A stretch of 64,000 bases of DNA, from NCBI GenBank assembly GCA_949358305.1, contig OX442314.1, positions 6,513,087 to 6,577,086 of the forward strand, given 5' to 3'. Made by a program: the position numbers and the translations under genes. Every line of letters begins with the position of its first letter. Within the stretch, counting starts at the first letter, position 1. The notes under the pieces are model-generated. The model was not told where the DNA came from. It did not search any database and saw only the letters and a program-made list of their open reading frames with translations. Shown in pieces: positions 1 to 64,000 of this stretch. This DNA is from Strigamia acuminata. Lineage: Eukaryota; Arthropoda; Chilopoda; Geophilomorpha; Linotaeniidae.

Positions 1-3000
1 ATGGGAAAAATCCCTATTTTGGGCATTTCGAACTACGAAACGTGGCAGCGCTCGATGCGCATGCTCCTCAAAGCGGAGGGCCTCTGGAGGCACGTAACAG
101 AAGAGAAAGAGGCCGAACATTTATTAACATTGAGTGAAAAGGAAAAAGAACGATTTGCGACGAAAAAGGATAAAGCGCTCGGCATTATCTACGTCCACGT
201 GAGCGAGGCGAAACGTTCTGTGTTGGATGTCTGTAACACCCCCAAAGAGGCTTGGGATGCGTTATCCAAAATCTACGCCCCTAGTTCTCTGGCGAGACAG
301 GCAGCCATGCGGTGGCAATTTTTGGGTCTTCACCTCGAGTCGAACGAGGAAATGGTCGATTTCATCGCACGTGTCGACCACCACGTCCGCCAACTTAAGG
401 ACATTCAAGAAGACGTATCCGATAAACATCATGCATACCAGTATTTAAACCGCATACCGCAGGAATACGCTCAAGTGACATTCGCCATCTATCACATGCC
501 TTTAGCGGACTTTACGCCAGGCAAGGTTTCAGAACAGTTGATATCCGAATATTTACGTCTCAAATCGATGGGTTTGGCCCATAATTCTTCTTCAACATCG
601 GTGCACGCGTCCGCCAAAGACCAATCGCGACCTCGGAACGATTCTCGTCGTCGACGACCGCTGTCATCCGTGAAGTGCTTCAACTGCGATCAAATGGGGC
701 ACTATGCTAACAAATGCCCCCTCCCTCGGCGCACTGACCCAAGTCAATCTACGGCCTCCTTCCAGCGCTCGAGGAGTAAGAGCAAGAAGCCGAATAAGAA
801 TTCCGCGCCGAAAGTCGATGACACGCGTCCCAGAGGCAATTCGCGTCCTGTGCGAAAGACGATCTTCTTCGTGAACGCACCGCAAGTGGTTGAGCGCCCG
901 GTTGCTCACTTTATGCAATCCAATGAGTGGATTGTAGATTGTGGCGCTACAGACCACGTCTCGCATGTACGATCATGGTTCTCCGACTTTACGAACATTG
1001 TACCTTTCGACATTGAATTAGGCCAGGGAAAATCCCAAGTTACTGGCAAAGGAAGCGTACAATTATTGACACGCGTAGACGATTACGACAGTATTGTGGT
1101 CTTGACGAACGTTTTATACGCGCCGAGCTTCGAAGCCAATTTGATCTCGGTGTCTAAGATTGACAAGACCCGTCACCATATCCATATTTACAATGGTGAA
1201 GTTAACATCTATGAATCGTCGATTGAGAGTCCCATCCTACGCGCACGGGAGAAGAGTGGCCTTTATTATGTGGACGGGTTGTGCTCTAATCCGGCTGTTT
1301 CGACATTGATTTCTCCAATTACTCAACCTGAGCCTGTACAGACTTTCGTAACGACAGAGGTTGAATTCGAGAACATCCCGAAGCCTAAAAAGCAACAGTC
1401 AAAGCAACGTGACATTTCGGACTTTAGAATTCAAATGCCACCAATGCCAAACCAGAAGTCAATTCCGGTAGCGACCAACCCATTGCCTATTCCGCAATCC
1501 TTACCTCCTATCCACAATGAGCCACCTACCCCATCCTATGCTGATGTAATACAGCAAATCCCTTCCACACCTTTGCCAGTGATCTCCAATCCTTCCAATG
1601 TCTCTCCGTCACAAAAAGAGATAATCCCGAAACCTTTTCAATCCCCGAAGAAGGTTATTGCCAATCCTGCTTCAATCAAAGATGCAACTGGTTTGTGGCA
1701 TAGTCGCCTTGGCCACTTACACACTAATGCGATGCGATTGTTGGCGAACAACGATCATGTGCACGGTCTCGAACCAGCAGAAGTACGCCAAGAGCTGGCT
1801 TGCAACCACTGTCGGATTGCAAAATCAACTAGGGCTTCGCACAAACCGGATCCACATCCTTGCACGACACAACCACTAGACCTTCTACACATGGACGTGT
1901 GGGGGCCGGCTCCTGTGACCTCTTTTGGTGGTGCTCGTTTTGTCTTCACCGTCATCGACGATGCGACGAGATACACCTGGATTACGCCCCTTGCACAGAA
2001 ATCACAAGTTTTTGAATGCTTCAAAGACCTCGTTGCCAGACTCGAACGGGTTGCAAATACCCGCATCAAAGCGATTCGGTCTGACAGAGGAGGTGAATTT
2101 ATGTCCAATGAATTTCTTCAATACCTTAAAGAAAAGGGGATCCAGGGTCAGCGAACAAACCCGTCATCACCACAGATGAACGGAACTGCCGAGAGAATCA
2201 ACAGGACGATGGCTGACAACTTTCGAGCTATACTCGAAGAAACACAACTTCCAGAGGGCCTGTGGGCTGAACTAGCGGTTACATTTGCCTACATCAAAAA
2301 TCGCAGCCCACATTCACGCTTGAAGAATGAAGTGCCATACATCCTTTGGCGTCAACGTGCCCTATCACTTCGACATTTGAGAAAGATCGGATCCAAATGT
2401 TGGGTACACTTTACTGCACCAGGCCGAAAGAAACTCGATGCTCGGGCCTGGGAAGGATTTTTGGTTGGATACGCAACGGGAACACGAGGATATCGTGTAT
2501 GGAACCCCATAGATAACTCGATAACGGAATCCATTCACGTCAAAATAGACGAGTATCAATCCTACCGAAAATTGCTTAAAAGTCTTAATGGTCGCCAAAA
2601 TCAAACTTTCGACGATCCAGATGTTGACCAACAACAAAGAGTATCATTCGACGACGACGTACATTACGTCGATTGGCCCAAACGGACAGACTCGGATGAA
2701 GGGTCGTCAAATGGTGAATCTGATGATGATGACGACGATGGAAATGGATCGGTTTCGAGATCGATATCCATTCCTTTTGTTCACATTCCTCCACTTAACA
2801 CTCCGGAACGTCAACTTATTGATGCGTGTGCATTAGCATTGCCCGGTTCATCAAGCGTGGGCCGCTCAGCATCATACCCGATCCTTTATCAAGAGGAAGG
2901 ACAGGATACGGATGAAGATGTTGGACAGATCGTCGAGGAGGCAATCCAACCGGACGCAGCACAATTGCATCAAATTCAATCCCCTCACATCTCACCGGAA

Positions 3001-4977
3001 ACGTCTCAAGCAAGTTCTCCCGGACTCTCGCCGCCGGGATCACCACTACGTTTTGTCACAACACGTAGAAGAGATGGCCGAAACGTTTTGCAGCAAATGA
3101 TGCCAATTTTCGATCAAGGTGCTTTATCTCCGTTACCTCCTGGTCCAACTCATGTACCGGCCCCGTCAGCGGGAAAAACGTCTTTCTTTTGGCGCTATAT
3201 CGGCGGAGATACAGTCTTTAGACGATGGGTTCGGGAAGAGCATCTTCGAAAAGATCAACAACCCGGCTGCATCGATACCGACGTTTATTATTTCCCGGAA
3301 CCGAATCTTCGACTGCGTTCGAGACGAGACGTCGAAGAGTTCTGCGTTATGAACAATCTCCCTTATGATTCTGAACTTTTCTTTTTCGGCAATATGGAAC
3401 ACACGCTGCCCACGATTCCTGGTCCTCGTCACGTCGCACATCTATGTCGCACGGAACCGTCATCGTATGCCGAAATCCCGAAATTTCATGACGCCCCAAA
3501 ATGGCGCGAAGCCATTGATGAAGAGTTGGGGACATTCAAAGAAAGAGAAATTTACGTTGAAGTTCCGAGACCACCCAAGACCACAGTGTTGGGCTGTAAA
3601 TGGATTTTTAAGTTAAAATCGGATGCGGCCGGCACCATAACTCGTTATCGCGCAAGACTCGTGGCCCAGGGTTTTCGACAAACCCTGGGAGTGGACTACG
3701 ATGAGGTCTTTAGTCCGGTCGTAAACTTTGTGCTCATCCGACTTTTCTTCTGTCTTCTGGTTGTTTTGAAAGGGTGGAAAGATGCGCACCTCGACGTCAA
3801 GTGTGCATACCTGTACGGGGACCTGAAGCACAAGGTATACATGCGCATCCCGGCAGGTGCAACCTGTACGAATCCCGACAACGTATGGCTGCTTGTTAAA
3901 TCCCTCTACGGACTTCACCAATCAGGGAGGCAGTGGTACGAAAAGTTGGACGAGTCACTTCGAGCCCTCGGTTTTCGGAAAATGCCCGCCTGCAATTGCG
4001 TGTATATCTACGGCAATTGTGCAGTCATGCTGGTGTACGTCGATGACATTGTTCTGTTTTACGCTTCCGACACCGTGTTAAACCGAATCATCCAACTTAT
4101 CACCTCGAAGTTCGATATCGTCAACCTCGGACCCATCACGAAACTATTAGGAGTCGAGTTCATCCGAGATATGGGGCGCACTTTTATTTCACAACGCGCC
4201 TATATCGTCAAACTGGTCAAGAAGTTTGAAGTATCGACGAATCGACTCGTGAAAGTCCCAGTTACACCCGGGACGACACTCGTGAAGGGACCCACCGACA
4301 ACTTGATTGACTTTCCATATCGATCGCTGATCGGATCGCTCCTGTTTCTGGCTTCGAGGACACGCCCCGACATCTTATTTTCCGTCATTTCGCTGAGTCA
4401 ATTCAATACGTGCTACGACAAAACCCACATTCGTGCCCTTTTGCAAGTACTCCAATACGTGGCAAACACCATGGATTATTGCATCGAACTTTCAGGCTGC
4501 ACGTCCAGTCAGCTCTGGGCATATACGGATGCGTCGTGGGCAAGCGACTTGGCTACGTCTTTAAGTTTCGGCGGTTTCATAACTTATATCGGAAATGTGC
4601 CTATTGGCTGGTCGTGCCGAAAACAATCAACGGTCGCATGTTCAACTATGGAAGCGGAATTTATCGCCCTGGTTGAATGTGTGAAAGAAACCTACTGGCT
4701 CGATCACATTTTCACCGAATTTCCGATCCTCGACCGTATCTCGCGACCGATTATTTACTCCGACGCCCTGGCCAGTATTCAATTTACATCGAATGACGTG
4801 GAGAATGCTAAAACAAAGCATATCCGCGTCAAATACCATTGGCTCAGGGAGTGGTTCACGGCAGGATGTTTTGATCTTCGTAAAGTGTCCGGTGAACGGA
4901 ACGTCGCAGACATATTCACCAAATGGCTCAGCTCTGAACGTCTGCGATCACTAATTTCAAACATCTTCCGACTGTGA
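1..4977 (+). CDS. C1 gag-pol polyprotein (Ty1/copia), intact
   Basis: A 1658-codon frame encodes the whole copia polyprotein for reverse transcription and integration in a cytoplasmic virus-like particle. Seen in order: a UBN2-type gag (about 1-190); a CCHC zinc knuckle starting at C226; an aspartic protease with Asp313 in D-C-G-A-T, where the second residue is Cys instead of the usual Ser/Thr; the GAG-pre-integrase H/C zinc region (from about 567); the integrase core with Asp632, Asp695 and Glu731; a RVT_2 reverse transcriptase with Y-V-D-D at 1346-1349; and RNase H with T-D-A-S-W (Asp1510). An ATG sits exactly at base 1, but the true start could be upstream. No internal stop or frameshift is visible, so it could be active. 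Gag and pol share one frame, as in many copia elements, so gag excess cannot come from ribosomal frameshifting. Confidence 0.95.
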   Translation: MGKIPILGISNYETWQRSMRMLLKAEGLWRHVTEEKEAEHLLTLSEKEKERFATKKDKALGIIYVHVSEAKRSVLDVCNTPKEAWDALSKIYAPSSLARQAAMRWQFLGLHLESNEEMVDFIARVDHHVRQLKDIQEDVSDKHHAYQYLNRIPQEYAQVTFAIYHMPLADFTPGKVSEQLISEYLRLKSMGLAHNSSSTSVHASAKDQSRPRNDSRRRRPLSSVKCFNCDQMGHYANKCPLPRRTDPSQSTASFQRSRSKSKKPNKNSAPKVDDTRPRGNSRPVRKTIFFVNAPQVVERPVAHFMQSNEWIVDCGATDHVSHVRSWFSDFTNIVPFDIELGQGKSQVTGKGSVQLLTRVDDYDSIVVLTNVLYAPSFEANLISVSKIDKTRHHIHIYNGEVNIYESSIESPILRAREKSGLYYVDGLCSNPAVSTLISPITQPEPVQTFVTTEVEFENIPKPKKQQSKQRDISDFRIQMPPMPNQKSIPVATNPLPIPQSLPPIHNEPPTPSYADVIQQIPSTPLPVISNPSNVSPSQKEIIPKPFQSPKKVIANPASIKDATGLWHSRLGHLHTNAMRLLANNDHVHGLEPAEVRQELACNHCRIAKSTRASHKPDPHPCTTQPLDLLHMDVWGPAPVTSFGGARFVFTVIDDATRYTWITPLAQKSQVFECFKDLVARLERVANTRIKAIRSDRGGEFMSNEFLQYLKEKGIQGQRTNPSSPQMNGTAERINRTMADNFRAILEETQLPEGLWAELAVTFAYIKNRSPHSRLKNEVPYILWRQRALSLRHLRKIGSKCWVHFTAPGRKKLDARAWEGFLVGYATGTRGYRVWNPIDNSITESIHVKIDEYQSYRKLLKSLNGRQNQTFDDPDVDQQQRVSFDDDVHYVDWPKRTDSDEGSSNGESDDDDDDGNGSVSRSISIPFVHIPPLNTPERQLIDACALALPGSSSVGRSASYPILYQEEGQDTDEDVGQIVEEAIQPDAAQLHQIQSPHISPETSQASSPGLSPPGSPLRFVTTRRRDGRNVLQQMMPIFDQGALSPLPPGPTHVPAPSAGKTSFFWRYIGGDTVFRRWVREEHLRKDQQPGCIDTDVYYFPEPNLRLRSRRDVEEFCVMNNLPYDSELFFFGNMEHTLPTIPGPRHVAHLCRTEPSSYAEIPKFHDAPKWREAIDEELGTFKEREIYVEVPRPPKTTVLGCKWIFKLKSDAAGTITRYRARLVAQGFRQTLGVDYDEVFSPVVNFVLIRLFFCLLVVLKGWKDAHLDVKCAYLYGDLKHKVYMRIPAGATCTNPDNVWLLVKSLYGLHQSGRQWYEKLDESLRALGFRKMPACNCVYIYGNCAVMLVYVDDIVLFYASDTVLNRIIQLITSKFDIVNLGPITKLLGVEFIRDMGRTFISQRAYIVKLVKKFEVSTNRLVKVPVTPGTTLVKGPTDNLIDFPYRSLIGSLLFLASRTRPDILFSVISLSQFNTCYDKTHIRALLQVLQYVANTMDYCIELSGCTSSQLWAYTDASWASDLATSLSFGGFITYIGNVPIGWSCRKQSTVACSTMEAEFIALVECVKETYWLDHIFTEFPILDRISRPIIYSDALASIQFTSNDVENAKTKHIRVKYHWLREWFTAGCFDLRKVSGERNVADIFTKWLSSERLRSLISNIFRL

Positions 4978-5198
4978 ACTTTTACCGAGACATTATCGTG
5001 ACATTCTTTATTTCTTATACCCGATTACGAGGATCATCGAGTTTCTGAGGGAATATTCGGGCTTACGTAGTGTTTTTCAATGATAGTACCCGACTCGATG
5101 ATTCGACTTTATTATTTATCTTTTCTCGTAAAATTATACTGTAATTTCAGTCATTGTATATGTTTTCTCCTGACTCTATTTCCATCGATAGGGGGAAT

Positions 5199-5593
5199 TG
5201 TTGGTTTTAGACACCAAACTGAATATCGATGTGATATAGAATCACATTTTGTCTTGTATTTATTATTTATTCGTATATCTTTTTAGAATTCGATATGTTT
5301 TATTTATCTGTTATTTTATATAACAAGTTCAATGTTATTCGTATGCCAAATGGTTTATTCTAGATATTTATCTCATGTTTGTGCATGTAACACCATGCAG
5401 CATCTAGTTATCACGTTTAATTCCCATGTTTACATTTATGTATTTCAACTTACCGACACAAGGTGTCACTATGTATGTTTTCATTCGTTCAACATGGCGC
5501 CCACCTCGAGAAAGAGCTGTCCCGCCATTTTTCACTATATTGGAATCTTTTGTTAAGTATATTATGATTAAATCTTCTTTTATGTTTTTAACA
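5199..5593 (+). repeat. C1 3' LTR
   Basis: It starts TGTTGG directly after the polypurine tract. The suggested end is ...TTTTTAACA, just after an ATTAAA polyadenylation-like signal (about 5568). The 3' boundary is a guess because no second copy is present in the window. Confidence 0.6.
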
Positions 5594-5648
5594 AGTGTTT
5601 AGCTTTGTTTATCTCGGCCTATGAGCGCATTCTGCGCGGCCATTTATT

Positions 5649-8159
5649 GTGTATCACGCCAAACGTCGTCGACACGTTCGCGCGTTTGGTGCAACGCCAT
5701 TTTCGCTTCCACTATTCGGTTCACACCGAATTTGCGCCGCTCTCCTCTGCTACATAAAGCGCACCGAGACTCACGGAGTAACCCGAGTTCTCGAGAGAAA
5801 CGGTTTCTCCCCCGAAGAAATCCGTAGATGGCTTCGAGACGTCGAAGAAGACCACTGGACGCCCAGATGGATACCGCCGGCGAATTTTACGGCCACGCAG
5901 TCTGAGATGTGGCAGTTATACCACGCTGGTATCCTGGGAAGTCGCCGCCATCGAAGAAGATCGAAGCGTCCGGCGGAGTCAGCCCCACGCAAACCCGCAC
6001 GGAGAAGACGGGCCGTCTCCCCAATAGAGGCCGGCCCGTCAACGAGTCGCGACTACCGCAGCCGCTCGAGCAGCTCCAGTTCCCGAACTCGAGTTGTCGT
6101 GCGCTCGGAGTGTCGCCGAGTAGTAACGCTCGAGCCTGCCTCGCCAGACGACGCGCGGGCTGAGCGAACAGTCGAAACTTCCGCCCACTGGGCTGCGAGG
6201 ACCGAGACACATCAAGATCGAGGAAAGAAAAGATCCTCGTTATTTATGGCGATTACCACACAGTCGTCAGATCAATTCTCGTCGCGACGAACCGTCTCAT
6301 CACACCCGAGACCGGATTCTCCGACGGACGTCCCCCAGAGGACGACTTGACGAGGACCCGTCACAGCCAGCACCAGAAGGAACCGGAAACGCAAAGTACG
6401 TCAGAAGATGCGTGCACAATCCCTGATAGCTAAGGGATTAGAGAAGGAGCGAGAGATGGCCGCCGCGAAAAGGTCCGAACCCCGAAGTCTCGAACCCACG
6501 GCTGGGCCGTCCAGGCTCCAAGCGGAGATCGATTTGGGCGAATTGACGGAGGAACAAATGTCCCCAGATGAGTCGGACAAAGATGGGCCGGTTACGAAAC
6601 AAGATTTGGCCGAAGCTTTAAAGAACGCCTTTCGAGGATACGCGGCCAACCGGCCGTCGGGATCAACCCCGACCGTGCCGACAGCGCTCGTACCCCCACA
6701 GGTACAGGCGCGATGGCCGCCACTTCTTGAGGGCACGAATCCAGCCGTAACTGCGTGGACTCCTCCCCGGATGATTCCGGTGGGAGATCCAGCTCCAAAA
6801 CGGGTCAGATACGATGACCTACCCGGGTTGGGCCGTCCACCGTCACCCCCAACGCCACGAGTGTGTCGACCTTATCGCAACGCCGAATGGTACGCACAGC
6901 GAGAGATGGACGCTCGATGCCGGCGTGAAGCGGCCTATCCTCCACTCAGCGAGCTGCAGGAATATCTGGCCGAATACGAGATCCCCGCGAATGCCGAGTT
7001 GGCCATACGACAGGCCGACGCTGCCCAAACTCACCACATCAATTGGGCGATCGAACAGATGCGGACGCTGTCACAACAATTCAGTGACAATCCGGACCGC
7101 GCTCACCCCTGCCATCGGAGCAGTTTGAATTTGGCTGTGACGAACGTAATGGCCCAGCTGTTGTCCCTGGGCGTCTTCTTGGACAGCCGGCAAGCTATGG
7201 CGGCCTGGACAATCGTCGACCGTGAGGGAGTCCACCTTCTTCGGGCGTTGTACCAGGTGTGGGCCGGATGGACTCCTGAGCCCGCCTCTCTACGCTTCGA
7301 TCTGGCCAGAAATACGGAAAACCCAGGCCTACAGTTTTCTAAGATGCGTTCGTTGGCCTTCCGCTACCGGGACCCCGGAGTCCACCCTTCCTTGTTGCGA
7401 ACAATTCGGGAGGCTCCGGAGATACCGGGGACGGCAGCGAGCCTCCCACAGGCCATCGAGACCGCCCCCCCAGAGGCGGCGGTCCAACCATACATACCGA
7501 CCCCAAAGCCGGTATTCCCGAAGGAGAAGCGGTACGCGAATCGACCCAAATTGATTCCGAAGCGCTCCAACCGAGGACCGCAAACTCCTCCGCTGCCCTC
7601 TCCTTCACCACCAGCGGCAGGGCTGGCCGCTCTTTCAACAGAGCCGGCTACGCCACGGTTGGAGAGCCCAATGGAGATTCCACTTCCTCCATCACCTCCG
7701 CCGCCCCCAGCAGCGCAGCTTTACTTGAGGTTGGGAGTGGAGTATCCATTCCTTCAGATGTCGGAGTTCACGCGACAGCGCATTATTAACTCCGATGATC
7801 ATGGCGAGTCGATCCTCAAGTGGCTGAACAGAGAGGCCCGATCTACTATGGACACCGTCTTCCATCGACGAATCCTGCGAGCCCACCGAAAACCCGGATC
7901 GAGTGCAGAGTCGCGAAGGATCCGACTTGTTCCCGACCGATTCCCTGCATCCACCCGGATTTGGATCCACGAGCGAGCAGGACTGATTGGCGAACCCATC
8001 GGCGGCCACCCGCAGTATTTCATCAATGAGCGGCAAAATCCCGCAGATCTGACAACCTCTCTGCCCCCGGACTTACCACCGCCGCCACCGGCAGTGCCGC
8101 CAGTGATCCTCCGCCCATGCAGAGGAGTACTGCCGGCGCTTCCCCGAGGAGAGCGATAA
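5649..8159 (+). pseudogene. G1 terminal ORF, one in-frame TGA; function unknown
   Basis: Two open stretches (5649-6350 and 6351-8159) lie in the same frame and are separated only by a TGA at 6348-6350, giving about 836 codons. The first stretch has no early ATG. The second has an ATG at 6408, giving 583 aa. The N-terminal part is rich in Arg and Ser. The C-terminal half has several proline runs (around 7570-7720 and 8060-8130). I see no zinc knuckle, protease, membrane segment or the Cys module of G2/G4 ORF3. Its position just before the polypurine tract is that of a third ORF or env. It could be a decayed gene or a readthrough product. I do not recognise a family. Confidence 0.45.
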
Positions 8160-8205
8160 AAAATTGAGATCGCTCCGATCCGTGATCGAAGCTGGAGGAG
8201 GGACG

Positions 8206-8984
8206 TGTGGTGACCCAGTTGGATAGGTGTCCCCCCAGGGCGGATACTTGTCCTCTGAGTCACTATGATTGAAGAGTCGTTCCCCCCGAGTTGGCTCCAC
8301 CTCCCCATGGCAGGTGTGTGCCCCGAGGGGGAGGAAGCGGCTGGTGGTCAGCCCCCATTGGTTGATCGCCGGCCCTTCACCCCACTGCATAAAAGGCTGT
8401 GTTTCCCGCCTAAAGTCAGAACTTACACAAACGACACCAAGAACACAGCAACTACCTCACCGTCAGGCCAACTTCAACTACAAGTTAGGATTGATCGAGG
8501 ATCGCTGAGTAAAGTGCAAACTGTAACTCTCACGAAGTCACTTGCGAGCTATTCCTGCGAAAGCACGAGAATAGCCCTTGTGAAATCACCCAGAATAATC
8601 GCCCAGTCGATTATTCGCCGAAGTAAGTGTCCGAGTGCTTTGTAGGGAACCCCAAAGTTCCTAGACGAGGCCTCTGCGACGCTAAACCAAACCCTAGACA
8701 ACAGGCACGGATAGAAGACTCGAAAGAGCATTCCACCGCGTCCGTGAAGACGAATCCGTGACGAATTAACGACAACTCGAGACGCCGCCTTTGTTCCGCC
8801 GACCACGCGGAACCGACGACGCCATCTTGAGAAATCCTTTGTTCGACTCTGACCAAGTCGACTTTAGTTGTATACTGAGTGTATTTTAAAGGCATAAAGC
8901 CTGGTGAATAAATTACCTGTTTATTTACATACATTTGGTATTCATTTGGGTATTTGCATAATTGATCACAGGTAAAGTATTACA
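8206..8984 (+). repeat. G1 3' LTR
   Basis: It begins TGTGGTGACC after the purine-rich 8192-8203. An inverted CCAAT box (ATTGG, about 8357-8361) and a TATA-like GCATAAAAGGC (8387-8397) mark a U3 promoter. AATAAA at 8907-8912 with T-rich sequence after it fits an R/U5 polyadenylation signal. The end could be 8970, 8984 or 9033 (each ends in CA). Confidence 0.55.
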
Positions 8985-9986
8985 CGTTAGCGCTATTTAA
9001 ACCTATACCAAGTAGGACGCGACACGTTATAATTGTTTAAAAACATAGAATGTGCGGTAGAAACGTCCTTTGTAGTCTTGCAAGCTGGCAAGTCAGGTTT
9101 TGCTTGATCCAAGTATGGTAATCTGAAAGGAATCTTGAATTACTTGTGTGCATAATGGATTCACAGCTTAAAAAATCTGTTACTCTTAAGTTGCCGTGAT
9201 GATGAAGTTAAAAAGAAAAAAAACCCTTCTTGAGTTCTAAGCTACTTGAATTTGAAAAACATGCTGACAGAATTTTGTACATACTATTGATTGTTCATCG
9301 CCAAATTGGTGCTATTTTTTTAATCAAATTTTGAATTATTGTATTTACACAACTTAAATACCAACTTAAATTTTGCTTTTAAGTAAAAAAATTACTTTTT
9401 GCTTTGTGAATTTTTTGGGATATTTGCCTTGGTCTACAACTTTGTAAAGAACATTTTCTCATACCCTCTACAAAATGGTTGACCATGATTCCAAGGTCAA
9501 AGGTCAATTTTCATAGCACCATTGAAATCACCACCTAACACTTTCTATTTAACGGTTTAACAGATTTTTGAATTTCTTGTTTGTTACTCGGTTATTGGTC
9601 TGGACCTTTTGAAATATTTGCAAGCATGCAAATTAATGATAGAATCGGAGCTGAGGTGTGAAAAGAAGTAAAATCTGTGAAATACCTGCAGTTCACACTT
9701 TGAAATAAATTGTTTAGAAGGCAAGCTCTTTGACACACGAAATGAGCAGTTTTATTCGCTTCACACGGATTACGTTTCGTATTTCTTCGTGTAGCCTGTT
9801 TCGTTAATTGAAAGTTAGTTAGTACAATGTATAGGTTTGTGTTTAATTTTTAACCTTAAATATCCGAAAATCTACAATGTTCATCCGTCTATAGTGTAAA
9901 TCCAATGGTGCCATCATGTTAACATGCTCTTTCGGATCATTTAGGAATAGCTACATGTTTTTTATAACGCAAAGAAGTTAGAAAAT
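8985..9986. other. AT-rich spacer without recognisable genes
   Basis: No long ORF, RNA gene or clear repeat boundary. A stretch near 9430-9520 vaguely resembles the mariner-like foldback elements (see rejected items). Confidence 0.5.
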
Positions 9987-10364
9987 TGTAACGACTTGGC
10001 CACCCTACGTGGCCTGCATCACTCCACACACCGCCTAGTGGCCCCTGTAAACCTTCTTGTCATATTACTAATCAGTTAATTCTATTTGTTATGTAAATAG
10101 TTCTTATCCATAGCATCTCTTAGTTTGTTTATATAACTGATGCTATTTATTATTATGATTGTGTATTTTCCCATCAGATGGCTCTTTTACATATTTGTTG
10201 TACTTTTGCCACTAGATGGCACTTCCTTCTAGAATGATTAAAATAGGACTTGTCCTTTGGTTTTTCTCCATGCAAGGAGCACATGTATCTGTATACAGAT
10301 AATTTATTTAATGTTTTTCCTTTTCTACTTTAACAGTCCAAATCAACACTGCAACTAGCTAACA
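9987..10364 (+). repeat. C2 5' LTR (copia type)
   Basis: It starts TGTAACGACTTGG and ends ...CTAGCTAACA, directly followed by a copia-type primer binding site. A TATA-like TTATATAAC lies at about 10129-10137. No second LTR is in the window, so the start rests on the TG...CA rule and the position of the primer site. Confidence 0.6.
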
Positions 10365-10365
10365 A

Positions 10366-10376
10366 GGTTATGGGCC
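10366..10376 (+). promoter_or_regulatory. C2 primer binding site (copia type)
   Basis: GGTTATGGGCC begins two bases after the presumed LTR end. Copia elements prime from an internally cleaved initiator tRNA-Met, and the Drosophila copia site has this same GGTTATGGGCC core. Confidence 0.6.
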
Positions 10377-10842
10377 ACAGGAATGCCAATTTGGACTGTT
10401 TGCATGGTTTGGAGAAGTAAAATTACCTGGTTTTTCTGGAATCCAAGATGGCGGCGCCCATCTCAAATGTGTTTACCTGTACACATTGATGTCTCCAAAC
10501 TGTTTGTGGACCTGAAGGAGTTTGACAACACATCTGGAGCACTTGGCTGGATTATTTACGAGGTTTGCGGCATATTTTCGAATTGAAAACGTCGACGAGA
10601 CGTTACGAATACGTGCGAGCACGTTTTGATGATCCGGGCGGTGCACGCTTTGACGAACGGGCGGTGCACGTGTTTATTATCCGAGCGGAGCACGTTTGCG
10701 GCAACAAACGAGACGAAACGTACCGAAACGACGTGTATGAAGACCGGGAACGTCCGTATTGCGTCTTTGTACCAGTGGACCCGTTTTGAGACCATTTATG
10801 AACGACTTTCAACCTGAAGACAGCCTGAAAATTATTTATGAA

Positions 10843-11030
10843 CTGATTTTGCTTGAGAATTTGTGTTTAATGCATGATTTGCTTGAGAATTTGTGTTTAA
10901 TTCATGATTTGCTTGAGAATTTGTGTTTAATTCATGGTTTGCTTGAAGAATTTGTGTTTAATACATAATTTACTTGAAAATTTATGTTTAATTTGTGATT
11001 TACTTGAAAATTTGTGTTTAAGACATGATT
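10843..11030 (+). repeat. Tandem repeat, about 30-bp unit, roughly six copies
   Basis: Units read GATTTGCTTGAGAATTTGTG followed by TTTAATTCAT with small changes. They decay downstream into looser AATTTGTG/TTGAATTT repeats up to about 11240. Copies are in frame as Leu/Asn-rich peptide, but no start context supports coding. Confidence 0.85.
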
Positions 11031-12384
11031 TATTGCTTTTTTGAATTGGAATTTGAAATATTATGTGTTTGATCACAATTTGATGTCTTTTGAATTTGTT
11101 CCTAAGAATTTTTGATCTGAATTGTGTTCAATTGATGATTTGTTGAATTTTTGAATTTATTTCTGATCTGAATTGTGTTTGATTAATGATTTATCACTAT
11201 TTTGAATTTGTTTTTGACAACTTTGGTCTGAATTATGAAAAATTACTTTGTTTTGTGACGATTACCTTCTGGAGATAGCAATTGCTAAACTAAAGTGTGA
11301 ACTATCCGTGTGAAAATGTAAAATATGCAAACCTGATGTTTTCTCAAAACATATAACATTTATTCCGGTTTGAACCTTATATAAATACTATGCCTACAAG
11401 TGGCTAAAATGACGATAAGTTAAACTATACAGTTATTTGGCAAAAGCCCTGAAATAATATCACTTGCGGTTTTCAGTCTCGTAATAAGAATATGTGACTT
11501 TCTTATTACAGTGACGTAAAAGATGTCGTCTGAATATGGTTCGGGCTTCCAAATGGTCCGGGGTTGGTTCTAAAATGGTGTGTAATGGTTAGGCTTGGGT
11601 GTGTTATATCCGAGAGGTGCGGTTGACTTTTCTGTATCGTCACACACATCGCGTCGCAGATAATTATTGTAATCAATAATTATTGCGAGATGTAACAATG
11701 TGAGAATAAATATTCATATTAATTCCATGGAATTGATCATGATATTTTATAGTCACAAACTTAACTAAAACTATGAAAATAAGTAAAATATATTAAAATA
11801 GCGCCGAGCTATTTTTGCCCCGAGTGCAATCAACATCTAAGTTAGACTTAAATGTTCCGTCAAACCAATAACGAATTGAATCGAAATATCTCGCAGGAAA
11901 GGTTATCCATCGCCGGGAAATTACTCCACTCGGTCCTGGCTGGCGGGAGAGTAACCGGGAAATTACTCCGCGTCGATCACTCTGATAATGCGTCTGTGAA
12001 ATATAAATACTCCACTCTAGATTCTACATTACCAATGCGTCTGTGAATTTTACTCCACTCTAGATTCTGCACTCTACAACGGAATGTTGGCATGAAGCTG
12101 GAGGGAGTGCGTCTGTGGGTTGTACCCCACTCTAGATACTACACTTAAATGTGTCTGTGAATCTCTCCACTCTAGTTACTACATTTCTACAACGGAATGT
12201 TGGCATGAAGAGGCGGGAAGTGTGTCTGTGAGTCTTCTACCCACTCTAGATACTTACACTAAATACAAAGTATTTCTACAACGGATTGTCGGAACGCAGA
12301 GAAGTATAATATGTGCTCAAGTAATATCAGTATCAAACAAAAACAGAACAAGAGCGAGCTATATCCGTTTTGCAGGGGGATATA

Positions 12385-13536
12385 CAGGGTGGAACAAAAG
12401 TCTGTTCCCCTCAAATATTTCCTGAGCAATTGCATCTAGGCCAACTTTGATGAAGCGATCATATAGGAAGTTGGGTGAGAGCAATCCAATGATGTCATCA
12501 AATTTGACCTTGAAGGCCATTTTCAAGGTTATTCACTTGCTAACTTCTAAACCAATCACGTTAGAGCAAAATTTCCAATTACAAAGTTGTAGAACACCAT
12601 CAAATTAGTACTGTCCAATTTATCTTAGTCATCTTCATTTAAATGATTTCTTTTTAAAAAGGAAACGAATCAGAAAAAAATCAGCAATGTGAAATTTTTT
12701 TTCTTGTGAAAAAATAAATTATTGAGGCATTAAAAAAAGATAGTGATTTTTCTTGTGTACTTGCACAATAATGCACATTTGAATACATTTATTTAACACT
12801 AGAAAGGCCAGAGCGGTCATTTTGACCGCAACAGCTGTTTTAAACAGCTGTAGCAATAAACCCAAAGGGTTTACAATACTTTACATCATAAATCAGCAAA
12901 CGTGGCTTTTTTCTGTAATAAAAATTAAAAAAATTGAATTGACCTAGAAAGGCCGAAGGCGGTCCAAATGACCGCTTGAAACAACGCGCACAAGACATGC
13001 ACGAAACGTGGACAAAACGCGCAAATCGTGCAAAATACATAAACAATACGTGTATCTTGCGTTTTGCCATCAAATTGATCAGTAACACGCGAAATATGCG
13101 AAGAAAATAGCAAAACAAAAATTGATGGTCTTGTACGCATTGTTTCAAGCGGTCATTTTGACCGCTTTCGGCCTTTCTAGTGTTAAGTAATTCAGTATTT
13201 TTGTAGTAGAAATTTAATTTTTGCTTCAATGGCTGACTTTATTTCAGCTGATTTGTTTTCATTTTAAAACGAAAACATTTAACTTAAGATGACTAAGATA
13301 AATTGGATAGTACTAATTTGATGGTGCTCTACAACTTTGTAATTGGAAATTTTGCTCTAACGTGATTGGTTTAGAAGTTAGCAAGTGAATAATCTTGAAA
13401 ATGGCCTTCAAGGTCAAATTTGATGACGTCATTGGATTGCTCTCACCCAACTTCCTGTATGATCGCTTCATCAAAGTTGGCCTAGATGCAATTGCTCAGG
13501 AAATATTTGAGGGGAACAGACTTTTGTTCCACCCTG
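12385..13536. mobile_element. Mariner-like foldback/MITE element, copy 1
   Basis: It begins CAGGGTGGAAC and ends GTTCCACCCTG with imperfect terminal inverted repeats of about 260 bp. It is flanked by TA on both sides (12383-12384, 13537-13538). The other G2 LTR shows the empty site with a single TA at the matching place (about 25926-25935). TA target choice and CAGGGTG ends are typical of Tc1/mariner-derived MITEs. It has no transposase ORF. A 386-bp TTAA element is nested in its centre. It lies in opposite orientation to copy 2 at 52970-53713. Confidence 0.93.
12797..13182. mobile_element. piggyBac-like TTAA MITE nested in the foldback element
   Basis: The ends are CACTAGAAAGGCC and its inverse, directly flanked by TTAA (12793-12796 and 13183-13186). 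The ends resemble the piggyBac terminus CCCTAGAAAG. Aligned to the other foldback copy (52970-53713), the TTAA falls at one point and the sequence resumes cleanly. Each end is followed by a 17-bp palindrome, GCGGTCATTTTGACCGC (12813-12829 and 13149-13165), with a variant at 12959-12975. No transposase is encoded. Confidence 0.88.
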
Positions 13537-13996
13537 TATACTCGGTGAGGAGAATAGCTGTTCAGTGATCCAATGGGATCACTGGGCAGTCAAATCCATC
13601 CAATCCCAGATCATAGGAAGTGGATACTCAGGACATAGTCTTCTACTAGGTCCACTACAGGAACTGGATACGCAGGACACATTTTGGATTAAGTCCCTTT
13701 GACTATAATCCAAAAGGAGTCCAACTCACAGTGGGTGATGGGGGGTGACTTCACCAGGTGTAGAGTTTGCACATAATTCAATAGAATTATGTGACAAATA
13801 AATCAACTAGTATTTAAACATCCAAAAGTATTTAAAAGTGTATAAAGTTGCAGTGGAATAAAATATAAATAGTAATTTATATTTTATTCACTCAAAAATT
13901 GTCGAAATTTGAAATTGCCGCTAAAACGTATCAGCGCCATCTATTGACAAAATAAACGTCCTAACTAACAACGTGCATGACAGTGTAACCGTCACA

Positions 13997-14659
13997 AGTC
14001 CCCCTTAAATATATGTTAATACCTGTATTAACATACTATTTATTCCGAATATCTTGAGGATCAAGACCACACTGTCATCTAGGGGACTCGAGCTGTAATC
14101 CTTGGTAAGCAAAAACCTTTATTTTATATTTTAATAGTATAAATAAAGAGTATTTCTTAATCAAATGCTTCAAAAAATATTTATTAAGGTTATAAAACTT
14201 TCAATTATTAATAATAACTCCAATCTCTCTTTACAGGTGGACTTACAACTGTATCAAGAAAAACGATAACTTAAACTAACATCAAAACTCTTGTATCAAA
14301 CAAATGATTAATAAAATTTAACAATTATTTTCACAAAACTTAACTTCTCACTGGAAATGTAATGATTTGCAAAATAACACTTTACACGTTAAAATTCAAG
14401 TATTAAAATTAGTATTTTTATAAACAAACTCACATTGACTCGTAATCAAATTTTAGCAAAATTGTTAATTTAAATATTAAAGATCTTTGAAATATCCACA
14501 CAAAAAAAAACGGCATAAAATACACCTGAACCTGACTAAATCTTTGTTTCATCCCGGGTCAAGTAATGGAGATGGAGAAAATGGACTCGTTACTTCTGGT
14601 CTTGCCTTAAAGGGGAGAATGTCGGGAAAGTAACGGATCCCGACATCGTTGACGCTTTT
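13997..14659 (-). other. G2 3' UTR with polypurine tract
   Basis: Directly next to the 3' LTR the minus strand reads TTTAAGGGGGACT, the plus-strand primer (13997-14010). The remaining 650 bases are AT-rich with no ORF. Confidence 0.75.
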
Positions 14660-16315
14660 CTAGTCCAACTCTTCATCCTCAATAAATCCGTCCATGGATG
14701 TAACAACTTCCGAGACGGCTGCGGGTGGAGAATTAAGTCGAATAGCTACCAATTCCGGTACTACATCTGGCTCAACGTCATGGATCAGTGGATCCAGGAG
14801 CATTCTGTGTTGTTCCTCGGTGAATACTTCCAGGGGATCCGGCCCTCCTAACGGAATAGTGTTAGCGCTGGTTGGCTCAGAAAAAACCAAGTGATGGTCG
14901 GGTAAGCCAGAGTGCCATCCCTCACGAATCAACGGGTGTGCTGCTGCTGAGACCTGTTGCAAAATCTTACACCAAATAAAAGAGCGAGTTTGAAAAGACT
15001 CCGGCCGGGATGGATGAAAAATCCATTGGATCACGGCCAGTGGCACGCTTAAATCTGGAATTCGGTCGTTCGAAATCGACACGCTAATACGCTTAGCTGC
15101 TTCCAACAAAATTGGGAAATAATGTTCCACTTCCGCCTTAGTTTGCTCCGTGAGCGACATGTTTGGTCTTGGCATGTATGGGTGAACCAGTAAAATGACC
15201 GGTTCAGCAGCGTCGCTTACTTCGGGGAGCGGAATAGTCGCTACAATCATGTTGTTAGTCGATGTTCCCTCTGGAGAAGCGGCGGTTTGCAGACCAGAAT
15301 CGGAGGCAACCGGCGGAGAATCAGACGCAACAACTGACATTGGTTCGTTTTCCGCCGAGACGACTGAAGTTCCATCAATCGCAGGGGTGGGGGTTTCCGG
15401 CTCGCGTTGTGGCTCCGTAAATCCTCCTCGTGGAGTCGAGGTGCTGGACATTTGTGCCGGGTCTACATAAATAGCCTGCTCCGGGCCCTGGTGGATGAGG
15501 CCACATTCGCGACACATCGCCCAATTGCGTGCTGTCGGCGTACTTAGCCCCTTGACGATAAATGGAAGAATTTCTTCATTCCACATGCTGGATATGGCAA
15601 CGCGTTTACCACCGTGACAGTTCACACAGACCACGGCGTGAATGCCGGATAACAAGGACGACAACCATCCGCATCCTGCGCACAATGGGCAGAACATCAG
15701 TTTCGACTTCGGCATGATGTTGGTTCCCAAGGCGGCAGCTTCCATGTCGCGAAATACATGTTCTCGCCGTTGCTTCCGATAAATCGGTAAGTTGAGCTCC
15801 GATAATGAGCGAGCTTGCGATGTTGGGCGGGTCAACGCCTCGGATGAAGATGCCAACGTGGACTTGGTGGGTCCTTTGGACTTGCCGGTTTTTCCTCGAC
15901 TAGCGGTATCGCGAGGATTTCGTGGTCGAGCAAATGGTCTGCTGGTAGTCTGGGGCGGAGCTTCCTCATAAGATTCTTCTTCTTGTGAGAAGTCGTCTTG
16001 GCGCCGTCTCCTTGAAGCAGAACGGGAGTATTGTGACGAGTCGTCAGAAAAATCCCAATTCGGAGTCTCGTGGGGCGCATCATAGGTTACGACACGCTGA
16101 CTCGCTTGACGGCCTCTGGAAGGACGTGAGTCGGTCGGGCTAACACCCATGGCGGTCCTAATTCGGGGCGGTACGAGATCCGGGTTATCACGGGCCCAGT
16201 TGGCGACGAGCTCGGGGTCAGAGGAGGGATTAACAAAGCGATAATCCGGTTCTTCAGACTCTTCTGGATCCCAATGCACGTACTGTCGCTTGCTAGCACG
16301 ACCTCGGCGACTCAT
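14660..16315 (-). CDS. G2 ORF3: Cys-module protein of unknown function
   Basis: A 551-aa protein from an ATG at 16315, in the env/third-ORF position of G2. The first 190 residues are Arg/Ser/Pro-rich and probably disordered. Residues 209-286 form a compact zinc-binding-like module: C209-x2-C212-x2-C215-G-W, C230-x2-C233 followed by HGGK, then W254, P-x-x-V-K-G, W-A-x-C268-x2-C271, and Y283-V-D-P. The C-P-x-C-x-G-C-G pattern recalls DnaJ-type CxxCxGxG fingers. The same spacing occurs in G4 ORF3, although little else is conserved. No signal peptide or transmembrane segment is seen, so a class I-type env is unlikely. The C-terminal 270 residues are acidic and Pro-rich. A TTTTTTGAAG just upstream of the ATG could be a 3' splice site for a subgenomic mRNA. 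Confidence 0.8.
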   Translation of the reverse strand: MSRRGRASKRQYVHWDPEESEEPDYRFVNPSSDPELVANWARDNPDLVPPRIRTAMGVSPTDSRPSRGRQASQRVVTYDAPHETPNWDFSDDSSQYSRSASRRRRQDDFSQEEESYEEAPPQTTSRPFARPRNPRDTASRGKTGKSKGPTKSTLASSSEALTRPTSQARSLSELNLPIYRKQRREHVFRDMEAAALGTNIMPKSKLMFCPLCAGCGWLSSLLSGIHAVVCVNCHGGKRVAISSMWNEEILPFIVKGLSTPTARNWAMCRECGLIHQGPEQAIYVDPAQMSSTSTPRGGFTEPQREPETPTPAIDGTSVVSAENEPMSVVASDSPPVASDSGLQTAASPEGTSTNNMIVATIPLPEVSDAAEPVILLVHPYMPRPNMSLTEQTKAEVEHYFPILLEAAKRISVSISNDRIPDLSVPLAVIQWIFHPSRPESFQTRSFIWCKILQQVSAAAHPLIREGWHSGLPDHHLVFSEPTSANTIPLGGPDPLEVFTEEQHRMLLDPLIHDVEPDVVPELVAIRLNSPPAAVSEVVTSMDGFIEDEELD

Positions 16316-17610
16316 TGCATCTTCAAAAAATATAAATTTTATTTGAGAACACGAATCAAACTGTCGGTAATTAATTTAATTTCAAATTAAATTAATTGTC
16401 GACCAACAACTGGATTAATTTCGCAATTAAATTCTTAAGTTCCTTTTGTTAGCGGGTTTCCTTCATTTGTCGAATAATTATTAACATTAATAATTATTCT
16501 TGACTTGGTAGATAATTTCATCTTATCCTTTAAAACAATATCGTTGAAAAACTATTCAAATTAGTGTTTATTAAATAAAATAAACCTAATTTTTACATCT
16601 AAACGACATAATAACTAAACAACCTGTCAAAATATTAAAAAATATTTTTGCAGTATTTTTAGTATCTGACAATATACATGATTTTTAACTGTACGAATAA
16701 CTCTATAATTCGTCCGAGTAAAAATCTATCACCGACATCTGGTGGCGTTCGTTAGTATCATACACGTGACTTGTTAACACATGTATGCTCACCAATTTCA
16801 AAGGAATTTAAGCGATATTTTTTATCTTTTATAAAATAAACACTTACTAACTAGGTGCAGTCCTAACAGGGTATATTTGGCTAGTTTAACGTCTAGCTTC
16901 GCGTATTTGCGAGGGCTGCTCGGTTCCGGCGACGTTGGCCGATAAAGACGTTGTGCGGCACGTGCAAATTCTAAGTCTGCCGTAATGGACGCTTAACCAA
17001 AATAAATGTCGTCAATTAATGTCAAAATATTATTAATTTTGACAAAATATTGCTTAAATATTTACCGGAAAATCACGTAGTGAATTCGCGGGAGGGTTCC
17101 TTGTGATTTTGCCACGAAATGGTTTCGATAATCAGCGTCGTGTCGATAATTTCTGAATTTGAACTGATATTCGTCAAATGAAAAAATCAGTAAAATAAAC
17201 GATAAGTGTTCAAAATCATCTAGATTTTAACTCACTAAAATTCAGCGAAAATCCGTTAAAGCGTCGAAAAGTCGAGAATAATCCTTGATTTCAGTCCAGT
17301 ACAAAACTTGGCGAACAAGTGAGTGATAATCTCAAACCAGGGGTTAAGGGGAGTTTCGAGGAGTAATTTGATTGGTTTGTAATTACTCATCTCGAAGTTT
17401 CTATTAACCCAAAGGGGGAAAACATAGTTTCAAGTAAATGTTTACACGTAGATTAATTTAAATACAATCGGCCGTGTAAAAATAACTCAAACATTTGTTA
17501 AATTTTATCTACATTGGTGAAATGTTTTTTTTAATAAAATTTAACAATCCTTCGTGAATATGATTGGAAATATTTATTTAAAAAATAAAATATTTTCAAT
17601 ATATTGTGTC
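16316..17610 (-). other. G2 spacer between pol and ORF3
   Basis: 1.3 kb with no convincing ORF. It contains one long imperfect hairpin (17343-17413) and ends at the putative acceptor for ORF3. It could hold the signals for separate ORF3 expression. Confidence 0.6.
17343..17413. repeat. Long imperfect hairpin between pol and ORF3
   Basis: The arm GGGTTAA...TCGAGGAGTAATT pairs with AATTACTCATCTCGA...TTAACCC around a loop of about 12 nt. The arms are about 28-30 nt with a few mismatches. Confidence 0.7.
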
Positions 17611-20600
17611 CTAACCCAACTTGACTTGTGTTAAACAATTTATGAGTTGTACAAAATCGGTCACGTATTTTGTGTTCGGCTTGGGTCTACGTTTAGACTG
17701 TCGAACGGGAGATGGAAATCTTTTCCTCTTTTTAGACGGATTTTGAGGAGTTTCGTCCTCTTTAGAAGAAATCTGAGAAGTTTCCTCCTCTTTCTCTTCA
17801 ACTAAATCCCCTGTTTCTATGGACACAGGTTCATTTATTAATTCTGAAGAATTAATAACCTGACCTGCCATCCAATCTGGAGTCGGGTGTGACTCGTTGG
17901 TACCGACTTTCTGATCTAATGTCCATTCCTCAATCGGGTAACTTGGGATATAAGGCATTAAATCCTGTATGTTGATCGCTTTTGCTTTTGAATTGTCGGA
18001 GAGCTTCCGTAGCGTGTAGGAACCTCCGCCGAGAATAGCCGTAATTTCCCAAGGTCCATCACGTTTCTCAGCGAATCCTGCCGAAATCCCTTTATCTTTA
18101 TTTGATAAAATATGTGTGGCTTTCCACACGAGATCCCCTTTGGCAAATTGACAAATATAATATTTGTCTTTATGTAGTCGATCATGCTTTTCGTAATTCG
18201 ATTGAATTTTCCGATGCATTTCGCTGTGTGCACGTCTAATTACGTCTAAAATACTATAGACATAAGCTTCGGGGTTCTCTTTGTCGAATTTGATGGCGTG
18301 TTTAGTAATACGCGGGTCAAATGGCAAAGGAACGATTCTTCCTGTATTAAGAATCATCGGAGAACAATTTGTTGCCTCGGACTTAGCGGTGCGCATCGCA
18401 AAGGCAAAAGAATTTAAATATTTTGGCCAGTGAGAGTGAATGTCTGAGTATAAAGCTAACATCATTTTTAAAGTCCTGTTAGCCCGCTCTGTAATATTAG
18501 CGGCAGCGTGATATGGGCTAATGTGAGCAATATCTACGTGATTTTTTCGACAAAAATCATTAAATATTGTTGACACGAATTGTTTGCCGTTGTCGGAGAT
18601 TATCTTTTTTGGATATCCCCAACGGTGGAAAACTTCGCTCATCTTATTAACAATGCATTCACTTGATGCAGTTGCTAGTGGGAAGACTTCAATCCATTTT
18701 GTACAATTATCAATGATTACTAAAATCCATTTTAATTGTGAACGACCAGCTGGCTTTGGTCCCATCAGGTCAATGCTTATTGTCTCCCATGGGTTGGTCA
18801 TGTTGTGGGGTGTATAGCTTGCCCGATGCTTTTGGTGTTGACTAGGTTTGTATTGTTGGCAATGAGTGCAACTGCGAACGTAGTTTCGAGTGTCTTTGCT
18901 CATTCTAGGCCAGAAATACATCTTCTTTGCTCTATCTAGGGTTTTACTCATGCCAGCGTGTCCTGTAAGTGGGTGGCCATGGCATGCGAATAATGCACGT
19001 CTCACAAGAGAGCGTGGAATTACCGCCTTAAACCCGTTGCCGGAGTCGTTTAACTCCTCCTCATCGGTCGGAGCAAAATAAATTAGCATAACACCTTTAT
19101 TTTCTTCCGGTTCGTCGAGAGTGTAGCCACGAATCGCATTTAACCAATGTTTATCCGTGATACGATTTTTTAATTTTTCGTCTCCTTTTAGGTAAACAAG
19201 GATTTTACTACATGCTGGATCTTTAAGCTGCGCTTCGATAATTTCGTCTCGCGTCGGCGGAACTACTTTTAGGATATCTGTTAGCGCAGTGTGTACATTT
19301 TCGTGATTACAATTGTGGACATCTATATGTCTGCAATTTTCTCTCGTACATCCTTCTTCCTCCCCCTTTTCTCCAGAATCATGAAATCTAACTGGATTAT
19401 ATGATTCTGAGAAAAAATCCAAACTAAGGCCAACATTTGTGAGAAAATGTTTGCGCTCAGTCTCCGTCACTTGTAAAGATGCACACCTGTTTCCATTCCA
19501 AGTTGGATAGAAATGGGTGATCTCCTCTGGTTCGATATAATCATAATCCGGAGTGTCTAGTGCAGACAGTGGAGCGCGTGATAATGCGTCCGCTACTTGG
19601 TTCATTGCACCGCGTCTAAAAATAATTTTAAACGCGCCACATTGTATTTTGACGGCCCAACGACCAAACCTTCCCGATGGTTCCGGCGTACTCATCAACC
19701 AGCTAAGGGCCTTAGCATCGGACTCGAGAGTGAAAGTCGTGTATTCAATATAAGGGCGAAATCTTTCGATTGCCCATACAACGGCCAAACACTCCAATTC
19801 CGGCGTAGAATACCTTACTTCGGCCCCGTGTAACACTCGACTGGCGTACGCGACTGCTTTTGGGACCATAATTAATTTCTGTTTCTTTTCACAGAATAAT
19901 TCTACGTCTTGACAGAGTACTGCACCTAAACCTGAATGAGAAGCATCTGTCAAAATGACAAAAGGCTTATTCATATCTGGCATGTGGAGAAGGGCTTGGT
20001 CCTTGTCACACAAAATATCTTTGATAGTTTCGAATGCAGTTGTTTGTGGATCATCCCACACAAACTTTGCTTGATCATGCATAATATTGGTCAATGGACG
20101 AGCAATATTTGCGATGTTAGGAATGAATTTTCGGAAAAAATTCGCAAGTCCTACAAATCTCTGAATGTCTTTAGAACAAGTTGGTTTGGGAAAATTCCTT
20201 ACAGCCGAGACTTTGTCCGGGTCTGGAAGAAGAGATCCCTCGGAAATTAAATGGCCTAAAAATCGTAATGATGTTCGACCAAATTTTGACTTGTCTTTAT
20301 TGATAGTTAGATTTGCAGCATCTAACTTCTCAAGTGCGTCTTTAATATGTAATAAATGATTTTCCCATGTGTCAGAAAAAATAATTATATCGTCTAAATA
20401 GACCAGAGCATGTTTATATAAAGAGTCACCCAATACGGTAGTCATGAGGTGTTGAAAAGAGCTAGGTGCATTACAAAGACCAAATGGCAGTCTCTTGAAT
20501 TGAAATTTGCCTTTTGGAGTGTAAAAAGCAGTTTTACTCTTGTCCTCCTCCTCCATTTCCATTTGATGATAACCTTTAGTTAAATCAATGGACGTAAAGT

Positions 20601-21891
20601 ACTTGGCCTGATTAGTATGATGAATTAACAGGTCAATACTTGGCATTTGAATTGCATCAACTTCTGTGATCGCATTCAACCAGCGGTAGTCGATACATAA
20701 TCGATACTTCCCGCCGGGTTTAGCCACTATGACGGGGTGACTTATATAAGGGCCAGTGGCAGGTTCGATTAACCCATCGGCCTCTAACTCCTCGACCAAT
20801 TCCGTCATAATGGCCTTCTTGGCCGGGTTGTACATTCTATACGGCTGGTGTTTCCAAGTAGCACCAGGTTTAAACTTGATGCTGTGCTTGGCCACCTTCG
20901 TACAGCCCAATTGATCTCGAAATACGTTTTTTAATTGCAAAAGAACGTTTACGAGTAACCGTTTTTCTTCCGCCGAGCTGTTGCAGCCTTCGACGAGTTT
21001 TTCTGCCCAATCAGGTGAAGTGGGAGTTCCTTCACCTTGGAGACCCAAAGTCCTAATGCTTGCTAAACAACAGTTAAGTTCAGTGGTCTCGTATGGCGCT
21101 GTCCATCCGGGCATGTCATCACAGGTGAACACAGCCCGTCGAGGATTAGGGTTTATCCCCGTTCTACGCATAAAATTGTGACCCAAAATCAACCCACATA
21201 CATTCTTGTGTAGAATTATGAAGGTCATAGGTGTAACTCTCCTTTTATCGGCCCATTTGACACAAAGACAAACTTGACCGATAGGTCGGTGATCTATTCC
21301 GACCGCGCAGACACGCATTCCGCGGGGACATTCTTGTATGAATTCCACCGGAATTTCTGTGTTTGAAAGGAGTTGTACTCCAATAAAACATTGGGTGGCT
21401 CCAGAGTCCATTAGTGCGTTGTAATCTAAACCTCCAATTTGGACATTCATACGCGGATCATCTTTGCCACCATTAATTAATTTGCTATTGCAAAGTTTGC
21501 CAAGAAATATTTTTCGTTCTTTCTTGTTCCATTTTTCAAGTTTAAGAATTTTCCTTAACTTGAAAACTTTGGGTACAAGCGGTTTCTTTGGCGCATTCCA
21601 ACTTCCACTGAAAATACTCAAATTTTCTAGTTGGTCTGTCATGATTTTTAAATTCTCATCGACACCACCAGTGGAACTACTAGCTTTCCGACAGACAGGC
21701 ACTGCTTCGTAAGAAATGACCAACGATGGTGGTTTATTCTTCGAATCATCGACATAAGGTACTGTGAGATGACTAGGCTTATGTCTTATTTTAATTTCTT
21801 TTTTATGAAAAAATAAATCATTTGAAAATTCCGAGAGAGGAAACAACTCGTTAGGCGGGGGTTGGGCAACTTGAACAACCCCCTGAATCAG
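17611..21891 (-). CDS. G2 pol: protease, RT, RNase H, integrase (Ty3/gypsy), intact
   Basis: About 1425 codons entered by -1 frameshifting; the frame has no usable ATG at its start. Counting from 21846: protease Asp147 in D-S-G-A-T; reverse transcriptase with Y-L-D-D at 483-486; RNase H with T-D-A-S (Asp634); integrase H/C zinc region (H958, H963, C993, C996); integrase catalytic Asp1026, Asp1085 and Glu1120 with the correct 34-residue spacing; then a GPY/F-like region (G-P-W-E-I) and a basic tail. This enzyme set copies the RNA and inserts the DNA copy with the 4-bp target duplication seen. No premature stops. It is close to the G4 pol in sequence. Confidence 0.95.
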   Translation of the reverse strand: MIQGVVQVAQPPPNELFPLSEFSNDLFFHKKEIKIRHKPSHLTVPYVDDSKNKPPSLVISYEAVPVCRKASSSTGGVDENLKIMTDQLENLSIFSGSWNAPKKPLVPKVFKLRKILKLEKWNKKERKIFLGKLCNSKLINGGKDDPRMNVQIGGLDYNALMDSGATQCFIGVQLLSNTEIPVEFIQECPRGMRVCAVGIDHRPIGQVCLCVKWADKRRVTPMTFIILHKNVCGLILGHNFMRRTGINPNPRRAVFTCDDMPGWTAPYETTELNCCLASIRTLGLQGEGTPTSPDWAEKLVEGCNSSAEEKRLLVNVLLQLKNVFRDQLGCTKVAKHSIKFKPGATWKHQPYRMYNPAKKAIMTELVEELEADGLIEPATGPYISHPVIVAKPGGKYRLCIDYRWLNAITEVDAIQMPSIDLLIHHTNQAKYFTSIDLTKGYHQMEMEEEDKSKTAFYTPKGKFQFKRLPFGLCNAPSSFQHLMTTVLGDSLYKHALVYLDDIIIFSDTWENHLLHIKDALEKLDAANLTINKDKSKFGRTSLRFLGHLISEGSLLPDPDKVSAVRNFPKPTCSKDIQRFVGLANFFRKFIPNIANIARPLTNIMHDQAKFVWDDPQTTAFETIKDILCDKDQALLHMPDMNKPFVILTDASHSGLGAVLCQDVELFCEKKQKLIMVPKAVAYASRVLHGAEVRYSTPELECLAVVWAIERFRPYIEYTTFTLESDAKALSWLMSTPEPSGRFGRWAVKIQCGAFKIIFRRGAMNQVADALSRAPLSALDTPDYDYIEPEEITHFYPTWNGNRCASLQVTETERKHFLTNVGLSLDFFSESYNPVRFHDSGEKGEEEGCTRENCRHIDVHNCNHENVHTALTDILKVVPPTRDEIIEAQLKDPACSKILVYLKGDEKLKNRITDKHWLNAIRGYTLDEPEENKGVMLIYFAPTDEEELNDSGNGFKAVIPRSLVRRALFACHGHPLTGHAGMSKTLDRAKKMYFWPRMSKDTRNYVRSCTHCQQYKPSQHQKHRASYTPHNMTNPWETISIDLMGPKPAGRSQLKWILVIIDNCTKWIEVFPLATASSECIVNKMSEVFHRWGYPKKIISDNGKQFVSTIFNDFCRKNHVDIAHISPYHAAANITERANRTLKMMLALYSDIHSHWPKYLNSFAFAMRTAKSEATNCSPMILNTGRIVPLPFDPRITKHAIKFDKENPEAYVYSILDVIRRAHSEMHRKIQSNYEKHDRLHKDKYYICQFAKGDLVWKATHILSNKDKGISAGFAEKRDGPWEITAILGGGSYTLRKLSDNSKAKAINIQDLMPYIPSYPIEEWTLDQKVGTNESHPTPDWMAGQVINSSELINEPVSIETGDLVEEKEEETSQISSKEDETPQNPSKKRKRFPSPVRQSKRRPKPNTKYVTDFVQLINCLTQVKLG

Positions 21892-21897
21892 TTTTTT
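21857..21897 (-). promoter_or_regulatory. G2 gag-pol -1 ribosomal frameshift signal
   Basis: On the minus strand A AAA AAC (21897-21891) lies in the gag frame immediately before the gag TGA (21890-21888). Seven bases later GGGGGTTG (21883-21876) pairs perfectly with CAACCCCC (21864-21857) across an 11-nt loop. Slipping back one base enters the open pol frame. Slippery heptamer, spacer length and stem all fit a classic -1 signal. Confidence 0.93.
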
Positions 21898-23936
21898 GTC
21901 TCATCGGGAGTGACTGACTCAGTGGCTGCTGGTAAATGCTTAATTAACAGGTCAACCATGTTTTTCTGGAAGTCAGTAAATTTGGAGTCTAAAGTTTCTG
22001 ACGTAACCCAATTTTGTTTGGGTCGTTTAAACTCGGGGTTGGGAGCAGAGTGGTTAAATCTTTTATTTGTATTTAACGAGTCTGATTTCCCTGCTAATTT
22101 TTTGGCAAGAGCGGGACATTCTCTTTTAAAATGTCCAGGCTCGTGACAGAAAAAGCATTTTCCAGTAGTTTTTTCATACTGGGCGGCAAATAATCGCTCC
22201 ATTGAACCATCGTCAGTTGAGTCGTCATTTTCCGACTCGTCTTCATCTTCAACTTCATCTTGTGTTTGCGTTAAACGTAGTGAGGTTTTGGATGGAAAAA
22301 TCTTAGATTTTTCGTGAAGTTTGGGAGTAGGATGATTCTCTCGATTATCGTACTCCAATTTGGCTGCAAGTTGAGAACTTTCAAACTTAGAGCGATTTGC
22401 TCCTACATATTGTAGAATGTCATCTACTGTAAAGTTACCATACATTCCTTGTGTACATAACGCCGTGAAACTTTCTTGAGTTAGATTGTCGAATAATTGC
22501 GCACGTCCAGTTTTATCACCTGGCGGCACTTCACCTTGTTCTTGCGTATAACGCAGAAGAAAACTATAAAGTGATTCGTCGGCTCGTTGTTTTACATTAA
22601 GAAGTCGCCTTTCTCTTGTAAGTGGAACGAGGTCGAAACAATCGAGAAAAGAGGCTTCGAAAGTTCGCCAACTGTTAAAAGTATGGCGTTGCTTATGGAA
22701 CCAACGTTGTGCATGGCCTAATAGTCGTCCAGGTACAGCAGTGTGTACCATGTCGTCTAAAGGAATGCCTTTCCCGAGTGCGACAGCTTTGACGATTTCA
22801 AGGAATCGCGCAACCTCTGTCTGTTTCCCGTCAAAAATAGGAATCTCGATTCCTTTTCCAAAATTCTGACTGGGATTACTCGGGCTTCGAATCTGACCAA
22901 CCAAACCCTGAATAATTTGTTTTACGTTTTCGTCTGACAAATTAGAAGCAGAGTTCGAATTGGGTGTAGACCGACTTTCTTGGTCTCTGAGTGGCGGATT
23001 TGGTTCTTCTCGAAAATTTTGGCGTCTATCAGGTGGCGGAGGAGAACGAGAATTATTACGTCGGTGGAAATTATTGTTATAATTTCCCCCTCCACCAGCG
23101 TGAGATTCGTCACTACTCGAGTTAGGATCGGAGTCACGAGGGTCACCAGGAGCTCTGGGAAATCGTTGATTTCTCGGCGGAGCTCGTCCACCCTGAGAGC
23201 GGGAATTTCTATAATTCCTAAAATCCCCATCAGATTGGGTGTGAGATTGAAAATTTTGATAATTTTCATTTCTCCCCCTTGGTAGGACCGACAGATTAGT
23301 TCGAGGCTGTGGAACTCGAAAAGAATCATTCAAATTCCCAGTGGGAGCGGGTAAATTATTATTTACTGCCGTCGCACTTGGCAAATTTCGGGAAATTGGC
23401 GCAGAAATATTTCCTTGTCCGGAATTTCCCATTCTTTCGGCCGAATTCGATCGCCAAGAACTAGCTGGTAACTGAATCGAAGGTTGAACGGATAATGAAG
23501 AATTTAACTGCCCATTGTCGTCACGAGCAACATTCATTCGCCATCCAGGTAATTGCTGGTAGCGATATGTGGCCGGTGAACGAGGGCCAGTTCGATCTAC
23601 AGAAACACTTCGTTCGTTGGTTACAACTACATCGGGAGTAATTACACGATTTCTCTCGTGATGATTATTCGCCGTGTATTGTTGAGCTTCACACAGAGAG
23701 GAAAACTGCGTCACTTCCAATTGGTAATGGCGACAGTAAACCTCTAAATCATGCGGGACGGATAGTGGATCCGTTTGAGAACTACCTGGGTTGGAAACGT
23801 CTCTAGGAACATTTTCTTCCCCCTGGCTTTCTAAATCAGACTCCACAATTCCTCTTGGTGTTTCACACATACCACCACGTCGTCGTGCTCCACGATTTCC
23901 TCGTGTTCCACGAACTCTTACAGGTCTACGGGCCAT
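21888..23936 (-). CDS. G2 gag polyprotein
   Basis: 682 aa from the ATG at 23936, the first in-frame ATG. It forms the particle and packages RNA. The N-terminal 60 residues are Arg/Gly-rich. A short motif (Y67-C68...L...F...EA..Y) is shared with the G3 and G4 gags. A Ser/Asn/Arg-rich region follows, then a capsid-like helical domain (about residues 355-530, with W-F-H and a F-x-x-x-F segment), an acidic run (D/E/S), and a CCHC zinc knuckle C-F-F-C-x4-H-x4-C near residue 605. It ends at the slippery site, where a fraction of ribosomes continue into pol. Confidence 0.93.
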   Translation of the reverse strand: MARRPVRVRGTRGNRGARRRGGMCETPRGIVESDLESQGEENVPRDVSNPGSSQTDPLSVPHDLEVYCRHYQLEVTQFSSLCEAQQYTANNHHERNRVITPDVVVTNERSVSVDRTGPRSPATYRYQQLPGWRMNVARDDNGQLNSSLSVQPSIQLPASSWRSNSAERMGNSGQGNISAPISRNLPSATAVNNNLPAPTGNLNDSFRVPQPRTNLSVLPRGRNENYQNFQSHTQSDGDFRNYRNSRSQGGRAPPRNQRFPRAPGDPRDSDPNSSSDESHAGGGGNYNNNFHRRNNSRSPPPPDRRQNFREEPNPPLRDQESRSTPNSNSASNLSDENVKQIIQGLVGQIRSPSNPSQNFGKGIEIPIFDGKQTEVARFLEIVKAVALGKGIPLDDMVHTAVPGRLLGHAQRWFHKQRHTFNSWRTFEASFLDCFDLVPLTRERRLLNVKQRADESLYSFLLRYTQEQGEVPPGDKTGRAQLFDNLTQESFTALCTQGMYGNFTVDDILQYVGANRSKFESSQLAAKLEYDNRENHPTPKLHEKSKIFPSKTSLRLTQTQDEVEDEDESENDDSTDDGSMERLFAAQYEKTTGKCFFCHEPGHFKRECPALAKKLAGKSDSLNTNKRFNHSAPNPEFKRPKQNWVTSETLDSKFTDFQKNMVDLLIKHLPAATESVTPDETKN

Positions 23937-24779
23937 AATACTCAAAGAAATACACGTACAAAAGAAAAAATAAACTTTAACTGACTAGCGTAAATGTAAC
24001 ACGCTTAATATTAAACTAAGAAATAATTTGAAAAAATACAACCTTAGCTGCTAAAACTGAAGTGGCTTCGGGAAAAAACTGTCCTGTTGCGTGGTCAAGA
24101 ATGGTCCAAACGGGCACTGGTCACAAAGGCACAACTGGATGGTCGCACTGTCGAAAAGCAAGTGTGGCTGAATATTGGTTGTCAAACTAGCTTCCGGAAA
24201 ACCTCCTTTGTCAAGACAGTCTGTTGTGATTGGTGATGTTGAAAAATTCCTGATAATTTCTAATCCGAAACTCTCAACAATGTCACATCTGGATGACCTA
24301 CTCCGAGCTCCATCGTGAGTGGCTCTCTTTGGCACATTCTTTACCTTGTCAGGGATTAAAAAATCATAATTCCTAACATTGACAGAACAATAGAAAACTA
24401 GTCAAGTTTTTAACCAGTAACATAAAATATTTTAACTTTTTATTTTTTAGTCAGCAGAATTTCTAGTCAAATTCGTTTTTGATCGAAATTCAAGGTTTCG
24501 TAATTTTTCAGAATATAGCCGAATATTCTGGGAAAATCAAAATAGATTTTTTCGTAAGAGATTCGGAATTATAATGAGTTTTCAAAATAATCCAAAAATT
24601 CGACTCCAAATATTTCCAAAAGATAATGAGAATTTTTTGAAAACAAATGAATATTTCACAGTAAATTTATAGAGAAAAATCGGAAATTTTCTAATTATAA
24701 TATCTACATAAAATAATCAAAAAATTCATTTTTCAATTTTACACTTGATCACAGAGTTCACTTCAATAAAATGCAACCT
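23937..24779 (-). other. G2 5' leader
   Basis: About 840 bases between the primer site and the gag ATG. A 94-codon frame at 24051-24335 has no supporting feature and is best treated as chance. Several short TTC...GAA palindromic stretches occur near 24470-24660. A 5' splice donor for ORF3 mRNA might lie here, but I could not single one out. Confidence 0.5.
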
Positions 24780-24797
24780 ATCTCGGTGGGACCTCCA
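24780..24797 (-). promoter_or_regulatory. G2 primer binding site, tRNA-Gln
   Basis: Two bases after the 5' LTR the minus strand reads TGGAGGTCCCACCGAGAT. This is the complement of the 3' end of an animal tRNA-Gln (ATCTCGGTGGGACCT plus CCA), matching the T-stem, acceptor stem and discriminator as I recall that tRNA. Confidence 0.85.
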
Positions 24798-24799
24798 CG

Positions 24800-26388
24800 T
24801 GTGACGATTACCTTCTGGAGATAGCAATTGCTAAACTAAAGTGTGAACTATCCGTGTGAAAATGTAAAATATGCAAACCTGATGTTTTCTCAAAACATAT
24901 AACATTTATTCCGGTTTGAACCTTATATAAATACTATGCCTACAAGTGGCTAAAATGACGATAAGTTAAACTATACAGTTATTTGGCAAAAGCCCTGAAA
25001 TAATATCACTTGCGGTTTTCAGTCTCGTAATAAGAATATGTGACTTTCTTATTACAGTGACGTAAAAGATGTCGTCTGAATATGGTTCGGGCTTCCAAAT
25101 GGTCCGGGGTTGGTTCTAAAATGGTGTGTAATGGTTAGGCTTGGGTGTGTTATATCCGAGAGGTGCGGTTGACTTTTCTGTATCGTCACACACATCGCGT
25201 CGCAGATAATTATTGTAATCAATAATTATTGCGAGATGTAACAATGTGAGAATAAATATTCATATTAATTCCATGGAATTGATCATGATATTTTATAGTC
25301 ACAAACTTAACTAAAACTATGAAAATAAGTAAAATATATTAAAATAGCGCCGAGCTATTTTTGCCCCGAGTGCAATCAACATCTAAGTTAGACTTAAATG
25401 TTCCGTCAAACCAATAACGAATTGAATCGAAATATCTCGCAGGAAAGGTTATCCATCGCCGGGAAATTACTCCACTCGGTCCTGGCTGGCGGGAGAGTAA
25501 CCGGGAAATTACTCCGCGTCGATCACTCTGATAATGCGTCTGTGAAATATAAATACTCCACTCTAGATTCTACATTACCAATGCGTCTGTGAATTTTACT
25601 CCACTCTAGATTCTGCACTCTACAACGGAATGTTGGCATGAAGCTGGAGGGAGTGCGTCTGTGGGTTGTACCCCACTCTAGATACTACACTTAAATGTGT
25701 CTGTGAATCTCTCCACTCTAGTTACTACATTTCTACAACGGAATGTTGGCATGAAGAGGCGGGAAGTGTGTCTGTGAGTCTTCTACCCACTCTAGATACT
25801 TACACTAAATACAAAGTATTTCTACAACGGATTGTCGGAACGCAGAGAAGTATAATATGTGCTCAAGTAATATCAGTATCAAACAAAAACAGAACAAGAG
25901 CGAGCTATATCCGTTTTGCAGGGGGATATATACTCGGTGAGGAGAATAGCTGTTCAGTGATCCAATGGGATCACTGGGCAGTCAAATCCATCCAATCCCA
26001 GATCATAGGAAGTGGATACTCAGGACATAGTCTTCTACTAGGTCCACTACAGGAACTGGATACGCAGGACACATTTTGGATTAAGTCCCTTTGACTATAA
26101 TCCAAAAGGAGTCCAACTCACAGTGGGTGATGGGGGGTGACTTCACCAGGTGTAGAGTTTGCACATAATTCAATAGAATTATGTGACAAATAAATCAACT
26201 AGTATTTAAACATCCAAAAGTATTTAAAAGTGTATAAAGTTGCAGTGGAATAAAATATAAATAGTAATTTATATTTTATTCACTCAAAAATTGTCGAAAT
26301 TTGAAATTGCCGCTAAAACGTATCAGCGCCATCTATTGACAAAATAAACGTCCTAACTAACAACGTGCATGACAGTGTAACCGTCACA
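24800..26388 (-). repeat. G2 5' LTR (1589 bp)
   Basis: TGTGACG...CGTCACA ends, adjacent to the primer site. It provides the uninterrupted version of the LTR and thus the empty site for the foldback insertion. It contains several tandemly similar blocks around CCACTCTAGA-T-CTGCGTCTGTGAA (about 25535-25830). Confidence 0.93.
25535..25835. repeat. Internal LTR repeats (CTCCACTCTAG / ACAACGGAATGTTGGCATGAAG)
   Basis: Within the G2 LTR the phrases CACTCTAGATTCTACA and GCGTCTGTGA recur about five times, and ACAACGGAATGTTGGCATGA twice. The same is present in the other LTR at about 11990-12290. These are typical of reiterated U3/R regulatory blocks, but their role is unknown. Confidence 0.7.
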
Positions 26389-26392
26389 GTTT

Positions 26393-26685
26393 GATTGATA
26401 ATCTGTTGTCATTTGAATTTATTATTGAGAATTTCCCTATTTATTGTCAAAAATTGTGTGAAAAATTACGAATTTGCTGCGACAAATTCTTACTTAGCTT
26501 AGTGTTGTCTCAAAAATACACTAACTTAATTATTAAGAGCGAACTAACCCACAAGCATTGCACCTAGCTTGTGTGTAACAGTTATCCAATTTATTGTGTT
26601 GCGTTATTGTGTGCATCGACCTGTGCATCAGTTTTTGTGCGACATTGAGTGGTATTTTGTGCCGAATTTATTTCCAACTGCTCAA
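26393..26685 (+). other. C2 leader, continued after G2
   Basis: AT-rich, no ORF; it runs from the G2 target duplication to the C2 gag ATG. Confidence 0.45.
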
Positions 26686-27608
26686 ATGGAAGAAGAGAAA
26701 GTTGGTGGACACAAAGTGACTCTTCTCGGCAAAGACAACTATGCAACCTGGAAGGAGGAGATCATGGTCGCCCTGATGTACCAGGGCTGTTGGGGCTTTG
26801 TTGGTGGTACCGACATTCCCTTGGTCGATGCAACTGCAACTTGGCGAGAAAAGCAAGACAACGCTTTCCGCAAGGACCGAGCATACAGTATGATCTACTA
26901 TGGAATAGAAAAACAGTACCGTGAACATTTAAGCAACACTCAGGATGCCAAGGAAGCCTGGAAAATTTTAAAGACTAATTTTGAACCAGTTTCCCGAGCC
27001 CGAGTCATGCAATTGCTGGACGAATTTTTTAGCTTACGCTATGATGCCGAAACAGAGAGTATTGGAGTCTTTGCTGCCAGAATACGCAAGACATCCAAGT
27101 TACTTGAGGGACTTAAACATTCTGTTAATGACATTTACCAGTCTTTTCAACTGATTAGGCGTCTCCCACCTGAGTTTCAAACGATTGTACAGACAATCTA
27201 TCAAGAGAGAGTTGGGTTACCTGATGGAACTTTGTGATGCTAAAGCTGTGACCCCCATAAAACAGGATGTGGAGTGGGTTTACGATTCAGGAGCCACCAG
27301 CCACTTTTGCAAGAATAAGGAATTCTTCATCCGATTTAAACCACTAGCGAATGGTAAAATAATGCAGGCCGGAAAGTCTTCGACTATAGACATTGAAGGA
27401 ATTGGAGATGTCTCGATCAACTGTGTTTTTGGGACGAGTGTCAAGCCTGTTACGTTGCGAAATGTGTTTTATTCGCCGGATCTACGACGTAACATGATTT
27501 CTGCCTCTACGCTGGATGACCTCGGATGTAAAGCCAGCATTGGATCGGGCCGCGTCAGGCTATATTATGGCAAAGATTTTATACCAGTCATGGAAGCTGT
27601 CAAACACA
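26686..27608 (+). pseudogene. C2 gag and protease (copia), frameshifted and interrupted
   Basis: From an ATG at 26686 a UBN2-type copia gag (about 183 codons, with N-Y-A-T-W and A-W-K-I-L motifs) runs to a stop at 27235-27237. A second frame overlapping it carries the copia protease motif Y-D-S-G-A-T-S-H (Asp codon at 27284). The linker and zinc knuckle normally between them are missing, so a deletion with a frame change joined them. The protease frame is cut at 27608 by the G3 LTR and continues in frame at 37042 once one CACA is discounted. Confidence 0.85.
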
Positions 27609-29525
27609 TGTGACGGTTTTTAATGGCTATAAATGCCTATTTTCTATAGAAAAGCGCTGTTGTGTCATTATGACGGTATTTTTACAGTATTCTGTGTAAA
27701 ACTGATAAATGTCTAGAATAAAGTCATTTATGATGTTTCAAATACAAAGATGTTCGTTTATTAAGAATAAACACTAATTTCCACATGATACTAAAGTATC
27801 ACGGCATAATTACGAAGATTCGTCTGCTAAAACCCGCATTTGTCAATGCGCAATGTTGCCACAAGATGGCGCGATTACGATTTAGCGGCAAATTCAAGAT
27901 ATGAATATAAAACATGTAAATAAATATAAAACTATATTTACTAGAATGAAACGAAGCTTTGTGAACATTAATATAAAGATATATTAATGTCTTGTGATGT
28001 TAAATACAATGTAACTTCCATTTTCTGCGGGACAGGACATTTGGTGATCAATCGATCAACCAATAGATCTGATTGGTGGATCCATTTCCGGTCCTGGGTA
28101 TCCAGTTCCGGTTGTGGTGAGAATTAGCACATTGTTCCTCCGTATCCACTTCCGGTGATACGGGATTGGAGGGATTCGTGGAACCCATGTTCCAATTGGA
28201 TAACTGGATTAATCCTTAATCCAGTCAGGTTATATAAACCCAAACAACCGGCCATTCTGCAGCTCTGTTTGATTATTTTCTGTTTGGTATTGTTACTTAA
28301 GAAATATGATTCGTTGTTCACGTAAAAAAACCTTTTGGTTCTTTGTTGATTTATTCACAAAGAACCGTTGCATGATTCTACAGAATCATGCCACCGCCGG
28401 CAATTGAAGTCGAAGTGCTGGGATCATTATGTTGCATAAATGTTACAGTTTACGGTTGCGACGCCGAAGGAGAACCCGCCGTTGTGCAATTCAGTATCCT
28501 CCGGACAGGACCATGTGGTCTTTCTCGGTATGAACGTATTCCGTTACCGCAAGTAGCATCGTTGCTGTTGAGAATTAGTTCCTTCACCGGATGGTGCCAA
28601 AGCAGTCTGTTTTACAGTAACCACGAGTAGCACCAAGTGTTTGGCAAGCTGATTCTCATGGTATTCGATGCCAAAGTAGTCGGTCTATTATTAGTACCGC
28701 GAGAGATTATACTGCTGTGCGGAGCCGCGAGCTATCGACTCCTGTGTACGTGATACCGTCAATCGCCAGACGAACGACCGTGTCGCGACGCAGGGGACGC
28801 TTGATACCGTTCTGCATTGCAAGGCGTATATTTTCTTTCGACGGCAATTGTGTGTTGCGACGGGAAGCCTAATCTTCATTTTATTTATAACAGCTAAATA
28901 TTAACTTGGCGACAAGTTGATTAACCAAGTCAGAAGACTTAATTACGATCACGATTACATCAAAGACGCAAATGTAACTGATAAAGTTGATGACAACTTA
29001 TCCACAAAAATATCTAAATAAGAATTCACAACGATATGAATTAAATATAATTCATAAGCGGAATATTGATAAGTAAAATGAATACATTTACTTACACCAA
29101 TATCCTCCCAAAGTTGTGGCGGTGCAGACAAAGTCAACCGCAATGCTCAGATCATTCGATTTATCGACGTGCGATAATTTACACAGCGAACCAAGGAAAC
29201 CAGCGAAGCCATATCGGACTCCAGGACACAGCCATCCGGCTTAAGATGACATCTATAATCAGGTCGAGCGATGGGGAAACCGCTCCCATATTCCAGACCC
29301 GTAGTGATATTATTCTAGGGCCAGTTGGCCAATTCTTTGTATAGTTTAATAGCTGATTTAACTTGCCAAATGTCGGCATTAGTCCTATGTATAATTTAGC
29401 CTTGATATTATTGTTTACCAACAATAAACTGTCTTGTATTTATCTCGTATTGTATTCACTGTTTATTTATTGCGATCTCTTCCCGGTACCATTGTTAAAT
29501 GGGAGTTGTGGTCGTCACCGTCACA
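27609..29525 (+). repeat. G3 5' LTR
   Basis: Starts TGTGACGGTTTTTAATGG and ends GTCACCGTCACA. A TATA box (TATATAA, 28231-28237) is preceded by ATTGG/CCAAT boxes near 28071-28078. It contains an 80-codon frame (28388-28630) present identically in the 3' LTR. The region 28090-28200 is similar to the G2 LTR (own strand) and to 57300-57450. Confidence 0.93.
28231..28237 (+). promoter_or_regulatory. G3 LTR TATA box
   Basis: GGTTATATAAACCC in the middle of the LTR, about 620 bases from its start, with CCAAT-type boxes 150 bases upstream. The same site recurs at 35747-35753. Confidence 0.6.
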
Positions 29526-30145
29526 CGTGGAGGTCCCACCGAGATTAGGTTGCAATTAAATTCGATTGAATTGCAACAGTGAATATTGGAGATAAATATT
29601 TAACTAAAAGATTTAAGTTAAAAATAGACAGATTAAATTTTCAGTTTATATTTCCATGTGAAGAAGTTAAACTGATGAAATAGAAATACGTAGTAGATTT
29701 TCCTTCATTATTTTCGTTTGAAGATTTTAGGGATTTCAAAGACTACCACCTAATCTCACACGTGGAGGTCCCACCGAGATTAGGTTGCAATTAAATTCGA
29801 TAGAATTGTAAAAGTGAATTTTGAGATAAATATTTAACTAAAAGATTTAGTTAAAAAACAGACAAGTTTCAAACCATGTTTATTTTCTTGAGAAACACCA
29901 AAACAGTCCTTTAACTAGGAATTTCGGAAGTTATAGACCTATCACACGATCACTGAAATAGGTTGCAAATTAATTCGATCGAATTGCAAAAGCGAATCTT
30001 GAATCCGATATTAACTAAAAAATTTTAGTTAAAACAGACAAATAGATTTTCAGTTTATATTTTCATGTGAAAAGTTAAACTGACGAAATGGAAACGTTTA
30101 GTGAACTCTCTTTACTATTTTCGTTCGACAATTTAAGGAATACGA
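29526..30145 (+). repeat. Tandem leader repeat including a second primer binding site
   Basis: The block starting TCACACGTGGAGGTCCCACC and running into ATTAGGTTGCAATTAAATTCGA recurs at 29756, about 235 bases on, with the 18-base primer site intact (29763-29780). A third, degraded unit starts at about 29942, where the primer site is lost. The AGATTTTCAGTTTATATTT segment also recurs (29635, 30050). Confidence 0.85.
29528..29545 (+). promoter_or_regulatory. G3 primer binding site, tRNA-Gln
   Basis: TGGAGGTCCCACCGAGAT two bases after the 5' LTR, identical to the G2 site. Confidence 0.85.
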
Positions 30146-33050
30146 AGTATTTTAAATAAGAAATCAAAAAAGTTTCGAGTGAAATAAGAATACAGATATT
30201 TTTTTTCGAAGTTTGTTTTATTTCGAAAAGCTAAAAACATACAAGTTTAGAAGGCGGACTTCTTACGAATTTATCTTTCCACCTGAAAAGTTAAAACGAA
30301 GAAAACACCGCAACTATTTGGAAATATTTACAAGAAATTAAGTTTCTTGTAACTGTACGTCGACACCGATAGCCAGCGACCACGCGCCATAGCAATACGC
30401 GTCGATCTCCGTATCAAACGCAGCAGGGAAGCTACTCAAACCTTCAACGCAAGGTGCGAACGAATGCTTGGAAATTATGGCGGACAACAGATAAAAGACA
30501 GCGGAGAAATGTTACAGAAGGTTCGTAGAGATTTATTTAAGTGTCGCGAACTAATTTTTCCACTGCCATCGGTACCAAAGATAATTTAGTTGTTGGAGAA
30601 AAACAACACACTCCATTTCGCAGAAAAGATTTGCAAATCGAAATGAATATTACCTTTATTTGAAGGAATTAACTATTTTCACAAAAAGTACATTTTTTCC
30701 TTCGGGACAATGGAAATTAAGAAAATATAAAATGGCGGCGAATGAAGTTGCCGACCACATAGAATAGTATTTTTTACATTGAAAGTTACGAATCACGATA
30801 AACGCTTTCCCTCGGAAAAGTAAAAGGATTTCATTCAATCTTTCCTTTCGGAAATTTAACAGTGTTTTAAGTTTCCAACGATATTTGGGTCTCCCAAATT
30901 TTGAGAATTTCTAAATGAAATTTAGCTGTTTGAAAAACAACGAATATTTTTAGTAATCTAATCGGACATTTTCCCACATGATTTCTTAAAACCGGAATAA
31001 CAAATCCATTTGTGGCTATGAACTTTGCCACATGAAATATTTACGGAGCGAATATTTTTTGATTGGATTGAAGCTTTAAAATCAGATAGCTGATTTAAAC
31101 GAAGAAAATAAGTTTCAAAGTAATTATTTTTCTTTCGGAAAAATCAAATAAATCACCGCTGATGAAAAGTTGTATTTTTCCATTCGAAAAAACTAAGAAT
31201 TGCACAAGATTTATCTTCTATTTTGAACATAGATTTTATTCGGAAAAGGAAAGATTCTAGATACATTATTTTTCTCTAAAAATTAAGAATTTAGTCAATT
31301 TTCCTAAAGGTTAATGGAATGTCATCATATATTTCGTTCGTAATTTACGTGTTAAAGTTTAATCAGAAAAACGATTGAATATGTTTTATTTGCGATAAGT
31401 AAAAGAAAGGTTCTTTAAAAATGGAATTTCGATGCAAATCCCACAGTAAAGGGAATGTTATGTGTGAGCAATTAACGAAAAGTTGGAATAACTTCATTTT
31501 ATTTCATTCAAAAGTAGTTGTGAAAAATCAATTTCAAATATTTTTCAAAGAAAAATTATTTTTATCGGAAAAAAGTAATTTACATGTCCTCGCGCGGACC
31601 GAGTAGTAAACTGCTTAATTGTGACATCGATACTGTTATTGTGTCACGTGTTATACGGAATTCCAAACCAGTGAATTACGAATTTTGGCGCGATAGGAAT
31701 AGAAGTTTGACAGTGAAAGTTCTCCAGATTTGCCTTTTCATTTGAAAAGTTCAAATTGAGGAAATGCTGCAGCAGATGAAGGTATTTACGACAATTGAGA
31801 TTTAAATATTCTTTCATTCAAAAGATAAAAGATCTCTGCAAAAACATCTCGTTATTAGAGATAAGGGGGACGAAAATTATTAAAACGAATAATCAAAGAC
31901 ACGTCCTTCGTAAATATCGCAAAGGAATAACTAATTGTGAAAACAATTGTCCGCTCAGGAAAAGTGGAATTTAGCTAGATATTTTCTTTCGAAAAATCAA
32001 AGCAATTGTCATCAAAAAAGAAAGATTTGATGAATAATTTTTACCCAAAAGTCTAAAGGATTGTCGAATAGTTTTCTCCCGAAAAACAAGTACACATTTG
32101 TACCAATAACTTTATCGTTTAAAGTAAAATTTCGAATATTTTCTTTTGGAAGATTAGAGAATTAGATAATTTTTCTCGCAAAACAAATTTAAAGAATTTT
32201 AACGAATTTTTATTTGTTAAAAAAATTTGTTAAAAAAGGGGGAGATGGATGGTGAAAATTTATTTTTTCACACTCGAAAAATGGAATTTAAACCCGAAAA
32301 AGTAAAGACTTGGTCAAATTATTCTTCCTATTGGAAATGAATACACAATGTTGGGAATCGAAAATAGATTTCAATTACAAAGGAATGATTATTTGAACGA
32401 TAATTGAATAAGAATAAGAAAAATTGAGAGTTTGAGAAAACTTTATTAAAACTGTGGTTGTAATGATATTACACACTAAACGGAATAATCAAAGAAAAAT
32501 ATTTTTTGAAGAAAAGTTATTTAATTATTTGGATTGGTAAAAATCCCAAAGTTCAAGAAGATTGAAGTAAGTTTATTTTATTTTCATTTGAAAAATACAA
32601 TATTTTACGAATGTCTTCCCGAAGGAATTTTATTTTATCGGTAAAATTGAATCTCGAAGGGAACGGACTTAGTAGAGAACTACTAAATAGATGTAACGTC
32701 CTTTATACCATTGGCCGACACTAACATCCGCCAATCAGAAGTTGGGAGATCTAGGGATCCCCAGCCCCCTGCTATTAAAGGAGGACCAGATCAGATACTG
32801 ATCATTCGCATCCAGACCAGACCAGAAGACGTGTTCCAGAGTCATCTTGACCACGCCGTCCCGATTTCAGTCACGATTCGAATTTTGTGTGCCGTGTAAC
32901 CTGCAAAAGCTAACACGTGTCAAACAAACGCGAAGTTTAATTTTATTTTGTCAAAAGTAAAGTTTAGAAGTGTTTCTTGTTGAAAAGTGTATTATATTCG
33001 TCTTCTTTATAAATTAAAGAATTAAAATCGTCAGATTTTGAATTTTTTTT
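30146..33050 (+). other. G3 long non-coding leader
   Basis: About 2.9 kb without ORFs. It is dominated by degenerate short palindromes of the type TTTTC-n3/4-GAAAA followed by GTTAAA or CAAA (for example near 30290, 30700, 30815, 31130, 31175, 31235, 31740, 31990, 32090). A promoter-like segment lies at 32700-32860. The rest shows no gene. Confidence 0.6.
32700..32860 (+). promoter_or_regulatory. Promoter-like segment upstream of the G3 ORF
   Basis: CCATTGG (32709) and CCAATCAG (32732) boxes are followed by GCTATTAAAGGAGGACC (about 32772), a TATA-like element, in a locally GC-richer stretch. It resembles the U3 arrangement of the family LTRs. Function is inferred only. Confidence 0.3.
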
Positions 33051-34472
33051 ATGGCTCAAAAACCATTGAATATGATCGATCCAAAAGGAAATAATAAGCA
33101 GACAAACTTAAATTTAAGTTCTGTACCACTTGGCGATCAAACAGAAAAGATTCCCGATCATTTTACTCTGTATTGTAATCGTCATGGACTGGATAAAACC
33201 AAGTTTAAAAATATAATCGAAGCTTCAGACTATGTAAAAGCTAGGAACTGGCGAGATCGTACCCAATCTCAATCTTCACATCAAGATCCAGTACGGAATC
33301 CACAAACATACAGCCGAAACTTAGTGAATCAAGATTCTCATACTATGTTTCAAACATCCAGTAGGGGATCTAAGTTAGAAAAGTTTAAACCACCTAATTC
33401 GGTAGATAAGGGGGAAGAGAATTATAAACCTAATAATTCTCGTCCAGAGAGTTCGTTAACTAACCAGTCGGTTGTTCAGAACAAATTAAAACTCGTTTAC
33501 AATCGAGATCAGCTAATTTCAGTTCGATATGCTAATCCAGCTGAAGCACAACGATATGTGGCTAGCCTTAATCTGTCGATTAACCTACCGCTATCAAAAG
33601 AATTGGGAACCGTAAACAAAAGTTTTGGGCCACCAATATCAACGCAAAGGAAAGATATTCGGACTCCAAACAAACATTTGCAGTCAAATAACGTACAACA
33701 ACGTGCCCGATCGCCGATCACAAACTCATGTTTGCGGACGTATGATTTGTCTACCAAGAAGAGTCCCCAGCCAAGACAATTCTACCTAACGCCCATTTCA
33801 AATCGAAAAAAGGTCAAGCAAACTTTTCCCTTGAAAAAGTATTACCAACACGATAATGAGAATGATTTTAAACCTAAAAAAGAAAGTTTTTTGACTAACC
33901 CACGGGAGATCCGGTATCAATTCGAACAGTATTGTAAACAATACCAGTTAAATTCAGCTGAATTTAAAAATATAAACGAAGCGCAACAATTCGTATTTCG
34001 AAATCAATACCGTAACCAACGACTAAAACCCGTCCCAGTCGTCAATCTGACGGAGATACAACAATTTGCGTCTGGAAAGCAACCCTGCAATATCCAGAAT
34101 AATTCATCTCAACGAGAGGAATTAAGAACTTCAAAAAAGCGTTTTCGGTCACCAAGTCCAGCTGGTGATGAAGAAACTTCAAGTACAAACCAACATGTTC
34201 AAAAACTGACTGAAAACCCAGGTTTCCAATCATCAGTTCCACGACTTAGAGTCAAATATAGATCCCCTCGTTTGTTGCGGGATTTCACAATTCCAAATAT
34301 GGGTCCTTTCCACGTATGGTTTTCCAATGAGGGTCCCATTCATGTATGGTTTTCCAGAGATGACCTAAAACAAAAAGTTGGGTCGTCACGGTCATTTACA
34401 CTGCCAAGTGAGTACACTGTGTGTAACTGCCCAAAGAAAAAAACGTCGAAAGAAATCAGTACAGCAGGCTGA
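33051..34472 (+). CDS. G3 gag-like protein with repeated N-terminal gag motif
   Basis: 473 aa from ATG 33051. It has no capsid-like domain, zinc knuckle or catalytic motif. A motif of about 28 residues (hydrophobic-Y-C-x2-[HY]-x-L-x4-F-x2-[IL]-x-E-A-x2-[YF]) occurs at residues 38-61, again at 291-315, and in decayed form near 148-170 and 335-350. The same motif occurs once near the N terminus of the G2 gag (Y67-C68) and the G4 gag (F85-C86). The linkers are basic and Ser/Asn/Gln-rich. The C terminus contains a short duplicated unit (G-P-[FI]-H-V-W-F-S, near 415-435). Known families do not come to mind beyond the gag relation. It may bind the element's RNA or a partner gag. Confidence 0.7.
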   Translation: MAQKPLNMIDPKGNNKQTNLNLSSVPLGDQTEKIPDHFTLYCNRHGLDKTKFKNIIEASDYVKARNWRDRTQSQSSHQDPVRNPQTYSRNLVNQDSHTMFQTSSRGSKLEKFKPPNSVDKGEENYKPNNSRPESSLTNQSVVQNKLKLVYNRDQLISVRYANPAEAQRYVASLNLSINLPLSKELGTVNKSFGPPISTQRKDIRTPNKHLQSNNVQQRARSPITNSCLRTYDLSTKKSPQPRQFYLTPISNRKKVKQTFPLKKYYQHDNENDFKPKKESFLTNPREIRYQFEQYCKQYQLNSAEFKNINEAQQFVFRNQYRNQRLKPVPVVNLTEIQQFASGKQPCNIQNNSSQREELRTSKKRFRSPSPAGDEETSSTNQHVQKLTENPGFQSSVPRLRVKYRSPRLLRDFTIPNMGPFHVWFSNEGPIHVWFSRDDLKQKVGSSRSFTLPSEYTVCNCPKKKTSKEISTAG

Positions 34473-35112
34473 GAGATCTCGGAAATTTGCAAATATGCGA
34501 GCTCAATATTTAGCAAAGAATCATGTTGATTAACATGATATGATACACAAAGATTCCCCGATTATAGTGTAAACAGAAAATCCTCTTCTAAAAATCATGA
34601 CCTCTCTTCTAAAGAAAAGGGGGACAAAATATAAAAGTTAGAATTAACAAAATTTTGAAAAGTAATGCTACATTATTAAGACAACTAGTTTAATTAAATT
34701 AGTCAATTGTACAAAGAATACCAAGTGACTCCGGTCATGACAATTAAGGGGGACATTTTGATTCTTAATTGTCAACTCTTATCATCCGAAAGCTATTATT
34801 GTATATTTATAGCAATACATCTGACTAGGCATATGAAATAAATATTTTGTGATAACACAAATGATGATTTTATGTATGACGAAAGTTTCTTCAAAAAGAA
34901 GACTTGGAAATAAATTCTGGACTTGAATTTAGGCTATTAGAAAAGATTATTTCGGCAGAAATCCAGAACTTAGATAATTCAAGTTAGTTTATGTAAACTC
35001 AAATTCGAAATTGGAAGTCACAGTATCTCCAAGATACATCAAGTCCGAAAATAGCATTTATGCTAATTAGGAGAATAACGAAAACTCTATAAAATATTAT
35101 ATAGTTGTGTTA
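34473..35112 (+). other. G3 3' UTR
   Basis: AT-rich and without an ORF. It contains three GGGGGACA/GGGGGATG purine tracts (34618, 34747, 35116); the last is the polypurine primer next to the LTR. Confidence 0.6.
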
Positions 35113-35124
35113 TTAAGGGGGATG

Positions 35125-37041
35125 TGTGACGGTTTTTAATGGCTATAAATGCCTATTTTCTATAGAAAAGCGCTGTTGTGTCATTATGACGGTATTTTTA
35201 CAGTATTCTGTGTAAAACTGATAAATGTCTAGAATAAAGTCATTTATGATGTTTCAAATACAAAGATGTTCGTTTATTAAGAATAAACACTAATTTCCAC
35301 ATGATACTAAAGTATCACGGCATAATTACGAAGATTCGTCTGCTAAAACCCGCATTTGTCAATGCGCAATGTTGCCACAAGATGGCGCGATTACGATTTA
35401 GCGGCAAATTCAAGATATGAATATAAAACATGTAAATAAATATAAAACTATATTTACTAGAATGAAACGAAGCTTTGTGAACATTAATATAAAGATATAT
35501 TAATGTCTTGTGATGTTAAATACAATGTAACTTCCATTTTCTGCGGGACAGGACATTTGGTGATCAATCGATCAACCAATAGATCTGATTGGTGGATCCA
35601 TTTCCGGTCCTGGGTATCCAGTTCCGGTTGTGGTGAGAATTAGCACATTGTTCCTCCGTATCCACTTCCGGTGATACGGGATTGGAGGGATTCGTGGAAC
35701 CCATGTTCCAATTGGATAACTGGATTAATCCTTAATCCAGTCAGGTTATATAAACCCAAACAACCGGCCATTCTGCAGCTCTGTTTGATTATTTTCTGTT
35801 TGGTATTGTTACTTAAGAAATATGATTCGTTGTTCACGTAAAAAAACCTTTTGGTTCTTTGTTGATTTATTCACAAAGAACCGTTGCATGATTCTACAGA
35901 ATCATGCCACCGCCGGCAATTGAAGTCGAAGTGCTGGGATCATTATGTTGCATAAATGTTACAGTTTACGGTTGCGACGCCGAAGGAGAACCCGCCGTTG
36001 TGCAATTCAGTATCCTCCGGACAGGACCATGTGGTCTTTCTCGGTATGAACGTATTCCGTTACCGCAAGTAGCATCGTTGCTGTTGAGAATTAGTTCCTT
36101 CACCGGATGGTGCCAAAGCAGTCTGTTTTACAGTAACCACGAGTAGCACCAAGTGTTTGGCAAGCTGATTCTCATGGTATTCGATGCCAAAGTAGTCGGT
36201 CTATTATTAGTACCGCGAGAGATTATACTGCTGTGCGGAGCCGCGAGCTATCGACTCCTGTGTACGTGATACCGTCAATCGCCAGACGAACGACCGTGTC
36301 GCGACGCAGGGGACGCTTGATACCGTTCTGCATTGCAAGGCGTATATTTTCTTTCGACGGCAATTGTGTGTTGCGACGGGAAGCCTAATCTTCATTTTAT
36401 TTATAACAGCTAAATATTAACTTGGCGACAAGTTGATTAACCAAGTCAGAAGACTTAATTACGATCACGATTACATCAAAGACGCAAATGTAACTGATAA
36501 AGTTGATGACAACTTATCCACAAAAATATCTAAATAAGAATTCACAACGATATGAATTAAATATAATTCATAAGCGGAATATTGATAAGTAAAATGAATA
36601 CATTTACTTACACCAATATCCTCCCAAAGTTGTGGCGGTGCAGACAAAGTCAACCGCAATGCTCAGATCATTCGATTTATCGACGTGCGATAATTTACAC
36701 AGCGAACCAAGGAAACCAGCGAAGCCATATCGGACTCCAGGACACAGCCATCCGGCTTAAGATGACATCTATAATCAGGTCGAGCGATGGGGAAACCGCT
36801 CCCATATTCCAGACCCGTAGTGATATTATTCTAGGGCCAGTTGGCCAATTCTTTGTATAGTTTAATAGCTGATTTAACTTGCCAAATGTCGGCATTAGTC
36901 CTATGTATAATTTAGCCTTGATATTATTGTTTACCAACAATAAACTGTCTTGTATTTATCTCGTATTGTATTCACTGTTTATTTATTGCGATCTCTTCCC
37001 GGTACCATTGTTAAATGGGAGTTGTGGTCGTCACCGTCACA
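35125..37041 (+). repeat. G3 3' LTR
   Basis: Same length as the 5' LTR and identical where checked, implying a recent insertion. Preceded by the tract TTAAGGGGGATG and followed by the CACA duplication. Confidence 0.93.
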
Positions 37042-37490
37042 CACAAAAACTTATATTTTGTGAAAACGGACATTGGACGTCACCAAGCCCCAATTAAGGA
37101 AAACGCGAATGTATGTCCTGGGAAATCCGCATTGACATCGGAACCGGACACTGTGCCTAGTTTACGATTATGGCATGAAAGATTTGGACATATACATTTG
37201 GAAAGTGTGCAGCAAACGGTTTGACATGGAGCGGTTAGAGGGCTAGAAGAACTTTCTGGAAAGTTGGACCATTGTGAAGTTTGTGATCTCGCAAAGAAAA
37301 AGTGCCTTTCTATCAAGCCGATCCCACAGATCAGGTCAACTAAAGTACTGGAACTCTTACACATGGACGTTTGTGGTCAACTTCCAACACGTTCATTATC
37401 CGGCTGCACCTACTTTCTTACAATTACCGATGATTACTCTCGTCACACTACGGTTTACCCAATGGAGAGATTCTATTTTGGCTTAATATT
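37042..37490 (+). pseudogene. C2 integrase start (copia), nonsense mutation and truncation
   Basis: This continues the copia frame broken by G3. It encodes the GAG-pre-integrase zinc region (L-W-H-x-R-F-G-H then C-x2-C) and the start of the integrase core (H-M-D-V, D-D-Y-S-R). A TGA at 37222-37224 interrupts it, in a context where a CGA-to-TGA change is likely. The frame ends at G4 (37491). Beyond G4, at 52467, no copia sequence resumes, so the element was already truncated near 37470-37490 or lost its 3' part. Confidence 0.8.
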
Positions 37491-39243
37491 TGTGACGATT
37501 CTACTTTTGGCTGATTTAATAGCCATTTAAGATAGATAATTAATCGGTTTAAACAAGACGTTGCTAGGAGTAGCAACAACCTAACCGAGATAAGCTTACG
37601 GAAGTCTGTGTAAAAATATGAATCAATGACTGAGCAGAAATAACTTACAGTTTTAGTGTGACATAACATATTTATTACTAAATATTAACGATAACATAAT
37701 TGGGTTCTTGACGCGTGTAAACGGGCGGCATCAACTGGTTGAGGATCCGGGCGAAGCCAGAGGGATACGGCTGACTTGCGGCATCGTCACAAATATCGCT
37801 ACGGAGACGTATTTGGTCCGCAGCTCGAGTATCTAATAATGCGAAGAGTCCTTCGCATAAGTAGGAATATTCAGCAGAATATTCCATGTTCCAAATGAAT
37901 AAAAGTAAAGTAATTAGTGGAATACAACAAATGAATTGTTGTATAAATATTAATTGGGCGGGGACCGTCACGACAAATGAGAGAACGTCGCGGGAGTTGT
38001 TGAGACTCCATCCGCCAGCATGCCTTACGACGACAAGATCTCGTGATCAGGCGCCGAGTATTTAATTGTCCGCTTTAATTCGCTATCGGTGGTACCAACC
38101 ACCAGGTAAACATTTCTATGGACTTACCGGGTTTAAAAGATATTGCCAATACAGGATTACCAATGCCCGAGTAATTTGTTTAGCACAGTGTTCTTCAACT
38201 CCTGTTCACGGGTTACTAACCCGGAGGGTACAATGGGGCGGGGACCGTCACGACGGTCGAGAGAACCATCGCGGGAGGATTTGACTCCTCCATCCGCCAG
38301 CATGCCTTACGATGGCGGGATCCACTGATCGAGCACCGGGTAAAATATTAATCGGCCACTGCCGTTGGATTACCATTATCCAGGTAGTTATTTATCGCAA
38401 CATCTTGAAGATATTACTCACGGGCTACCAACCCGGCGTGTTACCTGTATATTAGGCTTTTACCGACTTTTAACGAGCGGAAGGACCAATCGTAGAAAGA
38501 CGGGAACCTGCGTGGGCTGTTTACAACAGCCATCCTGCAGCGGACTGAGGCCAGTTAGCTGAGGGACCTACTTTTCATTTAGCAAGGTCGTACTGTATAC
38601 GACCGTTATATTAAGCCACCGTACGAAGTCCTACTGTCCCGTAGAACAGCTGGCTAACGTTACGGGGCCATTTCATGCGAATGCATGTCTATTACCGGAG
38701 TTAGCCTTCCCGAAATAGCCCTACAACAGCAATAACAAATAGTAATGAATACTAACTGTGGAGAGCTGAGGTGGCCTGATGTGTCGATAGAGAATAATGA
38801 AATCAAACGATAACAATTCAACTACAGACAATATACAAGTTCAGTTATCAAGCCAGGGGGGTTAGTGGGTGAGAAACTGATGCTTATATAGTTCTGTAGA
38901 ACTACTAGATTGGCGACAGCCAATCAGCGTACGAATCGGTGGATTCGTGGGTCACTAGTCCGGACCTAATATATGACTATGCCCAGATGGGCCCAGTTGG
39001 GGTCCGGAAGGGTCCGATTGGTTCCCTTCGACAGGTAAGTAATGTGGATATTGATTCGATAGAATCAACATTGTCAAGTAAATAATACTTAGTTTATATC
39101 GAATAAAATAGTTATATTTTATTCACCGTGTCTAAATAATTATTTATCACACTTTTTAATTTTATCGAGTTTGAATTACGCGCGTTTGGTAAACAGCGCC
39201 ATCTATTGTGAACATTGATAAATACGGATTTGTAATCATCACA
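37491..39243 (-). repeat. G4 3' LTR
   Basis: On its own strand it begins TGTGATGATTACAAATCC and ends AGTAGAATCGTCACA. It contains two diverged tandem units, each starting with a GGGGCGGGGACCGTCACGAC-type block. A 97-codon frame (37678-37971, minus) is shared with the other two copies of this LTR. Confidence 0.93.
37945..38450. repeat. Two tandem units of about 276 bp inside the G4 LTR
   Basis: GGGCGGGGACCGTCACGAC ... GACTCC ... CATCCGCCAGCATGCC occurs at 37947-38030 and again at 38231-38310, each followed by a GGTAAA...TTACC segment. It is repeated in the other G4 LTR and, inverted, in G5. The GGGGCGGGG core resembles an Sp1/GC box. Confidence 0.75.
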
Positions 39244-39995
39244 CATCCCCCGGTGACAAGCATAGAGTTTACCAACTCTTCAATTGTCATTCTTAATGTA
39301 TAAGAAATGTTCACCTAATTCTATCGAATTAATCCACTCGGTAAGTATTTTATTAAACTTAATCCTGTTATTTCTTTCAGAAACTTCATCACCCGATTAG
39401 ACTAATCGGCTTCCCTGTACAACGCAACTCCCGGTTGCTAAGCGACGGAAATGAACTCGTCCGAACATGAACACCTGTTCGAGAAAACTAATTTCGATAG
39501 AAATTTTTATTTTCTCCATCAAATAAACTTATTTCCAGCTTATTAATTATCCAGATGATCAAATAAAATAAATTTATGCAAAATTTTATTTATCGGAAAA
39601 TCTAAACTACGAATTCTTTATTACGAATGTCATAAAAAATTATTGGATTTCAACTTGAAATTCTTCAACACTTTGAACAAAGCAAAACAAATACAATTTC
39701 CACAAATAATTATGAAATTCGCAAATAAATCAAACAAACATATATTAATATGATTAGTTGAAATAAACAACCAAATTGAATTCGGAAAACAAAACAAATT
39801 AAATTGAATCCAATTTTAAATCAAACTATATTCTTATGAATATTTAAATAATTAGTTCAAGATCTTGAAACCAAACAAACACAACACTCATGAGAATATT
39901 TCTTAAATAACTTCGAATAACACAACAAACACTTGGAACATTTTCAGTCATAAAAATCTCCACTCGGAAAAATAACGAATGTTAATTTGTCTCTT
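39244..39995 (-). other. G4 3' UTR with polypurine tract
   Basis: Next to the LTR the minus strand reads GTCACCGGGGGATG (39244-39257), the polypurine primer. The remainder is AT-rich with no ORF. Confidence 0.7.
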
Positions 39996-41513
39996 CTATT
40001 CTTTCTTTTCGACGTCAGTCGAATCTTTCTCCTCCTTTTTCTCGACTTCGGCAGAAGTCAGAAAATCCGATTCTTCAGTCGCCTCTGTCGAGACGGCGGA
40101 AAACACAGCTTCTTCCGGCGCTTCGATTTCATCCGGACTCGGAGGCGGAAACGGCATGTCGTCGAGAAGCTCAGCCACGAAATCAACGACGGAAAGCAGC
40201 TCTTCAGCGTCCTCGAACTGAGCGTCGTCCAAAGTCTCAGACTTAGACGCTGGAGGGGCGCTGGACACGTCGGTTACGACCGCTGGAGGATCCTCCACGG
40301 GTTTAGCCGACGCTTCTACAGCCTGTTGAAGCTTACGAGCTCGCCCTCGTGCCAAGATGTTGGTTCGTTGAACTTTGGCAATTTCTCTCGCTCGGTCGAG
40401 CGTCAGACAGCCTCGTCCACGCGACATCGTTCTCGGTCGAACGATTTCTTCTACGACCTCGCTTCCAACGCTGTCGGCGGCCTGGACAGTTTCAGTAGAA
40501 ACTTCAGAGTCCTCGGACGGCGGCGGTGACTGTCGAAGGAGTTCGACTCTTACGCCGGCGTTGGCTTCAGCACGGGTCCAGGTGAGGAAGCGCGGGTCGA
40601 TGTACACAGCCTCGCCGCGGCTGTTTAGAAACAATCGGCACTTGGGGCAGTGAGCCCAACATCGCTTCTCGTTAGGCTTAATGCCTTTCACCACGTGGGG
40701 CTGAACCTCCTTGCGCCACGGCTCCGAACGCGGTCGCGTTTTCCTTCCTCGACAGTTTGGACATCTCATTAATGAGGAACTTGCGGATGCACCGCAGCAC
40801 CACCCACAGCCGACGCAAAATGGGCAGATCGTCTCTGTTGCCTGGTCCGTCACGATGTTATCGTGAGGTATTCCGGCTGCCATGTCTCGTTCGCACTGCT
40901 CCTTGCGCAGGCGGGCCTTCTCGTCCTTCTTTCTTGCCTTATTGGCGGCTCGGTACTCGCGGTTGCGAGAAACAGGCTCCGAAAAACGCAAAGCGCCCGG
41001 CGGCGGCTCATTCCATCCGTATTCTGATGCAGAAGACTCAGCACCAGCAGGAAGATGCATAACAGACGCTGATTGTCCCGTCACAGTCGGTGCAGCTGCA
41101 TTCGACGTGTTGGCGACGGTGGGCGCCACGCTTGCAGTTGGCGGCCGAAATTCGGGTGAATGCGGGGCCAACGGGACGTTGATAACGTTCGCGGGCGGAT
41201 ACGCCACCTGGGCCAGCGGGGCCAATTGCGCCGACTCATAAACGGTTGGCTGTGCAGATGTGGATGGGGCCTGCATCATCGCATTTAAGTCGAGCGGAAG
41301 TCCGTCCGGATGGACGCTCAGCCAATTTAGCGTTGCGAGTTGCAACGGCGTCAGGGCGTACATTGAGGCGGGCGCCGTCGGTATCGGTTGGGCCCTCATG
41401 TAAGCACGTTCTGCTGAACGGCGCTGCTCGTCACTAGACGAGGTGGACGAGCTGGAGCTTTTGTGACGGTGTCGTCGATGACTCCGTTTTGAACGGTGTT
41501 TTCCACTTCCCAT
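39996..41513 (-). CDS. G4 ORF3: Cys-module protein of unknown function
   Basis: 505 aa from the ATG at 41513, which directly follows TTTATTTGCTTGTGCAG, a good 3' splice site. The N terminus is basic (Arg/His/Ser/Lys), followed by an Ala/Pro-rich stretch. A basic segment (about 180-210) leads into the module C230-x2-C233-x2-C236-G-W, C251-x2-C254, W266-x2-E-[IV]-x-P-x2-V-K-G, W286-A-x-C289-x2-C292, and Y304-I-D-P. All inter-Cys distances equal those of G2 ORF3. The C terminus is acidic. No membrane segment or signal peptide. The frame is intact even though pol in the same element is broken. Confidence 0.8.
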   Translation of the reverse strand: MGSGKHRSKRSHRRHRHKSSSSSTSSSDEQRRSAERAYMRAQPIPTAPASMYALTPLQLATLNWLSVHPDGLPLDLNAMMQAPSTSAQPTVYESAQLAPLAQVAYPPANVINVPLAPHSPEFRPPTASVAPTVANTSNAAAPTVTGQSASVMHLPAGAESSASEYGWNEPPPGALRFSEPVSRNREYRAANKARKKDEKARLRKEQCERDMAAGIPHDNIVTDQATETICPFCVGCGWCCGASASSSLMRCPNCRGRKTRPRSEPWRKEVQPHVVKGIKPNEKRCWAHCPKCRLFLNSRGEAVYIDPRFLTWTRAEANAGVRVELLRQSPPPSEDSEVSTETVQAADSVGSEVVEEIVRPRTMSRGRGCLTLDRAREIAKVQRTNILARGRARKLQQAVEASAKPVEDPPAVVTDVSSAPPASKSETLDDAQFEDAEELLSVVDFVAELLDDMPFPPPSPDEIEAPEEAVFSAVSTEATEESDFLTSAEVEKKEEKDSTDVEKKE

Positions 41514-42563
41514 CTGCACAAGCAAATAAATTATTTTATTAAAATAATTCCACTCTAAATAGTCATTCCTTGAGTCCAAAGAATTTAAAACGTATTGTTC
41601 GCAACGATAATACACAACTCGAGTTATTTATAACCCTTAACACGTGACACTAATGAGTCACATTCCCCTTGTGTTTATGACACGAGAATGGACTCGCCGG
41701 CAAAGATTTTCATCGAAAAATCGCAACTTGTTGATTTTTTAAAAGAAAAATCCTTTTAGTTTCTTTAAACTATTTAATCCAACTTTTCGAATATCAAAGA
41801 TAACTTTCGTATTAATTAATTAACACTTAGTCTAATAAATATCTCAAATCGAAAATTCACCGCTAAATAATTTATGCAAGCCTCGACCGCGACTTGATTT
41901 AAATAATTAGTGCCCACGTACTTAAACTTAATAAATAATTATTAAATTTAACCCAACTATTCGACTGAATAGCTAAACTTCCAGAGTGATTTAATGCCGA
42001 TTCACGCTTATAACAGCACGTGAATTTATAACTTTTATCGGGACACCGATATTTTCAATTGTTGCGAACAATTTTCTAATTCTTTAGTCAAAGAATATTA
42101 ACGAAAACTACTTACAATTAGAAGCTAGTTTTCCTGGTTTGAAGTCGGCTAAATGAATTAGCGTCGAAATTCTCAAGTCGAAAAGCGAAGACGGTTGAAG
42201 GGACGAAGTCACTAGTATCCGTGTGTTTAACGAAGTGTTTGTGTGCAATGAACCCTGGGAATTTTATTCCCTATTAATTGTCGGGTTCGAGGTTTAATCA
42301 CACCTCGTAAGTCTCGTACCTTCGTAATTACGCGAGATTGTCACTTTTCAAAGTAATTCTCTGTATTTTGGTTAAAATACATGTAAATACGACCAAAAAA
42401 TTAAAATATTCTACCGAATATTTAATTCATCGCAACAAATTCATATTTTAATATAAATTTCCATAAATATCGTAATATCTTGTCCCCCGGTGTTGAGATT
42501 ATAAATCACTACACCTGTCAGACATGTAAATAATTACAGTCTTCAAGTTTTGAATAAAACTTA
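41514..42563 (-). other. G4 spacer between pol and ORF3
   Basis: AT-rich, with no ORF. It ends in the pyrimidine-rich TTTATTTGCTTGTGCAG acceptor directly before the ORF3 ATG. Confidence 0.6.
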
Positions 42564-43419
42564 TCAATTCCAACAGAACTTTGAGGCTTTTCCTCGTTGT
42601 TGGTATGGTTTTTTAAATACTGCAGTGATGTTTCGCACGAAATTTTCATCTGCATATTTAGGATTTGGTTTTCGTTCTCGTCGTGGACGAGTGCTAGTTC
42701 GTGGAACTATTGGTTGGGGTTTGCGGGGTTTTCGAGGTGGTTTCTTTGGAGTTTCACCTCTTTTCAACGCCGCTTTCTTTTCTATAGCAGTTAAACGTTG
42801 TCTATGTCTATGTTTAGACTTAATGGGCGCAGATTTGCCAATTTGCACCGAAGTTGAGTCGGATAATTCCATTGGAATTTCTGAAGAAGTTTCAGGAATT
42901 AATTCCATTTCTTCAGCATCCGGAAGTTGGTTACTTTCATCCATCCATTTAGGATTTTCTTGAGGCGAGTAAGAGGCGGACTTTTGTCCTACTTTCCAAG
43001 TCTCAACCGGGTATGAGGGCGTATAGGGGTACAACGCTTTAATGTTCACTGATTTTTCAATCGAACCATCAGCTAATTTGCGTAATTTATACGCTCCGCC
43101 TGGAAGTACTTTAGTAATCTCCCACGGACCATCTCTCTTCTCTGCGAAACCAGCAGAAATATTTTTATCTGCGCACGAGAGAATGTGAGTTTGTTTCCAA
43201 ACTAAATCTCCAACTTCAAACTCCGTAATTACGAACTTCTGTTCGTGTATTTTTCTATGCCGTTCAAAATTCAATTGAATTCTGCGATGCATCTCTTGAT
43301 GCGATCTACGTAATATATCCAATAGTACTCTGACATATTTTTCTGGATTTTCTTTGTCAAATGGATTGGCATGTTTAATAATCCTTGGGTCGAAAGGTAA
43401 TGTTACGATTCGTCCCGTG
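42564..43419 (-). pseudogene. G4 pol, C-terminal integrase part (out of frame)
   Basis: It resumes pol homology at the T-G-R-I-V segment and contains the GPY/F-like region (G-D-L-V-W, G-P-W-E-I) and a basic tail. Compared with G2, about 77 residues between S-D-N-G-K and T-G-R are missing, including the third catalytic Glu of integrase, and the frame is changed. Confidence 0.88.
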
Positions 43420-46400
43420 TTTTCCGTTATCGCTCACAATCTTTTTGGGGTGTCCCCATCTGTTTGTAACAGATCTTAATTCTTGAACGCAGTTAGCGCT
43501 CGTGGCTTTTGTCAAAGCCTTAATTTCAACGAACTTGGTACAATTGTCAATAATGACAAAGATATACTGATTTTGGGACCTTCCCGCGGGTTTCGGGCCC
43601 ATCAAGTCCATGTTAATACATTCCCAAGGATTGGTCATGTTGTGTGGTGTGTAAGGAGCTGCGTGCCTTTTCTGTTGAATAAGCTTGTACTGAGCACAGT
43701 GCGTGCAGCTTTTGACGTAGTTCCTGACACTTCTACTCATACCAGGCCAGAAATATATTAAACGCGTTTTCTCAAGCGTCTTACTCATCCCAGCGTGACC
43801 GCTTAGGGGGTGGCCATGACAAGCAAAGAGTACTCGTTTTACGAGTGAACTGGGTACAACGGCTTTAAAGCCGTTTCCTGAATCGTTTAATTCCTCTTCG
43901 AATGAAGGGTTAAAATAGATGATCATTTGATCACCATCAACTTCTTTTTTGTCTAAACAATAGTTTTTGACTTTGTTTTTCCATTCTTTTATTTCAGATT
44001 GTGGTATCCCAACAACCTTGTCATTCAATAAATATTCCCGAATGCGTTTGCATTCAGTATCTAGTAACTGAGCATCTATTATTTCTCTCCTTGTAGGAGG
44101 GACTTCTTTAAGTACTTCAGTCAACGCACTGTACAAGGTTTCTTGTACTTCCTCCCCCTCCTTTTCTTCAGAACATTCTTTAGAATTTTCTGAAAAATAG
44201 GAACGCATACTAGCCAAAAATTCTTGTTTTTCTGGGGCACGATTTAATGAAACAGAAGGATTTCCGTCCCATTCAGGCCAATATTGTTTAATTTCGACAG
44301 GTTCCACATGATCTCGAAGAGGAATGTCTTCCTCTGTTAGTGGGGCTCTAGAAAGTGCATCTGCAACTTGATTAGCAGCACCTTTTCGAAAAACAATTTT
44401 AAAATTTCCACATTGGATTCTTAAGGCCCATCGGCCAAATTTCCCAGATGGTTCAGGCGTTCGCATCAACCATTTCAGTGCTTCTGCATCTGACTCTAAA
44501 GTGAACGTACCATATTCGAGATATGGTTTAAATCGATCGATAGCCCACACGACTGCGAGACATTCGAGTTCCGGCGTTGTATAACGCTTCTCCGCTCCAC
44601 GTAAAACTCTGCTTGCATAAGCTACAGGTCTGGGTACAGAAATGTTTTTCTGCTTCTTTTCATCGAATATATCGACGTCTTGGCAAAGGACAGCTCCTAA
44701 GCCTTCATGTGAAGCGTCAGTCATGACAACAAATGGCAAAGTCATATCTGGTTTGTGTAGACAATTGTCACCACAAAGTAGCTCTTTAATTTTATTAAAA
44801 GCTTCTGTCTGCTCATCTCCCCATTCAAATGGAGTTTTCTCATTCATCATACGTGTGTATGGTGCGGCAATAGTTCCGTGATTTGGAACAAACTTCCTGA
44901 AGAAGTTAGTCATGCCGTGAAAGCGCTGAATGTCTTTAGCACATGTGGGGGTGGGAAATTTCATAATCGCCGATATTTTATCGGGATCACCGAAGAGACC
45001 TTCGGGTTTAATCCAGTGGCCCAAGAATTTTAATTCTGTACGCCCAAAACGAGATTTCGCTTTATTTATTGTCATGTTGGCTTGGTTAAGCCTTTCTAGA
45101 ACATCTCGAACGTGTTTGAGATGATCATCCCAGTTATCTGAATATACAATTACGTCATCCAAATAGACTAACGCGTAATCTTGTAAAGCTGAGCCTAAAA
45201 TGCCTTCCATCAGACGCTGGAAAGTACAAGGCGCATTGCAAAGACCAAACGGCATTCGCACAAACTGATATGGACCATTTGGCGTGTAAAATGCCGTCTT
45301 TGGACGATCTTCTTTACACATCTCGACTTGGTAGTAACCTTTGACAAGGTCAATTGACGTAAAATACCTAGCAGGACCAGTATTATGCAATAAGAGGTCA
45401 ATACTTGGCATTTGTATTACTTCGACTTCGGTGATGGCATTCAGCCACCGGTAGTCAATACACATCCTATACAAGCCGTCAGGCTTCGCAACGATGACTG
45501 GATGACTTATAAATGGCCCTTTGGCCTTTTCAATAAGACCATCCTGTTCAAGTTCTGCAGCTAGTTTGGTCATAATGGCTCTCTTGGCCGGGTTATACAT
45601 TCTATACTGCATTTTGGGCAATGAATGCCCTTCCTTGAACTTAATACGATGCTGGGTCACGTTAGTGCACCCAACTTGATCTCGAAATACATTCGGTATC
45701 GAGTTAACCACTTCGCGAAGTGCTAGTCGTTGTTCTGGAGTGCAGTCGCTCTCCTCAACTAATTTCTCATCCCAAGTCAACACAGGAGTGTCTGTTAACT
45801 CAATTGAGTTGAGAGTGGACGACAGTCCTAAATAATCGAAAGTAATTCGATTTAACGGGGCGAGGGCCAAATTGGCTTCTTCCGACTCATAAGGGGCGGA
45901 CCAATTAGGTTTATCTGCACAAGAGAACTCTTGTAGATGTGGATGCGGACTAATTTTCTGTCTGCGCATGAAATTGTGACCAAGTATCAAGCCACAAACT
46001 CGTTTTGCTAAAACGATGAAATTCATTGGTGTAAATTCATCAGCCCATTGCACGCACAAAGTTATTTGTCCGACAGGCTTGTGTGCTACGCCTACAGCGT
46101 TAACCAACATGTTTCTGGGGGCTTCTTGCAAAAATTCTGGCAAAGCCTGAGTTTCAGACAAGAGTTGTTCCCCAATGTAACATTGAGATGCTCCTGTATC
46201 CATGAGCGCGTTGTAGGTGAGCCCACCAATTGTGATCTTCATTCGAGGATCATCTTTATTATTACCTAAAGTAATATTGTGCAAATTATTACCACCTATG
46301 ACTCTGTTGAGTCGGCGAAGTCTACAGAATTTCTTCGTGTAGCACTTGTGAGGAAACAATGTCAGATTTTTTAATTGCTCCGTCATTTCTTGCAGATTTT

Positions 46401-46527
46401 CCTCTACTCCGCCACTATGACTAGTGGCTACTTCAAGACAAGTTGTGTCTACATCCATAAATAAAATCTCCGATGTAGCATTAGCTACTTCTGGGGGATG
46501 GAATAAACCTTCGTCCCCCGGATCTAG
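43420..46527 (-). pseudogene. G4 pol: protease, RT, RNase H and start of integrase
   Basis: Entered by a -1 frameshift at 46527. It contains protease D-T-G-A-S, RT Y-L-D-D, RNase H T-D-A-S, the integrase H/C zinc region, and the first two catalytic Asp residues (D-L-M-G-P; S-D-N-G). The frame runs about 15 codons past the deletion junction near 43420 and stops at 43375. Protease to RNase H look intact, so it could still make an RT, but integration by this copy should fail. Closest relative in the window: G2 pol. Confidence 0.92.
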
Positions 46528-46533
46528 TTTTTT
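46493..46533 (-). promoter_or_regulatory. G4 gag-pol -1 ribosomal frameshift signal
   Basis: A AAA AAC (46533-46527) directly precedes the gag TAG (46526-46524). After a 7-nt spacer GGGGGA (46519-46514) pairs with TCCCCC (46498-46493) across a 15-nt loop. The heptamer, stop position and spacer are the same as in G2, although the stem sequence has changed. Confidence 0.9.
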
Positions 46534-48809
46534 GAACTAGTAGCACTTGAATCTGTCGATTCGGGCTTGATCAAAGTTTTGACCATTTCTGCCAACGAGT
46601 TGGTCAGCGAAGTTTGTAACTTATTTTCAAAAGTATTTAATTTCGCATCAAGTTTAGCATCTAGTGTTGCATCCAACACTTCTTGAGTTATCCACCTATT
46701 ATTAGGTCGTTTAGAAGTCGGATCCACAGTCGGGGAATCCGGAGTACCACGTTTTTGTAACTCTTCAGAGTTGAAATTTGTGCGTGGTTTTGGATTTGTA
46801 CATTCCCGACGCACATGTCCGGGCTGTTTACAGTTATAACAGACTATTTGACCACGTCTGGTCTGATCTACTACTCCATTTATTAAATAAACGGCCTCAC
46901 ACTCCTCAGGTAACTCTTCATCACAAATATTAAGTTGTTCTTGTGAATCCAAAGTTAAGGATTTAGCATTTGTCTTCAACTGAGGACGAGTGTCTGTTTT
47001 CCGAGGTGGGAAAACAACTGGATTGGAATTATTCTCCTTTACTCCATTAGCTGTACGACTGTACAGACCTTTATTTTTCGTTATAACGGTATAAATCTCT
47101 GTCAGAGGTAAATCTGCTATGCCTTGCGTGTGCAGAAGCAAATCGTTAGCAGGAGTTACACTCCCGATAAAAAGACATCCAGCCCCTTTTGCATCAAGAC
47201 TGTCTTGCAATATCCATAACTGATAATATTTGTGCATAAAGTCGTAAAGACTTTCTGTTTCCAGTTGTCTTAATTTCGTTAATTGATTCGTCCGCTCTTG
47301 TCGAGTGGCTACAAACCTTTCTTTGAACGCCTGTTCAAATACTTCCCAAGATATGAAATCTCCTCTCCTTTCATGGAACCAACCATGTGCTTGCTCGGTT
47401 AGATAACCAGCAACGCCTTTAACAAGCATGTCATCGAGTGACATGTTTCGCAGGAAAGCGACATTTTTTACGATAGTGAGAAAGCGTTCGCTTTCATCTG
47501 CCTTTCCAGAGAATACAGGAATATCTGGGGGCTTCAAACTGTTAGTTTGAGGGACAATGGCAGAACTTTTTCCAGCCTGCATCAATTTGTGCATGGTTGT
47601 GGCAATTGACGCGAGGTCATCAGCCGTCATTCCAAAGCTGCTTGGAGGACGTGAATGGTCATTCGACGATCCACCAGTGTTTGATTGACTCGAGTTATTT
47701 TGACTTGAGCCACCATTGTTGGGGTTGAAATTATTCGACCCTCCTTGATTTGGTCTACTGTGGTTACCAAAATTCGAATGGTTATTCGAATTACCTTGGT
47801 TCCCATAATTCGAATGATTATTAGAATTACCTCGATTGTTAAAATTCGGACGGTTGTGCGAACTTTCTTGATTACCGAAATTCGGACGATTGTTCGAACT
47901 TCCTGGGCCACCGAAATTCGGACGGTAGTTCGAATTACTGGGTGTACCCTGATTCAAATAATTATTGGAATCTCCATGCTTTTCAGGATTAGAAGGATTA
48001 TTTAAATCATTCGTATCAATCGGGTTATTCGAGTTCGGAGGAACTAAGTGACCCCTTTGCATGTTAGGTGCTGGACTAGAATTGTTTGCAAATCTAGAAT
48101 TTGGGTCAAAACGGCGGTTTGGACCTCTTGTCGCACCTAAATTTGGGTTCAAATTTCCAGCGAGATTCGGACAACTATTTGATCCGTTTGGAAAACTTGG
48201 ATTAGGGTTGGCCATATTAGGCGGACCCAAATTCGTTCTGTTGAACGTATTCTCAAAGTTCTCTGGATTTGTAAATCCTCTTTGTTGGTTGCGAGCGAAG
48301 TTATTCGCTCGTAATCGTTGTTGGAAAGCACGATTAAAATCTCCTGGTGTCAAATTCGACTGATCTTGACGAGGAGGTTGTGCATTTTTATTTCTATATC
48401 TAGAAATAGGCGTCGAAGGAGTGGGACTAAAATTGTTTAATCTTTGGCTGGCTGGGGAATTAGGTTGCTCCGACGTAGCACGACGCGCGTGCACAAAATC
48501 TAACACTTCGGTCAAAGATCTAAATTGGTTTGGGTTCAAACCGTGATCCTGACAAAATAATAGACCGCCTCGGCCTAAATGAGAACCTTCAGGAATGCAT
48601 TCCTCTTCTCCAGGCGGAGTAGGTTCACGTGGAGCTCTATTCTCTCCAGATGGTCTGGCTGTTTCATTTGAAACGCCATTATGGACCGCTTGGTTTCCCA
48701 CTTCTTCAATTCCATTAGGAACAGGTATAAACCCGGATAGATTCATTCCACCGGTCAAACAAGTTCTTTCCTTACCACGGGTGTTCATGTGATGCTGGTT
48801 ATTAGTCAT
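46524..48809 (-). CDS. G4 gag polyprotein
   Basis: 761 aa from the ATG at 48809. It carries the family N-terminal motif (F85-C86...L...F...E), a long Asn/Gly/Pro-rich low-complexity stretch (about 200-400) with tandem N-[RH]-[PS]-N-[FY]-G-N-type repeats, a capsid-like domain (about 425-570), and one CCHC zinc knuckle (C-Y-N-C-x4-H-x4-C). It ends at the slippery site. The Asn-rich stretch is absent from the G2 gag. The frame is intact. Confidence 0.92.
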   Translation of the reverse strand: MTNNQHHMNTRGKERTCLTGGMNLSGFIPVPNGIEEVGNQAVHNGVSNETARPSGENRAPREPTPPGEEECIPEGSHLGRGGLLFCQDHGLNPNQFRSLTEVLDFVHARRATSEQPNSPASQRLNNFSPTPSTPISRYRNKNAQPPRQDQSNLTPGDFNRAFQQRLRANNFARNQQRGFTNPENFENTFNRTNLGPPNMANPNPSFPNGSNSCPNLAGNLNPNLGATRGPNRRFDPNSRFANNSSPAPNMQRGHLVPPNSNNPIDTNDLNNPSNPEKHGDSNNYLNQGTPSNSNYRPNFGGPGSSNNRPNFGNQESSHNRPNFNNRGNSNNHSNYGNQGNSNNHSNFGNHSRPNQGGSNNFNPNNGGSSQNNSSQSNTGGSSNDHSRPPSSFGMTADDLASIATTMHKLMQAGKSSAIVPQTNSLKPPDIPVFSGKADESERFLTIVKNVAFLRNMSLDDMLVKGVAGYLTEQAHGWFHERRGDFISWEVFEQAFKERFVATRQERTNQLTKLRQLETESLYDFMHKYYQLWILQDSLDAKGAGCLFIGSVTPANDLLLHTQGIADLPLTEIYTVITKNKGLYSRTANGVKENNSNPVVFPPRKTDTRPQLKTNAKSLTLDSQEQLNICDEELPEECEAVYLINGVVDQTRRGQIVCYNCKQPGHVRRECTNPKPRTNFNSEELQKRGTPDSPTVDPTSKRPNNRWITQEVLDATLDAKLDAKLNTFENKLQTSLTNSLAEMVKTLIKPESTDSSATSSKN

Positions 48810-49920
48810 AACTAAACTCAAAACTAAGAAAATTTCCTAAGTCTGAGAGATAACGATGAAGTTGCAAACGTTCAGGAGGATCGCAAACGAAGCAGTGGTC
48901 ACACTAGTTCGAAAGAAGTATGGATACTTCGATACACCTCTCTGATTGGTCAAGTATCAACGCTAGTTCTCGCGAGAGTCCAATCTCGTCCGAGATTGGT
49001 GGAAATCATCAAGTTCGTGGAACCGTAATCTTGACAGATTCCAGTGTTATGACGTAGTCACCAAACAAAATGGATACTTTTCAAAATATTTTTTTAAAAT
49101 ATCACCGCATTTATTAATAAATGAATGATCACCTTTATGGAATTTTTTAAAGTTTTAAAACTCGTAATTTCAAAAGACGCGCCGATTCGTTTGAATCGAC
49201 GGCTTTTCTGCACAACACGGGTTGCTAGGCAACACAACAACGAGAATTCTTCTTCGCTAAAATTTGAATGGTATTCCATTCGTAAAATTCGATTCCAAGG
49301 TCTTGAAATCCTGTACTTTAAACCAACATTTTAATGTAGAGCAAGTCTGTAAATTAAGGTAAACCCATTTGAAATAAAATATAAATTTTACTTCTCGGAA
49401 AAATGTCAATTTTCTTTCTAATTTATTTAGGCAAATAAATTTAGGTTTAACTTGAAGTCTCAAGCAAAATACATGTGAAAAAATATTTCTAAAATTAAAA
49501 CAACTGTTAAATTGATAGAATTCTTTAAGAATTCCATCAAAAGTCAACTTTTCAAAATTAGGCCCGACCGCGTGGTTTTGTCAGATTGTCGACGACAAAA
49601 TGACGTTACCCGGGCGGAACCAACTTTAACAAGTTCGGGCAAGATTTTCCGTTCTCGGGGTTAGGCCTTTAGGCCTGACCACGCGGTAGAAATTATTATT
49701 TTGTTAAAACGTATAATTTCCACGGCGGAGAATAAAGAACAAAGTGAGTTACACTTATTATCTTTTCAACAAAATTTAAGACAAAAATAAAATATATTAG
49801 ACACTTATAAATCTCAAACGAAATTTATTTTACACACAAAAATTTTACTGCAAATTTACACTACTCGAATTCATCATAGGCACACAAAACTTCCAAATTT
49901 ATTTTAAATTTAGGCAGCCT
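48810..49920 (-). other. G4 5' leader with structured repeats
   Basis: 1.1 kb without ORFs. At 49558-49690 a GGCCCGACCGCGTGG block and a GGCCTGACCACGCGG block form a direct repeat. Between them are a palindrome AGGCCTTTAGGCCT and a TTTTGTC...GACAAAA stem. The same arrangement is kept in G5 (62390-62515). It could be a packaging or dimerisation region; this is inference. Confidence 0.55.
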
Positions 49921-49938
49921 ATCTCGGTAGAACCTCCA
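49921..49938 (-). promoter_or_regulatory. G4 primer binding site, tRNA-Gln-like
   Basis: Minus strand TGGAGGTTCTACCGAGAT, two bases from the LTR. It resembles the complement of the other common tRNA-Gln isoform (acceptor GGTTCCA), with one or two differences. Confidence 0.75.
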
Positions 49939-51046
49939 CTTGTGACGATTCTACTTTTGGCTGATTTAATAGCCATTTAAGATAGATAATTAATCGGTTT
50001 AAACAAGACGTTGCTAGGAGTAGCAACAACCTAACCGAGATAAGCTTACGGAAGTCTGTGTAAAAATATGAATCAATGACTGAGCAGAAATAACTTACAG
50101 TTTTAGTGTGACATAACATATTTATTACTAAATATTAACGATAACATAATTGGGTTCTTGACGCGTGTAAACGGGCGGCATCAACTGGTTGAGGATCCGG
50201 GCGAAGCCAGAGGGATACGGCTGACTTGCGGCATCGTCACAAATATCGCTACAGAGACGTATTTGGTCCGCAGCTCGAGTATCTAATAATGCGAAGAGTC
50301 CTTCGCATAAGTAGGAATATTCAGCAGAATATTCCATGTTCCAAATGAATAAAAGTAAAGTAATTAGTGGAATACAACAAATGAATTGTTGTATAAATAT
50401 TAATTGGGCGGGGACCGTCACGACAATTGAGAGAACGTCGCGGGAGTTGTTGAGACTCCATCCGCCAGCATGCCTTACGACGACAAGATCTCGTGATCAG
50501 GCGCCGAGTATTTAATTGTCCGCTTTAATTCGCTATCGGTGGTACCAACCACCAGGTAAACATTTCTATGGACTTACCGGGTTTAAAAGATATTGCCAAT
50601 ACAGGATTACCAATGCCCGAGTAATTTGTTTAGCACAGTGTTCTTCAACTCCTGTTCACGGGTTACTAACCCGGAGGGTACAATGGGGCGGGGACCGTCA
50701 CGACGGTCGAGAGAACCATCGCGGGAGGATTTGACTCCTCCATCCGCCAGCATGCCTTACGATGGCGGGATCCACTGATCGAGCACCGGGTAAAATATTA
50801 ATCGGCCACTGCCGTTGGATTACCATTATCCAGGTAGTTATTTATCGCAACATCTTGAAGATATTACTCACGGGCTACCAACCCGGCGTGTTACCTGTAC
50901 TAGTATATTAGGCTTTTACCGACTTTTAACGAGCGGAAGGACCAATCGTAGAAAGACGGGAACCTGCGTGGGCTGTTTACAACAGCCATCCTGCAGCGGA
51001 CTGAGGCCAGTTAGCTGAGGGACCTACTTTTCATTTAGCAAGGTCG

Positions 51047-51807
51047 TCGAGGGGGGCGACATTCGACCGAATCTCTGACAATGGCTTCCGAATCCCGCCC
51101 GAATCTTTCCGAATCCCACCCGAATCTTTCCGAATCCCACCCGAATCTTTCCGAATCCCACCGAATCTTCGAATCTCGAATCTTTAAGTTGTATACAAAT
51201 CGAGAAAAATAAAAACAAAATTTATGATTAAAAAATGTAATAATATTTTTACAAGAAACTTCCTTGAAATTGTCCTTGAAATTGTCCGTAAAATCATCAT
51301 CGGAAGAAATTATACCTGCGCACCTCGCTGCGCGGTATCTGCGCATGCGCATTTACGATTTAGCGCGAACTTCAAATTAATCCCGGAATCGAGCCCGGAA
51401 TTCATCATTGTTCGCAATTGTGATTGCATTTGATTGCGTGCTATTTTACCTCGTATTTTACCACATTTCACTAAGAGTTAAAATTAAAATTAAAAAACAT
51501 TCCCACTTCACTAAATTTATTTGAAAAAAATCATATGAATCTTTCTGAATCCCATCCGAATCCCGCCGAATCCCACCGAATCCCGCCGAATCCCACCGAA
51601 TCCCATCCGAATCTCCCCGAATCTCATTCGAATCCCCCCCGAATCCCCCGAATCTATCCGAATCCCCCCGAATCCCAGCCGAATCCCCCGAATCTTTCCG
51701 AATCTTTCCGAATCTTTCCGAATCTTTCCGAATCCCATCCGAATCTTTCGAATCCCAAAGAAGATTCGAATCTCTGACAAGCAGATTCTGATTGTCGCAC
51801 CCCTCGA
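51047..51807. mobile_element. Inserted element with CCCCTCGA ends and GAATC minisatellite
   Basis: Ends TCGAGGGGGGCGACA and TGTCGCACCCCTCGA form 15-bp inverted repeats with one mismatch. AGGTCG is duplicated on both sides (51041-51046, 51808-51813), and the other G4 LTR has the empty site with one copy. Inside, CCGAATC(TTT)/CCGAATCCC repeats occupy both flanks (51065-51180, 51540-51780) around an AT-rich core. No transposase. The superfamily is uncertain; the duplication could also be read as 7 bp. Confidence 0.85.
51537..51780. repeat. CCGAATC minisatellite, right block
   Basis: About 30 degenerate 7-12 bp units such as CCGAATCCC, CCGAATCTTT and CCGAATCCCAT. It reads as Pro/Ser/Asn-rich peptide in one frame, but that is a by-product of the repeat. 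Confidence 0.85.
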
Positions 51808-52466
51808 AGGTCGTACTGTATACGATCGTTATATTAAGCCACCGTACGAAGTCCTACTGTCCCGTAGAACAGCTGGCTAACGTTACGGGGCCATTTCATG
51901 CGAATGCATGTCTATTACCGGAGTTAGCCTTCCCGAAATAGCCCTACAACAGCAATAACAAATAGTAATGAATACTAACTGTGGAGAGCTGAGGTGGCCT
52001 GATGTGTCGATAGAGAATAATGAAATCAAACGATAACAATTCAACTACAGACAATATACAAGTTCAGTTATCAAGCCAGGGGGGTTAGTGGGTGAGAAAC
52101 TGATGCTTATATAGTTCTGTAGAACTACTAGATTGGCGACAGCCAATCAGCGTACGAATCGGTGGATTCGTGGGTCACTAGTCCGGACCTAATATATGAC
52201 TATGCCCAGATGGGCCCAGTTGGGGTCCGGAAGGGTCCGATTGGTTCCCTTCGACAGGTAAGTAATGTGGATATTGATTCGATAGAATCAACATTGTCAA
52301 GTAAATAATACTTAGTTTATATCGAATAAAATAGTTATATTTTATTCACCGTGTCTAAATAATTATTTATCACACTTTTTAATTTTATCGAGTTTGAATT
52401 ACGCGCGTTTGGTAAACAGCGCCATCTATTGTGAACATTGATAAATACGGATTTGTAATCATCACA

Positions 52467-52967
52467 TATTGACATAAATATTCTCATTGTAAAGTTTGTT
52501 TTTTTGTTTCCTGTAACCTTTAAAATGTTGGTATTGTATTTTTATCATTTTTGAATTTCACCGTTTGAGGGGCAAAGTTGATATTAGCACCAAAGTTTCT
52601 GGGTATATCTATACGATATTTAGGATGAAAAAATTGATTTTGTGGCAGAATGAAGTGCTGGAATATACATAAAGTCAAATTAGTGCAATTAATAATGTGA
52701 AGAAAAACTTCTATCTCACTTCTCGTTCAAGACTGCAGTCTTTTTTTGGGAAATCGTTAATCAGTACCCAGTTTAGCTTTCGAGAATATTGAGCGCCAAC
52801 TGTGTAAAATTATTGAAATTAGAGAAATAAAAGTACTTGTGTATTTTTACCTTTATTGAACGCAGTACACATTACATACACTGTTGGCTTTAATGATAAG
52901 TTGGCATAATATAAATCAATTTCATATGCTGGTTTCCCTATCTACAGGTAGAAGTTTATTAAATTTA
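52467..52967. other. Flanking sequence, no gene seen
   Basis: After the TATT duplication no copia or other coding similarity is visible. AT-rich. Confidence 0.5.
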
Positions 52968-52969
52968 TA

Positions 52970-53713
52970 CAGGGTGTCCCAAATGTCTGGACCCCCCAAA
53001 TATATCTTGAGCAATTGTATCTAGGCCAACTTTGATGAAGCGATCGTAAAGGAAGTTAGGTGAGAACAATCGAATGATGTCATCAAATTTGACCTTGAAG
53101 GCCATTTTCAAGGTCATTCATTTGCTAACTTCTAAACCAATCAGGTTAGAGAAAAATTTTCAATTACAAAGTTGTAGAGCACCATCAAATTAGTGCTATC
53201 CAATTTATCTTAGTCACCTAAAGTTAAAAGTTTTCGTTTTAAAATGAAAACAAATCAGTCGAAATAAAGTCAGCCATTGTGGCAAAAATTAAATTTCTAC
53301 TGCAAAAGTACTAAATTTCTTCAACAAATGTATTCAAATTTGCATTATTATGCAAGCAAACAAAAAAAACCACTGTTTTTTTTAATGTCTAAATTATTTT
53401 ATTTTCATAAGAAGAAAAAATTTCAATTTGCTGATTTGTTTTCTTTATTTTTTAAAAAAAAACATTAACTTAAGGTGACTAAGATAGTACTAATTTGATG
53501 GTGCTCTACAACTTTGTAATTGAAAATTTTTCTCTAACCTGATTGGTTTAGAAGTTAGCAAGTGAATGACCTTGAAAATGGCCTTCCAGCTCAAATTTGA
53601 TGACATCATTGGATTGCTCTCACCCAACTTCCTGTATGATCGCTTCATCAAAGTTAGCCTAGATGCAATTGCTCAGGAAATATTTGGGGGGTCCAGACTT
53701 TTGGGACACCCTG
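52970..53713. mobile_element. Mariner-like foldback/MITE element, copy 2
   Basis: 744 bp with ends CAGGGTGTCCC and GGGACACCCTG between TA dinucleotides (52968-52969, 53714-53715). Inverted repeats are about 250 bp. It is the inverted counterpart of 12385-13536 but lacks the TTAA insertion, so it shows that element's uninterrupted form. It lies in or just beyond the presumed intron downstream of the channel exon at 53744. Confidence 0.93.
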
Positions 53714-53892
53714 TATACGGTTGTACTTAATACTTTTTTTTACCTTGAGAAAATATTTCCTTTTCTTGTCGTAGTAATCAAGACGAGACGAGACATTCCA
53801 CAATTGCAGTGGTCTATTTGCAAATTGAGATGATGGATGAAGTAAATCGAAGAGTTGCAAATGTTTACAATCAGTCATGTTGGCTTCTTTGG

Positions 53893-54532
53893 TTAGGTTT
53901 TTTTTAGCATTCGATATGATTTTACTATCTGCACATGCAATAATGAGTGGAAAATGATATGAATTATTTTATCTCTAACAAGTGTAACAGTTCTCAAGAC
54001 TTCATATTTAAAATAAGAATCAATCAAATAGTAAATGTAGTAGAATGATATCAAGACAAAGAATAGTGATGTTGTGATTTTGATCACTTTTTTAACTAAA
54101 GTTGGTTTTTGGGTATTTTGCACCTCTTCTAGTGTCATTTGAATTTTATCTTTCAACTGGCTATTTGCTGTTGGTGGTTTGCTGATGCATATTTTACATA
54201 AGTATAGGAATATTTCAATCAATGATAAGCAAGACATGCCGAAGTAGAGGCCAAGGTTTCCTCCAATGTCGCATAGCAAATTGATGATGTCATAAGAAAA
54301 GTGTTCGACTAATGTTCGAACGTAAGCATTGACAACGTAAACCTCTATTTTATTTTTACCAAGAGGTGTACTATCGTAAGTTAGTCCGAAACTTGTCTCG
54401 TCGCATGAAATGTCACATCCACATAGTGCTACCATAGAATTATACTTGATAAGATAATCTATGTCTGCGCGCTGATTCGAACTGTTTTTTCTGTCGCATT
54501 CCAGCAGATTTCTCGCTTCATAAAATGGATAT
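53893..54532 (-). CDS. DEG/ENaC exon: TM2 of one subunit joined to TM1 of another
   Basis: The in-frame exon of the gene above: about 213 codons to a TAG/TAA-type stop at 53893-53895. The first part matches the extracellular Cys box and TM2 of ASIC-type channels, including G-G and the G-x-S selectivity region (here G-M-S). The last 70 codons match the start of a DEG/ENaC subunit. An internal ATG in the linker could be the start of the second gene if the two are expressed separately. Confidence 0.75.
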
Positions 54533-54677
54533 CTAATGTGACAAATTTTATAAAGTTTGATTTTAAATTTTATTAATAATAGTCAGATGAAAAAATATTT
54601 TTGAAATGTGCTAATTTGTGATATACAAAAAAATTCTTTAATTGATTTCTGTTATTAAGTTGAATTAAAACACTTAC

Positions 54678-54769
54678 TTGCATTCCATTTCTTCGACGAT
54701 ACATGGGCGTAAGCATTCATGTAAATTATTATTACCACATGGATTTTTCTTAGTGTTGATGTAGTGATA
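54678..54769 (-). CDS. DEG/ENaC upstream exon (92 nt)
   Basis: Flanked by consensus splice sites on the minus strand (acceptor TTTTAG, donor GTAAGTG). It is open in the frame that joins the next exon (phase 2). It encodes C-G-N-N-N-x3-C-L-x-P-C and ends in E-C, fitting the Cys-rich region before TM2 in ASIC-like channels. Earlier exons were not found. Confidence 0.7.
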
Positions 54770-55435
54770 CTAAAACACAAGTTTAAAATACTTGTATTAC
54801 AAGTATTATTGGGCCTTGCCTAAATTACCTAACGTCTTGGGGGGATAATTTTTATTATGTAATTTTCCAGGGAAGGGGCTTTTGAATGTACCCCCAACAC
54901 TTTCGAATGCACCCCCAACATAATCCAAACTTTATGCCGTTGTGTTCTCATTGTGTACACAATGCTGGCTTCGCTTTTGATGGTCCTCTGGTGGCACAAC
55001 AAGGAAATTCTCGATAATAGCTATTCCTAAAATTTTTTTGCAAATGTAAGTCTTTGAAACACAGGGCATGTGCATGTTTCCATACTCCATTCCACCATTG
55101 GCAATCCTAACATGCCACACACTACTTCTTGCATGGATGTATATGTCAAATTGGCGCCAGCATTTGCATTCCTCATGATAAATGTATTTGTTAATATTGT
55201 TATCGCTTAAGTTCGGTTGTCCACTAGGGGTGATGTAGAACGCTTTACATGTTCGCGTTCACAGACAATCACACTCGGTTTCGACCTCTTCCAATTGTAG
55301 CCGTCCGTGTAATGCTGCAAAGACACAGATGGCATCACGGCAAACTTCTTGACATTGACAGATTCCATGTTCTTCTCCAATGACCAACATCTCACCACTT
55401 TCTTTAGTTTAACAATGGTGTCAATGGGTACATTC
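54770..55435 (-). other. Region upstream of the channel exon; possible Cys-rich coding traces
   Basis: Short open frames on the minus strand at 55207-55398 and 54932-55120 include Cys pairs (C-x-C-x3-C-x4-C and later C-K-C), but in changing frames and without clear splice sites. They could be exon remnants or chance. Confidence 0.2.
54889..54922 (-). repeat. ACCCCCAACACTT repeats (inverted to 55440-55600)
   Basis: Two units of TGCACCCCCAACA/TGTACCCCCAACACTTTCGAA. They are the reverse complement of the G-rich array 500 bases further on. Confidence 0.7.
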
Positions 55436-55439
55436 AGTA

Positions 55440-55600
55440 CATGGGGTACATTCGTAAGTGTTGGGGGTACAGTCGTACGACGTAAGTGTTGGGGGTACTG
55501 TCGTACAACGTAAGTGTTGGGGGTACAGTCGTAAGTGTTGGGGGTACATTCGTAAGTGTTGGGGATACATTCGTAAGTGTTGGGGGCAGTGTGCTAACAA
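55440..55600 (+). repeat. G-rich minisatellite (AAGTGTTGGGGGTACATTCGT)
   Basis: About seven units of roughly 19-27 bp, each with a GGGGG run, some with TACGACG between units. A G12 run and further GGGG runs follow to about 55720. Potential for G-quadruplex structure on the plus strand. Confidence 0.8.
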
Positions 55601-55640
55601 GCGGGGGTTAATTTGTTGGGGGGGGGGGTAAAAATATTAG

Positions 55641-56960
55641 GGGTAAGTATACTTAGGGGATTCTTGAGTTTATTTGGGAGGGTTGGGGTTAGGGAGAAAT
55701 TAAATCAATTTAGGGGGAAAATGAGTCATAAATTGGGGGTCTTTAAATCGAATCCGTTGTTTTTAATTCTAGCATTGATATTATTTTTAGTCAACATAAA
55801 CACAACATTACGTAATTTAGGGACAGCCCTTATTACATGTTAGAAAATGCTGAAATGAAGCAGGTAGATCCTAGGAATGCTTTTCATTATTGGCTAGAAA
55901 ATAATTCTCTTTTCTGCTGATAATTATTAATTTAATTCTTACTTTTTGAACTCGGATTGCAACTGTTTGTTTACCATACTTCATTGATAGGAAGTGCGTT
56001 GCGTCGACGTGTATATGATAAACGACTGCTGATGGATCTATTAACAGCTTGAAATTGAATACAATTGTTTCAAGAATGATTATCTAATTTTATTATGTCA
56101 CAATTCTGGAAGCTACAAAGCTCAGTTTAAGATATAAATCTAGTTGTGTAATTTTGTGGCTGCCAGAAATACTAAACAAATTGTGACAGTTGTTGACGAA
56201 ATTAAATACAGCTGACTGGATGGCGTTATATCCGGACTACACAGAGTGCATTACTTACCCAGACATTGCTACAACCCTTGGAAAAATTTAAGTGTATCAC
56301 CATCTTATAAGCAGCACTCCCATATGGAAACGACATTGCTGAGGAAAAAAACAACCTCTAACAATAAATATAACAGGAAATGTTGTTGACTTACGGCTGG
56401 AAAATGTCATTTTCACATTTTTCGGCTGAGAGATATCGTTTTTGGCAGGAAAAATGGCATTTCAGGGCGGAAAAAATGGCATTTTAGGTATGCCAGAGTG
56501 GATCACCGTCGATAGATTGAGGAACGTTTTATACTAGCCCGCACCCATGTGTATTGGGCCGCTTGTATTTTTTGATGTTGCAAAAAAGAAAATCGTAAAT
56601 TTCAAACTCAAAAAAAAGTTTTTTATCAAAATAAATTAATGCAACTTGTAGGACAAACATTGGGCTTTATTTTTAAAAAAAAATAAAATTTTAACTTAAA
56701 TGGGCCAAAAGTTATGGCCATTTGAATTTACGCCACTTGGCACAAGTGTATTGGGCCACCACGCTAATTGCCTCAAGTGAGTTGGGCCGGCAGAAAAAGC
56801 TTAGCACCACATCCAAAAAATCACACAAAAAACCGGTTTCTTCAGAAAATCATTGTTTATTTGAACAATACTTTACAATATTTTGTTGGATAACCAAAAT
56901 TTTGTACCAGCAAGGGCAGTAGTGCCCTGTGCTGACTCTGCTCTCTTCCCCATTCACCAC
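55641..56960. other. No gene seen
   Basis: Mostly AT-rich. A phrase (GTGTATTGGGCC / GAGTTGGGCCG) occurs three times at 56550-56790, and GGAAAA(A)ATGGCATTT twice near 56450-56480. No coding support. Confidence 0.45.
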
Positions 56961-57662
56961 TGTGACCTCAGTAGTGATGATGGATCCACTGCAGTTTCCA
57001 TGAGCGTTTACATGGGCTGTACTGGTAAGTACAGCGGAATGTTTATGTTAAACTGGCCACGTCTCCTATGGGGATCATTCCCTGTGCGTGACGGGTCGGT
57101 TGCTGGTGTACCGAGCCTTCATGGCACTGCAACACGGGTAGATGGGAGACTCCAACCCATAGACTGACGGATTAAAGGCCAACAACCAAACAATTTGTAC
57201 TCCCTGTCTAGTTAATTACATGAGTAAGCGTCCCCCCGCCGTGGTAACCATTTTCCAGACTGCCATGGCGAAGACCATACCAGTCACACAATATTCTTGA
57301 TAGGATTACTGGATTAACCACTGCCTTAATAGGTACATTGGTCTCCGGAATCCTTCCAATCCCTGAAGACAGGATCCAGATACACAGGAAACTTTCCTTA
57401 TTAATGGAATCCCAGGTGTTCAACAGGAACTGGATACACAGGACGTAGCTCTCTTTTAGGAGAGAACAAGAACTCTGTGCAAGTGCGAGGGGTTGGCTTC
57501 ATCCCTTAATTTAGCTTTAAGATAAATTCACGAATATTATCATAAAACAGCTAAAAATAAATATTACTTATATAAATATATTATAAAAGCATATTCTGGC
57601 TTTAAATTAAGATAAAACATGATTTTAGTCAATTATTTGAGATAAACAGCATGATTGTCACA
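56961..57662 (-). repeat. Degenerate solo LTR related to the G2/G3 LTRs
   Basis: TGTGACC at one end and ATTGTCACA at the other give TG...CA ends. The part at about 57300-57450 reads, on the minus strand, TCCTGTGTATCCAGTTCC ... GGGATTGGAAGGATTC, matching the order of similar phrases in the LTRs of G2 (own strand) and G3. No matching target duplication was found, and no internal region remains. Confidence 0.45.
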
Positions 57663-58349
57663 AACTTAACTGACTAGTTTATCCATAGAAGAGGTGACAC
57701 CAGATGAGGGACTTAATTGTTTTAATTTTGGTGGTTTCGATTTTTGGTTGTTGGCCAAAATCAAAATTTTCACATATTTACTTGTCTTCAGAAAGATTAC
57801 TTGAACACTGGTGTGCAAATGATGACTTGAACTTGGAATAAGACAGCAGATGAGTAAAATATAAATTTGTTTGTTTCTAACATCATATAGTTGTCTTGTG
57901 AGATATCTTAGAACAACTTGGCTCGGCTGACACTAAATATCTACAATTGCTTTCTTCTGAATGCAAAGAGAAAAACAAGTTAGTCAATTATTCATTTTAT
58001 GATGATGTTTATGCATCGTAAAAAAAGCCAATGAATTATATTTCCGGTGTTTTTGAAATCATTACTTGAGAGTTTTTACGACATGAAAGTGGTTCTGTTT
58101 TTATTACACAACAAACATCAATAATATTTTGCAAAGAAATATGACTGTCTACAACACAGTTGACAAGGATCAAGTGAGCAACATTTGTTAAAAATGAAAA
58201 TGAAATATATTTAATACACCTTCCACATTGCCGATTATAGAACAGTGAACTCACCGAGGAACTCCCTGTTTCCAAGAAACTGCACTGTCTTCAGGGAGGA
58301 AAAAATCCGGTCGGATCAAGGTTGATCAGCGCCCAGTCTGATTCTGCGA
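57663..58349. other. No gene seen
   Basis: AT-rich; only short frames. Confidence 0.45.
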
Positions 58350-58724
58350 TTATGTGAACCTGACATCTAGGCAACTGAATAAAGGCCTAATAAACAATAA
58401 ACTAGTATGTACCTCACCCAGGCATGCGATCAGGTCTGAAGACTGTGGTGTGCCTCGTGGTTTTGCAACAACAACCGCCATCTTTTTTTTGGCCCATGCG
58501 CAACTAAACATTCTTTTATTATATCTGCTCAAGACTTGGGCATAGGTTTCTGCAACCATGCCCTGATCGTGCGCTGTGATTGGAGCTGTTGGTGCTGGTT
58601 GGGATTGTCCAACCTCACCATTGTTTGATATTGCGCTTTTGGGTGTTGGTTGGGCGGACCCAACTACACCTGACTCCAGTTGACTTGGTGTTGATGTCGG
58701 CTCTTTGAGATAAGCCGCGCACAT
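58350..58724 (-). CDS. Uncharacterised 124-codon frame
   Basis: The frame shows a Pro/Ser-rich N-terminal half with two similar units (G-V-V-G-S-A-Q-P-T-P and G-E-V-G-Q-S-Q-P-A-P), then a basic segment. No domain recognised and no splice context established. It could be part of an exon, a transposon remnant or chance. Confidence 0.2.
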   Translation of the reverse strand: MCAAYLKEPTSTPSQLESGVVGSAQPTPKSAISNNGEVGQSQPAPTAPITAHDQGMVAETYAQVLSRYNKRMFSCAWAKKKMAVVVAKPRGTPQSSDLIACLGEVHTSLLFIRPLFSCLDVRFT

Positions 58725-58870
58725 GGAATGTTCGAACGCTGGTCGCTTTTGTCAAGAAGGTGCCAAAATACAACGGGAATAAATGTGCCTATGGGGGCCG
58801 CCGAAATACTACCTTTCACAAAGGCCCGTTTCTCCCTCACCTATGAGGCGGCTGAGCATTTTGTGGGGTA

Positions 58871-59262
58871 TATGATCCTACTTTAGTGAATATTAGGTAG
58901 TTAGAAATTTTGTTAAGAAGAAATTATACCTTACTTATACCTTACTTATCTTAATGCCAACTGAGACATGTATTGTGGATAGAATAATAACTGTCGTACT
59001 TGAAACCTTAATCGTTGTAATGTAGTGTCTAATGTTCTCTCATACAGTTACCACAGGAATAACGATTTTGTTTCTGATCTTAGGTCTGACAGTTCTTGTC
59101 TGCAGTTAATTCTACCTTAGCAGTTTTACTCATGGTTTATTTACACATTTAATAATTTAATAATATATTATCATGGTGACAGTTTGACAACAAAAGTGTT
59201 AACGATGATTGCCACTAGAATGCGATGTACCATGATAAGCTAAAATACGAAGTTTGACTATA
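58871..59262. repeat. Direct repeat, copy 1 (about 390 bp)
   Basis: Shares TTAGTGAATATTA(G)GTAGTTAGAAATTTTG through TGCCACTAGAATG...GAAGTTTGACT with copy 2 at 59768-60145, at moderate divergence. Confidence 0.85.
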
Positions 59263-59334
59263 ACAATTATGGTTGATATTTTGGATTTTGACATTATTTT
59301 GCCATCGGAGATCTCAGCAGTGGCAAGTAATGTC

Positions 59335-59701
59335 TTTTTTTTTTTTTTTTTTTTTTTTACTGTTTGTAGTGTTCGGATGTTGATTTGGGTGCTTGAGCTC
59401 GTTGGCTGGTCCCTAGCCTCCGATGCAGACTGGATGAAATTTTCCAGCTGACAGTTTTACAGGCTCAGGTCAGCTGGGTGTCATGGCGGCTAGCTGGACC
59501 TGTTTAACGAATTTTGCTAGAAAATTCGGGCTGAGCCAACTAGGCTGGTCAGCCGCCGCCGCGCCGACGCTACAATCTTGTGCGGTTGACTGAGCTGCCA
59601 GCCGCCGACCGCCGGTAACAAGCCAGACTCGAGCCGCCGCCGTCTATTAGCAACCAGCGAGATTAGCCGCCGCCGACAAATTCAGCCCGGTGCACACCTC
59701 T
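59335..59701 (-). mobile_element. SINE-like insert with a poly(A) tail
   Basis: On the minus strand a GC-rich sequence starts AGAGGTGTGCACCGGGC, contains several GGCGGCGGCTG blocks and ends in a 24-base poly(A) (T run at 59335-59358). It contrasts sharply with the AT-rich flanks. No ORF. Target duplication not identified, so the class is inferred. Confidence 0.45.
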
Positions 59702-59767
59702 AGTTTGTTAACCAATTTTAGGCACGAATGTATACTTTGTTTAACTTTTAGAAATAATTCAGAGGAG

Positions 59768-60145
59768 CTATGACCCAAATTTAGTGAATATTAGTTAGTT
59801 AGAAATTTTGTTAAGAAGAAATTATACCGTACCTTACTTATCTTAATGCACAGCTCGGCAAACTGAGTCATGTATTTGTGAACCGAATAATAAGTATCGT
59901 ACCTGAAGCCTTAACCGTTCTAATGTCTCATGTTTTCTCATACAGTTGCCAGAGAAATAACGATTATGTTTCTGATCTTAGGTCTGACAGTTCTTGTTGC
60001 AGTTAATTCTACCTTAGCCGTTTAGCTCGTAGTTTATTTACACGTTGAATAATATATTACCAAGGTGACGGTTTGACAACCATAATGTTACAATTATTGC
60101 CACTAGAATGTAGTATACCATGATATAACAAGAAGTTTGACTTAT
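59768..60145. repeat. Direct repeat, copy 2
   Basis: Second copy of 58871-59262, separated from it by about 500 bp that includes the SINE-like insert. No coding potential visible. Confidence 0.85.
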
Positions 60146-60178
60146 TGTTAACACATTAATTTCACATATATTCTTACA

Positions 60179-60376
60179 TTACCAATTGATTTTATTTATT
60201 TTAGATCCGTTTTTGCACGTTTTATCGCCTGCTCTGTTATTAAATCCACAGTTTTCCTTGATGTAGTCCTGGTCATACTGCATTCTGTAGAAATTGTGTG
60301 GTTGCTTTTTTGAGTCGCTTCTCGGCTTAACACGAGTTCGATGCGCTTGCAATGTTGGTCGAAAGATCTCAGCTTT
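60179..60376 (-). CDS. Possible terminal coding segment, unknown
   Basis: A 65-codon open frame on the minus strand ends in TAA and has a protein-like composition (N-F-Y-R-M, Y-D-Q-D-Y, C-G-F-N-N). It begins just inside the left edge of G5. The length is within chance, and no start or splice site is certain. Confidence 0.15.
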   Translation of the reverse strand, partial: KAEIFRPTLQAHRTRVKPRSDSKKQPHNFYRMQYDQDYIKENCGFNNRAGDKTCKNGSKINKINW

Positions 60377-60389
60377 TCATAGGCCAGTG

Positions 60390-62136
60390 TGTGATGATTA
60401 CAAATCCGTATTTATCAATGTTCACAATAGATGGCGCTGTTTACAACACGCGCGTAATTCAAACTCGATAAAACTAAAAAGTGTGATAAATAATTATTTA
60501 GACACGGTGAATAAAATAAGACTATTTTATTCGATATAAACTAAGTATTATTTACTTGACAATGTTGATTCTATCGAATCAATATCTACATTACTTACCT
60601 GTCGAAGGGAACCAATCGGACCCTTTCGGACCCCAACTGGGCCCATCTGGACATAGTCATATATTAGGTCCGGACTAGTGACCCACGAATCCGTTGATTC
60701 GTACGCTGATTGGCTGTCGCCAATCTAGTAGTTCTACAGAACTATATAAGCATCAGTTTCTCACCCACTCATCCCCCTGGCTTGATAACTGAACACGTAT
60801 ATTGTCTGTAGTTGAATTGTTATCGTTTGATTTCATTATTCTCTATCGACACATCAGGCCACCTCAGCTCTCCACAGTTAGTATTCATTACTATTTTGTT
60901 ATTGCTGTTGTAGGGCTATTTCGGGAAGGCTAACTCCGGTAATAGACATGCATTCGCATGAAATGGCCCCGTAACGTTAGCCAGCTGTTCTACGGGACAG
61001 TAGGATTTCGTACGGTGGCCTAATATAACGGTCGTATACAGTACGACCTTGCTAAATGAAAGTAGGTCCCTCAGCTAACTGGCCTCAGTCCGCTGCAGGA
61101 TGGTTGTTGTAAACAGCCCACGCAGGTTCCCGTCTTTCTACGATTGGTCCTTCCGCTCGTTAAAAGTCGGTAAAGGCCTAATGCACAGGTAACACGCCGG
61201 GTTGGTAGCCCGTGAGTAATATCTTCAAGATGTTGCGATAAATAACTACCTGGATAATGGTAATCCAACGGCAGTGGCCAAATAATATTTTACCCGGTGC
61301 TCGATCAATGGATCCCGTCATCGTAAGGCATGCTGGCGGATGGAGGAGTCAAATCCTCCCGCGATGGTTCTCTCGACCGTCGTGACGGTCCCCGCCCCAT
61401 CGTACCCTCCGGGTTAGTAACCCGTGAATGATATATAAAATATATCATGTTAAACAAATTACTCGGGCATTGGTAATCCTGTATTGGCAATATCTTTTTA
61501 TACCGGTAAGTCCATAGAAATGTTTACCTGGTGGTTGGTACCACCGATAGCGAGTTAAAGCACACAATTAAATACTCGGCGCCTGATCACGAGATCTTGT
61601 CGTCGTAAGGCATGCTGGCGGATGGAGTCTCAACAACTCCCGCGACGTTCTCTCAATTGTCATGACGGTCCCCGCCCAATTAATATTTATACAACAATTC
61701 ATTTGTTGTATTCCACTAATTACTTTACTTTTATTCATTTGGAACATGGAATATTCTGCTGAATATTCCTATTTATGCGAAGGACTCTTCGCATTATTAG
61801 ATACTCGAGCTGCGGACCAAATACGTCTCCGTAGCGATATTTGTGACGATGCCGCAAGTCAGCCGTATCCCTCTGGCTTCGACCGGATCCTCAACCAGTT
61901 GATGCCGCCCGTTTACACGCGTCAAGAACCCATCCTTTGTTGTTAATATTTAGTAATAAATATGTTATGTCACACTAAAACTGTAAGTTATTTCTATTCG
62001 ATCACGTATTCATGTTTGTAAAGGCTTCCGTAGCTTATCTCGGTTAGGTTGTTGCTAAACTTAGCAACGTCTTGTATAAACCGAATTATCTATCTCAAAA
62101 GGACTAATAAATTAGCCCAAAAGTAGAATCGTCACA
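60390..62136 (+). repeat. G5 5' LTR (1747 bp)
   Basis: Starts TGTGATGATTACAAATCC and ends GTAGAATCGTCACA; collinear with the reverse complement of the G4 LTR but more diverged. The U3 has ATTGG/CCAAT boxes (60708-60724) and a TATA box TATATAAG (60743-60750). The 97-codon frame of G4 is kept as a 94-codon version (61662-61946). Confidence 0.93.
60743..60750 (+). promoter_or_regulatory. G5 LTR TATA box
   Basis: ACTATATAAGCATCAG, 353 bases from the LTR start, about 20-35 bases downstream of an inverted and a direct CCAAT box. The same sequence is in both G4 LTRs. Confidence 0.6.
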
Positions 62137-62138
62137 AG

Positions 62139-62156
62139 TGGAGGTTCTACCGAGAT
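62139..62156 (+). promoter_or_regulatory. G5 primer binding site, tRNA-Gln-like
   Basis: TGGAGGTTCTACCGAGAT two bases after the LTR, identical to that of G4. Confidence 0.78.
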
Positions 62157-63251
62157 AGGCTGCCAAATTTTAAATAAAATTTGAAGTTTTGCATGTCCAT
62201 GATGAATTCGAGTAGTGTAACGTTTATGGTGATTTTTGTGTGTAAAAAATAAATTTCGTTTGAAATTTATATGTGTTTAATATATTTTTATTTTAGAACA
62301 TCTTGCCAAGTTAATAAGTGTAACTCACTTTATTCCGATTTACCGCTGTGGGAATTGTAAGTTTTAACAAAACTAATAATTTCTACCGCGTGGTCAGGCC
62401 TAAAGGCCTAACACGAAAATTGGAAAATCTTGCCCAAACTTGTTGAAGTTGGTCCCGCCCGGGTAGCGTCATTTTGTCATCGACAATCTGACAAAACCAC
62501 GCGGTCGGGCCTAATTTTGAAAAGTTGACCTTTTTGACGGAATTCTTAAAGAATTCTATCAATTTAACAGTTGTTTTAATTTTAGAATATTTATTCACGT
62601 GTGATTTGCTTGAGACTTCGAGTTAAACCTAAATTTATTTGCCTAAATAAATTAGAAAGAAAATTGACATTTTCGAAGGAATTAAAATTTATATTTTATT
62701 TCAAAATGGTTTACCTTATTTTACAGACTTGTCCTACATTAAAATGTCGGTTAAAAATCATGATTTCAAGACCTTGGAATTAAATTTTAAGAATGGAATA
62801 CCATTCAAATTTAGCGAAAGAAATTCTCGCTGTTGTGTTGCCTAGCAACCAGGTTGTGCAGAGAAGCCGTCGATTCAAACGATTTGACGCGCTTTATTAA
62901 AATTGTGGGTTTTAATACTTTAAAATTCTCATGGAATGGTCATTTTTATTAAATAAATTTGATAATATTTTAGAGTACTTTGAAAAGTATCCATATTGTT
63001 TGGGACTACGTCATAACACTGAAATCTGACAAGATTAAGGTTCCACGAACTTAGTGATTTCCGCCAATCTCGGATGAGATTGGACTCTCGCGAGATTAGC
63101 GTTGATACTTGACCAATCAGAGAGGTGTCTTGAAGTACCCATACTTCCTTTCGAATAGTGTGACCACTGCTTCGTTTGCGACCCTCCTGAACGTTTGCAA
63201 CTTCATCGTTATCTCTCAGACTTAGGAAATTTTCTTAGTTTAAGTTTAGTT
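62157..63251 (+). other. G5 5' leader
   Basis: Collinear with the G4 leader, including the structured GGTCAGGCCTAAAGGCCT ... ACGCGGTCGGGCC block (62390-62515). No ORF. Confidence 0.6.
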
Positions 63252-64000
63252 ATGACTAGTAACCAGCATCACATGAACACCCGCGGTAAGGAAAGAACTT
63301 GTTTGACCGGTGGAATGAATCTATCCGGGTTTGTACCTGCTCCTACTGGAATGGAAGAAGTGGGAAACCACGCGGTCCACAATGGCGTTTCAAATGAAAC
63401 AGCCGGACCATCTGGTGAAAATAGGATTTCACGTGAACCCACTCCGCCTGGAGAAGAGGAATGCATTCCTGAAGGTTCTCATTTAGGCCGAGGCGGTCTA
63501 TTATTTTGTCAGGATCACGGTTTGAACCCAAACCAATTTAGATCTTTGACCGAAGTATTAGATTTCGTGCACGCACGTCGTGCTACGTCGGAGCATCCTA
63601 ATTCCCCAGCCAGCCAAAGAATAAATAATTTTAGTCCCACTCCTTCGACGCCTATTTCTAGATAAAAAATCAGTCGAATTTGACACCAGGAGATTTTACT
63701 CGTGCTTTCCAACAACGATTACGAGCGAATAACTTCGCTCGCAACCAACAAAGAGGATTTACAAATCCAGAGAACTTTGAGAATACGTTCAACAGAGCGA
63801 ATTTGGGTCCGCCTAATATGGCTAACCCTAATCCAAGTTTTCCAAACGGATCAAATAGTTGTCCGAATCTCGCTGGAAATTTGAACCCAAATTCAGGTGC
63901 GACAAGAGGTCCAAACCGCCGTTTTGACCCAAATTCTAGATTTGCAAATAATTCTAGTCCAGCACCTAACATGCAAAGGGGTCACCCAGTTCCTCCGAAC
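63252..64000 (+). pseudogene. G5 gag, 5' part, frameshifted
   Basis: The ATG at 63252 gives the G4-type gag N terminus, including the F-C...L...F...E motif. Relative to G4, roughly 30 bases are missing around 63663, creating a TAA at 63663-63665. Gag similarity resumes in another frame from 63668 and continues to the window edge (N-rich region, N-x-G-P-N-R-R). Confidence 0.88.

Follow-up and report, generated by a model that had tools for sequence, protein, structure and literature searches.

The third gene of two Ty3/gypsy retrotransposons of Strigamia acuminata, G2 and G4, is, as read from its sequence, a real, selected protein family, and the cysteine module that it encodes is a new domain as far as the libraries searched go. 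Accessory third open reading frames of LTR elements are already known as a kind, and this one, hereafter ORF3, is a new variant among them. We propose, with moderate confidence, that ORF3 is a spliced, non-envelope, zinc-ribbon-like accessory protein that would act on the nucleic acid of its own element. The analysis covers a stretch of 64,000 nucleotides, hereafter the window (C1:6513087-6577086 of the 237.5-Mb genome), together with twenty 10-kb stretches around it, which contain another copy of G4 (L029) as well as a third family, L41 (L041), whose pol is 62% identical to that of G2 and whose module scores 119 bits.

Two Ty3/gypsy elements and their surroundings

Both elements lie on the minus strand in the order gag, pol, ORF3, and both ORF3s sit where the first-pass annotation had placed them. 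G2 spans 11254-26388, with gag at 21888..23945 (its CCHC knuckle just under the Pfam cut-off), a pol of protease, reverse transcriptase (RT), RNase H and integrase identified by ORF and Pfam at 17611..21846, and an ORF3 of 551 aa at 14660..16315. Its 5′ LTR (24800..26388) is identical to the other over both aligned pieces (1131 + 460 bp); the 3′ LTR (11254..13996) contains an insertion of ~1.15 kb at 12384-13537, and the flanks carry the 4-bp duplication GTTT. The insert, at about 12381-13540, has inverted terminal repeats of ~317 bp that are 94% identical, and a relative of it lies at 52966-53718. G4 spans 37491-52466, with gag (46524..48821) matching both a CCHC knuckle and Retrotrans_gag in Pfam, a pol whose first open part (43375..46458) is interrupted within the integrase and whose rest is open at 42564-43322, and an ORF3 of 505 aa, counted from its ATG, at 39996..41513. 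The G4 LTRs (3′, 37491..39245; 5′, 49941..52466, with an insertion at ~51047-51807 and the 4-bp duplication TATT at the flanks) are 99.3-99.8% identical to each other. The primer-binding sites, at 24780..24797 in G2 and 49921..49938 in G4, are complementary to tRNA-Gln (CTG) and tRNA-Gln (TTG), respectively, and match the 3′ ends of two such genes of the same genome. The assignment of both elements to Ty3/gypsy thus combines the pol order protease, RT, RNase H, integrase with LTRs, 4-bp target duplications and tRNA primer sites.

Other elements share the window. An LTR element at 27609-37042 has identical LTRs of 1,918 bp and shares with G2 its primer site for tRNA-Gln (CTG); its ORF at 33051-34472 is similar, in part as a repeated unit, to the N-terminal portion of the gags of the G2/G4 group (E 4e-12 to the gag of L034), and, having no pol, the element is likely a non-autonomous relative of that group. 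A second gypsy group, whose pol is ~35% identical to that of G2, has its own third ORF of ~890 aa with no Pfam match (window 5649-8159; L030:3998-6676 and L032:5492-8179, both on the minus strand). Homology of that ORF to the C-terminal region of ORF3 was rejected, since the profile comparison (probability 0.1%) scored 10.8, below the shuffled controls (best 14.8 of 60). The window copy of this second group is interrupted by a copia element whose 559-bp LTRs are 99.8% identical (L039:8585-9143 and window 5196-5754). The ORFs at 5649-8159 were considered as copia genes and rejected as such: the copia LTRs place copia at 5196-5754/L039, and since their matches are to the second group's third ORF, it is copia that was inserted into the gypsy element. 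A short ORF at 53893-54435 (-) aligns with the end of the family of amiloride-sensitive sodium channels (E 2.5e-8).

A module of six invariant cysteines

The cysteines of G2 ORF3 fall at residues 209/212/215/230/233/268/271 (module 209-271, CPLC...CVNC...CREC, 15503..15691) and those of G4 ORF3 at 230/233/236/251/254/289/292 (module 230-292, CPFC...CPNC...CPKC, 40638..40826), from which it follows that every inter-cysteine distance agrees between the two, just as had been claimed. BLASTP aligns the two proteins over 152 columns around the module (E = 1e-19). The pattern C..C.{17}C..C.{34}C..C has 38 matches in 727,272 six-frame residues, several of them at loci that are copies of one place, and all 38 are the ORF3 module; the pattern is not chance.

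Alignment of eight modules (seven families and one fragment) reduces the core to CPxC-x17-CxNC-x34-CxxC. All eight retain the six cysteines at fixed spacing, within a total of 17 invariant columns (CP-x-C, GW, C-x-NC-x-G-x-K, W, V, G, W, C-x2-C, P), at a between-family identity of 27-69%. The flanking signature first described from G2 and G4 therefore generalizes in part: GW after the first cluster and K after the second are invariant in the eight modules, whereas further sequences do not always keep W-x2-E, Y-[VI]-D-P or the first cluster's third cysteine. This seventh cysteine, that of GCG, is missing in three of the seven families, being V in L41 and F57 and T in F37, and is I in the fragment. 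Its absence there leaves unsupported both the DnaJ-finger comparison and the three zinc sites that the first-pass annotation had suggested. The DnaJ zinc finger, made of four CxxCxGxG repeats, was rejected as an identification: the module has three CxxC pairs, none of which regularly retains GxG, and Pfam returns no DnaJ match. Six invariant cysteines, moreover, are not a whole number of Cys4 sites.

Searches of domain, structure and literature collections

Pfam returned no match for G2 ORF3 and only Anti-TRAP at E 0.12 for G4 ORF3; the modules searched alone gave weak matches under the cut-off, mostly to zinc-ribbon-type families, among them that of the G4 module to Anti-TRAP (E 0.0014, 19 bits, under the curated cut-off). 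The best PHROGs match (E 0.022) is to a family of unknown function and the single NCBIfam match has E 0.21. Sequence searches of the PDB gave no match for G2 ORF3 or the A2 query, one at E 0.99 for the A3 query, and two for the L41 module (E 0.45 and 0.84). In all, no relative in Pfam, NCBIfam, PHROGs or the PDB reached a curated cut-off or a convincing E-value: none of the curated libraries searched holds the module. Encoded relatives were also absent from the viral contigs and GTDB genome contigs scanned, which says little as those sets hold few eukaryotic elements. The first-pass annotation knew of no described retrotransposon accessory protein with this module, and the literature passages searched on such genes name none.

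The module resembles zinc-ribbon and Anti-TRAP domains in having two CxxC pairs at ribbon-like spacing (CxxC-x17-CxxC), but its third CxxC and its W, VKG and WA columns lie outside those models, all matches to which are below curated cut-offs. The structure prediction that had been proposed as a check did not succeed, the module model built from two window sequences having a mean pLDDT of 37.5. One could also imagine a host origin, with the module taken over from a zinc-ribbon or zinc-finger gene such as ZNF512, which it would mimic. The L41 module does match ZNF512_C2HC with E 2.7e-5 and 24.2 bits, under the 27-bit cut-off, and is the query that found the ZNF512 NMR chain, at E 0.84, but this holds for one of three modules, those of G2 and G4 having no such match, and the histidine of the ZNF512 match is absent in G4. 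We consider capture very unlikely; it concerns, in any case, the origin of the module and not its function.

Copies and families in the genome

Across the 237.5-Mb genome, searches with the module find at least eight families and more than 400 copies, a lower bound; the families are named by identity to the query (G2, G4, L41, F57, F68, F41, F37 and F48). The first-pass annotation had held that its case would fall if no further gypsy copies carried the module in a maintained frame; hundreds listed in the genome do so, and the description of an element-encoded protein in env position extends from G2 and G4 to further families. Counted by hand among the matches listed, each time the best 150 of 576-643 candidates, there are at least 98 modules of G2, at least 150 of G4 (all 96-100% identical), at least 51 of L41, at least 58 of F57, at least ten of F68, at least four of F37, at least three plus one fragment of F41, and at least 25 of F48, a family known from match rows and not from sequence. 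The matches listed with L41 and F57 further include at least 32 G4-like ones, 27 of these 32 being absent from the G4 listing. Frames are mostly open: 77 of the 79 full-length G2 ORF3 matches listed are free of stops (two contain one), as are 146 of the best 150 modules listed with G4 (four with a stop), 145 of 150 with G2, F68 and F37 (five) and 143 of 150 with L41 and F57 (seven), counts that are flattering since score-ranked listings favour intact copies. At two L41-family places, L052 (C1:31193700-31194800) and C3:35937203-35937511, the module lies inside a 1,370-aa open frame; at L052 the integrase part continues in frame directly into the module, an arrangement such as a deletion would leave.

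One amplified related family looks, from its sequence matches, to have lost ORF3. Eight integrase matches, 77% identical to G2 and by identity in a sister group of F41 (one is C3:6277715-6278608 (-)), have no module among the best 150 matches of the F41 query, yet in six of the eight a pol frame of 1,422 aa runs without a stop, so not all close relatives need ORF3. At one of these loci, 1,002 bases of the ~1.8 kb downstream contain no ORF of note and only weak matches to the module queries, the best at E 0.006 and on the opposite strand.

Purifying selection

The claim that ORF3 is under selection is borne out over the G2 copies and one G4 pair, and the selection is purifying. For G2, 28 loci from the 79 listed matches were reduced to 25 copies by dropping three duplicates; over this sample, drawn mostly from the highest-scoring matches and thus favouring intact copies, pairwise NG86 without a tree gives a pN/pS of 0.114 for the whole protein, 0.089 for the N-terminal part, 0.022 for residues 182-290, which hold the module, and 0.213 for the C-terminal part. 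The two G4 copies compared give 0.113 for ORF3 and 0.069 for the module, next to 0.127 for pol (1,027 codons). Between-family comparisons of ORF3 are saturated at synonymous sites.

Gene position and an acceptor-like site

In all 15 module-integrase pairs (two G2, six F68, three F41 and four F37) the module lies on the same strand ~1.8-2.0 kb downstream of the integrase match, at 1,808-2,035 bases. A splice-acceptor-like site closely precedes the ORF3 ATG: in G2 an AG after a pyrimidine tract, 5 bases upstream (16321..16322), and in G4 a CAG immediately upstream (41514..41515). A pyrimidine tract with AG 0-5 bases before the ATG recurs in four of four families (five of five sequences), with 10 pyrimidines of 12 in G2, L41 and F57 and 9 in both G4 copies, and a score of 9 or more is reached by 212 of the 8,287 ATGs (2.6%) in the window and the twenty surrounding stretches. 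Retroviral env and regulatory genes are translated from spliced subgenomic RNA, and by this likeness ORF3 would be translated from one as well. This much we infer only, since the test was devised after the sequences had been seen and scored the acceptor side.

Location downstream of pol and an acceptor-like site are also what an envelope gene would have, and ORF3 might accordingly be imagined as a divergent or remnant envelope protein, a reading that we regard as hardly tenable. As had been reported for G2 and G4, there is no membrane segment: the maximum 19-residue mean hydropathy in the four ORF3s (1.55, 1.09, 1.14 and 0.95) never exceeds 1.55. The CxxC pairs sit, moreover, in a conserved cytosolic-type context, and strong purifying selection argues that ORF3 is not a remnant. 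We read ORF3 as a non-envelope accessory protein, probably expressed by splicing and probably zinc-binding.

The protein outside the module

The four families read whole (G2, G4, L41 and F57) have ORF3s of 505-559 aa, each with a basic start (4-6 Lys/Arg in residues 1-12), 3-8 Asp/Glu in residues 13-35 and a W-x4-P[DE] motif after this acidic stretch. Similarity in the region of the W motif is detectable between F57 and G2 (E 5e-4) and between F57 and G4 (E 0.006), and the N-termini of F57 and L41 match at E 3.5e-22, other cross-family N-terminal pairs being weaker. The C-terminal regions match between G2 and L41 (E 1.2e-14), F57 and G2 (E 1.8e-11) and F57 and L41 (E 3.6e-36), and cross-family comparison found no region of this type in G4 ORF3. 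The view of G2 and G4 ORF3 as otherwise very different proteins thus holds for the C-terminal region, which G4 does not share, and has to be relaxed for the W-x4-P[DE] motif common to four families and for the G2 C-terminal part with its matches in L41 and F57.

That C-terminal region (14874..15190 (-) in G2) was modelled from single sequence as three helices, with a pLDDT of 71 in the best of five models (the others 65.7, 44.9, 44.9 and 42.3); a Foldseek search of the PDB with it gave 55 matches at E <= 10, none of them at E <= 0.001. Together with a cysteine-rich module and basic regions that could bind RNA, a helical C-terminus would be in keeping with a role in particle structure or assembly, such as that of a second nucleocapsid or a packaging factor. 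Yet gag already has a CCHC knuckle, separate and putatively spliced expression would yield amounts unlike those of Gag, and one sister family seemingly does without ORF3, so that we give this role little credence.

The N-termini of L41 and F57 contain hydrophobic residues followed by SSSSDEE and SSSSEDE, respectively, which we take to resemble a phospho-SUMO-interacting motif. Lentiviral Vif and Vpx bind a host restriction factor and block it, and ORF3 could, by analogy, be a counter-defence adaptor that binds and blocks a host silencing or restriction factor, for instance of the piRNA pathway. An env-like position and presumed splicing suit such an accessory gene, as do the SUMO-interacting-like stretches, and the G2 module is far more constrained than its flanks at a between-family module identity of just 27-69%. 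The SUMO-like motif is, however, absent in G4 and weak in G2, and it is the module that is conserved and not the flanks, whereas the interfaces of an adaptor would be expected to change; on balance we judge this role unlikely. A bolder variant posits an undescribed class of spliced nuclear regulators that combine a new three-CxxC domain with an N-terminus docking on SUMO-rich silencing bodies, and that thereby evade SUMO-dependent, piRNA-guided silencing. Hundreds of intact copies in a single small genome would agree with it; the SUMO-like stretch is present in two of the four families, L41 and F57, and we regard this variant as a doubtful speculation.

Known accessory genes and the proposed role of ORF3

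Four groups of extra genes in LTR elements bear comparison. In the MDG1 group of Drosophila LTR retrotransposons, sORF1 and sORF2 encode ~110 and 70 aa upstream of gag, one HTH-like with its protein in a subnuclear compartment and the other a membrane protein; they resemble ORF3 as Metaviridae accessory genes of low dN/dS, whereas ORF3 follows pol, has 505-559 aa and a Cys module, and lacks a membrane segment (PMC11952523). The bdelloid rotifer LTR elements have non-envelope ORF3 types (GDSL, DEDDy, CC and TM), typically from spliced messages, which are likewise third ORFs after pol and family-specific; they contain enzymatic, coiled-coil or membrane domains (PMC5408684), none of which Pfam matches in G2, G4 or L41, the GDSL and DEDDy enzyme domains having been sought in G2 and G4 ORF3 and the L41 part scanned. 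The errantivirus env-F is also a third ORF downstream of gag and pol but has a fusion peptide, a furin site and a transmembrane domain, unlike ORF3 with its lack of a membrane segment (PMC12992720). Plant LTR retrotransposons have additional ORFs of unknown function between pol and the 3′ LTR, as ORF3 is placed, some of them nuclear; these belong to plant elements, many are antisense, and the word zinc does not occur in the main text (PMC7264820).

Returning to the reading that we favour, ORF3 would be a lineage-specific accessory gene belonging to a single group of long-LTR Ty3/gypsy elements. To judge by the CxxC pairs, the first two would form a zinc-ribbon-like site, and the third may complete a second site or a cluster. 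With its basic start and the acidic cluster after it, the protein may be nuclear or bound to nucleic acid. ORF3 most likely binds the RNA or DNA of its own element, through which it may control how the element is expressed, how its RNA is exported or packaged, or how it escapes silencing. Cell entry would not be its role.

The third gene of an LTR retrotransposon is usually taken for an envelope gene or given no name; the one described here is not an envelope gene and stays in frame in hundreds of copies. Its fixed six-cysteine signature can be searched for by any annotation pipeline, and the sister family apparently without ORF3 offers a built-in comparison. If ORF3 is a regulator or an anti-silencing factor, it would supply a natural set of tools for countering transposon silencing.
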